Shown here one piece after another: positions 1-60,045 of a stretch of 60,045 nt of DNA. Numbering within the stretch: position 1 is the first letter of the stretch; each line of letters starts with the position of its first letter. Source of the stretch: a virus. Below the pieces are notes generated by a model. That model searched no databases, was not told the origin of the DNA, and was given only the letters and a program-made list of their open reading frames with translations. The DNA is taken from the IMG/VR virus record IMGVR_UViG_3300034196_000061, positions 1-60,045 of that record; one strand, given 5' to 3'. Position numbers and translations under genes: made by a program.

Positions 1-306
1 CTGGTTTTTAACCTTGTCCAGCATTTTGGCCATAAGCTTTGCGCGGGACAGGGTTACGCTGTGAACGTCGATATAGCTGACGTCGATAATGTTGAACTTT
101 CCGTCGTACTCGCTGACATATCCGTCAAGGCAAAGCCCGTCTAGCTCACGTTCGTCTGACCAATCGCTGCCGGATGGATTGGTGGGGAACGCAAATCCCT
201 TGCCGCGGATCATGGCGTTTACGCGAATTGTCGTGGTCCCGTAGGACTCTTTCAGGTTTATCATCAGGCCGACAGTGTTGCCGTCGTACTTTTCAGCCTT
301 GGCCAT
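1..306 (-). CDS. Conserved phage/plasmid hypothetical protein, N-terminal part cut by the window edge
   Basis: An ATG at 306 opens a leftward frame of 102 residues (MAKAEKYDGN...) that runs off the window at base 1 without a stop. The end of the window (59786-60045, same strand) holds the matching C-terminal part without a start. Merging the 2-base 'ct' shared by both ends gives one 187-residue protein. Its shape, a beta-rich front half followed by a helical segment with many Lys, Arg and Glu, resembles an uncharacterised family common near DUF932 genes on plasmids and phages. This resemblance is recalled, not searched. Function unknown. Confidence 0.75.
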   Translation of the reverse strand, partial: MAKAEKYDGNTVGLMINLKESYGTTTIRVNAMIRGKGFAFPTNPSGSDWSDERELDGLCLDGYVSEYDGKFNIIDVSYIDVHSVTLSRAKLMAKMLDKVKNQ

Positions 307-354
307 CGGGTTTGCTTTCTCGGTTGGGTTGGGGGTGTGGTTGGACTCGCAGAA

Positions 355-612
355 TTACTCGGCAACGGGCCAATCGGGATCGGGGAGGATGCAGGCGGCT
401 TTGAAAGCCTTGGGTTTCATCATGGGTTTCGCGCGGATCAAAGCCTCCCGGGCCTCGTCCATGGTGGCGAACCTGTCCGCACGTTGCAGGGAACCTGCCC
501 ACGTCTTGCCGCGAAGGAACCACGACATGGGGTCGTCAGGATTCCCCGTGCTGCAAACGATGAACGGTCGCGCGGTCGGGCGAGATGGCGGCTTAGTCGG
601 ATCGTCTGTCAT
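355..612 (-). CDS. Small hypothetical protein
   Basis: An 85-residue protein with an ATG start at 612. It is Pro/Arg-rich at the front and carries a central aromatic stretch (FLRGKTWAGSLQ) followed by a helix (MDEAREALIRAK). The pattern of an aromatic-rich strand, then 'RFATMDEA', is typical of short single-domain phage proteins, but I do not recognise a named family. A GTATAC-N3-GTATAC element sits 46-60 bp ahead of the start, so this gene probably heads its own transcription unit. Confidence 0.7.
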   Translation of the reverse strand: MTDDPTKPPSRPTARPFIVCSTGNPDDPMSWFLRGKTWAGSLQRADRFATMDEAREALIRAKPMMKPKAFKAACILPDPDWPVAE

Positions 613-657
613 GGGGTGGGCTTTCCCTGGGTTTGGGGTGGTGCGTCGGTCCGGAAG

Positions 658-672
658 GTATACTTAGTATAC
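658..672. promoter_or_regulatory. Operator-like element GTATAC-TTA-GTATAC
   Basis: Two GTATAC hexamers are spaced 9 bp apart. The full element is the perfect inverted repeat GGTATAC-TTA-GTATACC. It lies 46 bp upstream of the leftward gene starting at 612. The same arrangement recurs before at least six other leftward units in this window. Confidence 0.65.
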
Positions 673-704
673 CCTCGGGACGCAATAGGGGTGTGGGGAT
701 TTCT

Positions 705-1064
705 TTAGGCTTTGGCTTCGGATTTCTTCCGCTTGCCTCGGAATATCATCCCCGGGCCGGCGGTTCGGCCGGTGTAGGTCGCGCCGTCAACCGTCGCAAT
801 CGCCTGCGACATGGTGTCGCTGTATAGGCAATTTCTAAGCGGCCACGTCGCGGTTATCGTGATCTTTCCGATTATGTTCCCGTGCCAATCGGTCAGGTTG
901 TAGCGGTTGTGACAAAGCTTGGCCCCAACGTAGGCGATGCAATGGTCTGGCGTGATCTGAGCTCCGCCGGATTCGAAGGTGTTTCCGTTGGGGCCGGTTA
1001 TGGTGCAGTTGGTTTCGATGAACGGGAGCGGGGCGGCTTCGGTTGCAGTCGTGATCTCGGCCAT
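705..1064 (-). CDS. Hypothetical protein
   Basis: A 119-residue protein with an ATG start at 1064. The middle is rich in Thr, Gly and Asn, with short beta-like segments and four Cys residues. The tail is basic (FRGKRKKSEAKA). It follows a 30-residue membrane peptide by 4 bp and belongs to the same leftward run. No family recognised. Confidence 0.65.
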   Translation of the reverse strand: MAEITTATEAAPLPFIETNCTITGPNGNTFESGGAQITPDHCIAYVGAKLCHNRYNLTDWHGNIIGKITITATWPLRNCLYSDTMSQAIATVDGATYTGRTAGPGMIFRGKRKKSEAKA

Positions 1065-1068
1065 GATG

Positions 1069-1161
1069 TCAGCCCCCGATGAACGAAGTTAGGGCCAAAA
1101 AGAGAAGGATGGTTGCCGCACCTGCCGCGGCTTGCAGGGTGGCCCGGGTTGCGTCGGTCAC
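1069..1161 (-). CDS. 30-residue single-pass membrane peptide
   Basis: A GTG at 1161 opens a 30-residue frame ending in TGA at 1069. The sequence starts VTDATRATLQ and continues into a hydrophobic segment (AAGAATILLFLALTSFIGG). It fills the otherwise empty gap between its neighbours, starting 1 bp after one stop and ending 4 bp before the next ATG. That fit is the main reason to call it. Likely a small inner-membrane peptide of unknown role. Confidence 0.5.
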   Translation of the reverse strand: MTDATRATLQAAAGAATILLFLALTSFIGG

Positions 1162-1162
1162 G

Positions 1163-1423
1163 TTACGCAACCTTGTGCGCAACGTAGTCGATTACTTCGA
1201 CTCCGGAGTAGGACGAATGGTGCAGCGTGCCTTGCCATGTGAAGTAGGACTCGCCTTCCGTGCTGACGATGTGGAGTCCCTCGGCCTCAAGGTAGGCGCA
1301 AAATTCGTCGTAGTCGGCCTTGTCGGTTGCGTCGTTGTCGTAGTCAAAGCCGGACTCGTCGCCATTGATAAGAGCGCAAGCCCAATAGACGGGGGCCGTG
1401 ATCGTCTCAACCTGTATGGCCAT
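1163..1423 (-). CDS. Conserved accessory protein, resembles DUF6926 family
   Basis: An acidic 86-residue protein with an ATG start at 1423, one base after the preceding stop. The opening pattern (ITAPVYWACALINGDESG, then an Asp-rich stretch) matches what I recall of the DUF6926 family, short plasmid and phage proteins often found beside DUF932 genes. The family assignment is from memory and needs a profile search. Function unknown. Confidence 0.7.
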   Translation of the reverse strand: MAIQVETITAPVYWACALINGDESGFDYDNDATDKADYDEFCAYLEAEGLHIVSTEGESYFTWQGTLHHSSYSGVEVIDYVAHKVA

Positions 1424-1424
1424 T

Positions 1425-2210
1425 TCAGATCACCATGCCGAACAAGGTCACGACGCTTTCGCCGGTCACGAGGGCGGTTGCCATTGCGGCTGTCGTCGCG
1501 GACACCGCAAACGCCGCGACTGCACCGGTTGCCGCCTGGGTGACGCTCGCGACGGCGCGGCCAAACTTGCGCCAGACGCTGACAGTCGCGGGCTTGGCGG
1601 TTGCCGGCGCGGCGGGCTCGGCGACAGGAGCGGGAGCGGCGGGGAGCTCGGCGGGGAGCTCAGCGGGAGCGGTCGCCGCGGGCTTGCGGCTTACGCGGAT
1701 GTTCGTGCAACCATGGTCCGAAAGCATTCCGGAAATAGCGGCTTCAGGTGTGGCGTAATCCTTTGAGCAACCATACACCGCCATGAAAGCCGAGTACTTT
1801 CCGTCGCGGCATGAAACCCGGGCCGTTGCATCCGTCGCGGCGTACTTCGCGACAGTGTGGTTAGCGTTCACGATGAACGTTTCGTCCGGAACGTAAGCCG
1901 AAACCGGGGGGAGCTCGGCGGGGGCGGCTTCGATCGCCTTCCATCCGCCACTTCGCATCCAACCGAAACCATCGCGGAAAGCCTCGGCGATTGCGGCACG
2001 AAGGGCCAGCTTGTGATCTTCGCGGATCGTGCGGAAAGCTGCGCCGGAGCGGACCCGGAGCTCCGTCGTGATCGTGCCATCCTGATAACCGGTCACGGTC
2101 GCGAAGTAGACCTTGCCGCTGTCGGAAATTGCTGCGGTCTGCGCCGAAATGCGACGATCGGAACCATCCGCAATTTTGGTCGCCGCTTCGAAGGTAATCA
2201 GGGTGGACAT
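1425..2210 (-). CDS. Hypothetical protein with Pro/Ala linker and hydrophobic C-terminus
   Basis: A 261-residue protein with an ATG at 2210, preceded by a weak AGAGAAAGA. Residues 1-100 form a mixed globular part; residues 100-165 have Cys and Tyr and resemble a second small domain. A Pro/Ala/Glu linker follows (about 170-205). The last 50 residues are Ala/Thr/Val-rich and hydrophobic enough for one or two membrane segments. A triple GTATAC element lies 45 bp upstream. No family recognised. Confidence 0.65.
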   Translation of the reverse strand: MSTLITFEAATKIADGSDRRISAQTAAISDSGKVYFATVTGYQDGTITTELRVRSGAAFRTIREDHKLALRAAIAEAFRDGFGWMRSGGWKAIEAAPAELPPVSAYVPDETFIVNANHTVAKYAATDATARVSCRDGKYSAFMAVYGCSKDYATPEAAISGMLSDHGCTNIRVSRKPAATAPAELPAELPAAPAPVAEPAAPATAKPATVSVWRKFGRAVASVTQAATGAVAAFAVSATTAAMATALVTGESVVTLFGMVI

Positions 2211-2254
2211 CGGCTTGTCTTTCTCTGTTGCTGGTTAATCGGGTAGTGGCATTG

Positions 2255-2278
2255 GTATACCGTGTATACTCGGTATAC
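2255..2278. promoter_or_regulatory. Triple GTATAC operator-like element
   Basis: Three GTATAC hexamers at 2255-2260, 2264-2269 and 2273-2278, each 9 bp from the next. This is the longest version of the dispersed motif and lies 45-68 bp upstream of the leftward start at 2210. Confidence 0.65.
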
Positions 2279-2474
2279 CGTTAATCACAAACCCGTGATA
2301 TCGGGGAGGGCGAGGCGGGCGGGCTCGGGCAGGGGGCGGGCTCGGCCGGGCTCGGGCGGCACCGTAAGAGAAAGGACGGGCCGGGACGGGACGGGGAGCT
2401 CAGCGGGCCGATCCCGCGCGTTGCCATGCAACCACACGCTACACGGGAAATGTACTCGGGTTGTTCGCTTCGTG

Positions 2475-2480
2475 TATAAT
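2475..2480 (+). promoter_or_regulatory. Possible -10 box (TATAAT)
   Basis: A perfect TATAAT about 70 bp upstream of the rightward start at 2552. No good -35 hexamer is visible at the usual distance, so it may depend on an activator or be chance. Confidence 0.3.
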
Positions 2481-2551
2481 GTGTGGAATTCGGTTTCCGG
2501 TATTATGGAAAGTCAGGTAGGTTTTTTCCCGGGCCGAAAATCTGAAAGGCG

Positions 2552-2944
2552 TTGCGGTTGTCTACTCCTGCGAAACTCTCCCCGACCGATCCACCGAAAC
2601 AGCGTCGCGGGCGACCACCGGGCCGTGAGAACGCTACGACCGTGTACATCCGGGATATGTGCAAGCAACTCGACTTTGACCCGTTCCGTTGCATGGTTAT
2701 GATCGCACAGAACCTGGAACATCCCGTTAAGGTTCGGGCGCTCTGTGCAATAGAGATAGCCCGGTATCTTGCGCCTTATTACAAGGATACTGACGCAGCG
2801 CGATCGGTTCCGCCTGACAACTCGGGAGTAACCAACGTGTTCGTCTCAGTTGATGACAGGCTGGCGCAATGGCAGGCTCTGAAAGCAAAGCGGGATGGCG
2901 CCACGGTCCCCACGATTGAGGGGAGCGCCGATCCCACAACCTGA
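2552..2944 (+). CDS. Possible small terminase subunit or DNA-binding protein
   Basis: A 130-residue protein starting with TTG at 2552 (a second TTG at 2558 is possible); GAAAGG upstream could serve as ribosome binding site. An N-terminal basic RRGRPPGREN motif resembles an AT-hook and the opening of many small terminases. The helical core (about 30-80) includes PFRCMVMIAQN and AIEIARYLAPYYK, like the 'IAKYIAP' helices of some phage small terminases. The large terminase is 6 kb away on the same strand. Function is inferred from these short patterns only; another DNA-binding role is equally possible. Confidence 0.65.
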   Translation: MRLSTPAKLSPTDPPKQRRGRPPGRENATTVYIRDMCKQLDFDPFRCMVMIAQNLEHPVKVRALCAIEIARYLAPYYKDTDAARSVPPDNSGVTNVFVSVDDRLAQWQALKAKRDGATVPTIEGSADPTT

Positions 2945-3345
2945 TGGGGCTGTGCACAAGGTGCACCTTTTGCAACAAGCGGCGCGCCTAGCAACATCAA
3001 AGGGTTAGCCGTTGCAAAAGGGGTGTGCGGAATAGCAGGAGCGGGACGGGCGGGCACTCGGCCGGGCCGGTCCGGGCTCTGCCTCCCCGACTGCGGAGCG
3101 ACGAGGGCGATCAAGGCAGGGGAGGCTCAGCCGTGATATTCAGGCTTATCGCGGGTGAGCACAGCGAAGGTTGACGGTCGCCGCGCTCGCTCGCCTGCAA
3201 GTTGGCTTGCCTATTGGCGAAACCGCGACAGGCCCCCCCCCACCTTTCCTTCCACCGCGGTCCCATCGTGGAGCGGGCGCTACACTCCCTCGGGACGTGA
3301 GGCGCCGCGGCCAGATCGCCGCCATGACGCACCTGTCGGGTTGGG
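2945..3345. other. Gene-poor region with inverted repeats
   Basis: Overlapping frames exist on both strands but none has convincing composition. Visible structure: GTGCAC-AAG-GTGCAC at 2952-2966, the same 6-3-6 geometry as the GTATAC operators, and an 11-bp perfect inverted repeat CCTTTTGCAAC (2966-2976) / GTTGCAAAAGG (3011-3021). The latter could terminate transcription of the gene ending at 2944. The remainder is G+C-rich. Confidence 0.5.
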
Positions 3346-3597
3346 CTACCAATCCTCGTCAGGCACTCTTCCCAGCACCACAGGTGCTGCCCCGGGGCTG
3401 AGCTCGGCCAAAAAGAAGGCCCGGCAGTCTGACCTCATGGCCCGCCGAAGCCCCCGCGGCACGTCATCCGCCGCCAGCAGACCGACGAAGCTCCGCCCCT
3501 GGTCATAGATCATCCAAGGCCCGGCCGGATCGCTCAGCGGGCGTTGAATCTTGACCACGATCGGCTTTTGGCCCGCCTGCCCACCCTGATTTCCCAT
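3346..3597 (-). CDS. Conserved small hypothetical protein
   Basis: An 83-residue protein with an ATG start at 3597. After a Gly/Gln-rich opening it has a compact beta-like core (IVVKIQRPLSDPAG, then WMIYDQGRSFVGLL) and an aromatic-rich end (RAFFLAELSPG). I recall similar 'PIVVKVQRPL' proteins of unknown function in alphaproteobacterial genomes and phages; not checked by search. It lies alone, 340 bp beyond the helicase gene on the same strand. Confidence 0.7.
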   Translation of the reverse strand: MGNQGGQAGQKPIVVKIQRPLSDPAGPWMIYDQGRSFVGLLAADDVPRGLRRAMRSDCRAFFLAELSPGAAPVVLGRVPDEDW

Positions 3598-3940
3598 CCG
3601 CCATCCCCCAAAAATCCCAGCGCCGCCGCCATTTTTTCAGCGTTTTCGTTCCGACACATCCACGAACATGTTACACTTTGCCTAACACTCCCTTCTATCA
3701 CTCCCGGAAAACACCTATAACCCTTTGATGTTACTACCTCTTATTCCCCATAAGTGTCTAAGTGATAGAAGTGATAGGGTATGGAGGAAGGAACGGAACT
3801 GGCAGAGGGGTGCAGGAAGCGCCCACCGGGTGTGCGCAACCACAAAAGTATACGGAATATACAAACACGAAATACCAGTTCGGGACATTTATGGAAGTTG
3901 CCCACCACTATCACTCTATCACTTCCTCGTGTCGGTATCG
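3598..3940. other. A+T-richer intergenic region, candidate origin or control site
   Basis: No gene seen. The region downstream of the helicase gene is distinctly A+T-rich compared with its flanks. It holds five of six copies of the octamer CTATCACT/AGTGATAG and one degenerate GTATAC pair at 3848-3862. Confidence 0.6.
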
Positions 3941-4004
3941 TTAGAACACGTCCTGCGACTCCAAAGACTTAGCGGACCATTTCCAGCCCTTCGGAGAGTG
4001 ATAG
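3695..4004. repeat. Six-copy octamer cluster CTATCACT/AGTGATAG
   Basis: Copies lie at 3695-3702 (CTATCACT), 3761-3768 and 3770-3777 (AGTGATAG, 9 bp period), 3908-3915 and 3916-3923 (CTATCACT, back to back), and 3997-4004 (AGTGATAG, inside the helicase 3' end). About one copy of any octamer is expected in the whole window. The mix of tandem and opposed copies beside a primase/helicase operon suggests initiator or repressor binding sites. Confidence 0.65.
3848..3862. promoter_or_regulatory. Degenerate GTATAC pair
   Basis: GTATAC-GGA-ATATAC with the 9 bp period of the dispersed operator. It is 250 bp upstream of the leftward start at 3597, further than at the other sites, so its role is less certain. 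Confidence 0.35.
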
Positions 4005-5254
4005 CGGGGCCGCCCGTCGAGCAAAGGTCCTTTGGTCCAGCCCAGGCGGCGGAGGATTTTGACGATCCGGTTGCTGTCGGCGCGGGTGTGTCGCGACAGT
4101 TCAAGCCCGAGGCATTCGGCGCCGATGGCCTGGATCGTGACCTGGGTTGACGGCGGGATGTCGCTAAGCCATTGGTTGATAACGCTTTCCCAGGCGTCTT
4201 CGCAAAACCGGCCCGCCTGTTGGGGCGCGATGTGCTCGGCTTCGAACTCGCGGGTTGGATACCAGTGGTCGCCGAGCCGGTATCGGGCGAGCGCCTCGGC
4301 GAAGAGTTGTTCCCGGTCGCGGCGGAGCCCGGAGAGGTCGATGATGCCGCACAGGATTGGCCAGTACCGCCGCGCGCCCGTCTCGTCGTGCAGGTACGAC
4401 TCTTTGTTGGTGGTTCCAACGAACACGCATTGTCGTGGGGCGATGATATCTCGCCGGGCATATGGCGGCCGGTAGCGTTCTTCCCGGCGAGACAGAAAGC
4501 TCTTCAGAGATTCCGAATCCGCGTTGCTCATGGCCGACAATTCGGAAACTTCGATCAGCAGCTTGCCGGAAAGGTGTTGACTCAAATCCTTTCCACCATG
4601 TCGAATGTCCGGAAGAGAGTCAGAGAAATAGTCTCGTGTTGCCAGGATTTCGCACAGCGTGCTTTTGGCCGCTCCCTGCGGCCCCTCAATCACCACCATG
4701 TTGTCAACTTTGCACCCCGGCTCATATATCCGCGCCACCATCGACAGGAGGAACATCTTGCCGACGCCGCGCGAATACGGCGTCGAGACAACGCCGGCAT
4801 AGGTTGAAAGCCAATCGTCAAGCCGCGGAACGCCGTCCCACACCAACCCGTCGAGCCAATCACGAACCGGGTGAAACTTGTTGGCCGCGGCATGGACTTC
4901 CACGGCTTGGTGGCAAACGTCCTGGCCGATCGTCGGCATGGCGTTGATTTGGAGCCATTCTTGAATGGCCCCGATGTCGATATCTGTAATCGGCCGGATG
5001 ACAAAGGGTTTGGGCTCAAAGCGTGCGCGGTACGGAAGGGGCCGCAGGAGCACGGTGCAGCGCTGCATGTCGTCAAAGCCTATGCGGCCTTTGAGAGACG
5101 GAGCGGAACGTAAAGCAATCAGCACGTTTGAAAGTGAGTTGCGGGGACCTTCGCGTGTGGTTGCCAGGAGCGAGGTCCAGTGCACCGGCCCGGCGGGTAC
5201 TGCGGTGTTGTCCACCACGAGCTCCGGGCGGGGCCATTCCGGTTCGTCGGTCAT
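3941..5254 (-). CDS. VapE-type primase-helicase ATPase (SF3-like)
   Basis: A 437-residue protein from the ATG at 5254 (an upstream GTG at 5293 would add 13 residues and overlap the primase stop). A Walker A loop GPQGAAKST lies in the middle, followed by a Walker B-like LLIEVSEL and the C-terminal signature FVGTTNKESYLHDETGARR with YWPI. These mark virulence-associated E (VapE) family helicases, which unwind DNA for phage and satellite replication. The primase-polymerase gene sits immediately upstream, as is usual for this pair. The C-terminal 60 residues form a winged-helix-like tail that could recognise the adjacent octamer cluster (inference). Confidence 0.9.
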   Translation of the reverse strand: MTDEPEWPRPELVVDNTAVPAGPVHWTSLLATTREGPRNSLSNVLIALRSAPSLKGRIGFDDMQRCTVLLRPLPYRARFEPKPFVIRPITDIDIGAIQEWLQINAMPTIGQDVCHQAVEVHAAANKFHPVRDWLDGLVWDGVPRLDDWLSTYAGVVSTPYSRGVGKMFLLSMVARIYEPGCKVDNMVVIEGPQGAAKSTLCEILATRDYFSDSLPDIRHGGKDLSQHLSGKLLIEVSELSAMSNADSESLKSFLSRREERYRPPYARRDIIAPRQCVFVGTTNKESYLHDETGARRYWPILCGIIDLSGLRRDREQLFAEALARYRLGDHWYPTREFEAEHIAPQQAGRFCEDAWESVINQWLSDIPPSTQVTIQAIGAECLGLELSRHTRADSNRIVKILRRLGWTKGPLLDGRPRYHSPKGWKWSAKSLESQDVF

Positions 5255-5276
5255 GTGCGGAGGGGAAGCTGGAGGA

Positions 5277-6089
5277 TCAGCCGCGGCGGGCACCCCGGAA
5301 GGCCGAAGAGATGGTTGCCCGGGACTCGGGGATCGACATGCCGGCTTGCGCTCCGGCGCGCATCAGGCCGTCGCAGGCTTCCGACTCTGAGAGCTCCCCG
5401 GCGTTGACGCGGAGAGCAAGTATAAAGGCCCACCTGTTTAGACATGCGTTTCGTGTCCCTTGTTGAGCGCGAGAAATCGCAGTCAGTGCTCGGGACATTA
5501 TTAAGTCCGCGGCAGGGCTGGACTTCGTTTTGTCGCGGTCAACATAGGGCTGTGCTGGTGGTGGCGCGAGAAGAGACGACAACCAAGGCGGGCAGTCTGG
5601 TGGGGATACTTCCCAGGGGGGTGTCAACCAGATGTAGGGCTTGCGGGTCCTGTGGTGACTAGATGGCGGAATTGTGACGGTAAGGCGACCGCGCCTGGGG
5701 TCAATGCCGGGGAGGGGGCAACCGGCATCCCCCCGGATCACTTCCCCGTTATAACGAAAGAAAATAACCAATCCACCGCCGCCCGTTCTAATTGTTGGAC
5801 GTCGCGGTAGAATACCATGTATACTCACGAGCGAAGCCATGGCGGCAATACCGTCGTGTTTATGCTCGCCACCCGGCACGTCCAAATCCAAAGCAAAGAT
5901 GCCGGACCCCTCCATCCGCACACGCCAGTTGCAGCCCGGGAATTCTCGGCTCCATTTACCGAGTATATCAAGATCAGATGTACTCTGATCGTTAGCGCCT
6001 ATGAAGCAAGAGGCGCGAGAACCCGAGTAGCAAGGGTGGATTTTCCATCCAAGTAGCGCGAGATTTTCAACGCAGGTCGGAAGCTTCAT
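5277..6089 (-). CDS. Bifunctional DNA primase/polymerase (prim-pol) domain protein
   Basis: A 270-residue protein from the ATG at 6089 (MKLPTCVENL), preceded by a GGGGGAAAG ribosome binding site. The prim-pol catalytic pattern is visible: ALDLDVPGG carries the metal-binding DxD, with a later TIRTGGGG and a PGIDPR segment resembling the family's 'GVDVR' step. A proline-rich linker follows, then a helical C-terminal part (SRAQQGTRNACLNRWAFILA) typical of the helicase-contacting tail. It should make primers or short DNA for the VapE helicase encoded next. The gene is divergent from the block beginning at 6156. Confidence 0.88.
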   Translation of the reverse strand: MKLPTCVENLALLGWKIHPCYSGSRASCFIGANDQSTSDLDILGKWSREFPGCNWRVRMEGSGIFALDLDVPGGEHKHDGIAAMASLVSIHGILPRRPTIRTGGGGLVIFFRYNGEVIRGDAGCPLPGIDPRRGRLTVTIPPSSHHRTRKPYIWLTPPWEVSPPDCPPWLSSLLAPPPAQPYVDRDKTKSSPAADLIMSRALTAISRAQQGTRNACLNRWAFILALRVNAGELSESEACDGLMRAGAQAGMSIPESRATISSAFRGARRG

Positions 6090-6155
6090 TATTCTTTCCC
6101 CCAAAGAGGAAATCTGTTTAGTGTAAAACCACCGTGAGGATTAAGGAGAAAGACG

Positions 6156-6473
6156 TTGCAAGTTCAAACGAAGGACGAGACAGGACCCGAGGGGTCAAGC
6201 GCTCCGCAAAGCGTAAACTTGTTTGCTGGCCGCTCTATCAAGGCGCGAGAACCCGAGCGTTCGGGGGTGTTCGTGCCAGGACCGGATACCCTTGCCGCCT
6301 GGGACCAGGGTGTTGCGATCAGCGACGACGATCTGGCCGCCATTGAAGTGTTCTTTGGTTGGATGGTGGGCGCTTGTGAGGCGCTTGGTGAGCGCTACGC
6401 GATGGCGACCACGGCATTCCGCACAGAGCACGACCGGGCGACGCGGATGCAGGGGTATCGCAGCACCCGATAG
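6156..6473 (+). CDS. Hypothetical protein, first gene of the pre-terminase block
   Basis: A 105-residue protein starting at TTG 6156. The start is supported by AAGGAG at 6143-6148, a good distance upstream. The first 40 residues are polar and probably disordered; residues 45-95 are helical (ISDDDLAAIEVFFGWM, then CEALGERYAMATTAF). No family recognised. The divergent gap to the primase gene (6090-6155) must hold both promoters. Confidence 0.7.
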   Translation: MQVQTKDETGPEGSSAPQSVNLFAGRSIKAREPERSGVFVPGPDTLAAWDQGVAISDDDLAAIEVFFGWMVGACEALGERYAMATTAFRTEHDRATRMQGYRSTR

Positions 6474-6505
6474 GGGGCGCCGGGGAGGCGGAGGGAGGCG
6501 GAGAG

Positions 6506-6709
6506 ATGCAGCACGTTGACGACATCAACGACCCGGCGGCGCGCGGCCTTGCTGCCGAGTTTCAGGCGTACGTGGAGGGTGTGGAGGCGTCGGCCAGGGT
6601 TGCCGAGGCGGCGATTTGCGAGGCCGGCGGGAACGGCAAGGAAGCCTCCCGAATGGGCAGGCGCATTGCCGAAGCCATCCGCGACCTGAAGCTACAGCTT
6701 CCCCGATGA
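6506..6709 (+). CDS. Small helical hypothetical protein
   Basis: A 67-residue protein with ATG at 6506 and a purine-rich ribosome binding site (GGAGGGAGGCGGAGAG). It is almost entirely helical and alternates charged and Ala residues (EGVEASARVAEAAICEAG), consistent with a small helical-bundle protein. Its stop overlaps the next ATG (ATGA). Confidence 0.7.
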   Translation: MQHVDDINDPAARGLAAEFQAYVEGVEASARVAEAAICEAGGNGKEASRMGRRIAEAIRDLKLQLPR

Positions 6710-6882
6710 ACGCGGCGCCGAAGACGTGGGCGAAGGCGGAGGTTGTCGCGCTGATGCTGCAATCCATCCGCGATGTCGGCTTGCAATGCGCGCAGCTAGG
6801 ACAGTCTTACAAAATAGACGATGCGATTGAACAGGTTTACGACGATCTAAACGAGCTCGGCCTGATCGAGCACACGCCATGA
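6706..6882 (+). CDS. Small hypothetical protein
   Basis: A 58-residue protein starting at ATG 6706, which overlaps the preceding stop by 4 bp; this coupling decides the start over the longer frame from 6616. It has two amphipathic helices (AEVVALMLQSIRDVG, and IEQVYDDLNELGLIEH). The next gene again starts inside its stop. Function unknown. Confidence 0.7.
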   Translation: MNAAPKTWAKAEVVALMLQSIRDVGLQCAQLGQSYKIDDAIEQVYDDLNELGLIEHTP

Positions 6883-7298
6883 GCTCGGCCATCGAAGCGA
6901 TCTGTCACCATGTGGACGCCTGGGTTGCGATTTTGGAGAACCGGCTTGCGTTGCTGTCGGATCAGCATCCCGACCCTGACGGCACGGTCAGCGCCGAACG
7001 CAGCTACGTGCAGCACGAGCTTGACGCCATGCGCGCCCACATGGCCGAGCTTTTGAGCGACAGCCCGCCGGAGCCCGGCGCCCGGCCGTACCGTAGACTC
7101 GCGGAATCCGGGTTTTTCTTTTTGGCCCATATCCTCCGGGCGCACTGCTTCCGGCGGCCCAACCACGCTTTTGACATGGAGGCTTTCGCGCCCGAGGCGC
7201 GGGAGTTTTTGAGTGAGCCGGGCAAGCGCCTGTACGACGCCTGCGCGGCGATGGCCGCCTGCGAAAGACGCAACACCGAAACGGGGATCATGCAATGA
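6879..7298 (+). CDS. Hypothetical helical protein
   Basis: A 139-residue protein coupled to both neighbours by 4-bp overlaps. It is mostly helical with regular heptads near the front (IEAICHHVDAWVAILENRL), then a His/Cys/Phe-rich segment (FFFLAHILRAHCFRRPNHAF). No recognised domain. Confidence 0.72.
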   Translation: MSSAIEAICHHVDAWVAILENRLALLSDQHPDPDGTVSAERSYVQHELDAMRAHMAELLSDSPPEPGARPYRRLAESGFFFLAHILRAHCFRRPNHAFDMEAFAPEAREFLSEPGKRLYDACAAMAACERRNTETGIMQ

Positions 7299-7573
7299 GC
7301 GAAGCGACAGCAAGTTACAAACGCGAGGCCAAGCTTGAGGCGGCGATTCGCGCGATCATGGTCGGCGGCAACCATCTCGTTGGCCTGATCGGCGCAGATC
7401 ATCCGAGCTACCGGGCGAGTTACGCCGAGGCGCTTCGGCACTACGGCCAGGACCGGCAGGGCGAGTACGATGCGTGGTGTTGCTGGCGCTCGATCATGCA
7501 GGCCCGGGAGTTCCTTGGGGAAAAGGACGCGCCCGCTCAGCCGCCGCAGCGTCGGGAAAATTCGGCGTGTTGA
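7295..7573 (+). CDS. Hypothetical protein
   Basis: A 92-residue protein coupled to the preceding gene by ATGA. It is rich in Ala, Tyr and Trp (EYDAWCCWRSIMQAREFL) and predicted helical. No family recognised. Confidence 0.7.
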   Translation: MSEATASYKREAKLEAAIRAIMVGGNHLVGLIGADHPSYRASYAEALRHYGQDRQGEYDAWCCWRSIMQAREFLGEKDAPAQPPQRRENSAC

Positions 7574-7616
7574 GTGGTGCCCGAGCGGCGCGGGTGAGCC
7601 GGCAGAAGGAAAATCC

Positions 7617-8000
7617 GTGAGGAACCTTCGCAGGTTGGACCAACACCGCCTTGTCGGTCCGGGTGTCGTCAAGATTTTCGGCGGCGAGGGAGACGAAACC
7701 TGCGGGGTGTTCGCTGTGCCGTCTCCAATCGACGGCGCCAGGATGCACGTCATCGCGTCGTCAGAGCTCGGATGGGATCATGTCTCTGTCAGCCGGAAGA
7801 ACCGGTGCCCGAACTGGCAGGAGATGGAGCACGTCAAGAAACTGTTTTTCGAAGATGGCGAAACAGCCATGCAGCTTCATGTTCCGGTCGAGGATCACCT
7901 GAGTCACCACCCGTACACGCTGCACATCTGGCGTCCCAACGACGGGCGCGAAATCCCGATGCCCCCGCCGATCATGGTAGCGCTGCCAAATGTCGCCTGA
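7617..8000 (+). CDS. DUF7694-like conserved phage protein
   Basis: A 127-residue protein from GTG 7617, chosen because AGAAGGA lies just upstream. The sequence follows a pattern I know from many phage genomes: an RNLRRLD opening, a GGEGDETCGVFAVPS core, GWDHVSVSRKNRCPNWQEM, then an HPYTLHIWRPND end. These are grouped as DUF7694, a family of unknown function commonly encoded close to other small phage genes. The family name is from memory. Confidence 0.78.
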   Translation: MRNLRRLDQHRLVGPGVVKIFGGEGDETCGVFAVPSPIDGARMHVIASSELGWDHVSVSRKNRCPNWQEMEHVKKLFFEDGETAMQLHVPVEDHLSHHPYTLHIWRPNDGREIPMPPPIMVALPNVA

Positions 8001-8208
8001 AGGCGTCGGCCGAGCGGCGTGCCCGTTTTGCGGAACCGTGCCAGCCGATCTTGATTCGGTCGGAACCGACGAATCGGGAAAATGGGGCTTTGTGGAGTGT
8101 GGGTGCGGAGCTCGCGGCCCGGATGTCAGGACCGGATACCAGCCCGCTCCGGCATGGGCTCCGGCCGCTTTCGCAGAATGGAACAAGCGGGCAAGCACCA
8201 ATGCCTGA
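7990..8208 (+). CDS. Lar-like zinc-ribbon protein (possible restriction alleviation)
   Basis: A 72-residue protein from ATG 7990, overlapping the previous gene by 11 bp. The motif CPFCGT, about 20 residues, then VECGCGARGP with a final FAEWNKR is the Lar/restriction-alleviation layout: two Cys pairs bind zinc and the last helix carries a Trp-Asn-Arg. Lar proteins dampen host restriction, although most phage copies are untested. A second Lar-like gene lies at 51858-52043. Confidence 0.75.
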   Translation: MSPEGVGRAACPFCGTVPADLDSVGTDESGKWGFVECGCGARGPDVRTGYQPAPAWAPAAFAEWNKRASTNA

Positions 8209-8443
8209 TCCGACAACCACCGCCGCCGCCGACGCCGAGCCGTGGCCTATCGAGAAATCGCCGGAGGAAACGCTGCGGTGGATCATCCGAAATTGCGCGC
8301 GGCCAGCCGGCCGGGCTCGGATCGGCGCTGTCCCGCGATGGTCTATCGTGTCGAACCTGACATCAAACGGCTCGACCTATTCGGCGCGGCTGTGCGCCTG
8401 GGCCGGGCTCGACCCAAACGAGATTGTGGTGAGGCGGAAATGA
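8201..8443 (+). CDS. Hypothetical protein
   Basis: An 80-residue protein from ATG 8201, overlapping the preceding gene by 8 bp and the next by 4 bp. An acidic, Pro/Ala-rich start leads to a short folded part (IRNCARPAG, then STYSARLCAWAGLDPNEIVV). The final 'CAWAGLDPNEIV' resembles the C-terminal helix of small phage proteins found just ahead of terminase genes. No name can be given. Confidence 0.68.
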   Translation: MPDPTTTAAADAEPWPIEKSPEETLRWIIRNCARPAGRARIGAVPRWSIVSNLTSNGSTYSARLCAWAGLDPNEIVVRRK

Positions 8444-8649
8444 CGAACCACAATCCCGCCACGACCATCCGAACGGCAGATGATCTCCGCAAGCGAATGC
8501 TCGCAGGGGAAATCCTGCACTCGTTCATCCCGCCCGGCAGTCGTCGCCACGCATGGCGGCTAGAGCCGTCGCAGGCGCACGTTGCACATGAGGCCGTTGC
8601 CGATCTGCGGCGCGAGGTTCCGACCACAACCACCTTGGAAGTGGCATGA
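8440..8649 (+). CDS. Small hypothetical protein
   Basis: A 69-residue protein whose ATG at 8440 overlaps the preceding stop (ATGA). It is basic in the middle (SRRHAWRLEPSQAHVAHE) and polar elsewhere. It is the last small gene before the large terminase; the 58-bp gap that follows is C-rich with no clear signal. Confidence 0.65.
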   Translation: MTNHNPATTIRTADDLRKRMLAGEILHSFIPPGSRRHAWRLEPSQAHVAHEAVADLRREVPTTTTLEVA

Positions 8650-8707
8650 CAAAAACACCGACCCCCTCCCCGCAGACCACCGTTTCCCGGAAATAGACCC
8701 ATAGCCC

Positions 8708-10399
8708 ATGGCGCTTGACCTTCCAGACACCGTTGAAGAGAGCCTAGAATTCTATCGGCACGTCGAGAAAGACGGTCCGCCAGCGGTCGCGCAGCTTGGG
8801 CGAAAGGACCTGTTTTACCTTTTGGCCATCCTGCTAAGACGCCCGGATGTCATGCACCCGTGGCTGTTCAAGAGATGCCGCGAGGTTCAAGAAAGTCCAG
8901 ACAACCACATCGACCTATGGAGCCGCGACCACTACAAGAGCTCGATAATTACGTTTGCTTTGACAATACAGAACATCCTCACCAACCCCGAGATCACGGT
9001 TGGGATTTTCTCGCACACCAGACCGATAGCAAAATCCTTTTTGGTCCAGATCAAGCGGGAGTTCGAAGATAACGAGCACCTGAAGGCTCTTTACCCCGAC
9101 GTGCTTTGGGCAAGCCCCATGAAGGACAGCCCCCGGTGGTCGGATGATATCGGGATCATCGTCAGGCGCGCGACGAACCCCAAGGAAAGCACGGTAGAAG
9201 CCTGGGGTCTGGTAGACGGGCAACCGACCGGAAAGCACTATTCGCACATGATTTACGATGACGTGGTGACGCGGGAGAGTGTCAGCACGCCGGAACAGGT
9301 CCAGAAGACGACAGCAGCTTTCGAGTTGAGCGACAACCTGGGAACCCAGGAAGGCGTGCGCCGGATCATCGGCACGAGATACAGTCTGCACGACACGTAC
9401 GCGACCATTCTCGAAAGACAGGTGGCCGAGCCGAGGATTCACCCGGCAACGCACAACGGAAGATTCAACGGCAAGCCCGTGTTCTTCAGCCAAGAGCTTT
9501 GGGAACGAAAATTAAAGGTGCAGTCAAAGAAAATCCTGGCGGCCCAGCTTCTGCAAAATCCGATGGCCGACGAAGCCGCGACGTTCCAAGCGGCATGGCT
9601 TAAAAGCTACGAGGTTCGGCCGAGGCTCTTGAACGTCTACATCATGTGCGATCCCAGCCGGGGTAGGACATCCGGGTCCGACAACACGGCGATGGCGGTG
9701 GTCGGCGTCGGCAGCGGCGGCAGCAAGTTCCTTCTCGACGGCGCCTGTCACCGCATGACGCTCAGTCAGCGGTGGACGACTCTGCGGGAGCTCCGGCGCA
9801 AATGGTCCGCCAAGCCGGGCGTGCAGCATATCGAAGTCGGGTATGAACGCTTTGGCGCGCAGTCCGATGACGAGTATTTCCAAGAGCAAATGGCGAAAAA
9901 CAAAGACTGGTTTCCGATCGAGGAACTTGCATGGCCGCGCGACGGCACAGAAAGCAAGAGAGAGCGTATCGAGCGCTTGGAGCCGGATTTCAGAAATGGG
10001 CGGTTCTATCTTCCGCTCCCGGTTCTGCGGGAAGGGAAGCCGTCAACATGGAAAATAAACAACGAGACTGAGGACGATCCCGACAACCCAGGGCGAAAGC
10101 TGCAAGGGATGAATTGGGGAAATCTGGAATATCGCAACGTGACCGGTGCAACCCGGGCGCAGATCGAAGCGATAGAGGGTGGATCGTCAGACCTGATAGC
10201 TCGGGCGATCAAGGTCATGGACGAAGAGCGCCACGTCTACGATCTGACTGTATGGTTCATGGACGAATACATACAGTTTCCATTTGGTCGTTGGCGGGAC
10301 ATGCTTGACGCTGTAAGCAGGATTTACGACATGGAACCACGACCGCCGCAGCTTACATCCAAAAGCGCAAGCGAGCCTCCGCTATTCTTTGACAGCTAA
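8708..10399 (+). CDS. terL: Terminase large subunit
   Basis: A 563-residue packaging motor, full length for the family. An atypical Walker A (residues 72-79, SRDHYKSS) is followed by a Walker B-like MIYDDVV at 181-187. The C-terminal RNase H-like nuclease begins with the metal-binding Asp in MCDPSRGR (about 315), with later acidic residues (EVGYERFG region). It cuts concatemers and drives DNA into the prohead through the portal encoded at 16032. The deviant ATPase loop is shared by terminases of many podoviruses that deliver internal proteins. Confidence 0.93.
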   Translation: MALDLPDTVEESLEFYRHVEKDGPPAVAQLGRKDLFYLLAILLRRPDVMHPWLFKRCREVQESPDNHIDLWSRDHYKSSIITFALTIQNILTNPEITVGIFSHTRPIAKSFLVQIKREFEDNEHLKALYPDVLWASPMKDSPRWSDDIGIIVRRATNPKESTVEAWGLVDGQPTGKHYSHMIYDDVVTRESVSTPEQVQKTTAAFELSDNLGTQEGVRRIIGTRYSLHDTYATILERQVAEPRIHPATHNGRFNGKPVFFSQELWERKLKVQSKKILAAQLLQNPMADEAATFQAAWLKSYEVRPRLLNVYIMCDPSRGRTSGSDNTAMAVVGVGSGGSKFLLDGACHRMTLSQRWTTLRELRRKWSAKPGVQHIEVGYERFGAQSDDEYFQEQMAKNKDWFPIEELAWPRDGTESKRERIERLEPDFRNGRFYLPLPVLREGKPSTWKINNETEDDPDNPGRKLQGMNWGNLEYRNVTGATRAQIEAIEGGSSDLIARAIKVMDEERHVYDLTVWFMDEYIQFPFGRWRDMLDAVSRIYDMEPRPPQLTSKSASEPPLFFDS

Positions 10400-10417
10400 C
10401 CAGCACGGGAGATCAGT

Positions 10418-10627
10418 ATGAGCGACACCGAAGGCACACCCGACGTTCCCGCCCCGGCGCCGGACCGTCCGCCGCAATACCCGTTCACGCCGCCAGTCGA
10501 GGGGACCGGTGAGCACCCATTGCCTGCCGGAGATGACACCCCGCCGGAAGATGGCGATGACGACAGCGAAGAGGGCGAAGAGGAAGAGGACGAAGAGACA
10601 CCTGAAGCTCCGGCGCCCTCGCCGTAG
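10418..10627 (+). CDS. Highly acidic small protein
   Basis: A 69-residue protein with ATG at 10418 and upstream GGGAGA. It is Pro-rich in the first half, then a run of Asp and Glu (DDDSEEGEEEEDEE). It is probably disordered. Such acidic proteins between terminase and head genes may mimic DNA or act as chaperones, but the function here is unknown. Confidence 0.65.
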   Translation: MSDTEGTPDVPAPAPDRPPQYPFTPPVEGTGEHPLPAGDDTPPEDGDDDSEEGEEEEDEETPEAPAPSP

Positions 10628-10637
10628 TGAGCAAAAC

Positions 10638-10925
10638 ATGAGCGCGGCGCAAATTCGGAACTTCTCCGCGCTTTCGTACGCGCTCGGTTTTACCCTTTGG
10701 CGGTATCAAGCTGTTGACCACAGAGTAAAAGAAATGCTTGATGTGTCCTACTTCGATGATGCCAAAAACATGCTTCAGAAAGGGGACATGATTTTGGCCG
10801 GAGGATCGGACGGAGACGGAATATTTGTCGTGCAGGACATCAACAGTCGGCGAAAGCCGATCGTGCGCGTGTCGTGCATCTCGCTGGCCACCCTCTATCC
10901 TCCGCCGGCACAGGCGGTTGTCTGA
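10638..10925 (+). CDS. Hypothetical phage protein
   Basis: A 95-residue protein from ATG 10638. The fold looks like a small beta-barrel: FDDAKNMLQKGDMILAGGSD then GIFVVQDINSRRKPIVRVSC. Proteins of this pattern are frequent near head genes of podoviruses, where their role is unknown. It overlaps the next gene by 8 bp. Confidence 0.72.
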   Translation: MSAAQIRNFSALSYALGFTLWRYQAVDHRVKEMLDVSYFDDAKNMLQKGDMILAGGSDGDGIFVVQDINSRRKPIVRVSCISLATLYPPPAQAVV

Positions 10926-11166
10926 CGAGCCCGACGACGGGACAGAAGCTGCCGCTCCGCCGGAGCGTGCTGACGACGCTGCCGTGTTCCACGGCCATCT
11001 TTTCCAAAAAGAGGATGGCACCTGGGAGGGCGAATTGAGGGACCAATGGGGATGGGCGATTCCGATCACAGCAACCCGAGACAAAACTTGGGGAAACAAC
11101 CCTGCCCGCGTGATCCTCCGCGGCTTCTTGCCGGTGGATCGGCGAAGTGAGCGCATTCGGGATTGA
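10918..11166 (+). CDS. Hypothetical protein
   Basis: An 82-residue protein. I chose the TTG at 10918 because the frame has no better start and it overlaps the previous stop. The first 25 residues are acidic; the rest is an aromatic-rich beta segment (FHGHLFQKEDGTWEGEL, WGWAIPITA). No family recognised. Confidence 0.58.
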   Translation: MSDEPDDGTEAAAPPERADDAAVFHGHLFQKEDGTWEGELRDQWGWAIPITATRDKTWGNNPARVILRGFLPVDRRSERIRD

Positions 11167-11317
11167 GCTTCGGTTTCACTGCGATTTTTGCGACAGCCGC
11201 GTCATCGTGGCGTGTCGCCCGGGGAGTGACGGCGAACGCCCGTGCGCGTGGTGCCGGGACCACTGGCCATGGCTGGCAACAGAGGACAAAGAAAATGCCG
11301 CGGTATCGGCCGACTGA
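11147..11317 (+). CDS. Small zinc-finger-like protein
   Basis: A GTG at 11147 opens a 56-residue frame ending in TGA at 11317. Two Cys pairs, HCDFCDSR and CAWCRDH, are about 20 residues apart and resemble a zinc ribbon. It overlaps both neighbours by 20-23 bp, tighter packing than most of this block. The Cys pattern and in-frame composition make it likely real. Confidence 0.55.
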   Translation: MSAFGIELRFHCDFCDSRVIVACRPGSDGERPCAWCRDHWPWLATEDKENAAVSAD

Positions 11318-11489
11318 CGAAGACAGGGAGATTTCTGCAAAGCAGATGGCGAAGCGGAAAAAAGCTGGTGTGAGCTATCGGACCCTGGCGGCGGAGCACG
11401 GGACAAGCAAGAGCTCGGCGCACCGTGCCGTCAAGGGCGATACGGAGCCGATGCGTCAGGGCTTCAACAGGCTTGGTAGCGCAAAGTAG
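11295..11489 (+). CDS. Homeodomain-like helix-turn-helix protein
   Basis: A 64-residue protein from ATG 11295. It is basic and helical: ISAKQMAKRKKAGVSYRTLA, then EHGTSKSSAHRAVKG, the helix-turn-helix layout of resolvase-type and transposase-type DNA-binding domains ('GxSxRxLAxxxGxSxxxxxR'). It is a candidate phage regulator, possibly of the virion operon that starts 87 bp downstream. Confidence 0.7.
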   Translation: MPRYRPTDEDREISAKQMAKRKKAGVSYRTLAAEHGTSKSSAHRAVKGDTEPMRQGFNRLGSAK

Positions 11490-11544
11490 AAATATACATT
11501 CCAAGCTTTCTGCAAAATAACCTGCGAAATATTTGTACAACATG

Positions 11545-11577
11545 ATAGCGTGCCCCAAGAACGAGGGGGCGCGCTAT
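11545..11577 (+). promoter_or_regulatory. Hairpin covering ribosome binding site and start codon
   Basis: Left arm 11545-11556 and right arm 11566-11577 pair over 12 bp with a single G-U wobble and a 9-nt loop. The right arm contains the G-rich ribosome binding site and the first two bases of the ATG at 11576. In RNA this should hide translation initiation of the first virion-operon gene. An A+T-rich stretch just upstream (11490-11540) is the likely promoter. Confidence 0.55.
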
Positions 11578-12271
11578 GTCGTTTTCGTCTGGTGCAACCG
11601 GCAGCGTTGGGCAGGGCTCCGGGAGCCTCGTTGCTCCCGACTTCGGAAAGTGGAAGAGCCCGGGGGGATCAGCGTCGGCCGCGCTTGACACGCCCGGCGG
11701 CCCGCAACCGGCCGCGGGCTCCGGGGTGAGCTCGACCAGCACAAACAACAACGCCGGCCCGATGTCGGGCGGAAGCTCTGGCCCCCCTATCCTGCCGGTG
11801 CTGCCCTGGCGGCACGCGCCGGGCGGGCAAAACGCGGTCGGGGGCGGACCACCGCCCCAGGCGGGGGGAGCGGCGGCAGGCGCCGCTTTGTCCCCGCAAG
11901 CAACTGCAAACCTTGGACAATTTGCGCAGATGGTGGGCGGCGGCGGCGGGGCCGGCGCGATCAGCGGCGCGCAGATCGCAGCGATGTTGGCCGGGCAGGC
12001 ACCGGGCGCCGCGTCGACTCAGCCGACGCAGGCCCAGGTGGTCGCCGCGCTGCAAGGCGGGCAGGCAACGCCGGCCGCGTCCGGCCCGGCCGGGCCGGGC
12101 TCGGCCGCTCAGCCGCCCGGCGTCCAAATGACCCCGCAACAACTTTACGCAATCGCACAGATTTTGGGCGGCCAGGGGCAGCAACCCGGCGCTGCCGCGG
12201 TGGCCCCGACCATGCTCCGGCCTTCCGCGGCGGTCGCGCCGGCAGCGACGCCGCGACCGTCCGCGCAATGA
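11576..12271 (+). CDS. Low-complexity Gly/Ala/Pro-rich virion-region protein
   Basis: A 231-residue protein from ATG 11576, dominated by Gly, Ala, Pro and Gln with no clear globular domain. The ends are the least biased parts (VAPDFGKWKSPGG near the front). Similar low-complexity proteins precede large virion proteins in this genome (compare 31018-32253). It is probably a flexible virion-associated or ejected protein (inference). Its translation may be controlled by the hairpin over its start. Confidence 0.6.
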   Translation: MSFSSGATGSVGQGSGSLVAPDFGKWKSPGGSASAALDTPGGPQPAAGSGVSSTSTNNNAGPMSGGSSGPPILPVLPWRHAPGGQNAVGGGPPPQAGGAAAGAALSPQATANLGQFAQMVGGGGGAGAISGAQIAAMLAGQAPGAASTQPTQAQVVAALQGGQATPAASGPAGPGSAAQPPGVQMTPQQLYAIAQILGGQGQQPGAAAVAPTMLRPSAAVAPAATPRPSAQ

Positions 12272-12288
12272 TCGCCGGGAGGTAAGCG

Positions 12289-13581
12289 ATGTCCGGTACG
12301 CAGGGCCAGGACGCGGACGGCAACCTCGCCGAATTCCTCCGGATGCTCAGCCCCGCGCCGCCGCAACCGACTCCCGGCTCGACCGGGCCGAGCTCGGCCG
12401 CGCCCGGCGGCAGCTTGCTCGGCGACGCTTGGCGCGATCTGAATGCCCGCCCCGGGCAAAGCCCGCTCGGCCAGCGGAACCCGCTTATTGACAACCCGGT
12501 GGGCACTCAGAGCCTGAGCGAGCAAAGCTTGGCCAACCCCGCCCCGGGCGGATTCTCGCCCGTCGTCGGGGAGCTCGGCGGCGTGCCGGCGACGCAACGC
12601 ACTCTTGATTCCTGGCACCAGGGCCAGTTGGCCGCGCTCAACTTCTCTCCGGCCAACATCATGGCCGGGCCGAACGCCCTCACGGCCAACATGGGCAAAC
12701 TCACCCGCGCCGCTGATCTTGAGAAAGCCGGAGCGACGCCGCACGACATATGGCAGCAGACTCAGTGGTTCCGTGGTGCCGATGGCGGATGGAGATTCGA
12801 AATTCCGGATACTGATGCGAAGATTTCTGCAAAAATTCCAAGGTTGTCTTCCACATCGCCAGACCAGAACGCGCAGCCTTTCATTTCCGCTACCGGACTT
12901 TCAGGAAAAACGCTCGGTCAGGTTGTCCTTCATCCAAATCTTTACGCAGCATATCCAGACCTAGCAAAAACACCAATGCAAACCGTTGGAGGACAAGAGG
13001 CGGCGGCCGGGCTTCGTGGGGCCATTTATCCGGACGGCTCTTTGGGACTCGCGACGGCACGTCAGGATGAGGCTATTTCTACAGCATTGCATGAGATACA
13101 GCATAAAATTCAGGACAAAGAAGGATTTGCACGCGGAGGAATGCCGCATGAATTCTATCCTCCGGGTCACGAAGATTATTACAATGCGTTAAAAAACACA
13201 GTAAACAATTTCGAAACAGATTACTTACGACAGCGCGGGCTTGATCCAATTTCTGTAAGGATAGCCCTCGAATATCAAGGGACTCCGCAGCTTACAGACT
13301 ATTTGAAAAACGTATTAGACGAAGCCCGAAAGGCTGTCGGATCGGACCAGTTGACATGGCATTCTGAAAACCTTGTCAGATTAGGTAAATTGCAGGGAAT
13401 TACAGATAATGCTTTCCAAAAATACAGATCGCTCATGGGAGAAACGGAATCAAGAAACGTACAGCGCCGCTTAGCCAATGACGACTATTCAGTCTTTCCA
13501 AGGTCCACAGAGAGCATTCCGGAAGAACAGCAAATTGCCGCCTTCCAAGGGAAGCCGGTTCCGAGAATTGGAGGTCCGTAG
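12289..13581 (+). CDS. Putative zincin-like metalloprotease effector (polyvalent-protein type)
   Basis: A 430-residue modular protein. Residues 10-17 (GNLAEFLR) and 63-102 (from DNPVGTQSLSEQ to LGGVPAT) match the next protein closely. A conserved-looking core (WFRGADGGWRFEIPD, 160-174) leads to an HEIQH zinc-binding motif at 268-272 followed by KEGFARGG. The combination resembles 'large polyvalent protein' peptidase domains of phages. The part encoded after about 12.8 kb is A+T-richer than the shared front, pointing to domain exchange. It may be packaged and injected to cleave host proteins (inference). Confidence 0.75.
   Translation: MSGTQGQDADGNLAEFLRMLSPAPPQPTPGSTGPSSAAPGGSLLGDAWRDLNARPGQSPLGQRNPLIDNPVGTQSLSEQSLANPAPGGFSPVVGELGGVPATQRTLDSWHQGQLAALNFSPANIMAGPNALTANMGKLTRAADLEKAGATPHDIWQQTQWFRGADGGWRFEIPDTDAKISAKIPRLSSTSPDQNAQPFISATGLSGKTLGQVVLHPNLYAAYPDLAKTPMQTVGGQEAAAGLRGAIYPDGSLGLATARQDEAISTALHEIQHKIQDKEGFARGGMPHEFYPPGHEDYYNALKNTVNNFETDYLRQRGLDPISVRIALEYQGTPQLTDYLKNVLDEARKAVGSDQLTWHSENLVRLGKLQGITDNAFQKYRSLMGETESRNVQRRLANDDYSVFPRSTESIPEEQQIAAFQGKPVPRIGGP
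12490..12528 (+). repeat. 39-bp perfect direct repeat, copy 1
   Basis: Identical over 39 bp to 13725-13763. It encodes DNPVGTQSLSEQS in the shared front module of the two effector-like proteins, with weaker similarity continuing about 50 bp further. Confidence 0.8.
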
Positions 13582-15224
13582 TGTCAGATACAGAAGGCGC
13601 TCCGGCGCAAAATCCTGTTGTCGGACAAAACCTAGCTCAGTTCCTAAACCTGTCGCAGAGCGGCCTACCGTTCGAATGGCCGGAGCGGAATTCCTCTCTT
13701 CTTGGCCCCAGGAACCGCTTTATCGACAACCCGGTGGGCACTCAGAGCCTGAGCGAGCAAAGCCTGACGAATCCCGCTCCGGGCGGATTTTCGCCCGTCA
13801 TTGGCGATCTTGGCGGCGTGCCGGCGACAGGACCACAGATTGACAGGTTTTGGAGCCTTGCGTCAGAAGCCGCCGGAGCCAGCCCGATCACGGCGTATCA
13901 CGGCACGCCACATCTCTTCAGCGCTTTGGACAAAACCAAGATCGGAACAGGAGAAGGCGCGCAGGCTTACGGATATGGCCACTATAGCGCCGGAAATGAG
14001 GACATCGCGAGGGGATACCGAGACAAGCTGTCGCGTGGCGCAGACACTGCGTTTGCAGACTCGGCGGGGAACGTAGTCGGGCCTTGGCCTCCTGACATGA
14101 CAACGCCTCAAGGTTGGGCTTTAGATTTTCTTAATACATACAAAGGTGACTATAATATTGCGTCATCTCGTTTGTCCGATTCTATAGCCGAAGCGCAGAA
14201 ATACATACGTTCAATGTCTGGTTCTCCAAGCGCGCAACGCCTGATCGCTGAAATGCCTCTGAAGCAAGGCGCGATTGACGAACTGGCAAGAATGGAAGCG
14301 GCCGGCGTGAAGAGAAAGCCGCCGGGAAACATGTACGAAATGCGGCTTAACGTTGAGCCGCATCAGATGCTTGATTGGGACACGCCTCTTGCCGAGCACC
14401 ATCCGGAAGTACATGAAGCTTTGAAGCGTGCTGGCGTTCTGCCGGCCGACAATCCGTATCTGTGGCGCGAAATTCACGATCCAGGCGTGCCGGGTGAGAT
14501 CGGGCATGAACTTTATCACCGCGACGATCCGAGCAACGGTCTGGCAAGGCTTGGGGTCAAAATGCAGAAGATGCGGGATGGAACGACGATCCCGGCCGGT
14601 GACGCGGTGTTTGTCAACGGAAAGTCGATAGGAAGCGCATCTAGCGTCAACGAGATGAAGAGGATGGCTGAAGAGCGCGTTGTTCCGTGGGAAATTCGCA
14701 GTGGAATGGACAGGATTCGGGATACCGGAGAGCTAACATATAGGAACTTGGTTAGCAGACTCGATAACGAAGCCCATGCGAACGGCTATCCACCCCCAGG
14801 TTGGAACCCACACGCCGCCGCCGCTGAGAGACTTCGGGATGCCGGAATTCCAGGTATCCAATACTACGACGGATCAAGCCGAGCGGCGGCACGATCGCTC
14901 AAGCGCGACATCGCGAGACAGCAAGCCACGGTTGACAACTACACCGGGAAGATTGCTGATATACAAAGGCAGATTGACAATCCTCCATATGGAGCTCAAC
15001 CGGCATATGTCAGCAACCGGCAGGGGCAGATTGCTTCACTTCAAGCTACTTTGGAAAGCCAACAAGCTTACCTCGCGCAACTGAAATCCCCAAACTACCT
15101 AAGCCGCAATTACGTCATGTTCCCTGGAAATGAGCACTTGGTTGACATCCTCCGGCGCTACGCCGTTCCGGGGATGGTTGGCGCGGGAGCCGGAGCCGCG
15201 GCGGGCGGAACGCAACAGCAATAG
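13581..15224 (+). CDS. Putative ADP-ribosyltransferase-like effector (polyvalent-protein type)
   Basis: A 547-residue protein from the GTG at 13581, which overlaps the preceding stop. Residues 18-23 (NLAQFL) and 44-83 repeat the front module of the previous protein. The catalytic-like part starts at 104: AYHGTPHLFSALD, KIGTGEGAQAYGYGHYSAGN and DIARGYRDKL follow the Tyr-His-Gly-Thr / Tyr pattern of ADP-ribosyltransferase domains in phage polyvalent proteins; a later GIPGIQYYDG segment fits the end of that fold. The acidic catalytic residue could not be fixed by eye. It likely modifies host targets after injection (inference). Confidence 0.75.
   Translation: MSDTEGAPAQNPVVGQNLAQFLNLSQSGLPFEWPERNSSLLGPRNRFIDNPVGTQSLSEQSLTNPAPGGFSPVIGDLGGVPATGPQIDRFWSLASEAAGASPITAYHGTPHLFSALDKTKIGTGEGAQAYGYGHYSAGNEDIARGYRDKLSRGADTAFADSAGNVVGPWPPDMTTPQGWALDFLNTYKGDYNIASSRLSDSIAEAQKYIRSMSGSPSAQRLIAEMPLKQGAIDELARMEAAGVKRKPPGNMYEMRLNVEPHQMLDWDTPLAEHHPEVHEALKRAGVLPADNPYLWREIHDPGVPGEIGHELYHRDDPSNGLARLGVKMQKMRDGTTIPAGDAVFVNGKSIGSASSVNEMKRMAEERVVPWEIRSGMDRIRDTGELTYRNLVSRLDNEAHANGYPPPGWNPHAAAAERLRDAGIPGIQYYDGSSRAAARSLKRDIARQQATVDNYTGKIADIQRQIDNPPYGAQPAYVSNRQGQIASLQATLESQQAYLAQLKSPNYLSRNYVMFPGNEHLVDILRRYAVPGMVGAGAGAAAGGTQQQ
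13725..13763 (+). repeat. 39-bp perfect direct repeat, copy 2
   Basis: Second copy of the segment at 12490-12528, 1235 bp downstream. Recombination between the copies would fuse the first gene's front to the second gene's effector domain in frame. Confidence 0.8.
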
Positions 15225-15234
15225 GAGAAGCGAC

Positions 15235-15282
15235 ATGGGCAAATGCAAACCCGTCAAAAAGGGCAAGGATGACAAGAAGTAA
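15235..15282 (+). CDS. Possible 15-residue Lys-rich peptide
   Basis: ATG 15235 follows AGGAGA by about 6 bp, a strong ribosome binding site, and encodes MGKCKPVKKGKDDKK. Its TAA overlaps the next ATG by one base (TAATG). It could be a true basic peptide or a coupling leader for the next gene. Confidence 0.4.
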   Translation: MGKCKPVKKGKDDKK

Positions 15283-15488
15283 TGGCAAAATCGTCAGGCG
15301 GAAGCTTCCGAGCTCCGCACTTGCCAAAGCCGGCGCCGATCAAGTCAGGCTCCGCCGGGCACGCCGGGGCACCGGTCGGATCGTCTGCCCACAAGGCGGC
15401 GCACGCCGGGTTCCGATCCAAGCTTGAGGAGATCGAGACAGATCGCGGCAGCTTCAGCTTCAAGAAAAACCGCGGAGGAAGAGACTGA
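15282..15488 (+). CDS. Small basic hypothetical protein
   Basis: A 68-residue protein from ATG 15282 with one-base overlaps to the frames on both sides. It is Ser/Gly/His/Ala-rich at first, then SKLEEIETDRGSFSFKKNRG. Probably a small virion or assembly factor from its position ahead of the portal gene; no family recognised. Confidence 0.62.
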   Translation: MAKSSGGSFRAPHLPKPAPIKSGSAGHAGAPVGSSAHKAAHAGFRSKLEEIETDRGSFSFKKNRGGRD

Positions 15489-15658
15489 TGCCAAACACGA
15501 TACAGCCACCACCGACCCGCATTCTCAGTTTTCAACAAATGGTGACTGAGGCAGACCCCAACTGGTCCAAGGATAGACTGAAGTCAGTTGCTTACGAAAT
15601 GAGCAACGGACGGCAGTTTTTCTTCAACAATCAAACCTACACGACGACATCGACATGA
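15488..15658 (+). CDS. 56-residue hypothetical protein
   Basis: ATG 15488 overlaps the previous stop, and the TGA at 15656-15658 overlaps the next ATG. The protein begins MPNTIQPPPTRILSFQQ and ends in an aromatic/Asn/Thr stretch (GRQFFFNNQTYTTTST). The tight coupling on both sides supports a real gene. Confidence 0.6.
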   Translation: MPNTIQPPPTRILSFQQMVTEADPNWSKDRLKSVAYEMSNGRQFFFNNQTYTTTST

Positions 15659-16032
15659 TGGAAATAGATGTCCAATCCGAAGGCCCAACCGCGATGGCCG
15701 ACGAAGATGCCTGCCGGGCGGTCGGGGAGGATTTGCAGCAGGCGTACCCCGGATATCCATGGATGGTCGGGTGCGACCACACCGCCGGGCGACTCGTGAT
15801 TGACATTGCCCTGAAAAAGCCGTTCGGACTCGAAAACTACGCGTACGCTCTGCATCTCGCGACGGTGTTTGGCCCCGGAGGACAGGCCCGGGTTCGGCGA
15901 GCCGGCGGGGAGCTCTTGGAGCGCTTCGGGCTGCGCCGCGGGCACGCCGCACCAGACCATCGGCAGGAAGCCGCTTCCAACGGCCTGGACATTCACGAAG
16001 CGCTGTATCCCAAGAAAGGTCACACCACCTGA
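15655..16032 (+). CDS. Hypothetical protein upstream of portal
   Basis: A 125-residue protein from ATG 15655 (a second Met follows directly). It shows a mixed alpha/beta fold: DACRAVGEDLQQAYPGYPWM, RLVIDIALKKPFGLENYAYA, HLATVFGPGGQARVRRAGG. This pattern is conserved in podoviruses immediately before the portal gene, as I recall, with unknown role. It overlaps the portal start by one base. Confidence 0.7.
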   Translation: MMEIDVQSEGPTAMADEDACRAVGEDLQQAYPGYPWMVGCDHTAGRLVIDIALKKPFGLENYAYALHLATVFGPGGQARVRRAGGELLERFGLRRGHAAPDHRQEAASNGLDIHEALYPKKGHTT

Positions 16033-18623
16033 TGCCGAGCTCCCGGCTCACGCCGCCATCAAACCAAGACGGCCGACACGGGCTGTCGTCGGCCGCCGCC
16101 TCGCGGTTTGACGCAGACGACGGCGGCGAAGAGCCCGGGATTCTCGACGCGGACACCGCGCGGAAGCTGGCAACCGACTGTTACGAGGCGTCAACCGATT
16201 GGCTCAACTCCGGGCGCCGGGCGGCTTGGAACAACAGCCTGAGAGCTTTTCAGAGCCTCCATCCGAGCGGCAGCAAGTACAACAGCCGCGAGTACGGATA
16301 TCGCAGCACCATGTACCGCCCGATCTCCAGGATGATAATCCGCCGGGCGGAGATGCAGACGGCGCAGGCTTTTTTTTCGAATGAGGACGTTGTTTCTATC
16401 AGGGCGCAAGACGACAACGACAAGAATCAGTTGGCAAGCGCCGAAATCAACAAGGCGCTCCTGCAATACAGACTGACGCATTCGATTCCCTGGTTCCTGA
16501 CGCTGATCGGTGCGCGGCAGGATTGCGAGATCATGGGGATTTGCTGTGCGAAAGCTTATTGGAAATACGAAGAGCAAGTAAGCCACACCGAAGATCGGCC
16601 GATTCTCGGTCCGGACGGTCTACCGCAGGCAGCGGAAGACGGCACGCTCCTGACGGAGCAAGTGGACATTATGAAGGCGATCCACGACAAGCCGGTGGTT
16701 GACCTCATAAGCCCCGAGAACATCCGATTTGAGCCGGGTTGCGACTGGCGCGATCCGGTTGGGTCAAGCCCGTACATCATTGAGTTAATGCCGATGTACA
16801 TAGGCGACGTGTTGACAAAGATGGAAAGCGGCGAGTGGCATTCTGTCTCTGAGTCAGCGCTGCGCGCGGCATCCGATCGAGACGACGACCAGACCCGCCG
16901 AAGCCGAGAAAGCGGACGTGTCCCGGGGAAGGACAAGGATTCATGGAAGCCAAAGGATTATGACATTTGCTGGGTCCGCGCCAACATCATCAAATGGAAT
17001 GGCCAGGACTGGCACTATTATACGCTGGCGGCATCGGGAGAAATCTTGACCGACCCTGTTCCGCTTCGTGATGTCTACTTGCACGGCGAGCGGCCGTATG
17101 TCATCGGCTTTACGATGATGGAGACGCATAAGACATACCCGAGCGGAAAGCTGGAAATGGTCCGCGATCTTCAGCGCGCCGCAAATGACATATGGAATAT
17201 GCGGTACGACAACTTGAAACTCAATTTGAACCCGCGGCAATTCATTCGGACAGGTGTTGCGACTGAGATTTCCGACGTGCGCAGCTTCGCGCCCGGAAAA
17301 GTCGTTGTCGTGAACACCAAACCGTCTGAGGACATGCGGAACGCGATCCAGTGGGATCGCCCGCCACCGATGGACGAAGCCGCTGCCTATCAGGAGCAGG
17401 ACCGCATAAATCTCGACACCGACCAACTGACAGGAGCGTTCACCAACTCGTCTGTCCAGGCATCGCAGCTTCAGCAGCAGAGCGCGACCGGAATGCACCT
17501 GATGTCCGGCGAGGCTTCCGGACTCAACGAATACGAGCTCCGGTGTTTCGCCGAAACATTCGTGGAAAAGCTTGTCAGGCTCTTGATGAAGCTTGAACAG
17601 GCGTACGAGGTTGACCCTGTTATTTTGGCCATTGCCGGGAAGAACAGCCAAATCTATCAGAAATACGGCATCAACGAGATCACCGACGCGCTGATTGAGG
17701 GGGAGCTTACCACGAAAGTCAACGTCGGCGTTGGCGCCAGCAACCCACAGATGCGCTTGAAAAACTTCATAGCTGGCGCCGACATCCTTGGCAAAATCTT
17801 TGGCCCAGCAGCGGCGACCGGTGCGAATTTTCCCGAAGTTGCGAAAGAGGTTTTCGGAATGCTCGGGTATTCCGACGGTTCCCGTTTTTTCAATCCGGAA
17901 TTCGATCCCCGCGTGGAGATTTTGCAAAAGCAACTCGACAAGGCCAAGGGCGCCGGAGGGAAGGGCGGCCCGACCGACCAGGGCAAGATACAGTCAGCGC
18001 AAATCCAGGCCCAGGCGCATCTTCAGGCCGCCCAAACAAAGGCACAGGCCGACGTGCAGATGACGGCGATGGAAGCGCAAGCGAAGCAGCAACAGATGTC
18101 CGTGGACCAATGGAAAACGATGTTCAAGGGGGCCAGCGACAACGCGATGGTGGAGGCGCAGCTTGCGCACTCAGGACAGCAGCAAAGGATAGATCGCGGG
18201 CATGACGCGGCGATGCAACACAACGAGATAGTGCATCAAGCCGCGATCAAGGGGGTGGGGGACGATAACGGGAACGTATCGGCGCGAACCCCCACACAGG
18301 GGGTTGTGGCTGGCCCTCGGGCTACACAACCCCCTGCTTCTGAAGATTCGTCAATGTCGTCAGTCGTGCAAATTCTTGCCGCTCTTACGAGCGGGATACA
18401 GCAAGGAAATGCACAGTTGGCAGCAGCAATCACCGAAAACACGCGGCAGATGACTCAGGCTCTAGCTGCCGTCGTGCGGGAGACGAATGCTCCCGTCATG
18501 CAGTCGATGGCCCACCTTGCGCAGTCGCACGCCAATATGGCGTCGGCATTGAGCGCGAGGCGCCGCTTGATTCGCGGGCCGGACGGGAGAGCGGAGGGTG
18601 TGGAGATCGTTGACACGAGATGA
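16032..18623 (+). CDS. Portal protein
   Basis: An 863-residue head vertex protein. Residues 40-100 contain the typical opening (WLNSGRRAAWNNSLRAFQS, YRSTMYRPISRMIIRRAEMQ), followed by the core with ISPENIRFEPGCDW and DLQRAANDIWNMRYDN. The last 230 residues form a long Gln/Ala-rich helical barrel (QAHLQAAQTKAQADVQMTAM), as in large podovirus portals. It anchors terminase during packaging and the tail afterwards. Length, position and internal signatures all agree. Confidence 0.88.
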   Translation: MPSSRLTPPSNQDGRHGLSSAAASRFDADDGGEEPGILDADTARKLATDCYEASTDWLNSGRRAAWNNSLRAFQSLHPSGSKYNSREYGYRSTMYRPISRMIIRRAEMQTAQAFFSNEDVVSIRAQDDNDKNQLASAEINKALLQYRLTHSIPWFLTLIGARQDCEIMGICCAKAYWKYEEQVSHTEDRPILGPDGLPQAAEDGTLLTEQVDIMKAIHDKPVVDLISPENIRFEPGCDWRDPVGSSPYIIELMPMYIGDVLTKMESGEWHSVSESALRAASDRDDDQTRRSRESGRVPGKDKDSWKPKDYDICWVRANIIKWNGQDWHYYTLAASGEILTDPVPLRDVYLHGERPYVIGFTMMETHKTYPSGKLEMVRDLQRAANDIWNMRYDNLKLNLNPRQFIRTGVATEISDVRSFAPGKVVVVNTKPSEDMRNAIQWDRPPPMDEAAAYQEQDRINLDTDQLTGAFTNSSVQASQLQQQSATGMHLMSGEASGLNEYELRCFAETFVEKLVRLLMKLEQAYEVDPVILAIAGKNSQIYQKYGINEITDALIEGELTTKVNVGVGASNPQMRLKNFIAGADILGKIFGPAAATGANFPEVAKEVFGMLGYSDGSRFFNPEFDPRVEILQKQLDKAKGAGGKGGPTDQGKIQSAQIQAQAHLQAAQTKAQADVQMTAMEAQAKQQQMSVDQWKTMFKGASDNAMVEAQLAHSGQQQRIDRGHDAAMQHNEIVHQAAIKGVGDDNGNVSARTPTQGVVAGPRATQPPASEDSSMSSVVQILAALTSGIQQGNAQLAAAITENTRQMTQALAAVVRETNAPVMQSMAHLAQSHANMASALSARRRLIRGPDGRAEGVEIVDTR

Positions 18624-18640
18624 AATACAGGAAAAAATAA

Positions 18641-19033
18641 ATGGCCGGACTTTCGACGTATGCTCAACAAAAAATCTTGGATCATATGGTCGGAAAGGCA
18701 TCGTGGACAATGCCGACCGCCTATGTGGCGGGCTACACTGCGGCCCCGAGCGATGCCGGCGGCGGCACGGAATGTTCGTATACCGGATATACACGCGCCA
18801 CGACATCGGCGTCTGATTGGGGCTCGGCCAGCGGCACGACGGCGACCAACGCAGCCGTCATTGCGTTAGGCGGCTGCACAGCCGGCACAGCCACAATCAC
18901 CCACTTTGGCGTCTTCGATGCGCTGAGCGGCGGGAACCTGATCGGTTGGGCGCCGCTTGGGGCATCGCTGATCGTAAATCCCGGCGTCACGCCTCAATTC
19001 GCAGTGGGTGCTCTTGTGAGAACGATTGACTGA
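18641..19033 (+). CDS. Tail-fibre/virion surface protein of the short 'AILDH' type
   Basis: A 130-residue Gly/Ala/Thr-rich protein. The opening (GLSTYAQQKILDHMVGKASW, then AYVAGYTAAPSDAGGGTE) follows a pattern I know from many tailed phages, usually annotated as a tail fibre or decoration protein, with a final strand-rich FGVFDALSGGNLIGW. A GTATAC/ATATAC pair inside the frame (18778-18792) only encodes Tyr-Thr-Gly-Tyr and is probably not regulatory. Confidence 0.72.
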   Translation: MAGLSTYAQQKILDHMVGKASWTMPTAYVAGYTAAPSDAGGGTECSYTGYTRATTSASDWGSASGTTATNAAVIALGGCTAGTATITHFGVFDALSGGNLIGWAPLGASLIVNPGVTPQFAVGALVRTID

Positions 19034-19058
19034 CATAGCGGGCGGTTAGGGGGCGCCC

Positions 19059-21209
19059 ATGTCGATCGTCTTTCTGACCGCGGCCACGGGCACATGGGTT
19101 GTGCCAGTTGGTATCACGTCCCTCAAGCTAGAGGGGTGGGGCGCGGGCGGGTCGGGGGCCAAGGGGACCTCGCGCGCTTCGGGCGGCGGTGCGGGAGCTC
19201 ACGCGGCTGTTCCGTCGATCACTGTTACGCCCGGCCAAACTGTCTACTACGCCACCGGCCAAGGTGGTGCTGCACGCACGACAGCCACCGCCGGCGCCGC
19301 TGGCGGCGACACCTGGGTCAACATCTCGACCAACGCGGCGCCGTCGAGCACCGCGCAAGGCATTCTTGCTAAGGGCGGCAGTGGCGGGAATGCGTCAACA
19401 TCGACAGCCGCAGCAGCGGCGGGCGGCACGACTGCGGCCAGCATCGGCACGACCAAGTTCGCTGGTGGCAGCAGCGGCGCGGCCAGCACGACGGCGGGGG
19501 CGGCCACCGGTGGTGGTGGCGCGGCGTCACCAACCGCTGCGGGCTCGAATGCAGCGGGTGTCACCACCAACGTTGGCGGCGCGGGCGGCGCGGCAGGATC
19601 AGGCGGCGGCGCGGGCGGCACGGCAGGCGGATCGTCGGCAGCGGGCGGAACCCCTGCCAACAACATCAACGGTGGCGGCGGCGGTGGCGGGTCCAGCGCA
19701 TCGGGCCTGAATGCCGGCAACGGTGCCATACCGGGCGGTGGCGGTGGCGGTTCGGCGACCGGAGGCAACAGCGGTGCCGGCGGCAGCGGCCTAATCAAAG
19801 TCACTTTCACGCCGACTTCCGGCCAAAACCTCGTCGCGGAGAGCGAAGACTTCGCTTCTGCATGGGGCGGGTGGAACAGCACGATCGCCAACAACGCAGT
19901 TTCCGGCCCGTCTGGCGCGGGCACGGGCTTGGCGTCGGACGCGATCCCAACGGCTGTGTCGGACACCCATTCGATATACCAGCATAATTTTTCCTACCCG
20001 ACGCAGAATACGGCCTCCATGTTCGTGGAGGCGCACGGATTTACCAAAGGGCTAATTCAGCTTCACGACGATCCATATGTGATCGGCGCTTACTATAGTT
20101 TCGACCTTTCGGCAGGAACGATAGTATTCGATGGCGCGGATGTCATCGTAAACGGCGGATGTGGAATCGTTGATTTCGGCGGAGGGTGGTGGCGTATTTG
20201 GGCCGCAGTGGACACATCATCTGTTTTTGTTCCGCTGACTTACGAAATCGTGTTTCTGGACGCTTCGGGCAACCTCACGTTCACCGGTGACGGGACATCT
20301 GGCTTCTACGTCACCGGATGGATGGTGAATGACGGGCTCACGGTCGCCGACTACCAGCGCGTGCCAGCGCCCAGCGGCGATCTGTCGGGCACGATCTCCG
20401 CGACCTCGGGCTTCTCGGGAAACCTGACCGGCCTCGGTGCTCTTTCCGGCACGATCTCCGCCACGTCGGCCCTGTCTGGCACGCTGACCGACGCGACCCC
20501 GCCCAGCGGCGACCTGTCGGGCACGATCGCCGCCACGTCGGACTTCTCGGGAAACCTTTCTGGCCAAGGTGCGCTTGCCGGCACGATCTCCGGAACAGCG
20601 GCTTTCGCTGGTTCGATGAGCGCGCCCGCTGCTTTGTCGGGCACGATCGCAGCGACCTCGGCATTTGCTGGCAACCTTTCTGGCCAAGGTGCGCTTGCTG
20701 GCACGATCTCCGCGACCTCGGGCTTCTCGGGAAACCTGACCGGCCTCGGTGCTCTTTCCGGCGAAATCGCTGCGACCTCGGCATTTGCTGGATCAATGAG
20801 CGGCCTTGGTGGCAACGCCCTTTCCGGCACGATCTCCGCCACAAGTGCATTCTTTGGAATCCTGACTCCGTATTACTCGGGGCCGTCTGGCGGAGGCCCG
20901 GCCGATCGGCGCCTAAGTCGCCGCCAGCGCCGGAAACTCAACAAACAAAAGGCCGCCGCCGCTGCGGCGACGGCAGAAGCGCCCCCGACGCCGCCGCAAG
21001 TCGCCGCGGCGGTTGCGCCTCCGCAAACCGTATCGCTGCTTCCGGAAGTTTTTGAACTATATGTCGGTCATTTGCTTTTAGAAGGTATACAAAACTCCAA
21101 TCCTATGGTTGAGTTTCCGACAGAAATAGGCGCAGCTTTGAGCCTGGCCATGAAGCAAGCGCGCGACGATGACGATGATGAAGCTATCGCTCTTCTGTTG
21201 GGGTTTTAG
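19059..21209 (+). CDS. Glycine-rich, repeat-bearing virion surface protein (adhesin-like)
   Basis: A 716-residue mosaic. Residues 1-250 resemble glycine-rich tail-tip domains (WVVPVGITSLKLEGWGAGGS start, then long Gly/Ala/Ser stretches). Residues 255-430 look like a jelly-roll, carbohydrate-binding-type domain rich in Trp/Tyr (VDFGGGWWRIWAAVD). Residues 440-605 are about twelve imperfect repeats of 'LSGTISATSxFSGNLxG'. The end (VFELYVGHLLLEG, acidic tail) may attach to the particle. Likely a host-binding or decoration protein; the function is inferred from architecture. Confidence 0.7.
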   Translation: MSIVFLTAATGTWVVPVGITSLKLEGWGAGGSGAKGTSRASGGGAGAHAAVPSITVTPGQTVYYATGQGGAARTTATAGAAGGDTWVNISTNAAPSSTAQGILAKGGSGGNASTSTAAAAAGGTTAASIGTTKFAGGSSGAASTTAGAATGGGGAASPTAAGSNAAGVTTNVGGAGGAAGSGGGAGGTAGGSSAAGGTPANNINGGGGGGGSSASGLNAGNGAIPGGGGGGSATGGNSGAGGSGLIKVTFTPTSGQNLVAESEDFASAWGGWNSTIANNAVSGPSGAGTGLASDAIPTAVSDTHSIYQHNFSYPTQNTASMFVEAHGFTKGLIQLHDDPYVIGAYYSFDLSAGTIVFDGADVIVNGGCGIVDFGGGWWRIWAAVDTSSVFVPLTYEIVFLDASGNLTFTGDGTSGFYVTGWMVNDGLTVADYQRVPAPSGDLSGTISATSGFSGNLTGLGALSGTISATSALSGTLTDATPPSGDLSGTIAATSDFSGNLSGQGALAGTISGTAAFAGSMSAPAALSGTIAATSAFAGNLSGQGALAGTISATSGFSGNLTGLGALSGEIAATSAFAGSMSGLGGNALSGTISATSAFFGILTPYYSGPSGGGPADRRLSRRQRRKLNKQKAAAAAATAEAPPTPPQVAAAVAPPQTVSLLPEVFELYVGHLLLEGIQNSNPMVEFPTEIGAALSLAMKQARDDDDDEAIALLLGF
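20388..20762 (+). repeat. Tandem coding repeats, including a 63-bp perfect duplicate
   Basis: The segments at 20388-20450 and 20700-20762 are identical over 63 bp, and intermediate units are degenerate copies. The repeats keep frame in units of Gly-Thr-Ile-Ser/Ala-Ala-Thr-Ser and should allow copy-number change by recombination. Confidence 0.75.
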
Positions 21210-21530
21210 ATGGAACTGTCGCAAGAGCAAATAGACGAGATCAAAGCGCGCGACGATCGTTTTCGTGCGGTTGACACTGCTTTGCAGCTTGCTTCAGAGC
21301 TAACAAAGGGAAGAGGGCTTGACATATTTGTTGAAGCTCTTTCGTCGGATGCTATCCGCGCCATGGAATTGTTCGCGGAAACAAGCCCAAGCGATTTGGA
21401 AGAAATTATGAAGCTGCAAGTTGTTGTTCGGACCTATATCCGATCTCGCGACATCTTCAACGCAGTGCTGGCGGTCGGGCGAAACGCGGAAGCGGACCTA
21501 CGGGCCAATGACATGGAGGACTCCGAGTGA
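21210..21530 (+). CDS. Hypothetical helical protein
   Basis: A 106-residue acidic protein directly following the repeat protein (ATG one base after its stop) and overlapping the scaffold gene by 4 bp. It is wholly helical (SQEQIDEIKARDDRFRAVD, SELTKGRGLDIFVEALS). Its place before the scaffold suggests an assembly role; no family recognised. Confidence 0.7.
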   Translation: MELSQEQIDEIKARDDRFRAVDTALQLASELTKGRGLDIFVEALSSDAIRAMELFAETSPSDLEEIMKLQVVVRTYIRSRDIFNAVLAVGRNAEADLRANDMEDSE

Positions 21531-22687
21531 CGACAGATATTGAAGTCCAAACGACGAACCAACTGACGCCGGACGAGCCGGGCGGCCCGATTGCGTCGCC
21601 GCCGCCGGCCCCACCCCCTGCGCCGGATGGGCAGGAAGACGAGGCGCGCGAGCGTGCCAGAAGCCCACGCGAAGACGCCATGATCCGGATCGCCGAGCGT
21701 CGGGCGGAGGCTTTGGCCCGCGAGATCGCGTACGGCGAATCGATCGGGCTCCCGTCCAACGAGGCGACCGACGACGAGCCGGCGGCGCGGCGCGAGGCGG
21801 GCGACCCGAACACGCCGCACGGCACGCCGGCCGAGCCCGCCCGCCCCCAGGCGGCGCCCGCGGCCCCGACCTCGGCGCCGCCGCCGGAAGCGCAGCAACC
21901 CCAGCTTTTCCCGTTCGATCCGGGCAACGGCAACACGATTCTGGTGACGGCTGACCAACTAGTACAGCTTGCCCGAGACGGCGCCGCGGCGCGGCTTGCG
22001 GTGCAGCAGTACCAGCAGCAGGGCCAGCAACCGGGGCAGCAACAGCCGTCCGCACAGCAGCAACAGGCTCTGGCGGCTCAGCAGCAGCAAGCGGCGATCG
22101 ACCAGCAGCGCAGCGCTGAGTACTTCCGCCGGCTCACGTTCGGCGACGCCGAAGAGGGCGGCCGGGCGCTGCAAGAGTTTGCGGGGGACCTGCTTGCCCG
22201 GTCGCGACAGTTGGCCCCCGACCCGCGCCAGATCGCGCAATTTGCGACGCAACAAGCAATGCAGGCGATAAACCTAGAGCGTAATCTAAATACGCTGGCG
22301 TCCGAATACACCGACATCTTCGAAGATCGCGGTCTATCACAGTTGGCCGCCATAAAAGTTGGTGAGCTCCGCCAGCAGTATGCTATGCAAGGCGTTCAAA
22401 GAGGGGATTTGGACCTCTACCGCGACGCTTGCTCCGTGGTCCGCAAGACGATCCAGCGCGGACAGGAGCCGGCGAACGGCAAGGCGCCCCCGGCAGACAC
22501 CGCCTCTCAGGCGGCGCCCGCTGTCGCGGATAACACGCGAAAGTTGGAGCGCAAGCGAGCGGCCCCGGCTCAACCAACGGCAGTAAGCCGTGTTGCGTCC
22601 GACGAAAGCGCAAAGCCCTGGGAAGGGAATCGAAGCGCAGTAGTCGATCGGATGAGGGCGCTACGCGGCCAGCCAAGCATGAGGTAA
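21527..22687 (+). CDS. Putative capsid scaffolding protein
   Basis: A 386-residue protein from GTG 21527, coupled to the previous gene. The first 130 residues are Pro/Glu/Ala-rich, then a Gln-rich middle, then a helical, basic C-terminus (residues 200-300, LLARSRQLAPDPRQIAQF and YTDIFEDRGLSQLAAIKVG). High charge, low complexity and location immediately before the major capsid gene are the usual signs of a scaffold. Sequence alone does not prove the role. Confidence 0.72.
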   Translation: MTTDIEVQTTNQLTPDEPGGPIASPPPAPPPAPDGQEDEARERARSPREDAMIRIAERRAEALAREIAYGESIGLPSNEATDDEPAARREAGDPNTPHGTPAEPARPQAAPAAPTSAPPPEAQQPQLFPFDPGNGNTILVTADQLVQLARDGAAARLAVQQYQQQGQQPGQQQPSAQQQQALAAQQQQAAIDQQRSAEYFRRLTFGDAEEGGRALQEFAGDLLARSRQLAPDPRQIAQFATQQAMQAINLERNLNTLASEYTDIFEDRGLSQLAAIKVGELRQQYAMQGVQRGDLDLYRDACSVVRKTIQRGQEPANGKAPPADTASQAAPAVADNTRKLERKRAAPAQPTAVSRVASDESAKPWEGNRSAVVDRMRALRGQPSMR

Positions 22688-22695
22688 TTTTCGTA

Positions 22696-23682
22696 ATGGC
22701 CGGACAACTCTGGTCGGTGAACACGCTCGGCGGGTTTATGTACTCGCTTGAGCTTTCCGATCTTCTTCGAACCGCTGTGCAACCTCTTTGTAAGTATCGC
22801 CAGTTTTGCGATGCAAAAGATTTCACTGACAAAGGGCTTCACAAGGGCCAGTTGTTCACTTGGAACGTTTACAACGACGTTGCAACCGGCGGGACTTCAC
22901 TCACCGAGACAACGACAATCCCGCTCACCAACTACACGATTGCTCAAGGCACCGGAACGGTATTCGAATACGGAAATAGTGTTCCGTATACCGAGTTGCT
23001 GGATAACTTGAGCAAGCATCCCGTTCAAGAGATCATCAACAAAGTTCTCAAGAACGATTGCAAAAAAGCGCTCGACGATCAGGCGTGGTCGCAGTTTTGG
23101 GCAACGCCCCTGAAGGCTGTTGGAACTGGTGGACAGGCCAACACCGTCATTGCTTTGACCACGAACGGCACAGCAACCGGCACCAACTCGTCGGCGCTGG
23201 GAAAGGCGGCTCTGAAGCTACTTGTCGATCTTATGAAAGAGCGCAACATCCCAGCCTATATGGGCGACGAATACTTTGGGATTGCTTGGCCGACGACTTG
23301 GCGACCTCTGAAGAATGATCTGGAATCTGTATACCAATACAGAGACGAAGGTTTCCAGATGATTTACAACGGGGAGATCGGGAAGTTTGAAGGTGTTCGT
23401 TTCATCGAGCAAACGAACGTGTTCAAGGGGCGGTATACCAGCGGCGCCTATCAGGTTCCAGGCAGCTTCACGGCCTGGACTTCCGGACTTTCCGACAATG
23501 CGTTTTTTTTCGGTGAAGATACTGTTGCCGAAGCCATCGTTGTCCCGGAGGAAATGCGCGGCATGATCCCGCAGGACTTTGGCCGGAGCAAAGGTATTGC
23601 GTGGTACTATCTTGGAGGATTCGCGTTGACGCAGACCCAGGCGTCTCAGGCGCGTATCGTCCACTGGACCTCGGCGGCATAG
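22696..23682 (+). CDS. Major capsid protein (N4 gp56-like family)
   Basis: A 328-residue HK97-fold coat protein. The signature end FFFGEDTVAEAIVVPEEMRG, then GRSKGIAWYYLGGF, matches the N4 gp56 family of major capsid proteins as I recall it. An N-terminal arm is followed by FTWNVYNDVATGG and a spine-helix region (EIINKVLKNDCKKALDDQAW). Length is normal, and no scaffold domain is fused. Confidence 0.88.
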   Translation: MAGQLWSVNTLGGFMYSLELSDLLRTAVQPLCKYRQFCDAKDFTDKGLHKGQLFTWNVYNDVATGGTSLTETTTIPLTNYTIAQGTGTVFEYGNSVPYTELLDNLSKHPVQEIINKVLKNDCKKALDDQAWSQFWATPLKAVGTGGQANTVIALTTNGTATGTNSSALGKAALKLLVDLMKERNIPAYMGDEYFGIAWPTTWRPLKNDLESVYQYRDEGFQMIYNGEIGKFEGVRFIEQTNVFKGRYTSGAYQVPGSFTAWTSGLSDNAFFFGEDTVAEAIVVPEEMRGMIPQDFGRSKGIAWYYLGGFALTQTQASQARIVHWTSAA

Positions 23683-23692
23683 GGGGCCAACA

Positions 23693-24079
23693 ATGCCACA
23701 GTCAGGTTCGTACAGCGACCCAAACTACACCGTTCGGCAACAGGTGTTTCTCGGGAACACCATCGCTGGCGCAAACGGCACATCGGTATACTTTGGAGCT
23801 CCGTCTTCTGATCTTCGGATCAGAAGCGTAGCCATAAAGCCGGTCGCGCTCACGACGGCAGCAACGACGGCGGTGGTGCTGATTGGGACAGCGACCGCCG
23901 GCACAATCGCCGTGAGCTCGGCGCTTGGAACCAACACCTATGCGCGAAGCGCGGACTTGAATGCACTGTTGCCTGTTGGCACAATGCTGGCAGTCAAAAA
24001 CGGTGCAGATGCCACCGGGACCTTTTCTGTTTGGGCAGAATTGCATCTCGACCCCGCGTCATCTTGGACGGGACCATAG
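23693..24079 (+). CDS. Probable head decoration or stabilisation protein
   Basis: A 128-residue Thr/Ala/Val-rich beta protein. SYSDPNYTVRQQVFLGNTIA precedes strands (SVAIKPVALTTAATTAVVLI) and a closing FSVWAELHLDPAS. Its position one gene after the coat protein and its all-beta character suggest a capsid accessory protein. Confidence 0.65.
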   Translation: MPQSGSYSDPNYTVRQQVFLGNTIAGANGTSVYFGAPSSDLRIRSVAIKPVALTTAATTAVVLIGTATAGTIAVSSALGTNTYARSADLNALLPVGTMLAVKNGADATGTFSVWAELHLDPASSWTGP

Positions 24080-24081
24080 GC

Positions 24082-24501
24082 ATGGCGATCAAGGGACAGC
24101 GCCCCGGCGCAGAGGGAGACGACTACAGGCCAGCCGCCGACTCTCATGCGGACGGCAAAAGCTACAAAGATCGGGGCGCCTTCGGGACCTATCAGGTTCG
24201 CGAAGACGATTTCCCCGACCCGGCGAACCTCAAGCGCGCCACGGGATGGGGCGCGACAACTGAGGACTTGCGCCGGGGATTCGTGCGCCCGTCGATTACC
24301 GACAATCCCGCCTACGAGAAGTCAAACTATGAGCTCCGGAGCTCTCTTCCGCGCCGTGAGATGGACGGCGGAGACTCCCGGGATCGGTTGAACGATGACG
24401 GGTCAAACATCTTCGATGACGCCGATTATTCTAACTTTCGTGATCGGAACATGGTCGCGAAAGGATTCCTGACACGACCGCGCTACAGCAAGGAGCGATA
24501 A
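24082..24501 (+). CDS. Hypothetical virion-region protein
   Basis: A 139-residue Asp/Arg-rich polar protein from ATG 24082, 2 bp after the previous stop. Segments such as YKDRGAFGTYQVREDDF and RRGFVRPSITDNPAYEKSNY look partly disordered. No family recognised; it belongs to the structural operon by spacing. Confidence 0.66.
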   Translation: MAIKGQRPGAEGDDYRPAADSHADGKSYKDRGAFGTYQVREDDFPDPANLKRATGWGATTEDLRRGFVRPSITDNPAYEKSNYELRSSLPRREMDGGDSRDRLNDDGSNIFDDADYSNFRDRNMVAKGFLTRPRYSKER

Positions 24502-24502
24502 G

Positions 24503-24688
24503 ATGGCCGACGCAGCATCAATCCCGCCGAAATTTATCCCCGACGAGCAGCTTCACGGCCGCGACAACAGCGGCGGTCCCGGATTTACCCCGCACACTGC
24601 CGACTTCGGCGACGGCGGCTACACCACCGGCCCGAAACCGCACCTTGGAACTGGTGGCGATTCCGGCAACAAGTCAGGAAAAAAGTGA
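24503..24688 (+). CDS. Small Gly/Pro-rich protein
   Basis: A 61-residue protein beginning one base after the previous stop. It is rich in Gly, Pro, Asp and His (FTPHTADFGDGGYTTGPKPH), ends in Lys, and is probably unstructured. The stop overlaps the next start. Confidence 0.62.
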   Translation: MADAASIPPKFIPDEQLHGRDNSGGPGFTPHTADFGDGGYTTGPKPHLGTGGDSGNKSGKK

Positions 24689-24924
24689 TGGTCGCGAGCA
24701 ACCCGGAGCGGGCTTCTCGCGGCGGCGCCGTGCCAGGAACCACGAAAAGCTATTCTTCGCACGGACGGGGCGTTGACGTGGCGCTGTCGTCATTCGATCC
24801 CGGATACAACCTTCTCAGCGACTACGAGGGCGGCGAGGGGGCGTCTGAATCAATAACCCAGGCCGATCTTATCCGGGGGTATGTCGCCTCCGGACGCCTC
24901 GTTGGTGGTGGCGGGAAAAAGTAG
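24688..24924 (+). CDS. Small hypothetical protein
   Basis: A 78-residue protein from ATG 24688, overlapping the previous stop by one base (a GTG one codon earlier is possible). Polar, with Ser/Gly-rich flanks around SSFDPGYNLLSDYEGGEG. Unknown role. Confidence 0.62.
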   Translation: MVASNPERASRGGAVPGTTKSYSSHGRGVDVALSSFDPGYNLLSDYEGGEGASESITQADLIRGYVASGRLVGGGGKK

Positions 24925-24929
24925 CGCAC

Positions 24930-25355
24930 ATGCTCGACAAAACGCTTCCGCACGGCGAAGTCGTGGGCTTCGGTTTTCGCGTCTACTCTCAGGGCGGACA
25001 CCACTACGACAGCACCGGCAGACGCGTACGGGTGCTCCCTGGCCAAATAGTGGACGGGGAGCAAACGTACGTCTGTGAGTGCATCGAAGTTGAGCCCGTA
25101 CGCCCGGAGGACCGGAAGTATCCCTATCCGGACGTGCCGGGGGAGGCGGCTGCGCCGCTATCTTTCAAGGGGTGCCTCGGCACGCCGGGTGAGCCCGCGG
25201 ACCCGGCGGCGCCGGTTGAGCATAGTTGGGGTATGCTCAATGACGAAGTTCTGAAATCTGCCCTCGTGACGTACGGCGAGAAATGGACCGATCGCGACGA
25301 CGCCATAAACTTTCTTGAATCTCAGGGCAGGAAATCGAATGACGTGGACACCTGA
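24930..25355 (+). CDS. Hypothetical protein
   Basis: A 141-residue protein with a small beta-barrel-like front (HGEVVGFGFRVYSQGGHHYD, GRRVRVLPGQIVDGEQTYVC), a Pro/Ala linker and a helical end (ALVTYGEKWTDRDDAINFLE). It overlaps the methyltransferase gene by 17 bp. No named family. Confidence 0.68.
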   Translation: MLDKTLPHGEVVGFGFRVYSQGGHHYDSTGRRVRVLPGQIVDGEQTYVCECIEVEPVRPEDRKYPYPDVPGEAAAPLSFKGCLGTPGEPADPAAPVEHSWGMLNDEVLKSALVTYGEKWTDRDDAINFLESQGRKSNDVDT

Positions 25356-26937
25356 AACAAGCCGCGGATACGAAAGCGCCAAGATCGCGGCTGTCTCGGT
25401 ACCCTATCTCCAAGGCACATTCGTAGACCTCGGGTGCGGCACCGACAAGGTTTGGCCATCGGCTATCGGGATCGACTCCGGCAAAGCCTATGGAGTGGCT
25501 TCTGATATCGTCGCGGACATCGCCGATCTGTCGATATTCGCGACGGGCTCCATGGACGCGGTGTTCTCTTCTCATGCCTTGGAGGATTTCGACAGATCGG
25601 CGGTGCCGCGCGTGCTTGAAGAGTGGGCGCGAATCCTTCGGGTTGGCGGAAACCTCGTTCTGTACGTGCCATCGGCAAATCTCTACCCTCGAAAGGGCGA
25701 GCCTGGGGCGAACAAGGCGCACAAGTGGGATATATACCCCGGAGAGATAGAAGAAATACTAAAACAGGTGAATTGGGGAGACTGGACGCTTCTCGAAAGT
25801 GAAGAGCGCAGCGGGACAAACGAGTATTCGCTTTTCATCGTTGCGCGCAAGATGGCCCCCGGATCGGGATGGCGGGAAAACGTCTGGCAGCGGAACCCGG
25901 GCGGAAAGAAGCGCGCACTGGTCATCCGGTATGGCGCTGCGATCGGCGACATGATGATTGCGAGCTCCATTCTCCCGGGGCTACAGCGCAAAGGATACCA
26001 CGTCACCTTCAACACAACCCCGACCGGCCGCGACTTGCTGTTGCACGATCCACACGTAGACGAGTGGATCATTCAGGACCGGGATTTTGTCCCAAACCCG
26101 CAACTCGGGCCATATTGGGAAGCTCTCGGCGACAGGTTCGATCAGGTCATAAATCTCTGCGAAAGCATCGAAGGAACCTACCTGACGATTGCCGGCCGGA
26201 TTGCAAACCGACACTCTCCGGAAGCTCGGCGGAGGCTCTTGAGCAGCGCGAACTATCTTGAGATCACGCACGACATCGCCGACGTGCCGTATGAGTTTGC
26301 CAGTCGGTTTTATCCGACCGACGAAGAGCGCGCTTGGGCTCTGGACCGGCGCGCGGAGATCGCGGCTCCGGTCATCGCGTGGGTGCTGCACGGCTCGGCC
26401 ATGCACAAGGCGAGCCCGCACATTCAACACGTCGTCTCGTGGCTGTTGCAGCGCTCCCCGTGCGAGGTCGTGCTTTTGGGCGACCGCTCGATTGGATCGA
26501 AGCTGGCGGCCGGGATTATCTCCAAGGTCGGGGAATCCGCGCCCGGGGAGATACACCGAATCCGCAACATGGCAGGGGAGCAGTGGACCCGCCGGCAGGC
26601 TCTTGCGTTTTCCCAGGTCGCCGACTGCGTTGTTGGCCCGGAGACGGGGATTCTCAATGCCGTAGCGCTAGAGATGATGCCCAAGGTCGTGTACCTATCG
26701 CATAGCTCTCGGGACAACTTGACGCGGACCTGGGTGAACACCACGGCGCTTGCGCCGCCATCATCCGCGGCTCCCTGCTACCCGTGCCACATGATGCACC
26801 AAGACTGGTCAACCTGCCATCAGGACCCCGAGACGGGCGCGGCGCTGTGCGCGGCCGGCGTGACCCCGATGGCTCTCTTTGCCGCCATTGCCACAGCGTT
26901 GGGGGCCGTGCGCTGCCGGGATGTCGCCGCCGAGTAA
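25339..26937 (+). CDS. Fused SAM-dependent methyltransferase and GT9-like glycosyltransferase
   Basis: A 532-residue two-domain enzyme from ATG 25339. Residues 1-180 form a class I methyltransferase: VDLGCGTDK (29-37) is motif I and binds S-adenosylmethionine, with DAVFSSHALEDF and LEEWARILRVGGNLVLYVPS after it. From about 190, RALVIRYGAAIGDMMIASSI opens a heptosyltransferase-like (GT9) domain, and CVVGPETGILNAVALEMMPK matches the nucleotide-sugar-binding half. It sits among head and tail genes, so it may modify a virion protein or host surface glycan (inference). The fusion is unusual in a virion operon. Confidence 0.8.
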   Translation: MTWTPETSRGYESAKIAAVSVPYLQGTFVDLGCGTDKVWPSAIGIDSGKAYGVASDIVADIADLSIFATGSMDAVFSSHALEDFDRSAVPRVLEEWARILRVGGNLVLYVPSANLYPRKGEPGANKAHKWDIYPGEIEEILKQVNWGDWTLLESEERSGTNEYSLFIVARKMAPGSGWRENVWQRNPGGKKRALVIRYGAAIGDMMIASSILPGLQRKGYHVTFNTTPTGRDLLLHDPHVDEWIIQDRDFVPNPQLGPYWEALGDRFDQVINLCESIEGTYLTIAGRIANRHSPEARRRLLSSANYLEITHDIADVPYEFASRFYPTDEERAWALDRRAEIAAPVIAWVLHGSAMHKASPHIQHVVSWLLQRSPCEVVLLGDRSIGSKLAAGIISKVGESAPGEIHRIRNMAGEQWTRRQALAFSQVADCVVGPETGILNAVALEMMPKVVYLSHSSRDNLTRTWVNTTALAPPSSAAPCYPCHMMHQDWSTCHQDPETGAALCAAGVTPMALFAAIATALGAVRCRDVAAE

Positions 26938-26949
26938 GGATCAAGCGCC

Positions 26950-27633
26950 ATGGACTGGTCTACCCTGACGGCTTCGAAGGCGACAGCCGGTTCCCTGGCA
27001 AATTGGGCCAACAACAGCACGATCACCAGCGGAGCCGGAGGCGTCGCCGACATCATCTTGGGCGAGGCCGTGCTGTGGATTTCCGAGCGGCTACGGCACT
27101 GGCGAATGCTCTCAGCACCGACAACCGGCACCCTTACCGCCGTCACGGTCCCGAGCCCGACCGGTCAGGACACGGTTTCGATTCCGTCAGACCTGTTGGA
27201 GATGTACGAATTCTATTTGACGGGCACTTACTATTCCAAGGTCCCGATGAAAACCGAACAGGAAATCATCGGCGCGTGGAACTTCGACTCCTCGGGAAAC
27301 CGCGTTCCGTCGATGCCGCGGGGTTTCTTTGTCAACTCCGCGAACATCAACTTTGATTCTCCGCCAGACCGCGCCTACACGTACGCCTATACCTACTATC
27401 AAGCAATCCCCGCGCTCACGTCTGGCGCCCCGACGAATTGGCTTACCCAGCGCTATCCACGCCTGCTTCGGGCCGCCTGCATGATCGGCATATGTGAGTG
27501 GACCAAGGAGCTCGGGGGCGGGACGTATGACCGCACGTATTGGATGATGATGGCTGGCACGCACTTGGACGAAGCGCAGATGTCGAGCGATCGAAGCCGG
27601 CGCGCGACGAGCGGCGGGGTCATTTACGAATGA
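26950..27633 (+). CDS. Head-tail adaptor protein
   Basis: A 227-residue protein of the phage adaptor type. It is helical at the front (VADIILGEAVLWISERLRHW), then carries IPSDLLEMYEFYLTG, RGFFVNSANINFDSPPD and YTYYQAIPAL. Proteins with this order connect portal to tail nozzle in podoviruses. It is followed, with an ATGA overlap, by the nozzle candidate. Confidence 0.78.
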   Translation: MDWSTLTASKATAGSLANWANNSTITSGAGGVADIILGEAVLWISERLRHWRMLSAPTTGTLTAVTVPSPTGQDTVSIPSDLLEMYEFYLTGTYYSKVPMKTEQEIIGAWNFDSSGNRVPSMPRGFFVNSANINFDSPPDRAYTYAYTYYQAIPALTSGAPTNWLTQRYPRLLRAACMIGICEWTKELGGGTYDRTYWMMMAGTHLDEAQMSSDRSRRATSGGVIYE

Positions 27634-29672
27634 CCCTTCAGCCGGTCTATCTCCTGCCGGGCGTTTGCAAGGTAAATTCGGCCTATGCGTCCGGGAAACA
27701 GATCGGCGCTGGCCCGGGGCGCTACGGCACCGGTCGCTATACGGACATGAGCGGGATTCGGTTTGTTGCGGGATTTCCGGAGAAGATAGGGGGATGGCAA
27801 CAGGTCGCTTATGGGCTCGGAAGTCGGACGAACTGTGCGGTTGACTATCGCGGCTCCGACTCGTCAAACAACTTAGCTATTGGCGCGACCAAGGCGGTTT
27901 TTACGTTCAACCCCGTCAACGCATTTATTTGGTATGAAGTGACTCCGTTTAGGTATCCTAAGCAATTTAGTTCCGGTGGATTAACTCTCACGATAACAGC
28001 AAACTCGTCCATTATTTCATTAACTCAGCCCGTCGGGTTGTGGGTTAGTACTGTAGGTTGGATTTATATAAGCGTCCACGACAAACAGCCTGGGGGAATT
28101 GGGTATATAAAAGGTTGGTTTAAGCTTACAAGCGGAAACCCTTTGGTTTTTGACTGTGGCGTCGTGTCAAGCCTTTCCGCAACACAAAATCTGCAAGATG
28201 CAGTATTTTATTCAGAGTGGAATCTATTAGGATCAGCACCCATAGCAACAACCTCCGGATCACCGCTTGTCGTTGTCACGTTCTCTGGCCATGGCGCGGC
28301 GGTTGGCGACGTTGTTAGTTTCTCCGGCGCAAGCGCCGTTGGAGGTTTAACGCTGAGCGGGGACTACACAATAACTGCGGTAACGAGCACAACTTTTACC
28401 GTGAACGCAGGAAGCAACGCAGGGTCTACAACATCCGGAGGCGGGACCTTCGTAATAGTAAGGTTTCGTGCGACCATACCGACCATATCTAATGCTGCGA
28501 CATCGACGGTAGTAAACACGTTCAAAGGTTGGACCATGGCGGCGTATGGTTCAATGGTCGTGTGTGCGCCATGTGGCGGGCAGATGTTCTTTCTCAATAG
28601 CGCATATGGCGGTGGGCACGGCTACCCGATCACGCTGCCAACGGACGCTTACGCCCCAAAGAGCGTTTTGGCCATTTTTGTCACTCCGGAGCGGTTCATT
28701 GTCGCTCTCGGCATCAATGGCAACTCCATGCAGATGGCATGGTGCGATCAGAGCGACCCGACGCAATGGCAGAGCCTGCCGACAAACACGGCAAACCAGG
28801 GCCGGACGTTGCAGGGCGGCGGGTTCCTTGTTGGTGGCATTCCGGTCGGGAGCGGAATTTCGCTGATCTTCTCCAATAAGTCGTGCTTCCAAATGCAATA
28901 CATCGGCGGAAACACGGTGTATTCGACTCCGATGCTGTCAGACGTGGCCGGGCTAATTGGACCCGGAGCGGTCGCGACGCTCGGGGGCGTGGCTTTTTGG
29001 ATGAGCTCCAATGATTTCTTTGCCTACACCGGGACAGTGCAGCGTCTTCCATCCGATGATATCCGAGATTATGTTTTCACCACACTTGGCGGGAACCCAG
29101 GATTCAATTACGAATATGCCTACAACGTAGCGTGCGGAAGCAACAGGGCCAAAAATGAAATTTGGTGGTTCTATCCCGACGCTTCGCACACCGAGAACAA
29201 CCGGTATGTTATCTATCATATAGACCAACAGTGCTGGTCCGTTGGGCTTATGTCCCGCACGGCATGGTGCGACAGTCACCTGTTCTCGACGCCATATGCG
29301 TTTGATGCGGGTGGGTTTGGATATATACACGAAGTTGGCGTTGACGCGGCAGGGTCCGCTCTCGATTGCTATCTAACGACTTCCCCGATTGACATTTCAA
29401 ATGGTGATGCGGGGATGGACGTGTTTGGTTTTATACCAGATATCGAGCGGCTTTCTGGAAACCTGGCTCTCACGATATATACGCAGCAATATACAGAAGA
29501 CACTCCGGCCGCAGACGGGCCTTACACACTGGCCCCCGGCTCCCCTCCGCGTCTGGATTTGCGAAGTGACGGTAAGCTGTTGAGTTTCAAGCTGCGATCA
29601 AATGCCGTTGGTGGGGATGTGCGGCTTGGACTCTGCCGCGTTGACATAAAGCCGTCAAATCAGAGGCTTTAG
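27630..29672 (+). CDS. Tail nozzle / DNA stabilisation-type protein
   Basis: A 680-residue protein from ATG 27630, coupled to the adaptor. A beta-propeller-like, Gly/Trp-rich composition with FVAGFPEKIGGWQQV near residue 50 is characteristic of large podovirus tail-tube or stabilisation proteins. A short insert (about residues 200-280, many Ser/Thr/Gly) may be an Ig-like or loop domain. Assignment rests on order (adaptor, then this, then fibre) and motif. Confidence 0.75.
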   Translation: MTLQPVYLLPGVCKVNSAYASGKQIGAGPGRYGTGRYTDMSGIRFVAGFPEKIGGWQQVAYGLGSRTNCAVDYRGSDSSNNLAIGATKAVFTFNPVNAFIWYEVTPFRYPKQFSSGGLTLTITANSSIISLTQPVGLWVSTVGWIYISVHDKQPGGIGYIKGWFKLTSGNPLVFDCGVVSSLSATQNLQDAVFYSEWNLLGSAPIATTSGSPLVVVTFSGHGAAVGDVVSFSGASAVGGLTLSGDYTITAVTSTTFTVNAGSNAGSTTSGGGTFVIVRFRATIPTISNAATSTVVNTFKGWTMAAYGSMVVCAPCGGQMFFLNSAYGGGHGYPITLPTDAYAPKSVLAIFVTPERFIVALGINGNSMQMAWCDQSDPTQWQSLPTNTANQGRTLQGGGFLVGGIPVGSGISLIFSNKSCFQMQYIGGNTVYSTPMLSDVAGLIGPGAVATLGGVAFWMSSNDFFAYTGTVQRLPSDDIRDYVFTTLGGNPGFNYEYAYNVACGSNRAKNEIWWFYPDASHTENNRYVIYHIDQQCWSVGLMSRTAWCDSHLFSTPYAFDAGGFGYIHEVGVDAAGSALDCYLTTSPIDISNGDAGMDVFGFIPDIERLSGNLALTIYTQQYTEDTPAADGPYTLAPGSPPRLDLRSDGKLLSFKLRSNAVGGDVRLGLCRVDIKPSNQRL

Positions 29673-29673
29673 A

Positions 29674-30957
29674 ATGTCAGATACGTTCACGACCTCACTC
29701 CGCTTTACGATGTCGTCCGACAGCGCGACGGCAATTATCATATCTGATCCTCCAAATATAAATTCCCCGCTCTATTTTACCGGTGCATCCGAATTCGATA
29801 AGGCGATGAACTTATGGGCTCAGCAAATCAAGGGGCAGATTTTCGTACAAAGCAACGTCGGAAACTCTGAGTTTGCAAAATCTATAAACTCAGATTTCAA
29901 ACTTATCGAACAGTCCATTTCAGGTTTTGCGTCTATCCCCGTTGACGGGCTGTCAAGCTACACGCTGACAGCGAACAATGGCACAGAAGACGAGGCGCGT
30001 TGCGCGGTATACCAGTTTACCGGGGCCTTGACGGCGGATTGCACCGTCGATTTGCCCGCGGTTCCCAAGATAGCTTGGGCCACTAACGCATCTTCTGCAA
30101 ATTACAAAATAATTCTTAGAAATGAAAACAGCGCAGGAAGGACATCAGAACTACCGCACTATCAATATTATCCTCAGATGTACACTCTCGTTGTGTCTGA
30201 TGGAGTTAATATTGACCAGCCAGTTATTTACTCAGATCAAGGGTTTGTATCTCGAAACGTCACAGGTGGATATGGATTTTTTGATTCAACATTTACTTAT
30301 AGAAGCACAGTTTTTGTAGACGCAAGCTACAACACTATTCTTTCAAATGTTGGATCAACAGGAACAAGGTTTTATATAACCAACCGAGCCAAAACAATAT
30401 ACTACTCTCTTGACGACAACGGAATCACAACCCTCGCCGGGTCAGATCAGGCGCCGATTAACAACAAAGTCGGCGGCATTCGTATTCTGGCGAACGGCGC
30501 AATAGATCAGTATACAACGTCAACCGTGAACGGCGTCCACAACATGGGTGTTCCGACAGGTGGGAGCTCCTTCTGCGGGTTTTTTTACAACGGCGCAAAT
30601 CCTGTCGGGTCAATCACGACAAATGGCACGACGACATCCTTCAACACGACTTCCGACTATCGGCTGAAGGAAACATTTGGCCCATACCCTTCGTCCGATG
30701 ACTTCGACAAAATAAAAGTCTACGATGGCCGTTGGTTAAATCTATTCGGCGGAGATACCGTTCATTCGCTACAGCCGCTTATCTTGGCGCATGAACTTGC
30801 GGAAGTATTTCCGTTTGCTGTCTCTGGTGAAAAAGATGCAGTAACAGACGAAGGGACTATCAAGCCACAACAGGTGGATTTTTTGTCTCTGATACCGGCG
30901 TTGATTTCTGAAATTCAGTCTCTCCGTTCTAGGCTTGCGAGGCTTGAAGCTAAGTAA
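29674..30957 (+). CDS. Tail fibre with C-terminal S74 intramolecular chaperone
   Basis: A 427-residue trimeric fibre. The end carries SDYRLKE (327-333), where S74 chaperones cut themselves off after folding the fibre, followed by FDKIKVYDGRWLNL, an Ala/Glu-rich helix and a coiled coil (ISEIQSLRSRLARLEAK). The front attaches to the particle and the middle (180-290, A+T-richer, many Tyr/Asn/Thr) probably binds the host receptor. The base-composition shift marks a swapped receptor-binding region. Confidence 0.85.
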   Translation: MSDTFTTSLRFTMSSDSATAIIISDPPNINSPLYFTGASEFDKAMNLWAQQIKGQIFVQSNVGNSEFAKSINSDFKLIEQSISGFASIPVDGLSSYTLTANNGTEDEARCAVYQFTGALTADCTVDLPAVPKIAWATNASSANYKIILRNENSAGRTSELPHYQYYPQMYTLVVSDGVNIDQPVIYSDQGFVSRNVTGGYGFFDSTFTYRSTVFVDASYNTILSNVGSTGTRFYITNRAKTIYYSLDDNGITTLAGSDQAPINNKVGGIRILANGAIDQYTTSTVNGVHNMGVPTGGSSFCGFFYNGANPVGSITTNGTTTSFNTTSDYRLKETFGPYPSSDDFDKIKVYDGRWLNLFGGDTVHSLQPLILAHELAEVFPFAVSGEKDAVTDEGTIKPQQVDFLSLIPALISEIQSLRSRLARLEAK

Positions 30958-31017
30958 CGCGGTTTGCCGTCTCCGCGGTTATCCTGCTAGATTGGCACAA
31001 TTAGTAGGGGAACACCA

Positions 31018-32253
31018 ATGAGCGGGACACTACAGGCGCCGCAGCCGGGCCAGCAGCTACCCCCGGAGGTTTTGGCCGCTCTGCTACAGGGCCGCGGTGG
31101 CTTTGGTGGTCAGGCCCCGCCGGGCGGCGGCCCGGCACCGGGCGGTGCACCACCCCAGGGCGGAGCTCCCGGCGGCAGGCCCCCGATTCCCCTTGGCCCC
31201 CCTCCGGGCGGACCTTCGCCGGGTGGCCCCTCTGGAATGCCGCCGGGCGGCCCGGCCCAAGGCGCTCCCCCAGGCGCTGGCGGCCCGCCACCGATGCCGG
31301 GTCCGGCGCCAGGACCCCCGCCCGGGGCAGGGCAAATCCCCGCAAACTTGGCCATGTTCGCCCGCGGCACCGTGCCCGTGCCAGGGGCGGCGCAGGGCGG
31401 GCAGATGTTCAATCCCGCCGAAATCGCAGCGATGGGCCGCAACGGGGATTCGATCGTCGCCCACCTGACGCCCGGGGAAATCACGATCCCGCCGCAGCTT
31501 CAGAACCCACGCTTGTTGGCCGAGCTCTCGCGCCACTTTCAACGGCATGGCGTTGACCTTGCACAGTTCACCGCGGGCTCTCCGGCGTCGTCGCCAAACC
31601 CCGAGACAGGGGCTCCGCAATACAACTTCATGTCCGCTCTCCTGCCGACGTTGCTTGGGATCGGCGGCGGCGTGATCGGGTCCGCGATCGGCGGCCCGAT
31701 GGGCGGCATGGCGGGCGCAAGCCTGGGATCGGGCGGCGGCACCGCGTTGACTGGTGGCAACGCCCAGCAGTCCCTTTTGTCCGGCCTTGGCAGCGGGCTT
31801 GGGTACGGCGTCGGCACCGGCTCTTTGGGCGATATCCTCGGCGGAGGCGCCGCAACCGGCGTTGCCCAAGCGAGCCCCGGGGTGTCGGCCGGCATGGCGA
31901 ACGCGCTCGGGCCGCAATCTCTCGGCTCCGCTGCGGCCAATGCCGCGCCAGCAACCGCCAGCGCGGGCGGGCTGGCGTCCGATTCACTTGGAAGTCAGTT
32001 GTCCAACGCTTGGAACACCAAGGGCGCGCTCGGGACAGCGTTCGGCGCAAACCTGGGTTACGCCCTCGCTGCGCCGACTGAAGCAAAGGCCGATACGAGC
32101 GCGATGACCGGGCACATGCCCGCAGTCAACAGCACCGGAGGATACAACGCCCGCCTCGGGAATTTCGGCACGTCAACAACCCCGACGTTCAACGGCTACG
32201 ACCCGCAGGCTGCGATGCAAGGTGGCGGCTATCGGTTTTTCAAGACAGCCTGA
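31018..32253 (+). CDS. Pro/Gly-rich internal virion or tail-assembly protein
   Basis: A 411-residue protein. The first 120 residues are extremely Gly/Pro-rich. A recognisable segment follows, DSIVAHLTPGEITIPPQLQ, the 'AHLTPGE' motif of many podovirus internal proteins, then a Gly-zipper-like hydrophobic stretch (LLGIGGGVIGSAIGGPMGGM) that could insert into membranes. Likely ejected with DNA. Confidence 0.68.
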   Translation: MSGTLQAPQPGQQLPPEVLAALLQGRGGFGGQAPPGGGPAPGGAPPQGGAPGGRPPIPLGPPPGGPSPGGPSGMPPGGPAQGAPPGAGGPPPMPGPAPGPPPGAGQIPANLAMFARGTVPVPGAAQGGQMFNPAEIAAMGRNGDSIVAHLTPGEITIPPQLQNPRLLAELSRHFQRHGVDLAQFTAGSPASSPNPETGAPQYNFMSALLPTLLGIGGGVIGSAIGGPMGGMAGASLGSGGGTALTGGNAQQSLLSGLGSGLGYGVGTGSLGDILGGGAATGVAQASPGVSAGMANALGPQSLGSAAANAAPATASAGGLASDSLGSQLSNAWNTKGALGTAFGANLGYALAAPTEAKADTSAMTGHMPAVNSTGGYNARLGNFGTSTTPTFNGYDPQAAMQGGGYRFFKTA

Positions 32254-32262
32254 AGATTTTCC

Positions 32263-32718
32263 ATGAACGATATGCAGGTTGGCCAAGCGATCATCATGCG
32301 GCTGGCGACGGAGAACATCCCGGCGCTGTGGCCGCAACTTGAGCCGCTGATTGTGCGCTCTCTGTTCGATACCCCGACCACGACAGCGGAAGACGTGTTC
32401 CGGATGCTCATGGCATACCGGGCCGATGCCTGGGTGCAGATTCAGCCCGAAACCACCACCGTACAGGCTCTGTCGATTACCGATTACGAAAGCACTCCGC
32501 AGGGTGTTTGGCTGAGAGTTTGGCTGTGCGCTGTTGCTGATGGATACCGACTGAAAACCCAGGAGTTTCGCAGCGCAATCGAACGCTGGAAAACAAGGCA
32601 GCGCTGCCGCGGGCTTTCGCTTGTTGGCCGGCATGGTTGGGTAAAGCTGTTCCCCGACGCAAAAGTTGAGGGGGTGATGATGCGAACCACCGATGCCTAC
32701 GTGGAGGATTCGCCATGA
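32263..32718 (+). CDS. Small internal virion protein, possibly GNAT-like
   Basis: A 151-residue protein. The final part, SAIERWKTRQRCRGLSLVGR, then HGWVKLFPDAK, follows the C-terminal pattern of GNAT-fold proteins found at this place in podoviruses, analogous to T7 gp13. Catalysis is uncertain. It overlaps the next gene by 4 bp. Confidence 0.66.
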   Translation: MNDMQVGQAIIMRLATENIPALWPQLEPLIVRSLFDTPTTTAEDVFRMLMAYRADAWVQIQPETTTVQALSITDYESTPQGVWLRVWLCAVADGYRLKTQEFRSAIERWKTRQRCRGLSLVGRHGWVKLFPDAKVEGVMMRTTDAYVEDSP

Positions 32719-34106
32719 GTAGCGGCGGCGGAGGGAGTAGCAGTCAGACATCAACTGTAACCCAAACCATACCTCAGTTCGAACAGGACTTCGCGCAAGC
32801 GAACCAAAATCTTGCGAACGATCTCGGCTCAACACCGTATCCGGTGTACCAGGGGCAGCTTCAGGCGCCTTTGACATCATTGCAGCAACAGGCTCTGAAA
32901 ACCGTAGGAGACGCCGCCAACAGCTACCGGCCTGATTTGCAAAAAGCAAACAACACGCTGGACAATTCCTCGTATCTTTTGCGCCAGTTCGATAATTTGT
33001 CGGGGCAGACAAGCGCGAACGCAAGCAATGACCCGGTAGCGATGGGGCAGGCTTACATGCCGAGCCTTATGGGCGGCGCGCAAAACTCTATCACCATGGG
33101 ATCAAATTACGCTCCGGGGCTCATGTCGGCCGCAAGCCAAGCCGGCAACAACACCGCTTCGCTCGGCGACGCAGGAGCGTTGGAACAAACCGGCGCGGCT
33201 CTTGGAACGCGCGGCGCCCAAAACATCGCACTCGACCCGAGCGATACGGCGACGGTCCAACGGTTTATGAATCCGTACGTGCAAGCGGCTCTCGATCCGC
33301 AGATACAGCAACTCAATTTGCAGTACGGAAAGCAGGCGCAGGATTTGGCGTCGCAAGCGACCTCGGCCGGCGCCTTCGGCGACGCTCGGCTTGGTGTTAG
33401 TCAGAGCCTCAACAACTATTACAACAACCTCGCGACCTCCGGAGTTGAAGCGCAGGGCTACAACACCGCGTACAACAACGCGATGAGCACGATTGGAAAT
33501 CAGCAGCAGCTTGGCCTCGGGGAAATGAACGGTGCCAGTTCCGCATTCAATCAAGCGGGAACACTTCGCCAGGGGCAACAGGGGTTGCAGCTTCAGGGCG
33601 CACAGATCGGCAACCAAATCCTCACCGGACAACAGGCAAATCAGTTGTCAGCTACAGGATTGCAGAACACCATCTTGACCGGTCAGCAGCAAGCCGGATT
33701 CAACCAAATGGCCGCGGCGCAGGCGGCGCAAAAGAACCTGATGGAAGAACAGGCCGCGCAACTCGCGCGCTCGCAGCAGTACCAATCTCTCGGAACGTCG
33801 GCGCAAACCCTCGGGTTGAATGCGTCGAATGCCAAGTGGGCGGCCGGGCAGGCGGAACAGCAGCAGCAGCAGACGGCCGATAACCTCGCTTATCAGCAAT
33901 ATATGAACCAAGTGAACTGGCCATATCAGCAACTCAACGTGCGCGAGTCTGCGCTCAGCAACAGCCCATACACGATGCAGAACGCCGTCACCCTGCCTGG
34001 GACCTCCAATTCTGCGACGAACCTTGGCGCGTTCGCCAGCCTGTTGGGGCTGTCGGGCGCGAGCTCCGGATGGGGCAGCAGCACCGTTCCGCAAGCGATA
34101 AAGTGA
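32715..34106 (+). CDS. Gln/Ala-rich virion protein
   Basis: A 463-residue protein starting with a Ser/Gly run, then TVTQTIPQFEQDFAQANQNL and long Gln/Asn/Ala-rich helices. The body resembles helical internal virion proteins of podoviruses (long NxxQxxxL repeats). It is four bases from the transglycosylase-like gene; probably part of the ejection assembly. Confidence 0.7.
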   Translation: MSSGGGGSSSQTSTVTQTIPQFEQDFAQANQNLANDLGSTPYPVYQGQLQAPLTSLQQQALKTVGDAANSYRPDLQKANNTLDNSSYLLRQFDNLSGQTSANASNDPVAMGQAYMPSLMGGAQNSITMGSNYAPGLMSAASQAGNNTASLGDAGALEQTGAALGTRGAQNIALDPSDTATVQRFMNPYVQAALDPQIQQLNLQYGKQAQDLASQATSAGAFGDARLGVSQSLNNYYNNLATSGVEAQGYNTAYNNAMSTIGNQQQLGLGEMNGASSAFNQAGTLRQGQQGLQLQGAQIGNQILTGQQANQLSATGLQNTILTGQQQAGFNQMAAAQAAQKNLMEEQAAQLARSQQYQSLGTSAQTLGLNASNAKWAAGQAEQQQQQTADNLAYQQYMNQVNWPYQQLNVRESALSNSPYTMQNAVTLPGTSNSATNLGAFASLLGLSGASSGWGSSTVPQAIK

Positions 34107-34110
34107 TGCC

Positions 34111-36534
34111 ATGACACAAGACCCGCTCGACATCTCCCGCACGGATCGCCCCGGAAACGAAGCGACTCTACTCGGCGCCAGTCCGGACTTTTGGCACAAC
34201 CTCGCGAATTTCGGGTTGTCAACGATCGTCGCCGCGAACGCGCGGAATCCGAACGGGTTTCTGACTTATGGCCAAGGCTCTGCCGGACCTGTTGCGGCCG
34301 GGCTCCTGGCAGCGCAGCAGCAGAACATGGGAGAGGCGGAGGGCCGCAGCACGCAAGCGGGGCGCGATATCGAGACGCGCACCAAAACCTTGATGCTGCC
34401 GTACCAGCTTCAGCTTGCGGGCCTGAATGCCGACATCAACAAGGCGCTTCTCAAAGAGGTAAACAGCCCCGACGGTACAGAATCTCCCGCAGCGCCATCA
34501 GAGCCGAGTGGAGGGTTTGGCCAGACCGGCAGGCTGGCGCCCACGGCGCCAGCGACGCCAGGGCAGGGACCTCCCGCCTCCCGGTCGGACTCAGCCGGCG
34601 GCACGCTGCCGACAGGGACGCCGCCGGCCGGAGGGCGGACCTTCGCTGCGGGGATCGCGGGTTCCGAATCCGGCGGCGAGCGCAACCCCGACACTGCGAC
34701 CAATTCGCTTTGGCCAGCAGAGCGCGGCGGGCCGCTCGGACGGCACCAGTTTGCCGCCAGGACCTGGGACGATTTCGTGCGCGACAACCCGACGTATTTC
34801 GCGGGGATGACGCCGCAGCAAGCCCAGGCGGCACGAGCCGACCCCGCCCTGTCGGAACGGGCTACCAACTGGTACGCAACACAGAACGCGCCGATTTTGG
34901 CCCGCGCCGGAATGCCGGTGACGAACCAGACGCTGGCGCTGGCCCACACCCTCGGGCCGGCGGACGCGGTTGCGGCTCTACAGGCCCCGCCAACGATGAA
35001 CCTGATCGACGCGCTGGCCGTCCGCAATCCGGGCCACGCCGCCGCGGTCGCCGCCGCCAACCCGACGTACCGCAACATGACGGTGGGGCAGTTTGCCCAG
35101 CGCTACGCCGCATTCAACGGTTTGGCACCGGTTGCCGGCATCGCCTACACGCCGCAGGGACCCGGCGCAACGGCAGGGGGACCGCCCCCAAGCGCGGTCG
35201 CCGGCCCGGGAGCGCCCGCGCCCCCAGGCCCGCAGCTTGCCGCTACCGCTCCGCCCGGCGGCGGTCCCACGGCGCCGGGCGGATCACCAGCACCGGCAGC
35301 ACCGGCAGCACCGGCAGGATCACCAGCACCGGCAGCACCGGCAGCACCGGCAGGATCACCAGCACCGGCAGCGCCGGCAGGAGCACCAGCACCAGCGGCG
35401 GCGCCAGCGGTGGCGCCAGCACCCGGGCAACCGACCGGCAATGCGGCGTACGTTGCCGAGATTCAGCAGCAGATTGCCGCGGCCACGGCCCGCGCCCGAA
35501 AGAACAACCTCATGGCGACGCTGTTGCAGGGCTCCGGCCGCGACGGCTCTTCGTTCGCTACCCAAGCCGCCAAAGACGCCGAGTTGGCCAACGCTCTTCG
35601 GGAAAAGCTTTACTCACAGACTCCGGTTCGTGAGGGCCAACAGGTATTCTCCGGAAAGGGGCATGTGCTTTCGTCAACTCCGTCCCGTGTGACTTCGATA
35701 AATCGGCAAACCAATGAACCGGGAACCGAGCTTCGCAACCCTGACGGAAGTTTGGTTCCGAACAGCTTTGTTCCGGCAGGGCTCCCGAAGGCGTACGAGG
35801 TTCTTGCAGACAACGCCTCAAAGAAATACGAGGAAATGTCCAAGAGCTTCAATCTCGGAATGGGGGGATTGCAGAGCCTTGAAGGGATGGAGATCGGCCT
35901 TCGGTCGCTCAGTGCGGATAATGGTTTCCTCGCCCCCGGCGCATTCGACTCCGCTCGCGGGGCGATTGCTAATTCGTTGAACACCGTTTTTCGTCAGTTC
36001 GGTTTTAATGAGCTATTTGACCCGTCAAAAGTAGCGACGTGGCAAGACTTGCAGAAAGAGACTAGTCGGTTGGGTTTCCAGTTCGTCAGCAGCTTTTTGG
36101 GCCAACAGCGCGAGGCGGCACAGACGATCGAACGCGGGATTTCAGCCGTTCCCGGAACGCACAACACGCCCGAAGGCGCAATCTTGGTCATCAACGGAGT
36201 CCGCGAAACCATCAAGCGCGGACTTGATGAATACGCTTACATGACAAAGTGGATTCAGGACCCGTCGCACAAGGGAAACTTTGTCGGCGCAGATGTTGCG
36301 TTCGCTGCGGCCCGCCCTCCGGAAGCGTATGCCGACCGGGCAATCAGTCAGGTCCACCCTTTCACCGTCAAGCCGGATACCGACCTGTCGCGCTATCTGC
36401 CGGGGACTTTGGTAACGCCTCTGGACGCGGAGGGGAGGCCGATGTTGAACCCGAACACGGGCAAGCCGGTTGTCAGGGCTGTTTCCGGCGAAGTCGATAT
36501 GTGGCGCAGCAACCGCGCTCCGGTGGGGCGATAG
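34111..36534 (+). CDS. Internal virion protein with lytic transglycosylase-like domain
   Basis: An 807-residue protein. At about residues 178-290 it has AAGIAGSESGGERNPD, then SLWPAERGGPLGRHQFAART and the 'TWDDF' step, the layout of a lysozyme-like transglycosylase with Glu near residue 185 as candidate catalyst. A repeat-rich Pro/Ala linker follows (390-430), then a long helical C-terminus. Such proteins open peptidoglycan as DNA enters. It abuts the next internal protein gene. Confidence 0.8.
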   Translation: MTQDPLDISRTDRPGNEATLLGASPDFWHNLANFGLSTIVAANARNPNGFLTYGQGSAGPVAAGLLAAQQQNMGEAEGRSTQAGRDIETRTKTLMLPYQLQLAGLNADINKALLKEVNSPDGTESPAAPSEPSGGFGQTGRLAPTAPATPGQGPPASRSDSAGGTLPTGTPPAGGRTFAAGIAGSESGGERNPDTATNSLWPAERGGPLGRHQFAARTWDDFVRDNPTYFAGMTPQQAQAARADPALSERATNWYATQNAPILARAGMPVTNQTLALAHTLGPADAVAALQAPPTMNLIDALAVRNPGHAAAVAAANPTYRNMTVGQFAQRYAAFNGLAPVAGIAYTPQGPGATAGGPPPSAVAGPGAPAPPGPQLAATAPPGGGPTAPGGSPAPAAPAAPAGSPAPAAPAAPAGSPAPAAPAGAPAPAAAPAVAPAPGQPTGNAAYVAEIQQQIAAATARARKNNLMATLLQGSGRDGSSFATQAAKDAELANALREKLYSQTPVREGQQVFSGKGHVLSSTPSRVTSINRQTNEPGTELRNPDGSLVPNSFVPAGLPKAYEVLADNASKKYEEMSKSFNLGMGGLQSLEGMEIGLRSLSADNGFLAPGAFDSARGAIANSLNTVFRQFGFNELFDPSKVATWQDLQKETSRLGFQFVSSFLGQQREAAQTIERGISAVPGTHNTPEGAILVINGVRETIKRGLDEYAYMTKWIQDPSHKGNFVGADVAFAAARPPEAYADRAISQVHPFTVKPDTDLSRYLPGTLVTPLDAEGRPMLNPNTGKPVVRAVSGEVDMWRSNRAPVGR
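35281..35388 (+). repeat. Three 36-bp tandem repeats in a Pro/Ala linker
   Basis: Three in-frame units, each about 36 bp and built around CACCGGCAG, encode Gly-Ser-Pro-Ala-Pro-Ala-Ala-Pro repeats. A coding linker repeat, not a CRISPR array: the units have no spacers. Confidence 0.75.
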
Positions 36535-38886
36535 ATGTCTGGCGCCATTGCCGTAGACCCTTGGGCCGGCAGACTGGACCCCGCGTTTGACGATCCGATT
36601 GCGCCACCCGCCGCCGCCCGGCCGCCTGCTTCGCCTGTCGCTCCGGTTGCGCCGGCCGCGCCCGCCGCGGACCCGTACGCCGGCCGTCTCGGGGATGCGA
36701 TTGAAGCCCCCCTTGTGCCGCGCGCACCACCCCGCACCGACGCCGGAGGCATGGGCCGGAACATCGCCGCTGGCGCCATCGAAGGCGCTGGCGGAATGCT
36801 CAATATCATTTCGGACCCGTTCGGCAACCTGATCGGCCGCCCGGTAGTCCGCGCCGGCATGTTTGCTCACGATGCGCTGGCCCCGTACACGGGCGCGACG
36901 CGCTTCACGGACGAAGATCGGCGGGCCATGCTTGACGATACAGTGCCCCAACCGGGCACGCGCATTGCCAACCGCGTCGGGGCGTGGCTTGGCGCCCCCT
37001 CGCCAGAGTCTGTCGCGGTCACGACGCCCAGCGAGGGGTGGGCACGCGCAGCAGCCGCGGGCGCTCTCGGCGGAATTCCCTTTGGTTTCGGGACCGCTGC
37101 AATCGGCGCGGCGGGCGCCCCGCTCAGTCAGGAAGCCGCTCAACGCGCCGGGGCCGCGGCGCCGGAGTGGGCAAAACCGTACGTGGAGCCGGCCGCAGCG
37201 GGGGCGGCGGCTCTCGCGCTGCCCGTCGCCGGCCGGACGGCAGCGGGCGGCCTCGGAATGGCCGCCAGGGCGGCGCTTGTGCCGCGCGACGCCGAGCTTC
37301 AGCGGCTGTTGCAGTACGCCCAGCAACAGGACATCCCGGCGACAGTCGGCGGCGTGACGCAAAGCCCGTTCGCCAAGACGATGGACTCCGTGCTCCGGTC
37401 AGTCCCGGGATCGGGGTACGCCGGCCTCGACGCCGAGATGCAGAGCGCCATCAACCGCGCGGCCAATCGCACGATGGGCCTTGATGCGCAGACGCTGCGC
37501 TTGGCCAACTTGCCAGATGACAAGGTGACGGGCGCGCATTTCAATCTTGCGCACAGGCTCTCAGCGGGAGAAATGCAGAGGATCGAATCGACGTATCCGC
37601 TGCGGCTTGATCCGCAGTTGGGCGCGGACCTCCGCGCGATCATCGGCCGCTTCAACCCGAGCACGATTGCGCAACACGAAGCGACGGCGATTGAAAGTAG
37701 CCTCACGCAATTTCTGGACACCGCACTCGAAAACCAGCGGCGGAGCGGAATTGCAGGCGAAATCCCGGGGACCGTGTACGGAAACTTCGTGCACACGGGG
37801 GCGCCGATCGAAAGCGCGATTGGTTCCACGTCGCCGAACATGCGCCGCGCCAACACGGAAATTCTGCGGGCGCTACAGGACGCCTACACGCGATCACTTC
37901 CGGCGAACGAAGCCGGAGCGTACCACGCCGCGCGGGTGAACTATTCGAACAAGGAAGCGCTGTCGCCGATTGCCGGCCGGGCCGACGTGCCGGGCGGAGC
38001 TCACCCGAGCACGGGCGACATCGTTCCCGAACAGCTACGCGGCATCGTCAACCGGGCGCGCGGCGGGCCGGAAGTCGCCTACCTCAACCCAGGCGACGAT
38101 CGTTTGAATGATTTGGCCCAACTGACTCAGCGGCTGAAGCAACCCCGGAGCTCCAACACCAGCGAGCGCAGTTTTGCCCGCCGGACGCTTGAGGGCATCC
38201 CCCATATCGTTACGGCTCTTGGGGCCGCGGCGATGGAGCGCGGGGCGATGCCGGAGTTCATGCACCCAACGACAGTCGGGCCGACGCTACTCGGGGCGGG
38301 TGCGCTCGGCTTCCTGGCACGCGGGCTCGGGGCCGGACTGCGCACCCCGGCGCTGCCCGAAGGCACCTTCAGCCAGCGGCTTGGGCGCGCCGTCACGGAT
38401 AGCCTGCCGGCCGCGGTTGCCGGCGCGGCCGGCGGCGCCGAGACGCCCACGATCAACCCGGCGACCGGGCTTCCGCAGTACAACCTCGCCGACGCGCAGG
38501 CGGCCAATGCCGCATCGGGCCACCCGCTTGTTTCTGGATTACTCGCGTCTGGCGCGAAATATAGCGATTGGGTTCGCGCTCACCGTGCAGGGATCATCCG
38601 CGAGTTCGGCGGACAAGGATTCCAACGGATGATGCAACTAGGTGCTTCACTTTCGCGTGGGAACACTATATTACGTTCCATGGTTGACTTGTTCAACTCA
38701 CGGTCGGGGCTTCCCCCGATGTTGTCTCATCTCGGGGTGCGATCTCCCGACGATCTGATACTTGCGGCGGTCCGAAAATCGGGCCTCGCGAACGTGCTGT
38801 CTGGACCTTCAATGCCAAATGGCCGTGTCAGTAATTGGGCATTGAAGCAGGTTGCTAAGGCTATTGGCGGGGATACCGGAACCTGA
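36535..38886 (+). CDS. Large internal virion (ejection) protein
   Basis: A 783-residue protein starting right after the preceding stop. The front has Pro/Ala repeats with DPYAGRL and DPWAGRL motifs; the middle is helical with Gly/Ala-rich, possibly membrane-active segments (GALGGIPFGFGTAAIGAAGA). The last part (about 650-783) is more globular (GGQGFQRMMQLGASLSRGN). No catalytic motif seen. Position and composition fit an ejected channel protein like those of T7-type and P22-type podoviruses. Confidence 0.72.
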   Translation: MSGAIAVDPWAGRLDPAFDDPIAPPAAARPPASPVAPVAPAAPAADPYAGRLGDAIEAPLVPRAPPRTDAGGMGRNIAAGAIEGAGGMLNIISDPFGNLIGRPVVRAGMFAHDALAPYTGATRFTDEDRRAMLDDTVPQPGTRIANRVGAWLGAPSPESVAVTTPSEGWARAAAAGALGGIPFGFGTAAIGAAGAPLSQEAAQRAGAAAPEWAKPYVEPAAAGAAALALPVAGRTAAGGLGMAARAALVPRDAELQRLLQYAQQQDIPATVGGVTQSPFAKTMDSVLRSVPGSGYAGLDAEMQSAINRAANRTMGLDAQTLRLANLPDDKVTGAHFNLAHRLSAGEMQRIESTYPLRLDPQLGADLRAIIGRFNPSTIAQHEATAIESSLTQFLDTALENQRRSGIAGEIPGTVYGNFVHTGAPIESAIGSTSPNMRRANTEILRALQDAYTRSLPANEAGAYHAARVNYSNKEALSPIAGRADVPGGAHPSTGDIVPEQLRGIVNRARGGPEVAYLNPGDDRLNDLAQLTQRLKQPRSSNTSERSFARRTLEGIPHIVTALGAAAMERGAMPEFMHPTTVGPTLLGAGALGFLARGLGAGLRTPALPEGTFSQRLGRAVTDSLPAAVAGAAGGAETPTINPATGLPQYNLADAQAANAASGHPLVSGLLASGAKYSDWVRAHRAGIIREFGGQGFQRMMQLGASLSRGNTILRSMVDLFNSRSGLPPMLSHLGVRSPDDLILAAVRKSGLANVLSGPSMPNGRVSNWALKQVAKAIGGDTGT

Positions 38887-38937
38887 TTTCAGGACGGCAA
38901 TCGGGGGCAGAAGGCTCCGCTACTCGGTTGTAAGGTC

Positions 38938-39147
38938 ATGTCTGAATTTGAATACGTAAAAATTGCTGCCGACTTGTTTCTAATTCCGTGCGGATGGATT
39001 TTAATAAAGATACTGTTGGCAATTCAGGAAATGAAAGTTTCCTTGATTTCCGCAGAATTGCGCATGAACGAAAAGTTCGTAAAATCGACGGAATGCAGAC
39101 GAAATAGACATTTTGACAACAAGCGTGTTTCAGCAGGTTCGCAATGA
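38938..39147 (+). CDS. Small membrane protein, possible lysis accessory
   Basis: A 69-residue protein. The first half has one membrane-type segment (ADLFLIPCGWILIKILLAIQ), then a charged coiled-coil-like part (EMKVSLISAELRMNEKFVK). This N-in anchor with a helix resembles spanin-like or holin-associated proteins. Its stop overlaps the holin-like gene by 4 bp. Confidence 0.62.
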   Translation: MSEFEYVKIAADLFLIPCGWILIKILLAIQEMKVSLISAELRMNEKFVKSTECRRNRHFDNKRVSAGSQ

Positions 39148-39344
39148 ATTTTCGTATCGCTCTTCAGCCGTCATCCTTCGCTGGATATGCCGGTGTTGGT
39201 GCCACAATCCTTTCGACTGTCGCAAGCAACAGCGGGAACCTTCCGAACAATGCCTTTGGTTGGATCACGCTTGCCTTGACGGTCGTGTCAAGCATTGCGG
39301 CGATCAAAATTGACGACGGGTCAGGTCACAAGCCGGCCCCGTAA
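39144..39344 (+). CDS. Holin-like membrane protein
   Basis: A 66-residue protein with two likely membrane spans (AGYAGVGATILSTVAS and FGWITLALTVVSSIAAIKI) and a polar tail. Size, topology and location just before the endolysin fit a small holin. No sequence family named. Confidence 0.65.
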   Translation: MNFRIALQPSSFAGYAGVGATILSTVASNSGNLPNNAFGWITLALTVVSSIAAIKIDDGSGHKPAP

Positions 39345-39380
39345 ATTCTCCTTAGCAACCTGAAGCTTTGAGTAAACACC

Positions 39381-39410
39381 GCGGCCCCCGACGACCTGGG
39401 GGCCGCACGT
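39381..39410 (+). terminator. Rho-independent terminator-like hairpin
   Basis: Arms 39381-39389 and 39398-39406 are perfectly complementary over 9 bp of G+C, followed by ACGTTTTCG. It stands between the holin-like gene and the endolysin, so it may lower lysin expression relative to the virion operon. Confidence 0.6.
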
Positions 39411-39425
39411 TTTCGCTGGAAAACC

Positions 39426-39971
39426 ATGACGCAATTTGAGCGCTGCGTTTCTTTCACCCTCGCGGAAGAGGGCGACGAGTACACCGACGACCCGCGCGAT
39501 CCGGGCGGACCGACCCGATGGGGGATCACCCTGGCGGACCTCCGCCGCTGGCGTGAGGGGCACGCTCACCCCGACGAGCCGGTGACGGTGACGGCGGGGG
39601 ACGTGCGCGACATGGGCCAACAGGAAGCCCGTGAGATATACAGGGCGAAGTATTGGAACGTGGTGCAGGGCGACTATCTTTCGTACGGACTTGACCTGTG
39701 CGTCTTTGACTACGGCGTGAACAGCGGTACCGTTCGCAGCGTGAAGCTATTGCAGAGTTTTTTGCGCACGAATGTTGACGGTGTTCTTGGCCCAAAGACG
39801 CTGGCGGCGGTGCGCGGCGTCAACGATCTCCCCGGGCTGATCGGCCGGTTTCAGGACGCCCGACAAGCGTTTCTGGAGTCGCTGAGCACGTTCGACCACT
39901 TCGGCCGCGGGTGGACGGCTCGAGTCGCGCGCATCCGAGTCGCCGCCCTGGCCATGGCGACGAGGGGCTGA
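39426..39971 (+). CDS. Endolysin, GH108 lysozyme with PG_binding_3 domain
   Basis: A 181-residue muramidase. The N-terminus (FTLAEEGDEYTDDPRDPGG, TRWGIT) carries the catalytic Glu motif of glycoside hydrolase family 108, normally 'EGGYxNDPxDPGGATxxGI'. From about 95 (CVFDYGVNSGTVRSVKLLQ, DGVLGPKTLAAV) the PG_binding_3 peptidoglycan-binding repeat follows. No signal peptide is visible, so export relies on the holin. Confidence 0.9.
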   Translation: MTQFERCVSFTLAEEGDEYTDDPRDPGGPTRWGITLADLRRWREGHAHPDEPVTVTAGDVRDMGQQEAREIYRAKYWNVVQGDYLSYGLDLCVFDYGVNSGTVRSVKLLQSFLRTNVDGVLGPKTLAAVRGVNDLPGLIGRFQDARQAFLESLSTFDHFGRGWTARVARIRVAALAMATRG

Positions 39972-40252
39972 AGCAAAAAAAGTTATCCACATTTGCCTGT
40001 TTTATGGGCAAAGTTATCCACGTTATCCACAGGAAATCGCGGAATCTTGAATCAGTGGGGTGTGATCTTTTGTACGCACGCCAAAAGTGCCAGTTTTTGG
40101 GATATCAATAGGTTACGGGACTTATCCCGTGATCTATTGTAGGGCATTCTAATAGAAGAACTAATAGCTTTCTTCCTTCTGTCCGGCAGGGGCTTGTCTC
40201 CTACAAAAGATCACACTCCCGCCGATCTCCCGGATGTGCCAGCCTTGGTCGC
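39972..40252. other. Candidate plasmid-type replication origin
   Basis: No gene seen. DnaA boxes: TTATCCACA at 39983-39991, TTATCCACG at 40014-40022 and TTATCCACA at 40023-40031. Further on lie palindromes CCAAAA...TTTTGG (40081-40100) and ACGGGA-CTTA-TCCCGT (40115-40130). A 15-bp perfect inverted repeat encloses them (40060-40074 / 40202-40216). The region is A+T-rich and ends at the repA start. All are typical of a DnaA-assisted plasmid origin with a rep control region. Confidence 0.78.
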
Positions 40253-41176
40253 ATGGGAAAGGTGCATCGGCTGATAGCGGAGGAAGGGCGGCAAGGAGCA
40301 ATGCGCTTCGATGTGCCGCGCACGGTCATTGAAGCCGCTTCGGCTTACATGGCCAATGAGGAAGGCGGCATTGAATGCCTCTACTCGGGTTGGTGCCAAG
40401 CGGCGCTGCCGCATCGGCGCATCCCTGACGGCGACGACTGGAAGGTAACGAGCGAGTTTGTAACGCTGGTCGTTGAGAGTGGCGTTCGCCTGGATCAAGC
40501 TAACAACATGGTCCATGTCGGCGTGCCGTTCGGATCGAAAGCCCGACTGATTTTGCTCTACCTGCAAGCGGAGGCTTTGCGCACGGACAACCGAGAAGTT
40601 GAGCTTGGGAAAAGTCTTCGTTCCTGGCTTGCGAAGCTTGGAATCCCGGTTGGCGGAAAGAACGTGCGCGAGGTTCGCGAACAATCGGACCGGCTGGCCC
40701 GGTGCCGGATTTCCTTCCACTTCCAGCGCGGCCGGAAGCGCGCCCTCGTCAATCAGAACATCATGGATACCGCGATGTTCGAAGAGGACGAAGGCGACGG
40801 CGGCGTTGTCTCGACATTTCTGGACCGGGCTTGCCTATCGGAAGCATTCTTTGCGGAGCTCAAGCGGCACCCTGTCCCGCTGGAAGAGTCGGCCATCCGG
40901 GCGCTGTCCAACAACTCTCAGGGGCTCGACATCTATGCGTGGCTTGCCTACCGACTGCACTCGCTGAAGGCCGCGACGCCGATCAATTGGCCCGCCCTCA
41001 AGCCGCAATTTGGCGCTGGTGTTGGGCGCATGGACAATTTCCGCCGGCTGTTCCTCCCCAACCTGCATCTGGCTCTGGCGGTCTATCCGGACGCCAAGGT
41101 TGACCTCACAGACACCGGCCTGTTGCTGCACCCGTCCCGGCCGCCCGTCGCGCCGCGCGTGTTCGCCGTCGCCTGA
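40253..41176 (+). CDS. repA: Plasmid replication initiator RepA (RepA_C family)
   Basis: A 307-residue protein. The sequence YSGWCQAALPHRRIPDGDDW, then GSKARLILLYLQAEALRT, ELGKSLRSWLAKLGIPVGGK, LSNNSQGLDIYAWLAYRLH and final LLLHPSRPPVAPR reproduces the Pfam RepA_C family of plasmid initiators, which bind iterons and start replication. Such initiators are plasmid hallmarks and not normal in lytic podoviruses. The three DnaA boxes and palindromes immediately upstream make a complete rep/ori module. Translated from ATG 40253; no strong ribosome binding site is visible. Confidence 0.88.
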   Translation: MGKVHRLIAEEGRQGAMRFDVPRTVIEAASAYMANEEGGIECLYSGWCQAALPHRRIPDGDDWKVTSEFVTLVVESGVRLDQANNMVHVGVPFGSKARLILLYLQAEALRTDNREVELGKSLRSWLAKLGIPVGGKNVREVREQSDRLARCRISFHFQRGRKRALVNQNIMDTAMFEEDEGDGGVVSTFLDRACLSEAFFAELKRHPVPLEESAIRALSNNSQGLDIYAWLAYRLHSLKAATPINWPALKPQFGAGVGRMDNFRRLFLPNLHLALAVYPDAKVDLTDTGLLLHPSRPPVAPRVFAVA

Positions 41177-41183
41177 CGACGCC

Positions 41184-41600
41184 ATGCCCTGGGAATCGCT
41201 GGAAATTCGGGGGCTGTATCGACTCGCCGGGCGGGACGTGGTTCCGGAACCCAGCTTCATGGAGTGGGCGGCTTGGCGAGGGCACGCGGATTGCACGGTT
41301 CGGCGCACCAATGTTTCCAAGCCGGGAATGAGCCATCCAACGTTGATCTCAACCGTGTTCATCGGGGTTGATCTTGGGTGCAAAGACGGTGAGCTCCCCC
41401 TGGTGTTCGAAACCATGATCTTTGTCGGCGGTCGGGCAAGTGGCTCACAATGGCGCCGCAGCACCTGGGAAGACGCCGAAGCCTGCCACGACGACGCGGT
41501 TGCCATGGCCACTGCCGCGGCCATGGCCACGGGCTCAGAGGGCGTGGAAGTCCACGATGTGCCTAGCCCGAGCTCAGGGCAGAGCGGGCCAACTGCGTAA
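41184..41600 (+). CDS. Conserved phage/prophage protein of unknown function
   Basis: A 138-residue protein from ATG 41184, 7 bp after repA. The pattern DVVPEPSFMEWAAWRGHADC, VSKPGMSHPTLISTVFIGVD and LPLVFETMIFVGG recurs in many prophages I know, always unnamed. The Cys and Glu residues and short length suggest a small adaptor-type protein. Its 3' end overlaps the convergent gene at 41563. Confidence 0.72.
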   Translation: MPWESLEIRGLYRLAGRDVVPEPSFMEWAAWRGHADCTVRRTNVSKPGMSHPTLISTVFIGVDLGCKDGELPLVFETMIFVGGRASGSQWRRSTWEDAEACHDDAVAMATAAAMATGSEGVEVHDVPSPSSGQSGPTA

Positions 41601-41739
41601 GCAGTTCGGCGGTTTCCTGGCCCCCGGTGGTGGTCGTGAAGTTCGGGGCAACGTCGCGCCGCACAAGTTCTTCCTTCCTGGCCATCCCCGCGACCACGCC
41701 GGCCAACAGGTGCAGCAAGGCCCGCTCTTCCTCAGTCAT
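41563..41739 (-). CDS. Small hypothetical protein
   Basis: A 58-residue protein from ATG 41739, which overlaps the previous stop by 8 bp. It is helical (EEERALLHLLAGVVAGMA) with a polar tail. It overlaps the 3' end of the rightward gene by 38 bp. Confidence 0.55.
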   Translation of the reverse strand: MTEEERALLHLLAGVVAGMARKEELVRRDVAPNFTTTTGGQETAELLTQLARSALSSG

Positions 41740-42025
41740 CGGCCGATCCCCCCACCTGTTGGTCCATGCCATTGGCGCCCTCCCTCCGGTCCGCAGAAGC
41801 TTCCGCCAGCACCTTGCGGGCCATGTCCCCGAGCGTCTTCGAAGTGGCTTCGTTCGTGCCCGTCAGGAGCTTCCAGACGACACGATGGCGGCCCGTCCAT
41901 GGGCCGGCGGCCCAAAACATCAGAACGGCCCCAGCAAGCCTCTCAGCGGCTGTGGCGTCGGGGTTGATAAGCCAATCTCCGGGAGGATCGGCGTCCGCTT
42001 CCAATCCTCCGCCGATCTCCGTCAT
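41732..42025 (-). CDS. Hypothetical protein
   Basis: A 97-residue protein from ATG 42025. Helical and acidic at first, with AERLAGAVLMFWAAGPWTG and a helical end. A TTGAAATCCGCTCC repeat and the palindrome GATTGCAATC (42045-42054) sit at its start. No family recognised. Confidence 0.62.
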   Translation of the reverse strand: MTEIGGGLEADADPPGDWLINPDATAAERLAGAVLMFWAAGPWTGRHRVVWKLLTGTNEATSKTLGDMARKVLAEASADRREGANGMDQQVGGSADD

Positions 42026-42151
42026 TGAAATCCGCTCCTGATCCGATTGCAATCCGCCCTCATTAAAATCCGATCGGCATCCGCTTTTGATGAACCGGAA
42101 GCGGGCCAGGGGCGGATTGGCATCCGATGCCGTTGAAATCCGCTCCCAAAT
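42025..42151. repeat. Iteron-like repeats with palindrome GATTGCAATC
   Basis: TTGAAATCCGCTCC occurs at 42025-42038 and again at 42133-42146, with further AATCCG cores between and after. The palindrome GATTGCAATC at 42045-42054 lies 20 bp upstream of the leftward start at 42025. The pattern may be RepA iterons or binding sites for the RHH-like protein. Confidence 0.55.
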
Positions 42152-42157
42152 CCGATC

Positions 42158-42655
42158 TCAATCCCCGTTAAGACGGTCCGCTGCCGGTCCGCCTTCAGTC
42201 TGCCTTTGGTCGGGGTGGTGGGGAGATCCGACTCCATTTACCTTGACCAGCGCCTTGCCGGCCTTTGGCTTGCGGGCCGCGGGGAGCTTCAGGGGGACCT
42301 CACCGGCCGCCAGCATTGCGTTTGACAGCGCTGCGGCCCGATGCAGGGGGACAGATCGCCCCTGGTAGAGCAGGGCGTGAGCCGCAATGATCCGCTCCAA
42401 ATCCGCCACGCGATCCGCCCGCCGATCCGCCGCGCCGGCCGACTCGGGCGCCTGCGTCTGATCGGAAGCGGATTGCGCCGCGGCCCCATTGACGTAGGCA
42501 ACAATCGCCGCTTCCACGAATTCAGACACCAGCATCCGCCGGGCTTTCGCCTCTTTCGATGCCAGTTCGCTGATGTCTTTGGGCATCAGGGCGATGCTCC
42601 ATTTCTCCCGAGATCGGCCATCGTCGTGGGCTTCCTTCGCCCGAAAATCTGCCAC
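42158..42655 (-). CDS. Ribbon-helix-helix-like regulatory or plasmid-maintenance protein
   Basis: A 165-residue protein from GTG 42655 (VADFRAKEAHD); the longer frame to 42751 reads through repeat-like DNA and is less likely. KWSIALMPKDISELASKEAK then RRMLVSEFVEAAIVAYVNG has the strand-helix-helix shape of RHH and MobC-type proteins. A polar linker and a helical part (LERIIAAHALLYQG) follow. GATTGCAATC sites lie upstream of its own start and of the next gene, suggesting autoregulation. Confidence 0.65.
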   Translation of the reverse strand: MADFRAKEAHDDGRSREKWSIALMPKDISELASKEAKARRMLVSEFVEAAIVAYVNGAAAQSASDQTQAPESAGAADRRADRVADLERIIAAHALLYQGRSVPLHRAAALSNAMLAAGEVPLKLPAARKPKAGKALVKVNGVGSPHHPDQRQTEGGPAADRLNGD

Positions 42656-42683
42656 CAATCCGCCCTCTTCATTGTTCGAAGCG

Positions 42684-42693
42684 GATTGCAATC
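42684..42693. promoter_or_regulatory. Palindrome GATTGCAATC upstream of the RHH-like gene
   Basis: Identical to the palindrome at 42045-42054 and 29 bp upstream of the GTG at 42655. The two sites each precede one of two consecutive leftward genes. Confidence 0.5.
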
Positions 42694-42713
42694 TGCCCGA
42701 AATCAGATTTGAG

Positions 42714-43880
42714 TCAACTCCCGGAAATTCTGGTTCTGGCCATTTCCGCATAGGCGCGATTGATCTCGATCATGGTAGCGTCGCGTCCAAGCTTTCCGGC
42801 CGCCAGTCCGGTAGTTCCGGCCCCACCGAATGGGTCAAGGATGCGGCACGGCACACCCGGACCGCTCGGGCAATCGCAGGAACGACTCCAACCGATTGTT
42901 TTCCGCTTGCGCATACCAGCAAGAATTCGCGCCTTGGTAGCGCTGGAATCTTGAGCGCCAGCGGCGGCATAATCCTTCGTCGCTTTTCCCAAATATGCGC
43001 CGGTTGCATCGCCGCCGCACGCGCGTTGGTGCGCAAGGTCATGGTCGCCGACTTCAACCACGCGCTCAAACGGAACCCCACACACCGCGCAGCATCCGCC
43101 CTCGCTGCTTCCCGCCAAAATGCACCGCTCAGCCAATGCGGGCGCCATGGTTGCAAAGTGGGCGCCGGAAAACGATTTTGTCGGGATGATCCATACTGAT
43201 CTGGAATTGCGCTTTGTTGGCGTATCCCGAAAACCAACTGTTGCTATACGACTATCACCATTTCTCAAAGCTTCATGCTTTACACCGCCAAATTCGTATT
43301 TGTATCGTTCTGCCGTTTCTGGCTTTACATCTTCGCTAATTGCTTCTGAATCGTAAAAATATGATTTAGATGGAGTTAGCATAAAGACGTATTCGTGCGA
43401 TTTAGTTGGGCGATCTTTAACGCTTTCTGGAATTGGATTTGGTTTGTGCCAAATAATATCTGATCGCAAATACCATCCGTCGTTTCGTAAGGCAAAAGCC
43501 AACATCCATGGAATTCCGAGCAAGTCTTTTGGTTTGATTCCATCCGGATCGGAAGGCCGATTGTCCATGCGGACGAAATTCGTCTCCGAACGCATTCCGT
43601 TTGTGTTTGGTGCCCGCCACGTCCGATCCCCGGATGCGTAGCTGTCGCCGATATTCAGGAACAGAACGCCGTCCATTCTCAGCACGCGGCGAACGTCCCG
43701 GAAGACTCCGACCAACGCTGAGACATAGTGTTCCGGATTCTCTTCAGCGCCAAGCTGGCCCGCTACGCCGTAATCGCGGAGGCCGAAATATGGAGGGCTT
43801 GTGACGCAACAGTGGTGCGACGACGTTGCAAGCATGGCCAACCCGTCGCGGCAATCCCCGACGATGATGCGTGCGCTCAT
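42714..43880 (-). CDS. Site-specific DNA methyltransferase (N6-adenine or N4-cytosine type)
   Basis: A 388-residue enzyme. The catalytic motif IV is TSPPYFGLRDYG (about 27-38) and the SAM-binding motif I is DPFGGAGTTGLAAGKLGRDA near the C-terminus, the order of beta-class methyltransferases. In the middle two Cys pairs (CCAVCGVPF and CDCPSG) form a probable zinc cluster. No partner endonuclease lies nearby, so it is an orphan methyltransferase that could protect phage DNA from host restriction. The segment at about 43.2-43.6 kb is A+T-richer than its flanks. Confidence 0.87.
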   Translation of the reverse strand: MSARIIVGDCRDGLAMLATSSHHCCVTSPPYFGLRDYGVAGQLGAEENPEHYVSALVGVFRDVRRVLRMDGVLFLNIGDSYASGDRTWRAPNTNGMRSETNFVRMDNRPSDPDGIKPKDLLGIPWMLAFALRNDGWYLRSDIIWHKPNPIPESVKDRPTKSHEYVFMLTPSKSYFYDSEAISEDVKPETAERYKYEFGGVKHEALRNGDSRIATVGFRDTPTKRNSRSVWIIPTKSFSGAHFATMAPALAERCILAGSSEGGCCAVCGVPFERVVEVGDHDLAHQRACGGDATGAYLGKATKDYAAAGAQDSSATKARILAGMRKRKTIGWSRSCDCPSGPGVPCRILDPFGGAGTTGLAAGKLGRDATMIEINRAYAEMARTRISGS

Positions 43881-44005
43881 TTGGCCCCCTCAACGGAAAG
43901 CGGCGGCGACTCCCGAAGGACGCCGCCGCCGCTCTCCCGGTGAACCGGCTTGTGTGACCCCGCCGAGGGTAACGCCGTCAATCCACCGACAGCCGCCCGC
44001 AGCAC
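43877..44005 (-). CDS. Possible 42-residue protein
   Basis: GTG 44005 to TGA 43877, the stop overlapping the methyltransferase ATG (ATGA). A polar peptide (LRAAVGGLTALPSAGSHKPV). It contains a G+C-rich inverted repeat (43899-43933), so it may instead be a hairpin region. Coupling is the main support. Confidence 0.33.
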   Translation of the reverse strand: MLRAAVGGLTALPSAGSHKPVHRESGGGVLRESPPLSVEGAK

Positions 44006-44013
44006 GGGGACGG

Positions 44014-44301
44014 CTATGCCGCCGCGGCAGTCGCCGCCTGTTGGGCAATCGCGTCTTCCAGCGTCACTTGAGCGCCCGCCGAAGCCGGCGGCTCGACGGG
44101 AGCTTTCGGCTTGCGCGGACCGTTGGGACCCCGGGGCGCCGAGACACTGTGCGAAATCTCGACCGTGCCGGAAAGGCTATCGGGCAGCGCGGCGCGAAAA
44201 GCATCGACGGCACCCTTGAGACTGCCGATTGCGGCGGCGTGGTCAAAGATATCTTCGGGCAACGGGAGCGATGCGCCCAGGTTGAACGTTTTTACAGCCA
44301 T
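44014..44301 (-). CDS. Hypothetical protein
   Basis: A 95-residue protein with ATG at 44301. A folded first half (LPEDIFDHAAAIGSLKGAVD) is followed by a Pro/Lys/Ala-rich tail. An 11-bp palindrome lies upstream (44331-44341). No family recognised. Confidence 0.62.
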   Translation of the reverse strand: MAVKTFNLGASLPLPEDIFDHAAAIGSLKGAVDAFRAALPDSLSGTVEISHSVSAPRGPNGPRKPKAPVEPPASAGAQVTLEDAIAQQAATAAAA

Positions 44302-44322
44302 TTCCCATTCCTTTGTATTGAC

Positions 44323-44344
44323 CTGACGAAACTTAGTAAGTCAG
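44323..44344. promoter_or_regulatory. Nested palindrome ACTTAGTAAGT within CTGAC...GTCAG
   Basis: ACTTAGTAAGT (44331-44341) is a perfect 11-bp palindrome; CTGAC/GTCAG arms flank it. It is 22-43 bp upstream of the leftward start at 44301, a position suited to an operator or to the promoter region. Confidence 0.4.
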
Positions 44345-44528
44345 ATTTGCGCCTGCAACCTATAATTGTAATTGCCCAAAAGAAAAATGAGGGGGGTATT
44401 TTTCAAGCATGAAGAAAACGTGATAAATTCCAAGCGCTGGCAAATCTTTTCTCAAAACTCAACCGTAGGTCAGAGATCGTTTTTGGCGCCGCCTGATGCT
44501 TCGGACATCCCTTGCACGATGTTGCCGG

Positions 44529-45578
44529 TCACGGCGCGGATGCTTCTTGGCCGGTCGCCGCCTGGGTGTACTCAGGGTTGCCCAGGTCGCCGTCTGGTCC
44601 GTTGATCTCGCCCGTCTCGTGATCGTGCGCCGGCTCCCCCTGTACCTTATTCTCTGTGGGCGCGGGCGCGGGCGCGGGCTCGGGCGCGGCGTCGGCGATG
44701 TCTGCCGCGGCGCGGATTTCAGCCTCCCGGGTCCGCTCGGCCCGGAGCACCTTGACCACCAACTCGTTGCGCCCGGCGGCTTCGAAGTCGCGCAGCATCG
44801 ACTCGGCGCGGGCCGCCAGTTTGGCCAGTTCGTCAACCGCCCGCATTTTTGTTACGACCGCCAAGTATTTGTCGGCCCGCTGAGAGAGTTCGTCCACGAG
44901 ATCGGCGTCCGGGATGGCGTCCGGCATCGACGCGCCGTTCTTGCTCGGCGCGGCCGGGCCGGCGGGCGGTATGATCCCGTCCTCCGGATAGTCCATGACC
45001 TCTTCCGTCGTCAGGAGCCCCTTCAGAACGTCGGGATAGGCATCCCTCAAGGCAAAGCCCCGGGCGCGCTGTTGCAGCATCCGCCGCGGCGAAGTCACCC
45101 AGGGCGTTGGCTTTCCGTCGTACCCCGTCTTCCCCCACAGCTTGGCCATCTTGGCGTCGCCGACCGAAAATTCAGCACGGACGGGGCTCGGGCGGCCCTT
45201 TCGGTGGGTTTCACAGACTGCGCGGAAGTGATCTCCGGTGCCCTCAAACCACTCGTTGATATAAAGGCAAATCCCGCTGGCGTTTACCAGACCGGGAACA
45301 GCATCACCCCAAACGGTTGGGCGTCCATTTGTCACCATTATGTTTGACAGGCTCTGCATTGGAGTAAGCCCGACCTCGGCACCAAACTGCACGGCCAATA
45401 TGATGTCGGCTTTGCGCGGCTTCTTGGTGTTTTTGTCCCAAAAGGAGCTCGGAACCATTGAGGATTCGATGACGTAATCCGCAAAATGTTCAAGCTCTGC
45501 CCATGTCGTCAGACGAAGCGCGGTGACTCTCGGTTCGTATTTCGCGACAGCAGTTTCCGTCTTTTCTGTATCCGCCAC
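44529..45578 (-). CDS. recT: RecT-family single-strand annealing recombinase
   Basis: A 349-residue protein. ADIILAVQFGAEVGLTPMQS, then LSNIMVTNGRPTVWGDAVPG, and the later TSPRRMLQQRARGFALRDAY with LLTTEEVMDY are the RecT-family blocks. It anneals single strands during phage recombination and concatemer formation. The Pro/Ala/Asp-rich C-terminus is long. It lies in an operon with the Gp157-like gene, while the VRR-NUC nuclease is divergent. Confidence 0.88.
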   Translation of the reverse strand: MADTEKTETAVAKYEPRVTALRLTTWAELEHFADYVIESSMVPSSFWDKNTKKPRKADIILAVQFGAEVGLTPMQSLSNIMVTNGRPTVWGDAVPGLVNASGICLYINEWFEGTGDHFRAVCETHRKGRPSPVRAEFSVGDAKMAKLWGKTGYDGKPTPWVTSPRRMLQQRARGFALRDAYPDVLKGLLTTEEVMDYPEDGIIPPAGPAAPSKNGASMPDAIPDADLVDELSQRADKYLAVVTKMRAVDELAKLAARAESMLRDFEAAGRNELVVKVLRAERTREAEIRAAADIADAAPEPAPAPAPTENKVQGEPAHDHETGEINGPDGDLGNPEYTQAATGQEASAP

Positions 45579-45590
45579 TTTCGATTCCTT

Positions 45591-46160
45591 CTACTTGTCT
45601 CGCACCTTTACGATTTCTTCCCCGGGCTCTTTTCCAGCGCCCGGCACAACTTCTCCCTTTCTCATGGCTTCGATGATCGCAGCTTTGGAAATTGTGGTGA
45701 CTGTTACGCGGTATTGAGCCGGTATCAGAGACTCATCAAGGATGACCATCCGAAGTCTCGGGGGCTCAATAGTTATGGAGCAATCGGCGAACGCTGCCTT
45801 TGACTGGCCGATCTCCCGGAGGCAGTCAGCCGCCGCGCGCTTCAGCATGTCGGCGCGCTTCAGATAGCGATCCCGACGCTGCAAGGTGCGCTCCGCGATC
45901 CCATCCGCCGCCGCGGCGGTCGCTTTTGCCGCAAGGTGCGCCCGCATGACTTTGCCAAGAACTTCCCAGGCGTCGCACGTATCAGGATCGCCAGAAAGAA
46001 GATCGGCCAAATAGGATTCATCGTTCGCTAAGCACTGGTCCTCTTCTAACAAAGCGGTTCTTGCTTCAAGAAGAACCATCTTTGCTCTATACAATCGGTT
46101 TGCTAACCGGCTCGCGTCGGCTTCAATCGTCAGAGACTTTGGGAGTGTTCTTTCAGACAT
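45591..46160 (-). CDS. Siphovirus Gp157-like protein
   Basis: A 189-residue helical protein. The ordered helices at residues 20-120 (YRAKMVLLEARTALLEEDQC, DRYLKRADMLKRAAADC) and the ending IEPPRLRMVILDESLIPAQY with a valine-rich strand fit the Gp157 family (phage resistance or recombination accessory). It precedes recT by 12 bp. A perfect palindrome lies 16 bp before its start. Confidence 0.8.
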   Translation of the reverse strand: MSERTLPKSLTIEADASRLANRLYRAKMVLLEARTALLEEDQCLANDESYLADLLSGDPDTCDAWEVLGKVMRAHLAAKATAAAADGIAERTLQRRDRYLKRADMLKRAAADCLREIGQSKAAFADCSITIEPPRLRMVILDESLIPAQYRVTVTTISKAAIIEAMRKGEVVPGAGKEPGEEIVKVRDK

Positions 46161-46175
46161 TTATGAAAACATCCA

Positions 46176-46193
46176 ATGATAATTGATTATCAT
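46176..46193. promoter_or_regulatory. Palindromic operator ATGATAAT-TG-ATTATCAT
   Basis: A perfect 8+2+8 inverted repeat 16 bp upstream of the leftward recombination operon start (46160). It is positioned to block transcription or translation of that operon; candidate repressor site. Confidence 0.55.
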
Positions 46194-46351
46194 GTATTCT
46201 TCATGCTTGCTCGTAAATGTCGATTTATGTTGCAGCATTTCTTTTGCTCCATCGCTTGAGACAACAAGAACATGCAGATCACTTAAATTTCAACTCACTG
46301 TTTCTTGAGAATTGTGTTGTTTCAAAGCGGCCATGAAGGTATGGCGTGCTT

Positions 46352-46795
46352 ATGGCCAAGCCGTTTTCGCTTACGGCGCCTGTCCCGACCGAAGATGATT
46401 TGCACGTAAGCGTCAGAAGCGCTCTGTCGATCGCGATTGCGCCACCTGGAAAAACCTCCCGGTGCGGCGTGCTCTGGTATTCGGTGGAAGCCCGGAACGC
46501 GGGCGGGCGGATGATCCGGACGAAGAGCGGGGCCATGATCCCGCTTGAGGCGGTCAACAGAAAGCGTCGCGGGTGTGTCGCCGGGGTGCCCGACGTGCAT
46601 CTGATGTACGTCGGCAGGCTCTATCTGATCGAGCTCAAGCGCGAGCGGCGCGGCAGCACCAGCGCGGACCAAAAAGAGTTGCACAGCGAGTACGCTTGCG
46701 CAGGCATCCCCGTCCGAATCGCGCGGACCCTATCGGATGTCCTCTACTGCCTCGCCGAGTGGGAGATTCCCCTGACGCACCGTCTGGCGGTGTAG
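46352..46795 (+). CDS. VRR-NUC domain nuclease
   Basis: A 147-residue protein from ATG 46352 (an upstream GTG at 46346 adds two residues). The core RGCVAGVPDVHLMYVGRLYL and LIELKRERRGSTSADQKELH carries the VRR-NUC active-site pattern: Pro-Asp, then Glu-x-Lys, then a Gln. The family resolves or trims branched DNA in phage recombination. It is divergent from gp157/recT and fits a Holliday-junction resolvase role. Confidence 0.85.
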   Translation: MAKPFSLTAPVPTEDDLHVSVRSALSIAIAPPGKTSRCGVLWYSVEARNAGGRMIRTKSGAMIPLEAVNRKRRGCVAGVPDVHLMYVGRLYLIELKRERRGSTSADQKELHSEYACAGIPVRIARTLSDVLYCLAEWEIPLTHRLAV

Positions 46796-46946
46796 GGGCC
46801 GGATCGCGCCGGATCGCAGTCCGTCCCACCGGCTTAAAGTCCGTCCTGCCACATCGCGGCGCTGTGCTGGGCTTTACACATACGTCAAAATGACAGATAA
46901 TTTCCATGTCGCGGCAATGGTGTCGCGGCAATCCGGAGGACGAGTG

Positions 46947-47018
46947 ATGCAATTTTGCATCGACTTCGCGATCCGGGTTGGGAAGTGGCGACTCAGGTTA
47001 CGACTGAGCCGCCGATAG
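46947..47018 (+). CDS. Possible 23-residue basic peptide
   Basis: ATG 46947 lies behind GGAGGA (46934-46939) at a good distance; the frame ends with TAG at 47018. The peptide starts MQFCIDFAIRVGKWR and is Arg-rich. It overlaps the hairpin region that follows, so it could be a leader peptide controlling that element. Confidence 0.33.
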   Translation: MQFCIDFAIRVGKWRLRLRLSRR

Positions 47019-47060
47019 CTTCCCTACCTGGGGGTGGGTCGCCGCAAGGCGGCCCACTTC
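46978..47060 (+). other. Candidate structured RNA or attenuator
   Basis: No other gene in 46796-47100. Two hairpins are visible: GGGAAG...CTTCCC enclosing GGCGACTCAG/CTGAGCCGCC (one mismatch), and GTGGGTCGCC-GCAA-GGCGGCCCAC with one G-U pair and a GCAA tetraloop. A little G/A-rich sequence follows, then the gene at 47101. The arrangement fits a cis-acting RNA leader or a small RNA. Confidence 0.45.
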
Positions 47061-47100
47061 CGAGTAGGAGATTCAGCGGACGGAAATCAAGGTGGGCACA

Positions 47101-47373
47101 ATGGAGAACCAGAACAACACCGGGTCATCCCGCGGCACGCCGGAAAGCGCCGCGTGGTTCCGGGCCGAGTTGGCGGAAATCGGCGAAACACAGTCCGGAT
47201 TGGCGCGGCTGATGAAACGGTGCGGCGACGATCGCGAGCAAGGCAACATCCTTCGCAGCATCCAACGCATGGCCGCAGGTGACGCTCGCATTTCCGGTGA
47301 AATGCGGGTGTTGCTACATTTCCTGCGGACAGGTCGCCGCAAGCGGATGGAACGGGAGCAGTCGGCCGCCTAA
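47101..47373 (+). CDS. Small helix-turn-helix-like protein
   Basis: A 90-residue protein from ATG 47101. AELAEIGETQSGLARLMKRC, then ILRSIQRMAAGDARISGEMR, resembles the DNA-binding helices of small phage regulators ('QSGLARxM... GxxxxS'). A basic tail follows (RTGRRKRMERE). It is preceded by the hairpin region and is a candidate for the GTATAC-site regulator, though this is speculation. Confidence 0.6.
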   Translation: MENQNNTGSSRGTPESAAWFRAELAEIGETQSGLARLMKRCGDDREQGNILRSIQRMAAGDARISGEMRVLLHFLRTGRRKRMEREQSAA

Positions 47374-47681
47374 ACCAGCGCCACGCCGCGGTGGGCGGAT
47401 GATCTGCGGCGCGGGCTCGAGTCGGCCAGCCACGCGCGGTAATCCTGGCCATGCCCCGTCAGGCGGTACTCCCGGAGCGGCCGGCGCGGGGTGGACCCGC
47501 CGGCCTCGCGCATGTCAACAACCTGCCGGTGGTAGGTCCACAGGCTCAAGAAGCGCGCCGCCGGGCGGCCGAGTGCCGGGTGCCAGGACCCGTCGATAGG
47601 CAGCGCCAGGAGCGCCCACCGCTGCTTTCTCGACAGGCCGCGGCCGGCGTGCGACTCGGACGTGACGACAGGCTCCGTCAT
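47370..47681 (-). CDS. Hypothetical protein, likely winged-helix
   Basis: A 103-residue protein from ATG 47681, overlapping the preceding stop by 4 bp. The core (SRKQRWALLALPIDGSWH, then PLREYRLTGHGQDYRAWLAD) resembles small winged-helix proteins that close with a basic wing. It ends convergently with the rightward gene. Confidence 0.58.
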   Translation of the reverse strand: MTEPVVTSESHAGRGLSRKQRWALLALPIDGSWHPALGRPAARFLSLWTYHRQVVDMREAGGSTPRRPLREYRLTGHGQDYRAWLADSSPRRRSSAHRGVALV

Positions 47682-48250
47682 CCGGCCGCCGCCTCCGCCG
47701 CCAGCGCCGCCGCTACCTTGGCCCGCATGTCGGCTTCGCTGTTCATGTTTCCTCTGATCTCCAACCACTGGCCGCCTTCGTCCAAGCAAGGCGCGACCAA
47801 AAGGAAGCCATCCCGGGAGCCGTGCCGAATCAGCGCCGGGAAGCGGTATACCTCGGCGATCCTGGCCACGTAGGCGCGGAGCTCGGGGGCCGTGTGGGCG
47901 TCGGGACGCTTCGGGTCTATCCAGATTTGTAGGCAGTCAAGCGGCACGTCGTTGGCCAAGATCGTGTCAAGCATCGGGTCAACTATATATCCGGCGAAAT
48001 CGGGCCTTTTTAGATTATCGGCATGTTCATCGAACAACCAACGGCACGACCACGCTCTACAGGGAAGGGGCCTGGTTTTGTAAATAGAGCACCCGGTTGC
48101 CCGGACATGCTTGCACTTTTCTCCGGCGAGCTTCTTTCCATCAGCCAACTCGACCGGCACAATAGTACAGCAAGCCGTACACGATCCGCAGGACCTTCCG
48201 CGCCTCGGCTCTCCAAATATTGCAAACCCTGGACTTGAGTGTTCCGCCAC
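47678..48250 (-). CDS. YkgJ-like cysteine-cluster protein
   Basis: A 190-residue protein from GTG 48250. The metal-binding pattern CGSCTACC, CKHVRATGCSIYKTRPLPCR with a conserved Tyr and Trp matches YkgJ/UPF0153-type zinc- or iron-chelating proteins. The C-terminal part is helical (MRAKVAAALAAEAAAG). The role in phages is unknown; it may modify a protein or bind host factors. Confidence 0.75.
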   Translation of the reverse strand: MAEHSSPGFAIFGEPRRGRSCGSCTACCTIVPVELADGKKLAGEKCKHVRATGCSIYKTRPLPCRAWSCRWLFDEHADNLKRPDFAGYIVDPMLDTILANDVPLDCLQIWIDPKRPDAHTAPELRAYVARIAEVYRFPALIRHGSRDGFLLVAPCLDEGGQWLEIRGNMNSEADMRAKVAAALAAEAAAG

Positions 48251-48251
48251 A

Positions 48252-48434
48252 TCAGGCCGCCTTTGATCTGTCCCTAGATGGCGAACGCCGCTTTGCGGAA
48301 ACGTCAGCGCTGATCCATTCGGTGACGATATGCCTCAAAAACCACGACAGAGTCCTGTCGTCAGCTTGGCATAGCTTTTCCAAATATTCTTTGTCTTCCT
48401 CGTGGATTTTTAGGCATACGGTTGTTAGTGACAC
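48252..48434 (-). CDS. Small RHH-like protein
   Basis: A 60-residue protein with ATG at 48434. TTVCLKIHEEDKEYLEKLCQ, then DRTLSWFLRHIVTEWIS, fits a ribbon-helix-helix: short strand, then two helices. It is the first gene behind the GTATAC pair at 48464-48478 and could be a regulator. Confidence 0.6.
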   Translation of the reverse strand: MSLTTVCLKIHEEDKEYLEKLCQADDRTLSWFLRHIVTEWISADVSAKRRSPSRDRSKAA

Positions 48435-48463
48435 GGCAAAATCCCCGCTATGGTAGAATCCGA

Positions 48464-48478
48464 ATATACACGGTATAC
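48464..48478. promoter_or_regulatory. Operator-like element ATATAC-ACG-GTATAC
   Basis: Same 6-3-6 geometry as the other sites, 30-44 bp upstream of the leftward start at 48434, with one hexamer degenerate. Confidence 0.55.
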
Positions 48479-48498
48479 CTTATGCCGGCAAGCGACCA

Positions 48499-48798
48499 TC
48501 AGTTGTAGCCCCGAAGCGCGAGCTCGCGCCGGCCAGCCTCAGTCAAAAACCAGACCGACAGCGCCGGCTCCCACATAACAAGCATCTCGTCTTCAAGTTT
48601 AGTAATCACGTTTGACCGGATGCCACGCTCCCGAAGCCACCCCGGGGAGCAACCAGCCGCTCCGCCCTGGCCGAGCGCAACCAAGGCGCGGAGCGGGCCG
48701 CCCGCCAGCGCCGCCGCGATCCCGGGCACCTTCGGCCGGGCTCGGCTCCCGTTGAATTGGCGCCGAGTTGGCGCCGCAGCATTACCGCCGTCTGGCAT
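48499..48798 (-). CDS. Small protein with winged-helix-like end
   Basis: A 99-residue protein from ATG 48798, 2 bp after the upstream stop. The Ala/Gly-rich front is followed by RERGIRSNVITKLEDEMLVM and a final WFLTEAGRRELALRGYN, the 'LTExGRxxL' wing of many winged-helix proteins. Possibly a small transcriptional modulator. Confidence 0.65.
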   Translation of the reverse strand: MPDGGNAAAPTRRQFNGSRARPKVPGIAAALAGGPLRALVALGQGGAAGCSPGWLRERGIRSNVITKLEDEMLVMWEPALSVWFLTEAGRRELALRGYN

Positions 48799-48800
48799 TA

Positions 48801-49280
48801 TCAACCCCCCGCCCGAACCTCGATGTAGCTATATAAGTAGTGCGCCCCACCACGACGGCGGTTTGCATTTATAAAACCATCAGCCCTTAGCCTTGTAAGA
48901 CCGTTGCTAAGGTCTTTTCTTTGTTTGTCGGTTACAATACCAGTGAATACGGCTCTGGCAATAGCTCTGGATGTCATGGCTCCGTTATTCTGTAGTTGCT
49001 CAATAATTAGCTCTCGCAACTCAAGCGCCCCGGTACGTTTCGGCGGTCGCAGCGGCTTGCGCTCCGGCGCGGGCAGGGGCAGGGGGTTGGTGCGGACGGC
49101 GTGGGCAGTGCCAGGGGCCGGGCCGGGCAGGCGGAGCGGGCGGGCGGGGGAGGCTGGCGCCGGGCTTTCCGGGCCGCCGCCGGTGGGGAGGATGTGGACA
49201 CGGCCGGTCGCAGGGTCATGGACGATTTCGCACGCGCCCTCAGTCTCGTAGAGGGTGCCATTTATCATCACCCGGATCAT
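48801..49280 (-). CDS. Winged-helix protein with Pro-rich linker
   Basis: A 159-residue protein from ATG 49280, which overlaps the previous stop (ATGA). Front: RVMINGTLYETEGACEIVHD. A Pro/Ala linker follows, then ELRELIIEQLQNNGAMTSRA and LTRLRADGFINANRRRGGAH, a clear winged-helix. A DNA-binding regulator is likely. Confidence 0.65.
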   Translation of the reverse strand: MIRVMINGTLYETEGACEIVHDPATGRVHILPTGGGPESPAPASPARPLRLPGPAPGTAHAVRTNPLPLPAPERKPLRPPKRTGALELRELIIEQLQNNGAMTSRAIARAVFTGIVTDKQRKDLSNGLTRLRADGFINANRRRGGAHYLYSYIEVRAGG

Positions 49281-49684
49281 GGGCTCTGGCGGCGCCGCGG
49301 CTTCGCATTGCCTACAAGCATCCAAATTGCAGAATAGCTGAGATACTGAAAGGTCATTGTCTTTTGAAAATAGTGTCCATCAAGCTTCAACACCACATCG
49401 TCGTTGAGTCTATGGACCTCAGAAACAATCTTTGTGGACCAAAGGGGCTTATTCCGACCTAATTCGTCCTTTAGCTGTTGCCGAGTTTCTATTCTCACGA
49501 CATGCCAAAGCGTTTTCCCGAGCCTTCCGCGGTGCTCTAGCTTGCTGCCGACGACGATTTGCCCCTTATGAAAAAATACCGGATCATCTTCAGGCTCTGG
49601 CTTGATCTCCGGGTAGACCACAAAAGGCAGCTTCCCCCGGAGCTTCGCCGGGGGGTCCTCTTGCTTTTTGGCCAAAGCTGTCAT
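49277..49684 (-). CDS. Hypothetical protein
   Basis: A 135-residue protein coupled to both neighbours by ATGA overlaps. A beta-rich core (PFVVYPEIKPEPEDDPVFFH, GQIVVGSKLEHRGRLGKTLW) and a basic end. No family recognised. Confidence 0.68.
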   Translation of the reverse strand: MTALAKKQEDPPAKLRGKLPFVVYPEIKPEPEDDPVFFHKGQIVVGSKLEHRGRLGKTLWHVVRIETRQQLKDELGRNKPLWSTKIVSEVHRLNDDVVLKLDGHYFQKTMTFQYLSYSAIWMLVGNAKPRRRQSP

Positions 49685-49959
49685 CGCTCAATCGCTTTCA
49701 TAGCAGCGGCAAGCCTCTCTGCAAAACCGTCATCGTCGCATTTGATCCCGAGCGATACAGGATCAATCTCTCTTCCGTTGGCCTTGTCAATCTCTTGGAG
49801 TGCTTTGGAAATTGCTTCCCGTTCCTCTTTCACGATGGCTTGAAGTCTCAAAAACTCGGCCAAAATAGCATGGCACTCCCTGAGTCTGGTTTGCATATCT
49901 ACGATCGGGTTTGTTGTATATTTGAAGCTTTCTTTGCGGTATGCTTTAATCTTTATCAT
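49681..49959 (-). CDS. Helical coiled-coil-like protein
   Basis: A 92-residue protein from ATG 49959, chosen because ACAGGAA lies directly upstream; a longer frame to 50022 would overlap the previous gene by 38 bp. It consists mainly of one long helix (RLQAIVKEEREAISKALQEI). Unknown function. Confidence 0.63.
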   Translation of the reverse strand: MIKIKAYRKESFKYTTNPIVDMQTRLRECHAILAEFLRLQAIVKEEREAISKALQEIDKANGREIDPVSLGIKCDDDGFAERLAAAMKAIER

Positions 49960-49984
49960 TTCCTGTTTCCTCGCTTCATGTCGT

Positions 49985-50251
49985 TTATCTATCTCCCCAA
50001 ATGTTCTTGTTGCACCACTCAATAAACTTAGCCGCCTGAGTATCTTTGTTTACCTTCTCTGTCTCATTGCACAGATTGAATACCTCAACAGCGGTTGGCA
50101 TCTCGCGTTCGTCTGTGCCAGTGCTCCGCTTGTATTGAGATTTCAACTTCGGTTGCTGCGATCCCCACAACATGCAGGATTGCCACGCCTCGGTTGCGAT
50201 GTCAGGGGTGCTCTCGGGCATTAGGGTTGGGCGTTTACGACCGGTCGTCAT
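49985..50251 (-). CDS. Small hypothetical protein
   Basis: An 88-residue protein from ATG 50251. A polar, basic front and an acidic/helical end (AKFIEWCNKNIWGDR). It overlaps the membrane-protein stop by 17 bp. No family recognised. Confidence 0.58.
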   Translation of the reverse strand: MTTGRKRPTLMPESTPDIATEAWQSCMLWGSQQPKLKSQYKRSTGTDEREMPTAVEVFNLCNETEKVNKDTQAAKFIEWCNKNIWGDR

Positions 50252-50447
50252 AGCGAATCGACGCGATGAAGGTCATAATGCAGACGCCAATCGCCAAGCC
50301 CGGGGAAAAGTAAATTGCAAGCGCGGCGACATAACCGGGAACAAGCCAATAGTTCCCGCCGGATATGAAAACAATCACCGTCAACGCCGCCGCTAAAATT
50401 GCAATCGCTAATATCAAAAGCGCAAAACCGAACAGAAGAATCTTCAT
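50235..50447 (-). CDS. Two-span inner-membrane protein
   Basis: A 70-residue hydrophobic protein with segments FALLILAIAILAAALTVIVF and AALAIYFSPGLAIGVCIMTF. The N-terminus is short and positively charged. Candidate membrane function such as superinfection exclusion; unproved. Confidence 0.66.
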   Translation of the reverse strand: MKILLFGFALLILAIAILAAALTVIVFISGGNYWLVPGYVAALAIYFSPGLAIGVCIMTFIASIRYDDRS

Positions 50448-50458
50448 CTTAGTGTCTC

Positions 50459-50668
50459 CTATAACCCTAGAACTTCCCGGCGTATGCTTGACAGGGCCAT
50501 GGATGCAACGTCGCTTTCAAGTCTCAGCCTTTCGTAATTTACTTCTTGTTCAATCCTATTTTTCGTCACACCTTGCACGTTCCTCATTCCTGCGTTTTCC
50601 AAAGCCATCCGGGCTTCGGCCGCCGCTTCGGCGAATGGTCTAATTTTATCCCATTGGTCGTCTGTCAT
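50459..50668 (-). CDS. Small helical hypothetical protein
   Basis: A 69-residue protein from ATG 50668 (MTDDQWDKIRPFAEAAAEAR). Mainly helical and charged. It stands 37 bp behind a GTATAC-type element, so it probably heads a unit with the membrane-protein gene. Confidence 0.63.
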   Translation of the reverse strand: MTDDQWDKIRPFAEAAAEARMALENAGMRNVQGVTKNRIEQEVNYERLRLESDVASMALSSIRREVLGL

Positions 50669-50704
50669 GTAAACTCCCTGGTTATTTGGGCTTACTAGTT
50701 TATG

Positions 50705-50719
50705 ATATACCTTGTATTC
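50705..50719. promoter_or_regulatory. Degenerate operator ATATAC-CTT-GTATTC
   Basis: Two imperfect hexamers at 9 bp spacing, 37-51 bp upstream of the leftward start at 50668. The least conserved of the well-placed sites. Confidence 0.4.
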
Positions 50720-50753
50720 TATGGAAACGCACCACGCAATCCGTGATTGAAAA

Positions 50754-51002
50754 TTAGTTTTGATTGGATGGAATGGATTCAATAACTTCCATGCTGGAAA
50801 ACTTGACAAGCTTGATTGGATGCCCGGTCTGCCGGTGAATTTCGATCACGGTTGATCTCAGGCTCTCAACGCGGTTCGCGTCTGCCCCGATAAGCGGCAT
50901 GTAAATTAGCTGTCCTTCCATGACCATTTGCGCCGCACATATTCCCTCCCCTCCGTCCGGCTCTGTGGAAACCCAGGCGAACATCTCGGTAATCTTTGGC
51001 AT
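50754..51002 (-). CDS. Hypothetical protein
   Basis: An 82-residue protein from ATG 51002. A likely beta/alpha fold (FAWVSTEPDGGEGICAAQMV, LIYMPLIGADANRVESLRST). It sits 5 bp after the upstream stop. No family recognised. Confidence 0.64.
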   Translation of the reverse strand: MPKITEMFAWVSTEPDGGEGICAAQMVMEGQLIYMPLIGADANRVESLRSTVIEIHRQTGHPIKLVKFSSMEVIESIPSNQN

Positions 51003-51007
51003 GTCGG

Positions 51008-51229
51008 TTATTTTTCCTCTTGCTTGGCGAGCTTGGCGAGACAGCGCGGGCAGGTTACGGCGTTGCCAGGATAGGTCGCCCACCCGTTGCCGCGGTCGCC
51101 CGGGGCCGCGCCGCAGACGGCGCGCGTCCACCCGTGGCCGAGCGCCACCGCATGGAAGCGCTGTCCCTTGTCGCGCTCTGCGCCACTGGCGCACCGTCCC
51201 GACATTTTGAGGGGGAGATAGTCAGTCAT
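51008..51229 (-). CDS. Small Cys/His protein, likely zinc-binding
   Basis: A 73-residue protein. MSGRCASG, HAVALGHGWTRAVCGAAPGD and NAVTCPRCLAKLAKQ provide four or more Cys plus His in a zinc-ribbon-like spacing; the final CPRC pair is characteristic. Coupled by ATGA to the previous gene. Confidence 0.63.
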   Translation of the reverse strand: MTDYLPLKMSGRCASGAERDKGQRFHAVALGHGWTRAVCGAAPGDRGNGWATYPGNAVTCPRCLAKLAKQEEK

Positions 51230-51435
51230 CTTCTGTCGTCTGTGACCGTCAACATCGCGCCAGCCTTGGCGAACGGCTCGCGGCGGATTGCCGTCTTGGC
51301 GGCCGGTGACAGGGCTTCTTGCTGGTCCTCTTCAAGCGCTATGGACTGGCCTTGATCGACCATGAATTTCAATGCCTCGAATTCGCTGTTTGACAGCGTG
51401 ATCCGATATCCGCCCTTCAACCGCGTGACCTTCAT
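51226..51435 (-). CDS. Small hypothetical protein
   Basis: A 69-residue protein with ATG at 51435, behind a GGGGCGACTC leader related to the leader of neighbouring genes. KVTRLKGGYRITLSNSEFEA, then a helical and polar end. No family recognised. Confidence 0.62.
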   Translation of the reverse strand: MKVTRLKGGYRITLSNSEFEALKFMVDQGQSIALEEDQQEALSPAAKTAIRREPFAKAGAMLTVTDDRR

Positions 51436-51447
51436 ATGAGTCGCCCC

Positions 51448-51657
51448 TTACTGAGTCGATCTTGACAAAATGTCGCTGACAACAACCTGCATAACAGAAA
51501 ATCTTGTCATGTCATCCTCACTGGCCAAACGCCGGGCTTCCTGAGTCGCGGCATCTTTGGATTGGTGGACGGAAAGCACCCGCACGATACCGCCGGATTT
51601 CGCGACCTTGAAAACGGCCCACGACTGTTGCCAGCTTTCCGATGTTGCTTCGCTCAT
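51448..51657 (-). CDS. Small hypothetical protein
   Basis: A 69-residue protein with ATG at 51657, preceded by the leader AGGACGCGGCTCA. A compact alpha/beta fold is suggested by WAVFKVAKSGGIVRVLSVHQ and KDAATQEARRLASED. Function unknown. Confidence 0.63.
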   Translation of the reverse strand: MSEATSESWQQSWAVFKVAKSGGIVRVLSVHQSKDAATQEARRLASEDDMTRFSVMQVVVSDILSRSTQ

Positions 51658-51681
51658 TGAGCCGCGTCCTGCAAACGGGGG

Positions 51682-51861
51682 CTATCGGGAACGCTTGGGC
51701 AGGCCGTCGCGGAACGCGCGCTCAATCTCTATCGTCGCGCGGCCGTGCTCTATGAACTCCGCCCACTCGTCCGCCGCGTTCTGCTGCTCTGGCGACAGGT
51801 CCGGAAGCGGCGCGGCTCCGGTTGCGCTAGTGCCGTCGCTGTAGTGCTTAGTCTCGATCAT
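51682..51861 (-). CDS. Small acidic protein
   Basis: A 59-residue protein from ATG 51861, which overlaps the preceding stop (ATGA); this decides the start against earlier Mets. It is acidic and helical (SPEQQNAADEWAEFIEHGRA). Function unknown. Confidence 0.62.
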   Translation of the reverse strand: MIETKHYSDGTSATGAAPLPDLSPEQQNAADEWAEFIEHGRATIEIERAFRDGLPKRSR

Positions 51862-52043
51862 GCTGCCGTCCTCATGTTCCATGCTGCGTCCGCGTCGTTC
51901 GCGTCGGATTTGTAGGCAGTCCGCGCTCCGCAGGACGGACATTCGACCCACGCCCATTGCTCGGCATCCCAATGCCGACCAGGGGCGGCACCGCAGTGTG
52001 GGCAGGCGGCCAGCGCGGTAGCGATCTTTGGCTTGCGGGGCAT
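51858..52043 (-). CDS. Lar-like zinc-ribbon protein, second copy type
   Basis: A 61-residue protein from ATG 52043 behind the leader CCCCGGAGGATGACAG. CPHCGAAPG and VECPSCGART form the two zinc Cys pairs, with a Trp-Asn helix at the end (DADAAWNMRT), as in Lar/restriction-alleviation proteins. Compare 7990-8208. A role against host restriction is plausible. Confidence 0.72.
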   Translation of the reverse strand: MPRKPKIATALAACPHCGAAPGRHWDAEQWAWVECPSCGARTAYKSDANDADAAWNMRTAA

Positions 52044-52059
52044 CTGTCATCCTCCGGGG

Positions 52060-52275
52060 TTATGCGGACTGGTCGCCAAGCGCGGCGCGCCCGGACGGCG
52101 TTATCTCGTAATGCGGCTCCCGAGCGTAGGGCCGGAACCTCGCCAGCCCCGCCCAGCAAACGGCGTCTAGGGTGGCCTTCCGGTAGCCGTAGACATGGCA
52201 AGCAGTCTCGGGGACCGGACCGTCCGCCAGGATCGCAAGCACGCGGCGGCGGGCAGGGGTGAGCTTGGCATCCAT
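52060..52275 (-). CDS. Small winged-helix protein
   Basis: A 71-residue protein from ATG 52275. AKLTPARRRVLAILADGPVP, CHVYGYRKATLDAVCWAGLA and ITPSGRAAL follow the winged-helix layout with closing 'TPxGRxAL' wing. Probable DNA-binding regulator; compare 48499-48798. Confidence 0.66.
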   Translation of the reverse strand: MDAKLTPARRRVLAILADGPVPETACHVYGYRKATLDAVCWAGLARFRPYAREPHYEITPSGRAALGDQSA

Positions 52276-52276
52276 C

Positions 52277-52549
52277 TCAGCGCCGTCCGCGCTTCTCTTT
52301 CTGTGCCTCGTCACGGCTGCCATCCTCGTTGGCAAACAAGAGGTGGTTTGTCCGCTTTGCGTGTGCGAGTGCTTCCTTTGCAAAGACCGCACACCGCTCA
52401 CGGGCAGACTCGAAAATCTCTACGTGTTCCGGGTTGCTGTGATCGAACTTTCGTCCCATGACCTCAAGCATATCTATTGCGAGCGAAAGTTTCGCTTCTG
52501 CGCTTCCTGCGTTTTCACAGACTTCCTCGATAATCTGTCGGATGTGCAT
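52277..52549 (-). CDS. Helical hypothetical protein
   Basis: A 90-residue protein with ATG at 52549. Two helices (IIEEVCENAGSAEAKLSLAI, RERCAVFAKEALAHAKR) and a basic end. No family recognised. Confidence 0.63.
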   Translation of the reverse strand: MHIRQIIEEVCENAGSAEAKLSLAIDMLEVMGRKFDHSNPEHVEIFESARERCAVFAKEALAHAKRTNHLLFANEDGSRDEAQKEKRGRR

Positions 52550-52567
52550 CCCTAGTCTCCTATTTCT

Positions 52568-52783
52568 TTAAGGCGTTGCCGAAGCGCGCAGCATGGCAAT
52601 GCCAGCGGCAATAGCCTCTGCCTCGGCACGCTCGATCGTCGCCAGCAACTCAGACCGGGCCGCCTCATATGCAGCGCCGGCCGCTTCGATTCTGCTTTGT
52701 TGACCAGAACGAATCGCTTCGAAGCGATCATCGGACGCCTTCACAAACAACTTCATCGTGTGAGCGGTGAGGCTCGGGATCAT
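52568..52783 (-). CDS. Small helical protein
   Basis: A 71-residue protein from ATG 52783, which overlaps the upstream stop and follows a second CCCCGGAGGATGAC leader. Ala/Arg/Glu-rich helices (EAAGAAYEAARSELLATIER). Unknown function. Confidence 0.62.
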   Translation of the reverse strand: MIPSLTAHTMKLFVKASDDRFEAIRSGQQSRIEAAGAAYEAARSELLATIERAEAEAIAAGIAMLRASATP

Positions 52784-53019
52784 GTCATCCTCCGGGGTTC
52801 TTGGGACTCGTCGTCGGGCCACATGGCGGCACGTACACCGGCCACCTGTTCCCGCAATGTCTCGACTAACTGGTCCGGCACGCCGGCCAGTGCGTCAGGG
52901 AAGGTCAACAGCATTTCAAGGCTACTGACCAACAATCCAACCGCGGTGTTTTGCGCTTCTAGGCTGGCCGCCATCGCGAGCGGATGGAGTGTGCGAACAG
53001 GTGCGGGTTTGCGCGCCAT
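52780..53019 (-). CDS. Small hypothetical protein
   Basis: A 79-residue protein from ATG 53019 (MARKPAPVRTLHPLAMAASL). Mainly one amphipathic helix with an acidic end. Coupled by ATGA to the next gene. Confidence 0.62.
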   Translation of the reverse strand: MARKPAPVRTLHPLAMAASLEAQNTAVGLLVSSLEMLLTFPDALAGVPDQLVETLREQVAGVRAAMWPDDESQEPRRMT

Positions 53020-53042
53020 GGCTCCGCCTTTCAAGATCGGGG

Positions 53043-53267
53043 TTAGTGCACGCGCTCGCGCAGCATCCGGCGCGCGAGCTCGCGCTGCTCCGGGTCTGCG
53101 GTTCCGGCGCGGTCGTTGATGCCGTTCCGCCTGCCATGCGCGTACGCAATGCTGCCGTCATCGCGCGGCGGTCGGCCGGCTATGCCGTCCTGATATCCGG
53201 CAACCATGTCGTCGGCCTCGGCCGGCGACGGGTGCAGCGGATCGAACGGCGGGGCGTTGCTGGTCAC
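53043..53267 (-). CDS. Small hypothetical protein
   Basis: A 74-residue protein from GTG 53267 behind an AGGACGCGACTCA leader. HPSPAEADDMVAGYQDGIAG, then AYAHGRRNGINDRAGTAD. The 'GYxDGxxGxPP...YxHGxRNG' pattern recurs in many phage proteins, as I recall, without known function. Confidence 0.66.
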   Translation of the reverse strand: MTSNAPPFDPLHPSPAEADDMVAGYQDGIAGRPPRDDGSIAYAHGRRNGINDRAGTADPEQRELARRMLRERVH

Positions 53268-53297
53268 TGAGTCGCGTCCTTTCTGGTCAGAAGATGA

Positions 53298-53603
53298 CTA
53301 AATGCGTTTCCATTCGCTTTGATAAACCGTGCAAGCCAATCGGTTGTCCTCTCCTGCACGGGCGCGAGTCGCCTCTTCCAGCGTGTATCCTGCGGAAACG
53401 TGTTCCCAGCGCGGAGGATTCGGATATCTCGCCCGAACGGTTTGACGCTCGCCGCTGGTGTCGGTCAGGGTCAACACAAAGTCGGTTCCGTCAATCTTGT
53501 AACTGACGGTCACGCTGGCGCCGCGGGTCACGTAGAATCCAACTATATCGTCTATCAGCGTGTCGATGTTCTTCCCGTGGAAGGTGTGGCAAGTGTCGCT
53601 CAT
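53298..53603 (-). CDS. Hypothetical protein
   Basis: A 101-residue protein from ATG 53603 behind the AGGACGCGACTCA leader; a GTATAC pair lies 29-43 bp upstream. It opens MSDTCHTFHG and has a beta-rich core (SVTVSYKIDGTDFVLTLTDT). No family recognised. Confidence 0.66.
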   Translation of the reverse strand: MSDTCHTFHGKNIDTLIDDIVGFYVTRGASVTVSYKIDGTDFVLTLTDTSGERQTVRARYPNPPRWEHVSAGYTLEEATRARAGEDNRLACTVYQSEWKRI

Positions 53604-53622
53604 TGAGTCGCGTCCTGTTGTT

Positions 53623-53862
53623 TCAGTTATCGTATACACAGTATACACCTATGGCAAGCTGCCGGCAGGTGATTGGTTTGCAAATCGGGGTGCCGGACGG
53701 GGTTTGCGTCCACTCGCACGCGGGCCAAAGGGGGTGCGACATGCCGGCCAGGATCGTGGCGCAGTGGCCCTTGCACCGGGGGTCCGGCGGCGGCGGCGCG
53801 GCGCCGGCCGAGCCCGCCAGGGCCGCCAGAGTCGCGGCCAGGGCGAGAGTCGACCGGATCAT
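53623..53862 (-). CDS. Small secreted Cys-rich protein
   Basis: A 79-residue protein from ATG 53862, overlapping the preceding stop (ATGA). A signal peptide (MIRSTLALAATLAALAGSAG, then AAP) would be cleaved to leave a 50-residue mature part with five Cys (DPRCKGHC, ACEWTQ, CKPITC, YCVYDN). Exported small Cys proteins in phages may act in the periplasm or against other phages; the role here is unknown. Confidence 0.65.
   Translation of the reverse strand: MIRSTLALAATLAALAGSAGAAPPPPDPRCKGHCATILAGMSHPLWPACEWTQTPSGTPICKPITCRQLAIGVYCVYDN
53632..53646. promoter_or_regulatory. Operator-like element GTATAC-ACA-GTATAC
   Basis: A perfect pair at 9 bp period, 29-43 bp upstream of the start at 53603. 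It lies inside the last codons of the gene 53623-53862, so coding and regulatory information overlap there. Confidence 0.62.
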
Positions 53863-54101
53863 GAGTCGCACGCCACCGGGCTCTGCCGCCACCCGCTGGC
53901 GAGCTCTGCCGCCGAGCGAGCATCCCCACGGTAGCCGGCCACCCAGCAATAGGCGCCCAACGATCCGGCCGGATAGGGGTTGCCGCTCCCGCTCCCGCCG
54001 AGCCCGGCCGCCCGCCCGGCCCGGTACGCGCCGGCCGCGGTCGCCTGGAGTCGCCGAGCCTCGAAACCCCGCCGGGTGTCGTACCGGTTCCGCACGGTCA
54101 C
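53859..54101 (-). CDS. Small basic protein
   Basis: An 80-residue protein from GTG 54101, which overlaps the upstream stop (GTGA). Arg/Ala/Gly-rich (RRLQATAAGAYRAGRAAGLG) with one Trp/Tyr-rich segment (AYCWVAGYRGDARSAAELAS). No family recognised. Confidence 0.58.
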   Translation of the reverse strand: MTVRNRYDTRRGFEARRLQATAAGAYRAGRAAGLGGSGSGNPYPAGSLGAYCWVAGYRGDARSAAELASGWRQSPVACDS

Positions 54102-54388
54102 GACTCCCCGCCAGCGAAACGGGGGCGGAAACAATTCAGGAGTCGGCCCGTATCCGTGTCGATATTATTTACGATGCCGGAAACATCGTGGAGGAAATTC
54201 AGGTCATCGGCGGCGAGAAGAGCGGCCAAGCGAAGCCGGCACCCGTTGGCGTGAGTCGCCAGGATGGCCAGCGACAGCGCCAGCGGGTCGCACTCGATCC
54301 CGTAATCTCGATACAGGCCGATCGCCCGGCCCGTGATTGCGGCAATCGTCTCCCGCTCCTGATAGGTGGCGTCCGTGCTCATGGGCAT
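54098..54388 (-). CDS. Helical hypothetical protein
   Basis: A 96-residue protein from ATG 54388, ending in an overlap with the next gene. ERETIAAITGRAIGLYRDYG, then LAILATHANGCRLRLAALLA. Function unknown. Confidence 0.63.
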   Translation of the reverse strand: MPMSTDATYQERETIAAITGRAIGLYRDYGIECDPLALSLAILATHANGCRLRLAALLAADDLNFLHDVSGIVNNIDTDTGRLLNCFRPRFAGGES

Positions 54389-54417
54389 AGTTCGTCCCCT
54401 TGGGCTGTGGTTGAGGA

Positions 54418-54441
54418 CTCCCCGGAACCCTGCCCGGGGAG
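54418..54441 (-). terminator. Terminator-like hairpin, CTCCCCGG arms
   Basis: CTCCCCGG (54418-54425) pairs with CCGGGGAG (54434-54441). It follows the leftward gene ending at 54457 by 16 bp. No U-run is present. The same arms recur at 59750-59771. Confidence 0.45.
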
Positions 54442-54456
54442 GCTTCAATCACGGCG

Positions 54457-54675
54457 CTACCAGCAACGCATGAGGTATTCCCGGGGAACGGTGCAGCGCC
54501 TGACTCCGGTGATCGACAAAGCGCGGGCCAAATCATCGTCCGGGATTTCGTAGATTCCCCTGTGCTTCGGTTGCCTGGGTGAGTCGAGCGACACAAACCA
54601 GCACGGGCGCGCCGAGCTCCGGCCAACAAGCTTTTCCCGGGCGCGGTGAGAAGCGGCCATGACGAAGGTTGCCAT
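54457..54675 (-). CDS. Small basic hypothetical protein
   Basis: A 72-residue protein from ATG 54675 (MATFVMAASHRAREKLVGRS). RPCWFVSLDSPRQPKHRGIY, then a helical DDLARALSITG segment. No family recognised. Confidence 0.6.
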   Translation of the reverse strand: MATFVMAASHRAREKLVGRSSARPCWFVSLDSPRQPKHRGIYEIPDDDLARALSITGVRRCTVPREYLMRCW

Positions 54676-54677
54676 GG

Positions 54678-54917
54678 TCAGACCTTCGCGGGGAGGCGGT
54701 AGGAGTCCAGCCAGCGCGGGCCGTGGGTGTTGCGGAGGGTGTGCAGGATGCAACCCGTCATCTCGTCATTGCCCAGCGGGCCGCGCCACGGTCTGGCGTT
54801 ATACCAGTAGACCATGGCCAGGGTTTCCTTCCATTTCTTCCCGTGCGCGTCTGCGAAGGCTTGCACTGCGGCGACTTGCTCCGGAGTCAACTCCGGATAG
54901 GTTTCCTTGCGGGCCAT
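54678..54917 (-). CDS. Small hypothetical protein
   Basis: A 79-residue protein from ATG 54917 (MARKETYPELTPEQVAAVQA). FADAHGKKWKETLAMVYWYN and NDEMTGCILHTLRNTHGPRW are well-formed helices with aromatic faces. I recall this 'FAAxxGxxWKxxLxxxWxxA' pattern in many phage and plasmid proteins of unknown function. Confidence 0.68.
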   Translation of the reverse strand: MARKETYPELTPEQVAAVQAFADAHGKKWKETLAMVYWYNARPWRGPLGNDEMTGCILHTLRNTHGPRWLDSYRLPAKV

Positions 54918-54919
54918 GG

Positions 54920-55135
54920 TCAAGCGAGCTCCGGATAAGAGGACTCGGCGTAGCGGGCCAGATCGCCAAGAGCCTCGGCCTTCGTCCGGTACTGCGGGCC
55001 GATCACTGCCGGGCTGGCGGGGGTTGTCCCCCCGCCATTCCAATCGAGACAGACGAACCGCCAAAGAGTCGGCGCACAACGACTCACGCCAAGGTACTTG
55101 AATCGCGTCGGGGAGTAGTCGGGCCAGTTTGCCAT
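54920..55135 (-). CDS. Small hypothetical protein
   Basis: A 71-residue protein from ATG 55135. YSPTRFKYLGVSRCAPTLWR, FVCLDWNGGGTTPASPAVIG and KAEALGDLARYAES. The mixture of aromatic strand and terminal helix resembles other accessory proteins in this array. Confidence 0.62.
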   Translation of the reverse strand: MANWPDYSPTRFKYLGVSRCAPTLWRFVCLDWNGGGTTPASPAVIGPQYRTKAEALGDLARYAESSYPELA

Positions 55136-55137
55136 GG

Positions 55138-55299
55138 TTAGCGGGTCCACCTTACGTTTTCACCAATCGGAAGATTACGGGTGCAGTCGTTGAATCGACT
55201 GGCAAGCTTGCGCGTGAACACCCAACCGTGACGGTTTGACCAAAACTTAGTACCGCGTGGCGTGTCGCACGCAATAAACCACTTCGTTGTGCTGGCCAC
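55138..55299 (-). CDS. Small hypothetical protein
   Basis: A 53-residue protein from GTG 55299, chosen because the upstream gene ends at 55304; the longer frame to 55341 would overlap it. ASTTKWFIACDTPRGTKFWS, then a basic RKLASRFNDCTRNLP segment. Function unknown. Confidence 0.56.
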   Translation of the reverse strand: MASTTKWFIACDTPRGTKFWSNRHGWVFTRKLASRFNDCTRNLPIGENVRWTR

Positions 55300-55303
55300 A
55301 GCC

Positions 55304-55492
55304 CTACCCCTCAACCACGCGGACGGGGCAAAGCGGGTCACGGTGGCGCATGGTTGCCGCGTGTGCCTCGGCGGACTCCTTGGTTTTGAAATCCGGGAGG
55401 ATCACCCACAACCACTTTCCATTTGCCTCCACTTCGATCCGCCACACCTTGCGTTTGTGCTGGCGTGCGGCGCTTGTAGCAGGTTTGGCCAC
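55304..55492 (-). CDS. Small basic hypothetical protein
   Basis: A 62-residue protein from GTG 55492, two bases from the upstream stop. It opens AKPATSAARQHKRKVWRIEV and continues NGKWLWVILPDFKTKESAEA, a strand-rich core followed by a helix. Function unknown. Confidence 0.58.
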   Translation of the reverse strand: MAKPATSAARQHKRKVWRIEVEANGKWLWVILPDFKTKESAEAHAATMRHRDPLCPVRVVEG

Positions 55493-55493
55493 G

Positions 55494-55706
55494 TCAGGAT
55501 TCCTTGTTAAGAGCGTCAACGATGGCGCGGGCCAGCCTGTCAATGCCGGCGGGAGTCAGGTTGAACCGTCCGAATTCGTTGGCGGGAGCTCGCGCGATGA
55601 TCGCCAGGGGAATTCCGTTGAGGGAAAGCCGCCGGCCACCGTCCAACGTCCAAACACCGGGACGGGCAGTTGCGTCGGCTTCGTCATGCTCTGCGTTCTC
55701 TGTCAT
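55494..55706 (-). CDS. Small hypothetical protein
   Basis: A 70-residue protein from ATG 55706. RPGVWTLDGGRRLSLNGIPL, then NLTPAGIDRLARAIVDALN. The start is acidic. A short protein of this shape is common next to DUF932 genes. Confidence 0.62.
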   Translation of the reverse strand: MTENAEHDEADATARPGVWTLDGGRRLSLNGIPLAIIARAPANEFGRFNLTPAGIDRLARAIVDALNKES

Positions 55707-55721
55707 GTCGGCTATCTTGCA

Positions 55722-55749
55722 GAAAGCCGGGCTTGATTGCTCGGCTTTC
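55722..55749. terminator. Stem-loop GAAAGCCG/CGGCTTTC
   Basis: Eight-bp perfect arms (55722-55729 and 55742-55749) in the 84-bp gap below the DUF932 gene. No U-run on either strand; a processing or weak termination site is possible. Confidence 0.4.
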
Positions 55750-55760
55750 CGGAGGATAGC

Positions 55761-55783
55761 GGGGGGAGGGATTAGCTCCCCCC
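55761..55783 (-). terminator. G+C-rich hairpin after DUF932 gene
   Basis: GGGGGGAG (55761-55768) pairs with CTCCCCCC (55776-55783), 8 bp downstream of the DUF932 stop on the minus strand. Strong stem without U-tract. Confidence 0.5.
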
Positions 55784-55790
55784 GGTCGCC

Positions 55791-56672
55791 CTATGCCGCG
55801 TGCTTGATCTCGGCCATCCGCTTTGCAAGGTGGTGCAGCGCTGCATTGAGTTTGATGTCTTGGTCAATGCCGTTGATCGCCCGGGATGTGACCCGGCGGC
55901 TTTGATTGTTGGCGTTGCGGGCTCGGCCGGACAAGCCGCCGCGGATGACATTCTCCTGTATCACGTTGTGCGTGGTCCAAATGTCTTGGGCATTGTCATC
56001 CCTCCGGCGGATGTCAAGCAACCGCTCCGGCCGGATTGCCTCGGCCATTGACGACTCTTCTTTGTCGCCGAACCGGAGCATGTGCGCGGCTTCCGCCATG
56101 GCCATGCGTTCGTCACGGTTGAGGGCGATCCGGGACCACTCGGCGGCTTGCGTGACAGCTTGGCGGGAGTCTTCTATGACCTCGAAAGAACCGTCGATAA
56201 CCTTGTCAACCACGTTCCCCTTGTGCGGGACTTTGACCGATCCGGTTTCTTCGTCCATGCAGACCAAGCCGTTAAGGCAGATCAAACGAAAAGTTCCGGC
56301 CATAAGCTTGTAAGCCGACGTTCCATCATGCGCGTTCACCAAAATAACTTCCGGGACCGCGACGCCCAAGCCGCCGCGCTCCATGTCCTCAATCCTGCGA
56401 AACCGCAGCATGTGCTTTGTGAATTCGGCCTTGCCGGGGGTGCGGCTTTTCCCCTGCGTCGCCTTGACCGGGAGGAAACCCTGCGCCCGCATTCCGTCCA
56501 ACACTTCAAGAGTCGGGATGTAGGCGAACCGGGCGGAACGGGACTCGTGGGCCTCCGTCGCGAACACGCTCGGCGCGTAGTGCATTATTTGGTCATTCGT
56601 CAGCGCGACCATCGCGCCGTTGCGCGGGGTGCTCAGGTTGCGGGCAAGGAAGCGGTCGGAAAACGTAGACAT
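55791..56672 (-). CDS. DUF932 family protein
   Basis: A 293-residue protein from ATG 56672. The front (SVFATEAHESRSARFAYIPT, TLEVLDGMRAQGFLP), the core MLRFRRIEDMERGG with VPEVILVNAHDGTSAYKLMA and GTFRLICLNGLVC, and the later helical part agree with DUF932, a family common on plasmids and phages with unknown function. It heads its unit behind a GTATAC pair and a 7+1+7 palindrome. Confidence 0.86.
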   Translation of the reverse strand: MSTFSDRFLARNLSTPRNGAMVALTNDQIMHYAPSVFATEAHESRSARFAYIPTLEVLDGMRAQGFLPVKATQGKSRTPGKAEFTKHMLRFRRIEDMERGGLGVAVPEVILVNAHDGTSAYKLMAGTFRLICLNGLVCMDEETGSVKVPHKGNVVDKVIDGSFEVIEDSRQAVTQAAEWSRIALNRDERMAMAEAAHMLRFGDKEESSMAEAIRPERLLDIRRRDDNAQDIWTTHNVIQENVIRGGLSGRARNANNQSRRVTSRAINGIDQDIKLNAALHHLAKRMAEIKHAA

Positions 56673-56713
56673 GGACAGCGCCTTTCGCGGCGGAGGGGTT
56701 GCGGGGTAGGCGG

Positions 56714-56728
56714 AAGGTCATTGACCTT
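56714..56728. promoter_or_regulatory. Palindrome AAGGTCA-T-TGACCTT
   Basis: A perfect 7+1+7 inverted repeat 42-56 bp upstream of the DUF932 start and 16 bp from the GTATAC pair. Possible second operator. Confidence 0.45.
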
Positions 56729-56744
56729 GGTTAGTGAGAGGATG

Positions 56745-56759
56745 GTATACAATGTATAC
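56745..56759. promoter_or_regulatory. Operator-like element GTATAC-AAT-GTATAC
   Basis: A perfect pair, GGTATAC-AAT-GTATACC inverted repeat, 73-87 bp upstream of the DUF932 gene. On the minus strand TATAC overlaps a likely -10 box. Confidence 0.62.
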
Positions 56760-56840
56760 CCGAATGCCAATGGGGTATTTTTGTGGATCGGTATTTTTTT
56801 TGGGGAGCGGGGAGGGGTGGCGGGAGATATGGGCCAAAAG

Positions 56841-56869
56841 AAAGCCCGTAGGGTGCGCCTACGGGCTTT
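56841..56869 (-). terminator. Rho-independent terminator
   Basis: AAAGCCCGTAGG (56841-56852) pairs with CCTACGGGCTTT (56858-56869), a 12-bp perfect stem with a 5-nt loop. On the minus strand CTTTTGG follows. It ends the unit that finishes at 56898. Confidence 0.78.
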
Positions 56870-56897
56870 GTGGTGCGGGTGGTGGGGTGGTGCTGGT

Positions 56898-57122
56898 CTA
56901 GATGTCAGCGAAGCCCAAGGGCGCGGGGATGATCCCCTGTTGCTCTATCTGCGCCTTGCCTCGCTCGAAAGCCGCCATGCTGGGATATACCAGTTCCTGC
57001 CAGCCGGTCGCCCAGGTGTTGACCGCGAGCACTCGGCCATCTTTCAGCGTCTTGCGGAGGATCAAACGCTCCCCGTTGTCGGCCGGTTTGGTTGCCTGGT
57101 TCTTTGTTTCCGTGGTTGTCAT
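56898..57122 (-). CDS. Small hypothetical protein
   Basis: A 74-residue protein with ATG at 57122 (MTTTETKNQATKPADNGERL). A short strand-helix core (LAVNTWATGWQELVYPSMAA) and a final helix. Last gene before a strong terminator. Confidence 0.65.
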   Translation of the reverse strand: MTTTETKNQATKPADNGERLILRKTLKDGRVLAVNTWATGWQELVYPSMAAFERGKAQIEQQGIIPAPLGFADI

Positions 57123-57126
57123 GTTG

Positions 57127-57477
57127 TCAGGCTTTCACTGTGGTTGTGGGATAGCTATTCACGCCAAGCTTGACTCCGGAACCCTCCGTCCCGCCCGGAC
57201 CGTCTTTCTTGCCGCTCTGCCATCGGGCCGGAGCACAGACAAGGCGATACTCGTAAAGTTGAGACGGTATCCCAAGGCTTGCCATACGGTCTTGACGTGC
57301 CATCGCTTCGCGTTCCGTGGAAAAGGTTTGGTCAGGCGGAAAATCTGTGGCCATGTCAGGGTGAACCGACAGCAACCATAAATTTCCGGTCACTGTAGGG
57401 GCGTGTTTTTCAATTATTTCATTGTCACGCCGCGCCTTGTTTACGATTGTATCTAGCTTTTGATCCGTGGTTGTCAT
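57127..57477 (-). CDS. Hypothetical protein
   Basis: A 116-residue protein with ATG at 57477. DTIVNKARRDNEIIEKHAPT, then LWLLSVHPDMATDFPPDQTF. The front is helical, the rest mixed. No family recognised. Confidence 0.63.
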   Translation of the reverse strand: MTTTDQKLDTIVNKARRDNEIIEKHAPTVTGNLWLLSVHPDMATDFPPDQTFSTEREAMARQDRMASLGIPSQLYEYRLVCAPARWQSGKKDGPGGTEGSGVKLGVNSYPTTTVKA

Positions 57478-57644
57478 GGGTTACGATCCTCTTTGTTGCG
57501 TGCAATCCAGCGAAGCGCGGAGTCTCTAGCGGCTGTGTCCGATGTTTCCCCATAGCCGCGCGTCAAAATTTTTCCGCTTTCGCTTTCAACTTCGAAGCAG
57601 TGATTTCTGTCGAGTGAAAACCATATCCGGAAGGTTATCGGCAC
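57474..57644 (-). CDS. 56-residue hypothetical protein
   Basis: GTG 57644 to TGA 57474, the stop overlapping the next ATG (ATGA) and the start 3 bp after the upstream stop. VPITFRIWFSLDRNHCFEVE, then DTAARDSALRWIARNKEDR. Coupling on both sides supports it. Confidence 0.6.
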   Translation of the reverse strand: MPITFRIWFSLDRNHCFEVESESGKILTRGYGETSDTAARDSALRWIARNKEDRNP

Positions 57645-57647
57645 AGC

Positions 57648-57842
57648 TTATCCTTTCACGATTTTGCATTTCTCGATTGCGGCGCGGGCCATAGGTCCTG
57701 GATCACGATGGTTGTCCCGATGCCAGATTGTGCGATTGAATCCAGTGGCGGGGGAAACAACACGCACATACCACGGGCGACCGGACATAAACGAAACCAA
57801 AGCAACCCTTCCTTCAACATTAACAGTTTGCGTTCGGTTCAT
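57648..57842 (-). CDS. Small hypothetical protein
   Basis: A 64-residue protein with ATG at 57842. The core is beta-like (VNVEGRVALVSFMSGRPWYV) with a final helix (ARAAIEKCKIVKG). It is the first gene after the 57857-57904 element. Confidence 0.64.
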   Translation of the reverse strand: MNRTQTVNVEGRVALVSFMSGRPWYVRVVSPATGFNRTIWHRDNHRDPGPMARAAIEKCKIVKG

Positions 57843-57856
57843 AAATCACCTTCGCC

Positions 57857-57904
57857 TTTACTCTGTTAGCTTCCCAAGTATACAGGGTATACTAACAGAG
57901 TAAA
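57857..57904. promoter_or_regulatory. GTATAC pair inside a 13-bp inverted repeat
   Basis: TTTACTCTGTTAG (57857-57869) pairs with CTAACAGAGTAAA (57892-57904); between them lies GTATAC-AGG-GTATAC (57878-57892). It is the most elaborate version of the motif and sits 15-62 bp before the leftward start at 57842. It could form a cruciform or RNA hairpin. Confidence 0.62.
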
Positions 57905-57974
57905 GTAACGTTTTCGTGATCTGTGGTTTGTGCTGTTAGATTTCTCTTGACAGTGCTTGAACGTTGTTTCCGGG

Positions 57975-58184
57975 CTAAGTGACCGCTTGGGCCAGCCTGC
58001 GCCACGCGCGTTTTACCAGGGGGCCAATGCTGTGCTTGTCCCGCACAAGGTATGTGTTCGGTTGCGCTCTTGGAGTCTCGGTATCTCCCGCAAGGTCTAG
58101 CAGGCGATTCCATGCCTGCGCTCTTAGTTCGGGACTGGCGAATTCAATCCGGGACATGCGGGTCAGGAATTCAGAATCGCCCAT
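57975..58184 (-). CDS. Small hypothetical protein
   Basis: A 69-residue protein from ATG 58184 (MGDSEFLTRMSRIEFASPEL). RAQAWNRLLDLAGDTETPRA, then a basic SIGPLVKRAWRRLAQAVT end. It is 5 bp below the upstream stop. Unknown function. Confidence 0.63.
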   Translation of the reverse strand: MGDSEFLTRMSRIEFASPELRAQAWNRLLDLAGDTETPRAQPNTYLVRDKHSIGPLVKRAWRRLAQAVT

Positions 58185-58188
58185 GGCG

Positions 58189-58617
58189 CTATACGCTCCC
58201 GCCCCACGGCGCTGCGTCGTACTCGGGGAGATTGGCGACGATCCGGCGCGCCACGTTGCCGCACATGGTATCGAGCTCCCGCCATTCGGGGGAGTCGTGC
58301 ACCGGGTCCTCACTGCATTGATACAGGAGACATTCAAGGGCCTTGTAACAGGCAATCTCATTGCGGAGCGGGATTTCGCTGCTCTGCCAAATGTAGCCGG
58401 CATGGGCTGTTAGGTCCGGAGTCTTGTGATAGCGCCCGGCAACCGCGCGTTCGTTCAATTCGAAAAGCTTCCGGCCGATTTCGTCCATAGCCTTCAGATC
58501 ATCGCCGATGGTTTGGGCGCTTTGCGCCAGCGTCACGCCCATGAACGATCGGGCGTGCTTCGCGATGATGTACACGGCGCGGTGCATGGTGGTATCGGAC
58601 ACGATGAAAGCGGACAT
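58189..58617 (-). CDS. Conserved plasmid/phage hypothetical protein
   Basis: A 142-residue protein with ATG at 58617. SAFIVSDTTMHRAVYIIAKH opens a helical protein; GRKLFELNERAVAGRYHKTP and KALECLLYQCSEDPVHDSPE follow. I recall this 'MSAFIVSxxTxxRxV' family beside DUF932 genes on plasmids. Function unknown. Confidence 0.74.
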   Translation of the reverse strand: MSAFIVSDTTMHRAVYIIAKHARSFMGVTLAQSAQTIGDDLKAMDEIGRKLFELNERAVAGRYHKTPDLTAHAGYIWQSSEIPLRNEIACYKALECLLYQCSEDPVHDSPEWRELDTMCGNVARRIVANLPEYDAAPWGGSV

Positions 58618-58620
58618 GGT

Positions 58621-59136
58621 TTAGAGTCCCTCCGCCGGTTTTGGCGCGGTATCCCGCGCGGCGTTGCGGGCGGCTTGCCAGGAGTCTTCGCCTTGGGCTT
58701 CGCGATCGGCCTTGCGCTCTTCATAGGCAAGCTTGCGCAGAGTCCATAACTCGGCGATTGCCTTGCAGGATTCGGGGACGCCAGCGCTGTAGCGGTTCAT
58801 CCAATCTTTGGTTTGCTGTGCGTCCATGTACTCGTGCAATCCGGTATGTTGGACGTGGTTGTCATCGTCCAAATACATGGCCATGCCAAACCGGCAGTAG
58901 GTGCCGGCCTTCGGCTTGTTCCAGGGGTTCCCCGCTTTCTTGGGGTTCGTGGTTTGGCTGACAAATCGGCAACCGCGCGTCAAGCTGTGCTCAATCCAAT
59001 AGCGGATGCTGCAACGGAGGCGGAACCCGTAGGGGTAATCTGCGACCGTGTAAGCCGTTTCCGGGCTTGTGTGGCCAATAAGCAGGTTGGGGGAGTCGGT
59101 TGCTTGTGCTGGCGAGTCGGTCTGTGCGTCGGACAT
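58621..59136 (-). CDS. Conserved plasmid/phage hypothetical protein
   Basis: A 171-residue protein from ATG 59136. TSPETAYTVADYPYGFRLRC, SIRYWIEHSLTRGCRFVSQT and WNKPKAGTYCRFGMAMYLDD are conserved blocks in an accessory family that I recall next to DUF932 genes on many plasmids. The charged C-terminus is helical. Function unknown. Confidence 0.76.
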   Translation of the reverse strand: MSDAQTDSPAQATDSPNLLIGHTSPETAYTVADYPYGFRLRCSIRYWIEHSLTRGCRFVSQTTNPKKAGNPWNKPKAGTYCRFGMAMYLDDDNHVQHTGLHEYMDAQQTKDWMNRYSAGVPESCKAIAELWTLRKLAYEERKADREAQGEDSWQAARNAARDTAPKPAEGL

Positions 59137-59209
59137 GGTTTCGCCTTTCCCGGTTAGGGCCAAAAGGTTCGGGGTGGTGTGGTTGTGGTGTGGTGGTGGT
59201 GGTCGGGCC

Positions 59210-59240
59210 GCTCCGGAGCTCGACAGGTTGCTCCGGAGCT
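59210..59240. repeat. Repeated palindrome GCTCCGGAGCT
   Basis: The 11-bp block occurs at 59210-59220 and 59230-59240; each copy contains the palindrome AGCTCCGGAGCT or nearly so. It lies between two leftward genes and may act as attenuator. Confidence 0.45.
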
Positions 59241-59257
59241 GGTGGTTTAGCTTTGGG

Positions 59258-59527
59258 CTAGGCTTTGTCCCGCGTGATAGCGTTGACGTAGACCCGGGCT
59301 TTCGTGGTCGGGTGGTAGCGGTGGCGGAAGGTGTGGCGGCATGTCGTGCCCGTGCGTTCGCTTCCCATGTACTGCCAGGACTCGCCACCGTGCTCTTGCC
59401 TCAGATCGGCTCCGTCGCCCAGGTTCTTGGCGCGAAGCCGGCGGGCAAACTCCGCCCATGCCGCGTGCCATTCTGGCGTTCCGTGGTCCAAGCAATATGG
59501 AACGGGATCGGGTGCTGTCGTGGTCAT
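59258..59527 (-). CDS. Hypothetical protein
   Basis: An 89-residue protein from ATG 59527. Segments VPYCLDHGTPEWHAAWAEFA, RRLRAKNLGDGADLRQEHGG and RHRYHPTTKARVYVNAITRD, with several His and Cys. Its start lies 2 bp from the upstream stop. No family recognised. Confidence 0.66.
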   Translation of the reverse strand: MTTTAPDPVPYCLDHGTPEWHAAWAEFARRLRAKNLGDGADLRQEHGGESWQYMGSERTGTTCRHTFRHRYHPTTKARVYVNAITRDKA

Positions 59528-59529
59528 GT

Positions 59530-59730
59530 TCAAAACACCTTGGTGTTGAAGTGAATCGACAGGTAGAACGCGCGCAACGCAGTGAGCTCTAACAGAGCAT
59601 ACCGGATCGCTTCGGCCCGGCGCGGCTTCGCGCGTTTCTCATTGGCGAAGAGCTCGGCAAGCTTGCGGTCTATTTCTGCAACAGCCTCGCGGCGAAAGTC
59701 ATCGGCTGTTATCGAATCAGATATGACCAT
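59530..59730 (-). CDS. Small hypothetical protein
   Basis: A 66-residue protein from ATG 59730. ADDFRREAVAEIDRKLAELF, then RAEAIRYALLELTALRAFYL: two long helices. A strong hairpin lies 20 bp upstream. Confidence 0.64.
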   Translation of the reverse strand: MVISDSITADDFRREAVAEIDRKLAELFANEKRAKPRRAEAIRYALLELTALRAFYLSIHFNTKVF

Positions 59731-59749
59731 GGTTTGGCTTTCCAGATTT

Positions 59750-59771
59750 GCTCCCCGGTTTCCCGGGGAGC
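59750..59771 (-). terminator. Terminator-like hairpin, GCTCCCCGG arms
   Basis: GCTCCCCGG (59750-59758) pairs with CCGGGGAGC (59763-59771), 9 bp with a 4-nt loop. It follows the leftward gene ending at 59786. The arm core is shared with the hairpin at 54418-54441. Confidence 0.5.
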
Positions 59772-59785
59772 GGTTTCTGCGGGTG

Positions 59786-60045
59786 TTACTCGGCGGCTTC
59801 CGCGAGGCTTGGCACGGCGGGCGGGTACTTGACACCCCGGGCCAGTTGCTTTGCCTCTTCAGTCGAGATCAAGCGGCGGAACACTTCCTTGCCTTCGCCA
59901 ACGCTCCGCCAGTACCATTGCATTTCGCTATAGGAATATGAGCGCGGGAGATCTTCCTTCGGTTCAACGAACCACGTCGCGCCAATCGCCTTTGCGAAGG
60001 ATTGGAACACGTCGCCAGCCTCGCGGGATTCATCCTTCGCGATCT
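59786..60045 (-). CDS. C-terminal part of the protein whose N-terminus is at 1-306
   Basis: The frame is open to the window edge and stops at 59786, giving 85 residues: IAKDESREAGDVFQSFAKAI, then ATWFVEPKEDLPRSYSYSEM and EVFRRLISTEEAKQ. The apparent start (GTG 60010) is inside the frame, so the gene continues upstream. With the 2-base overlap of the window ends merged, base 1 links in frame to this segment (...KNQ-IAKD...). Confidence 0.75.
   Translation of the reverse strand, partial: IAKDESREAGDVFQSFAKAIGATWFVEPKEDLPRSYSYSEMQWYWRSVGEGKEVFRRLISTEEAKQLARGVKYPPAVPSLAEAAE

What the first reader, a model, noticed from the sequence alone, without database searches (positions are those of the whole stretch)
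39972..41176. A plasmid RepA/DnaA origin module inside a podovirus-like genome: probable phage-plasmid
Seen: three DnaA boxes (TTATCCACA, TTATCCACG, TTATCCACA), nested palindromes inside a 15-bp perfect inverted repeat, and then a full-length RepA_C-family initiator. Known: RepA_C proteins start replication of low-copy plasmids from adjacent origins. Inference: no integrase was found, so the prophage is probably maintained as an extrachromosomal replicon.
Basis: partly seen in the sequence, partly recalled or inferred. Interest (0 to 1): 0.85.

Follow-up and report, generated by a model that had tools for sequence, protein, structure and literature searches.

The report
Plasmid replication origin in podovirus genome
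A short-tailed phage genome, probably infecting acetic-acid-type bacteria, carries a complete plasmid-type replication origin and its initiator gene, so its DNA could copy itself like a plasmid; such phage-plasmids are a known kind, but the plasmid lifestyle itself is not shown here.

Summary
Window 39983-41176 holds a complete RepA_C replicon. The protein passes Pfam RepA_C (E=7e-23) and is about 60% identical to RepA of Acetobacteraceae plasmids. The upstream 270 bp reproduces the oriV of those plasmids: DnaA boxes, two direct iterons, a conserved TTATCCCGTG before the second iteron, AT-rich CTAATAG repeats, and one inverted iteron before repA. The surrounding genome is a Xuquatrovirus-like podovirus, and repA sits cleanly between phage genes.

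"Phage-plasmid" is plausible but unproven. No integrase was found, but neither were ParA/ParB, a recognisable repressor or a toxin-antitoxin pair. A PrimPol/VapE replication module is present as well. RepA_C is absent from 43 capsid relatives, and the nearest cultured relatives appear virulent. Three other complete IMG/VR records with RepA_C do have ParA. In the same capsid lineage, one relative carries TrfA plus ParA/ParB and another carries a RepL-type protein, so plasmid initiators have been acquired repeatedly.

Verdict: a real plasmid-type origin in a phage; probable phage-plasmid, with use as a lytic origin the main rival.

The parts
39983..39991 (+). DnaA box TTATCCACA
   Evidence: exact consensus; Acetobacteraceae RepA plasmids carry 0-1 close DnaA box at -217 to -276
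40014..40022 (+). DnaA box TTATCCACG (1 mismatch)
40023..40031 (+). DnaA box TTATCCACA
   Evidence: exact consensus
40062..40074 (+). Direct iteron 1 GTGATCTTTTGTA (left arm of the 15-bp inverted repeat 40060-40074)
   Evidence: three copies of GTGATCTWTTGTA in the window, all here; same layout in plasmid origins
40122..40131 (+). Conserved origin motif TTATCCCGTG just before iteron 2
   Evidence: at most 2 mismatches in 11 of 15 RepA origins against 1.4 expected (maximum 5 in 200 trials)
40129..40141 (+). Direct iteron 2 GTGATCTATTGTA
40149..40167 (+). AT-rich CTAATAG repeats (CTAATAGAAGAACTAATAG), putative unwinding element
   Evidence: CTA(A/G)TAG at a matching place in 7 of the 11 Acetobacteraceae plasmid origins
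40202..40214 (-). Inverted iteron ahead of repA, probable autoregulatory operator
   Evidence: one inverted copy at about -50 to -85 in 10 of 11 Acetobacteraceae plasmid origins; pGOX2 has it at about -100
40253..41176 (+). repA, RepA_C-family replication initiator, 307 aa
   Evidence: PF04796 E=7.1e-23; 60.6% identity over 98% to Rhodovastum plasmid RepA; start conserved
39426..39971 (+). Endolysin (GH108), left flank of the replicon
   Evidence: PF05838, phrog_315; homolog in relative G001
41184..41600 (+). 138-aa phage gene starting 8 bp after repA, right flank
   Evidence: homologs in lineage phages G039, G038, G027
5277..6104 (-). Primase-polymerase (Prim-Pol), second replication module
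   Evidence: PF09250 E=2e-17
3941..5254 (-). VapE/D5-like helicase, second replication module
   Evidence: PF05272 E=3e-72; phrog_256 E=1e-101
44529..45578 (-). RecT-like annealing protein
   Evidence: phrog_561 E=6.5e-30
45591..46160 (-). Gp157 / Mu Gam-like protein
   Evidence: PF05565, phrog_253
8708..10399 (+). Terminase large subunit
   Evidence: phrog_38 E=1.4e-45
16032..18623 (+). Portal protein
   Evidence: phrog_1216 E=1e-30
22696..23682 (+). Major capsid protein
   Evidence: phrog_1357 E=1e-18; 43 IMG/VR relatives
32715..34106 (+). DNA ejection protein
   Evidence: phrog_4287 E=1.3e-8
36535..38886 (+). DNA ejection protein
   Evidence: phrog_26400 E=1.6e-14

Best explanation
A complete iteron-type plasmid replicon (oriV plus repA) of the Acetobacteraceae RepA_C kind lies inside a Xuquatrovirus-like podovirus genome. 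By analogy with studied iteron plasmids, RepA binds the direct iterons (40062, 40129) with host DnaA bound at 39983-40031, opens the AT-rich CTAATAG stretch and lets the host replisome load; RepA binding to the inverted iteron (40202) ahead of its own gene represses repA and sets copy number. The phage DNA would thus be able to replicate by theta mode as an episome (a phage-plasmid), with the PrimPol/VapE/RecT module serving lytic growth. Shown: gene family, origin architecture and its conservation, phage context. Inferred: binding, melting, autorepression, episomal persistence.
For: RepA_C E=7e-23. Best plasmid hits are all Acetobacteraceae RepA at 50-61% identity over full length. The tree puts the window RepA among the Acetobacteraceae plasmid RepAs, though that group's support is 85/96, below the program's starred level. 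Origin layout and TTATCCCGTG / CTAATAG elements are shared with those plasmids. repA is flanked within about 10 bp by phage genes that occur in relatives. No integrase. A separate PrimPol/VapE module. Three complete IMG/VR records carry RepA_C plus ParA. Capsid relative G039 carries TrfA, ParA and ParB, with TrfA's neighbours shared with G027/G038; G038 carries a RepL-type protein. RepA-type initiators with short upstream DNA replicate some mycobacterial prophages (PMC7157519).
Against: No ParA/ParB in the window, unlike the other RepA_C records. No recognisable repressor, toxin-antitoxin pair or lysogen. No plasmid record holds this phage's portal or capsid. Relatives with complete-looking ends (G009, G012) have no integrase and none of the plasmid initiators searched, and the Vibrio relatives are treated as virulent (PMC13230959). 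No copy-number or circularity data.
Confidence: 0.55

Rival explanations
1. A virulent phage captured the plasmid replicon as its lytic (early) replication origin: RepA/DnaA initiate theta replication soon after infection, possibly with the phage VapE helicase and PrimPol, and there is no stable plasmid state.
For: No partition, repressor or addiction genes; cultured relatives are isolated as plaque-forming podoviruses and the matching Vibrio species LS29 is described among virulent phages (PMC13230959, PMC11990801); no phage DNA polymerase was found among the genes scanned, so host replisome recruitment is needed; a Vibrio relative encodes an annotated replication initiation protein.
Against: An iteron/autorepressor architecture is built for copy-number control, which a lytic burst does not need. 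A separate PrimPol/VapE module is already present. repA lies beyond the late genes and not in the early operon.
Confidence: 0.3
2. Recent hitchhiker: the replicon was inserted by recombination with a plasmid and is functional but of no special use to the phage (for example it only matters for plasmid incompatibility or superinfection).
For: Unique to this record among 44 lineage records; nearby phage genes are unaffected.
Against: The ORF is intact, all origin elements are kept, GC3 is ordinary for the genome, and packing against both neighbours is tight. Other lineage members acquired plasmid initiators independently.
Confidence: 0.08
3. Assembly chimera joining a plasmid fragment to a phage contig.
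For: The record is a viral contig without end repeats; no second record carrying the same junctions was found.
Against: The module is bounded on both sides by phage genes with homologs in lineage phages, within 11 bp on the left and 8 bp on the right, which would need two exact joins; composition is unremarkable.
Confidence: 0.04

Closest known systems
Acetobacteraceae RepA_C plasmids (Rhodovastum RHOApc, Roseomonas p1318-5, Gluconobacter pGOX2)
   Same: Initiator family with about 60% identity; DnaA box, direct iterons, TTATCCCGTG, AT-rich repeats and inverted iteron in the same order in most of them
   Different: Those replicons are plasmids, several with ParA/ParB near repA; here the replicon sits in a phage genome with no partition genes and three clustered DnaA boxes
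Phage-plasmids (P1, N15, SSU5; extrachromosomal mycobacteriophages such as Miko)
   Same: Phage structural genes plus a plasmid initiator and origin, no integrase
   Different: No ParABS or repressor found; podovirus-like virion; lifestyle untested (comparison from general knowledge and PMC7157519)
Xuquatrovirus and relatives (PTXU04, Pondi, HelliStehle; Vibrio podovirus LS29)
   Same: Portal about 30%, capsid 48-52% identity, 50-60 kb podovirus genome (PMC11990801, PMC13230959)
   Different: RepA_C was not found in the phage collection apart from one unannotated 3.9-kb contig; these are plaque isolates
IMG/VR records G044, G046, G047 with RepA_C and ParA
   Same: RepA_C initiator in records classed as viral, with end repeats of 77-127 bp
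   Different: No match to the window's structural genes; ParA lies beside repA

Membership tests
RepA_C plasmid initiators (PF04796) | Match to the curated domain model over most of its length | tested here: met
   E=7.1e-23, profile 1-167 of 181, 82 bits against cut-off 26
RepA_C plasmid initiators (PF04796) | Adjacent origin with iterons and DnaA box in the family layout | tested here: met
RepA_C plasmid initiators (PF04796) | RepA binds the iterons and supports autonomous replication | not testable with these tools
   needs a mini-replicon assay
Phage-plasmid | Phage virion and packaging genes present | tested here: met
   terminase, portal, capsid, ejection proteins
Phage-plasmid | Plasmid replication initiator and origin present | tested here: met
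Phage-plasmid | Plasmid partition or other stable-maintenance genes (common, not universal) | tested here: not met
   no ParA at E<=0.01, no ParB match, no toxin-antitoxin match in the early region
Phage-plasmid | No integrase (replaced by the plasmid state) | tested here: met
   PF00589 not found in the record; no recombinase in the early-region scans
Phage-plasmid | Found as a circular extrachromosomal element in a host | tested here: inconclusive
   portal and capsid absent from 72,556 plasmids; capsid found in only one genome-collection contig, in a Halobacteriovorax bin, same length as an IMG/VR contig; window ends show no repeats
Xuquatrovirus-like podoviruses | Homologous terminase, portal and capsid in conserved order | tested here: met
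   portal and capsid to Pondi and Vibrio phage 1.232.O; terminase, portal and capsid to IMG/VR relatives

The most novel reading that the evidence does not exclude
A podovirus capsid lineage whose cultured distant members appear lytic has repeatedly acquired different plasmid replicons (RepA_C in the window, TrfA with ParA/ParB in G039, a RepL-type initiator with ParA in G038), so it shifts between lytic and phage-plasmid life by swapping the initiator.
Probability: 0.4. Interest if true: 0.65.

Novelty: new member of a known kind. Interest (0 to 1): 0.45.

Why it matters
It ties a well-defined plasmid replicon, with its iterons and a conserved origin core, to a podovirus lineage in which I found no published phage-plasmid, and it points to Acetobacteraceae as hosts. 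If the episomal state is real, the lineage offers a natural comparison of relatives with and without a plasmid origin, and of different initiators in the same kind of phage, which makes the origin of phage-plasmids testable. The ~270-bp origin plus repA is also a small, directly testable mini-replicon.

Tried and rejected
Hairpin origin: rejected, the inverted repeat is an iteron pair. Idea that similar-sized Acetobacteraceae plasmids (60.6 kb p1318-5, 60.8 kb RHOApf) are the same element: rejected, they carry no annotated phage structural genes. Joining the contig ends by terminal repeats or one reading frame: no repeats, and the end ORFs are out of frame. RepA close-relative scan of viral contigs with a single protein found nothing; an alignment query found four. 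One 'phage' hit, OR850969, is an unannotated 3.9-kb contig and not evidence of a phage RepA_C. AlphaFold of RepA alone: mean pLDDT 32, discarded. PDB sequence search gave only chance hits. Promoter/terminator scan: nothing above chance. Rfam: nothing. Tandem repeats: no parS-like array recognised by eye. The Herbaspirillum TrfA plasmid is annotated with conjugation genes and no phage structural genes, so it is not a phage-plasmid of this kind. Pfam RepL model did not ring in G038, but its ORF is 47% identical to annotated RepL.

Full report
What is there. The window is a whole IMG/VR virus record of 60,045 bases without end repeats. Its layout is a right-pointing late block (terminase 8.7 kb, portal 16 kb, capsid 22.7 kb, head/tail 27-29.7 kb, ejection proteins 32.7-38.9 kb, endolysin 39.4 kb) and a mostly left-pointing early block (41.6-60 kb and 0-6.1 kb) with an N6/N4 methyltransferase, RecT, Gp157, DUF932, a VapE/D5 helicase and a Prim-Pol. 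Between the endolysin and a 138-aa phage gene lies the module of the finding.

Observation. DnaA boxes at 39983, 40014 and 40023 and the 15-bp inverted repeat are real and beyond chance. The ORF at 40253-41176 is a RepA_C protein, E=7.1e-23, well above the curated cut-off, with no PHROG family.

What it is. tblastn finds 920 plasmids with a relative. The 40 best are all Acetobacteraceae RepA at 50-61% identity over nearly full length, then Azospirillum at about 45% and others at 30-35%. In a maximum-likelihood tree the window RepA falls among the Acetobacteraceae plasmid proteins, with incomplete support. The host is therefore probably of that family (inference); the VapE helicase agrees, its best plasmid hits being Komagataeibacter, Roseomonas and Gluconobacter.

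The origin. I compared the 600 bp upstream of repA with 11 Acetobacteraceae plasmids. Each has its own iteron sequence but nearly all share one layout: direct iterons near -240 to -170 and near -140 to -105, and one inverted copy usually near -50 to -85, just before repA. The window has direct copies at -191 and -124 and the inverted copy at -51. A core TTATCCCGTG directly before the second iteron occurs with at most two mismatches in 11 of 15 origins against 1.4 expected and a maximum of 5 in 200 Markov-resampled sets, and is followed by CTAATAG repeats. This is a member of a plasmid origin family and not a chance cluster.

Context and chimerism. The left flank (endolysin, 11 bp before the first DnaA box) has a homolog in relative G001. 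The right flank gene, 8 bp after repA, has homologs in lineage phages G039, G038 and G027. RepA GC3 is ordinary for the genome. A misassembly would need two exact joins; I put it at 4%.

Relatives. The capsid protein finds 43 IMG/VR records; the portal finds Vibrio podoviruses and Escherichia Xuquatrovirus phages. Among 44 records including the window, only the window has RepA_C, and only one distant record (G042) has a tyrosine integrase. Among the records with complete-looking ends, G009 and G012 have no ParA, TrfA, Rep_3, RPA or RepL. The Vibrio relative of 52,228 bp (isolate D68) corresponds to species LS29, discussed among virulent phages (PMC13230959). More distant relatives differ: G039 (capsid 59%) encodes TrfA, 39% identical to a Herbaspirillum plasmid TrfA, plus ParB and ParA, and the genes next to TrfA are shared with G027 and G038. 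G038 has in the corresponding region a RepL-type protein, 47% identical to a Salmonella plasmid RepL, and a ParA; G027 has an ORF in the matching place that I judge similar by eye only. The lineage has thus taken plasmid initiators more than once.

RepA_C in other viruses. An alignment query finds four further viral contigs; three with end repeats (G044, G046, G047) carry ParA as well, near repA, and none matches the window's structural genes. The window stands out by lacking ParA.

How it works. The best reading is an autoregulated iteron replicon that lets the phage DNA replicate as an episome; the rival is recruitment of the same replicon for lytic replication. The iteron/operator layout and a separate PrimPol/VapE module favour the first; the absence of partition, repressor and addiction genes favours the second. 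Most of the small early genes are unnamed, so unrecognised maintenance genes are possible.

Verdict. Observation confirmed; phage-plasmid label plausible, not shown. Phage-plasmid-like elements are already numerous in IMG/VR (4,395 in PMC13221032), so the kind is known; the podovirus lineage and its varied initiators are the interesting part.

Noticed in passing
G039 (IMGVR_UViG_3300046615_000768) 3233-4267 -, 7776-9514 - (locus L110): A capsid relative of the window carries an IncP-type TrfA initiator plus ParB/ParA and SSB, with TrfA's neighbours shared with other phages of the lineage: a strong phage-plasmid candidate.
   Followed up: yes
G038 (IMGVR_UViG_3300046660_000367) 35125-35760 + (locus L112 1125-1760): RepL-type replication protein beside an SSB-like gene in a 98-kb phage with end repeats and a ParA; 47% identical to a Salmonella small-plasmid RepL.
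   Followed up: partly
L137, L139, L140 (records G044, G046, G047): Other IMG/VR viral contigs with RepA_C and ParA close together and end repeats of 77-127 bp; likely further phage-plasmids without match to the window's structural genes.
   Followed up: partly
window 3941-6104 -: Prim-Pol and VapE-like helicase as two overlapping genes, best plasmid relatives in Komagataeibacter; PF05272 was found in none of the 25 lineage records searched besides the window.
   Followed up: partly
window 12289-15224 +: Two genes between terminase and portal resemble polyvalent proteins: one has an LPD23 domain, the other a weak ADP-ribosyltransferase-like match below cut-off; function unknown.
   Followed up: no
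window 25339-26937 +: Gene conserved across the lineage next to the head genes; its N-terminal part resembles class I SAM methyltransferases.
   Followed up: no
window 20520-20792 +: 60/120-bp tandem repeat inside a 716-aa virion-region gene.
   Followed up: no
GenBank OR850969 (L106): Unannotated 3.9-kb 'Salmonella phage' contig carrying a RepA_C gene fragment; probably plasmid carry-over.
   Followed up: partly

Follow-up and report, generated by a model that had tools for sequence, protein, structure and literature searches.

A dispersed set of GTATAC sites on a probable phage-plasmid as putative operators of an orphan antitoxin-like ribbon-helix-helix repressor

Known repressors with comparable operators

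The best structural match to the regulator proposed in the current study is CopASO, the antitoxin of the ParESO-CopASO pair of prophage CP4So in Shewanella oneidensis, which likewise has a ribbon-helix-helix (RHH) fold. According to the CopASO report (PMC8706911), this protein binds GTANTAC-N3-GTANTAC with a KD of about 16 nM and is autoregulated, and a second promoter, on a megaplasmid, is repressed as well. Two further RHH repressors are treated in a review (PMC3920265): CcdA of plasmid F, which reads a 6-bp palindrome, and the Omega repressor of Inc18 plasmids (pSM19035), a single protein with global control over several plasmid promoters, exerted through repeats.

The DNA analysed here, called the window, spans positions 1-60,045 of the viral record IMGVR_UViG_3300034196_000061. 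It carries a terminase gene and a RepA_C match (E 7e-23) at 40253-41176, and its combination of phage structural genes with a plasmid replication gene points to a phage-plasmid. Like the CopASO operator, the sites of the window pair two palindromes around an N3 spacer, but these are 6 bp long with a 9-bp period, whereas those of CopASO are 7 bp long with a 10-bp period. CopASO also has a toxin partner and a tail that binds it, whereas the window protein has 60 aa and no toxin was found behind it; unlike CopASO, the window sites would serve about seven promoters.

The 6-bp palindrome ascribed to CcdA in the review is of the type proposed for the window protein, and a GTATAC was found 28 bp upstream of the start of F-plasmid ccdA. 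The ccd promoter differs from the window in having one exact GTATAC and a toxin partner, CcdB, and BLASTP detected no similarity between CcdA and the window protein. The Omega repressor resembles the proposed arrangement in that one RHH protein controls several promoters through repeats, but these are 7-bp NATCACN repeats, unlike GTATAC. In VIA the Omega structure (1irq) was a distant match to the window protein (Z 5.5, 6% identity).

Many copies of one site are also spread across phage genomes as dispersed operators of phage repressors, such as the stoperators of mycobacteriophage L5. Those operators belong to an HTH repressor and are also located inside coding blocks, whereas exact sites in the window occur only at promoters of one strand. 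PrpA was considered as well and set aside, as its motif differs. No operator paper linking GTATAC to an RHH protein, CcdA or a phage repressor was found in the open-licence PMC literature.

Arrangement of the GTATAC sites

The hexamer GTATAC, a perfect palindrome, occurs 23 times in the window, against 2.35 expected from shuffles. With up to three mismatches allowed, GTATAC-N3-GTATAC was found 18 times (4.3 expected; the maximum in 100 shuffles was 10). The window scan yielded six exact pairs at five places, all intergenic: 658-672, 2255-2278 (three hexamers), 53632-53646, 56745-56759 and 57878-57892. An earlier note had listed these five and two more, at 48464-48478 and 50705-50719, and the motif is indeed present at all seven, with one mismatch at 48464 (ATATAC/GTATAC) and two at 50705 (ATATAC/GTATTC), which makes the latter the weakest listed site. 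The constant 9-bp period that it had described also holds. When exact pairs were scanned at spacings of 6-30 bp, only 9 bp (six pairs) and 18 bp (one pair, within the triple site) were observed. Across nine window pairs the two hexamers alone are conserved, and neither the 3-bp spacer nor the flanks show any constraint. Additional one-mismatch copies lie at 5810 and 18778, both within genes, and at 3848-3862, a possible extra site of uncertain status with no strand assigned, which is intergenic and 251 bp from the nearest leftward ORF.

All seven listed sites precede leftward (minus-strand) start codons, by 29-73 bp, a range that also describes the exact sites. The site at 658-672 lies 46 bp ahead of ORF 355-612, the triple site 45 bp ahead of gene 1425-2210, and the 48464 site 30 bp ahead of the RHH gene (48252-48434). 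The corresponding distances are 37 bp for the 50705 site (ORF 50459-50668), 29 bp for 53632 (ORF 53298-53603), 73 bp for 56745 (DUF932 gene 55791-56672) and 36 bp for 57878 (ORF 57648-57842). The triple site is divergent from a possible rightward ORF at 2552-2944.

All six exact pairs fall in leftward promoter zones, which make up 6.2% of the window, and none of the six in rightward ones. A leftward zone was taken to run from 15 to 85 bp before a leftward start codon in a home-made gene set, from which the called ORFs g006, g047, g062 and g066 were dropped and to which about 26 ORFs, including g047, were added by hand.

In leftward orientation, the downstream hexamer coincides with a predicted -10 box that follows a -35-like TTGNCN. 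Predicted minus-strand promoters overlap the sites at 48464-48478 (TTGCCG-17-TATATT), 53632-53646 (TTGCCA-17-TACGAT), 56745-56759 (TTGGCA-17-TACCAT) and 57878-57892 (TTTACT-16-TATACT). Summed over eight sites, the leftward -35 match was 29/48, compared with 22.8 after shuffling of the flanks (P 0.009) and 22 when the same palindromes were read in the other direction. Four of the six minus-strand promoter-like matches in 46000-60045 fall on sites, and a good -35 was absent at 50705 and 3848. The motif does not occur at the leftward replication block (start 6089) or the leftward recombination block (start 46079).

The RHH protein at 48252-48434 and competing readings

The gene at 48252-48434 (minus strand, GTG start) encodes a 60-aa protein, the candidate autoregulated repressor, whose match to Pfam RHH_1 (17.0 bits, E 0.0055) is below the curated cut-off of 20.5. 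Its AlphaFold monomer (pLDDT 73) has an extended N-terminus followed by helices at residues 12-25 and 29-50; the N-terminal strand cannot pair in a monomer model, and residues 51-60 have a pLDDT below 50. Among the 50 Foldseek matches listed for this model most were RHH proteins, the best being CopASO (6iya, rmsd 1.2), and VIA again placed CopASO first (Z 6.4 over 48 residues). The modelled N-terminal strand and two helices, together with these matches, indicate a protein of the RHH/CopG type.

The 60-aa protein lacks a C-terminal toxin-binding region; at two comparison loci, L303 and L310, the RHH proteins are 98 and 96 aa long. No toxin gene was found beside the RHH gene, and the downstream ORF 47678-48250, which reads as a cysteine-rich protein, has no Pfam match. 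At L303, L310, L291 and L324, RelE/ParE- or PIN-like ORFs follow the RHH gene, as judged by eye. The RHH gene's own promoter carries paired palindromes with N3, namely the one-mismatch site at 48464-48478, with a period of 9 rather than 10. No close relative of the protein was detected in viral contigs, and no other convincing regulator appeared among the 40 of the window's proteins that were compared with Pfam.

The sites most likely belong to an orphan antitoxin-like RHH repressor and together make up its dispersed operators on a phage-plasmid, with binding predicted, and we give a probability of roughly 0.7 to their being the operators of the one small protein that the gene at 48252-48434 encodes. 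In this model, one RHH dimer would recognise each GTATAC hexamer through its two-stranded beta-sheet, and two dimers (three at 2255) would bind side by side at the 9-bp spacing. Since the downstream hexamer doubles as the predicted -10 box of a leftward promoter, bound protein would be expected to block RNA polymerase, at the RHH gene's own promoter and at those of about six other accessory blocks. The accessory set may in this way be kept silent during persistence of the phage, which perhaps takes the form of a plasmid. The earlier note had left open whether the regulator represses or activates; the overlap with the -10 box favours repression and disfavours activation.

Its proposal that one regulator acts on most of the accessory blocks that run leftward accounts best for the sequence, with the replication and recombination blocks free of the motif. 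Of the partners that it had suggested, 48252 is strongly preferred because it encodes an RHH protein, adjoins a site of its own and is kin to RHH repressors that read similar operators; little speaks for the HTH-like ORFs at 47101-47373 (+) and 11163-11489 (+). The former, as a CI-like repressor reading the whole motif as one 15-bp dyad, is an improbable binder. Its gene is close to the site cluster and its low-confidence model is small and all-helical, but it has no Pfam or NCBIfam match, no relative in viral contigs and no site adjoining its start, and palindromic half-sites with a third hexamer in register at 2255 suit tandem RHH dimers better.

Still less probable is a host GntR (FCD) or IclR regulator that the phage borrows. 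Tandem TGTATACA sites with a 9-bp period do adjoin GntR and IclR genes elsewhere, but there GTATAC is flanked by T/A, a GntR-FCD operator trait absent from the nine window pairs, which have no flank preference. Equally doubtful is a motif with a promoter role alone, in which a second hexamer stands upstream of the -10 box and no dedicated protein binds. The motif does coincide with leftward -10 boxes, but the upstream hexamer, within the promoter spacer, is as conserved as the -10 hexamer, the triple site brings a third copy, and the promoters of the blocks starting at 6089 and 46079 lack the motif.

For the RHH repressor, we see about even odds on a wider version, in which a toxin-less antitoxin-type autorepressor became a genome-wide silencer through the copying of its GTATAC operator to the -10 region of every accessory block, and the genes for replication, recombination and the virion stayed outside the regulon; binding is again predicted. 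If true, an antitoxin-type repressor has been reused as a global phage regulator, and its regulon would cover many small phage genes of unassigned function.

GTATAC arrays in relatives and in other genomes

The motif was absent from 20 records related by helicase/RecT (20 of 30 loci), and 50 terminase-related records (50 of 77 loci) gave a lone one-mismatch match, so there is no phylogenetic footprint among the relatives examined. A de novo search for tandem palindromic hexamers in 12 relatives (two in part) returned nothing comparable. TGTACA in three relatives appears to be coding.

Triple GTATAC arrays were rejected as a general operator mark in viruses, where most are collagen-like Gly-Ile-Gln coding repeats. 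Among viral records with mostly intergenic arrays, only 1 of 15 had an RHH_1 match, and none was found in the four phage fragments L034, L054, L061 and L078, whose arrays are clustered. GTATAC arrays alone do not prove an RHH, and in genomes several of them are part of GntR or IclR loci. One supposed RHH neighbour (L017) was left out of the count because Pfam support was missing.

Triple 9-bp arrays precede unrelated RHH-like genes by 1-16 bp at 8 of 44 genome loci, these eight being bacterial or archaeal, and at 1 of 101 viral loci; to keep coding repeats out, the genome-contig scan pattern allowed no spacer with C as its first or G as its last letter. RHH-adjacent arrays were absent at a 10-bp period (0/42 viral loci, by inspection and HMM) and for GATATC at 9 bp (0/35 viral loci, by inspection), but these controls are not matched, both coming from viral contigs and eight of the nine RHH-adjacent arrays from genome contigs. 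RHH identity in the controls was judged from ORFs read by eye; for the 10-bp set alone, an HMM derived from four RHH proteins was applied as well. As the 9-bp GTATAC code recurs before RHH genes in a virus as well as in bacteria and archaea, the operator may be of use in finding further genes under RHH control.

Number, spacing and placement of the putative operator

The hexamer GTATAC occurred 23 times in the window (2.35 expected), and several exact pairs (n = 6) were found at a spacing of 9 bp only. Exact copies of GTATAC-N3-GTATAC started at 658, 2255, 2264, 53632, 56745 and 57878, and further copies carried one mismatch (3848, 5810, 18778, 48464) or two (30510, 50705). Conservation was confined to the two hexamers, the spacer and both flanks being variable. 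All six exact pairs were intergenic and lay 15–85 bp upstream of a leftward start, a zone covering 6.2% of the window, as counted on a home-made gene set (four calls dropped, about 26 ORFs added by hand). This confirmed the claim of the earlier note that the motif precedes the leftward accessory blocks. The note had also considered that the motif might be equally frequent inside genes; the copies seen there at 5810 and 18778, each with one mismatch, are probably due to chance.

The sites head the leftward blocks starting at 2210, 612, 57842, 56672, 53603, 50668 and 48434. No site was found at the head of the leftward replication block (start 6089) or recombination block (start 46079), suggesting that the putative regulon is selective. 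At 57856–57905 a perfect inverted repeat of 14 bp, CTTTACTCTGTTAG / CTAACAGAGTAAAG, flanks the putative operator at 57878; the window contains no other copy of this repeat.

The 60,045 bases of this IMG/VR virus record showed no exact terminal repeat. The terminase gene (8708–10399) runs rightward with the virion genes, while the leftward genes are those of replication, recombination and accessory functions. Judged by gene content the window is a phage-plasmid, with a gene for a plasmid-type replication protein (RepA_C, 40253–41176, Pfam E 7e-23) alongside phage structural genes. Megablast of 44000–60045 against phage and plasmid collections gave no match. Repeats of 60 and 9 bases were noted inside large rightward ORFs, at 20368–20866 and 35254–35435. 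Few convincing genes were seen in the long stretch 2280–3940, which separates the triple operator from the VapE-like helicase gene; the unexplained site 3848 lies here, as does a possible rightward ORF (2552–2944) without a Pfam match.

Promoter position and a candidate repressor

Since the sites are palindromic, a promoter is possible in either direction. The best leftward -35 matches 4–8 bp ahead of eight sites summed to 29/48, compared with 22.8 for shuffled flanks (P 0.009) and 22 for the rightward direction. A consensus scan predicted leftward promoters on 48464, 53632, 56745 and 57878, each with its -10 box inside or edging the downstream hexamer, and the sites accounted for four of the six minus-strand promoter hits in 46000–60045. 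The scan found no promoter on 658 or 2255, and a good -35 was absent at 50705 and 3848. Both the spacer and the -10 box would lie under a protein bound at the site, which makes repression the natural reading.

The earlier note's idea of one regulator over the accessory blocks was supported, and the favoured partner is a candidate ribbon-helix-helix (RHH) protein of 60 aa (48252–48434, minus strand, GTG start), which starts 30 bp downstream of site 48464. Its Pfam RHH_1 match (E 0.0055) was under the curated cut-off, and the nearest solved structure by sequence was the PutA RHH domain (E 0.12). A profile built from this and seven other RHH proteins found 7etr (E 5.5e-7), an entry that the fold search lists under the name SO_1444-SO_1445 complex (Shewanella oneidensis). 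The AlphaFold monomer has the RHH layout (pLDDT 73), its top fold matches including, among those listed, the antitoxin CopASO (6iya, rmsd 1.2), ParD and PutA. The protein lacks a toxin-binding tail and its gene is not followed by a recognisable toxin gene; it therefore looks like an orphan antitoxin-type repressor. The ORF directly behind (47678–48250) is cysteine-rich and had no Pfam match.

Each hexamer would take one RHH dimer, giving two or three adjacent dimers per site, and the bound dimers would block leftward promoters, both those of the accessory blocks and that of the RHH gene itself. Repression would be relieved at some stage, and may serve plasmid-like persistence.

Known RHH operators and arrays at other loci

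According to PMC8706911, CopASO of the S. oneidensis ParESO-CopASO system binds its own promoter (KD ~16 nM) at a pair of inverted repeats, GTANTAC-(N)3-GTANTAC, and a second CopASO-repressed promoter lies on a megaplasmid. On that description the architecture is like that of the window operator, but differs by one central base per palindrome. For CcdA, the RHH antitoxin of plasmid F, PMC3920265 gives a 6-bp palindrome as recognition site; in plasmid F, GTATAC was found 28 bp upstream of ccdA.

Three GTATAC at a 9-bp period, searched for in bacterial and archaeal genomes with a restricted spacer, were found at 44 loci, in eight of which an RHH-like gene starts 1–16 bp behind the array (L291, L292, L313, L324 (FitA-like), L303, L310, L326 and L329). 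These represent about five independent cases, L291, L292 and L313 being near-identical and L324 related. Six of the eight were compared with Pfam: L310 and L326 scored above the cut-off, L291 fell just short of it, and the matches of L324, L303 and L329 were weak. At several of these loci the RHH gene is followed by what, by eye, is a RelE/ParE- or PIN-like gene, so that they look like toxin-antitoxin modules. Triple arrays were also present at 101 viral loci, and at one of these, L051, an RHH gene lies 15 bp behind the array. In controls drawn from viral contigs only, reading of the ORFs found no RHH gene adjoining arrays with a 10-bp period (0/42 loci) or GATATC arrays at 9 bp (0/35). Several genome arrays sit at GntR and IclR loci, but these carry T/A flanks, unlike the window sites. 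On the favoured reading, a local RHH autorepressor code is in use across a phage genome.

Relatives and other viral arrays

The earlier note had proposed looking for the motif in related phage-plasmids. In relatives of the phage it was essentially absent: among the records listed, a lone one-mismatch match was found in 1 of 50 terminase relatives (mostly 45–60% identity) and none in 20 helicase/RecT relatives. The RHH protein had no relative in viral contigs and one weak match (E 0.011) in the records of 18 phage relatives. Consequently, neither motif nor protein can be footprinted.

The viral triple arrays are mostly coding, for Gly-Ile-Gln collagen-like repeats (L002, L004, L005 and most of L001–L101), and such runs are a trap for motif scans. 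In 15 viral records the arrays are mostly intergenic, and RHH_1 matched in one of these records; most of the 15 keep their copies in one place, so that genome-wide spread looks peculiar to the window. Clusters of GTATAC pairs and triples were seen in five phage fragments (L033, L034, L054, L061 and L078), in which no RHH_1 was found; in four fragments the clusters are close to a gene whose product begins MK(T/I)xIAxPCM and, by eye, resembles a glycosyltransferase.
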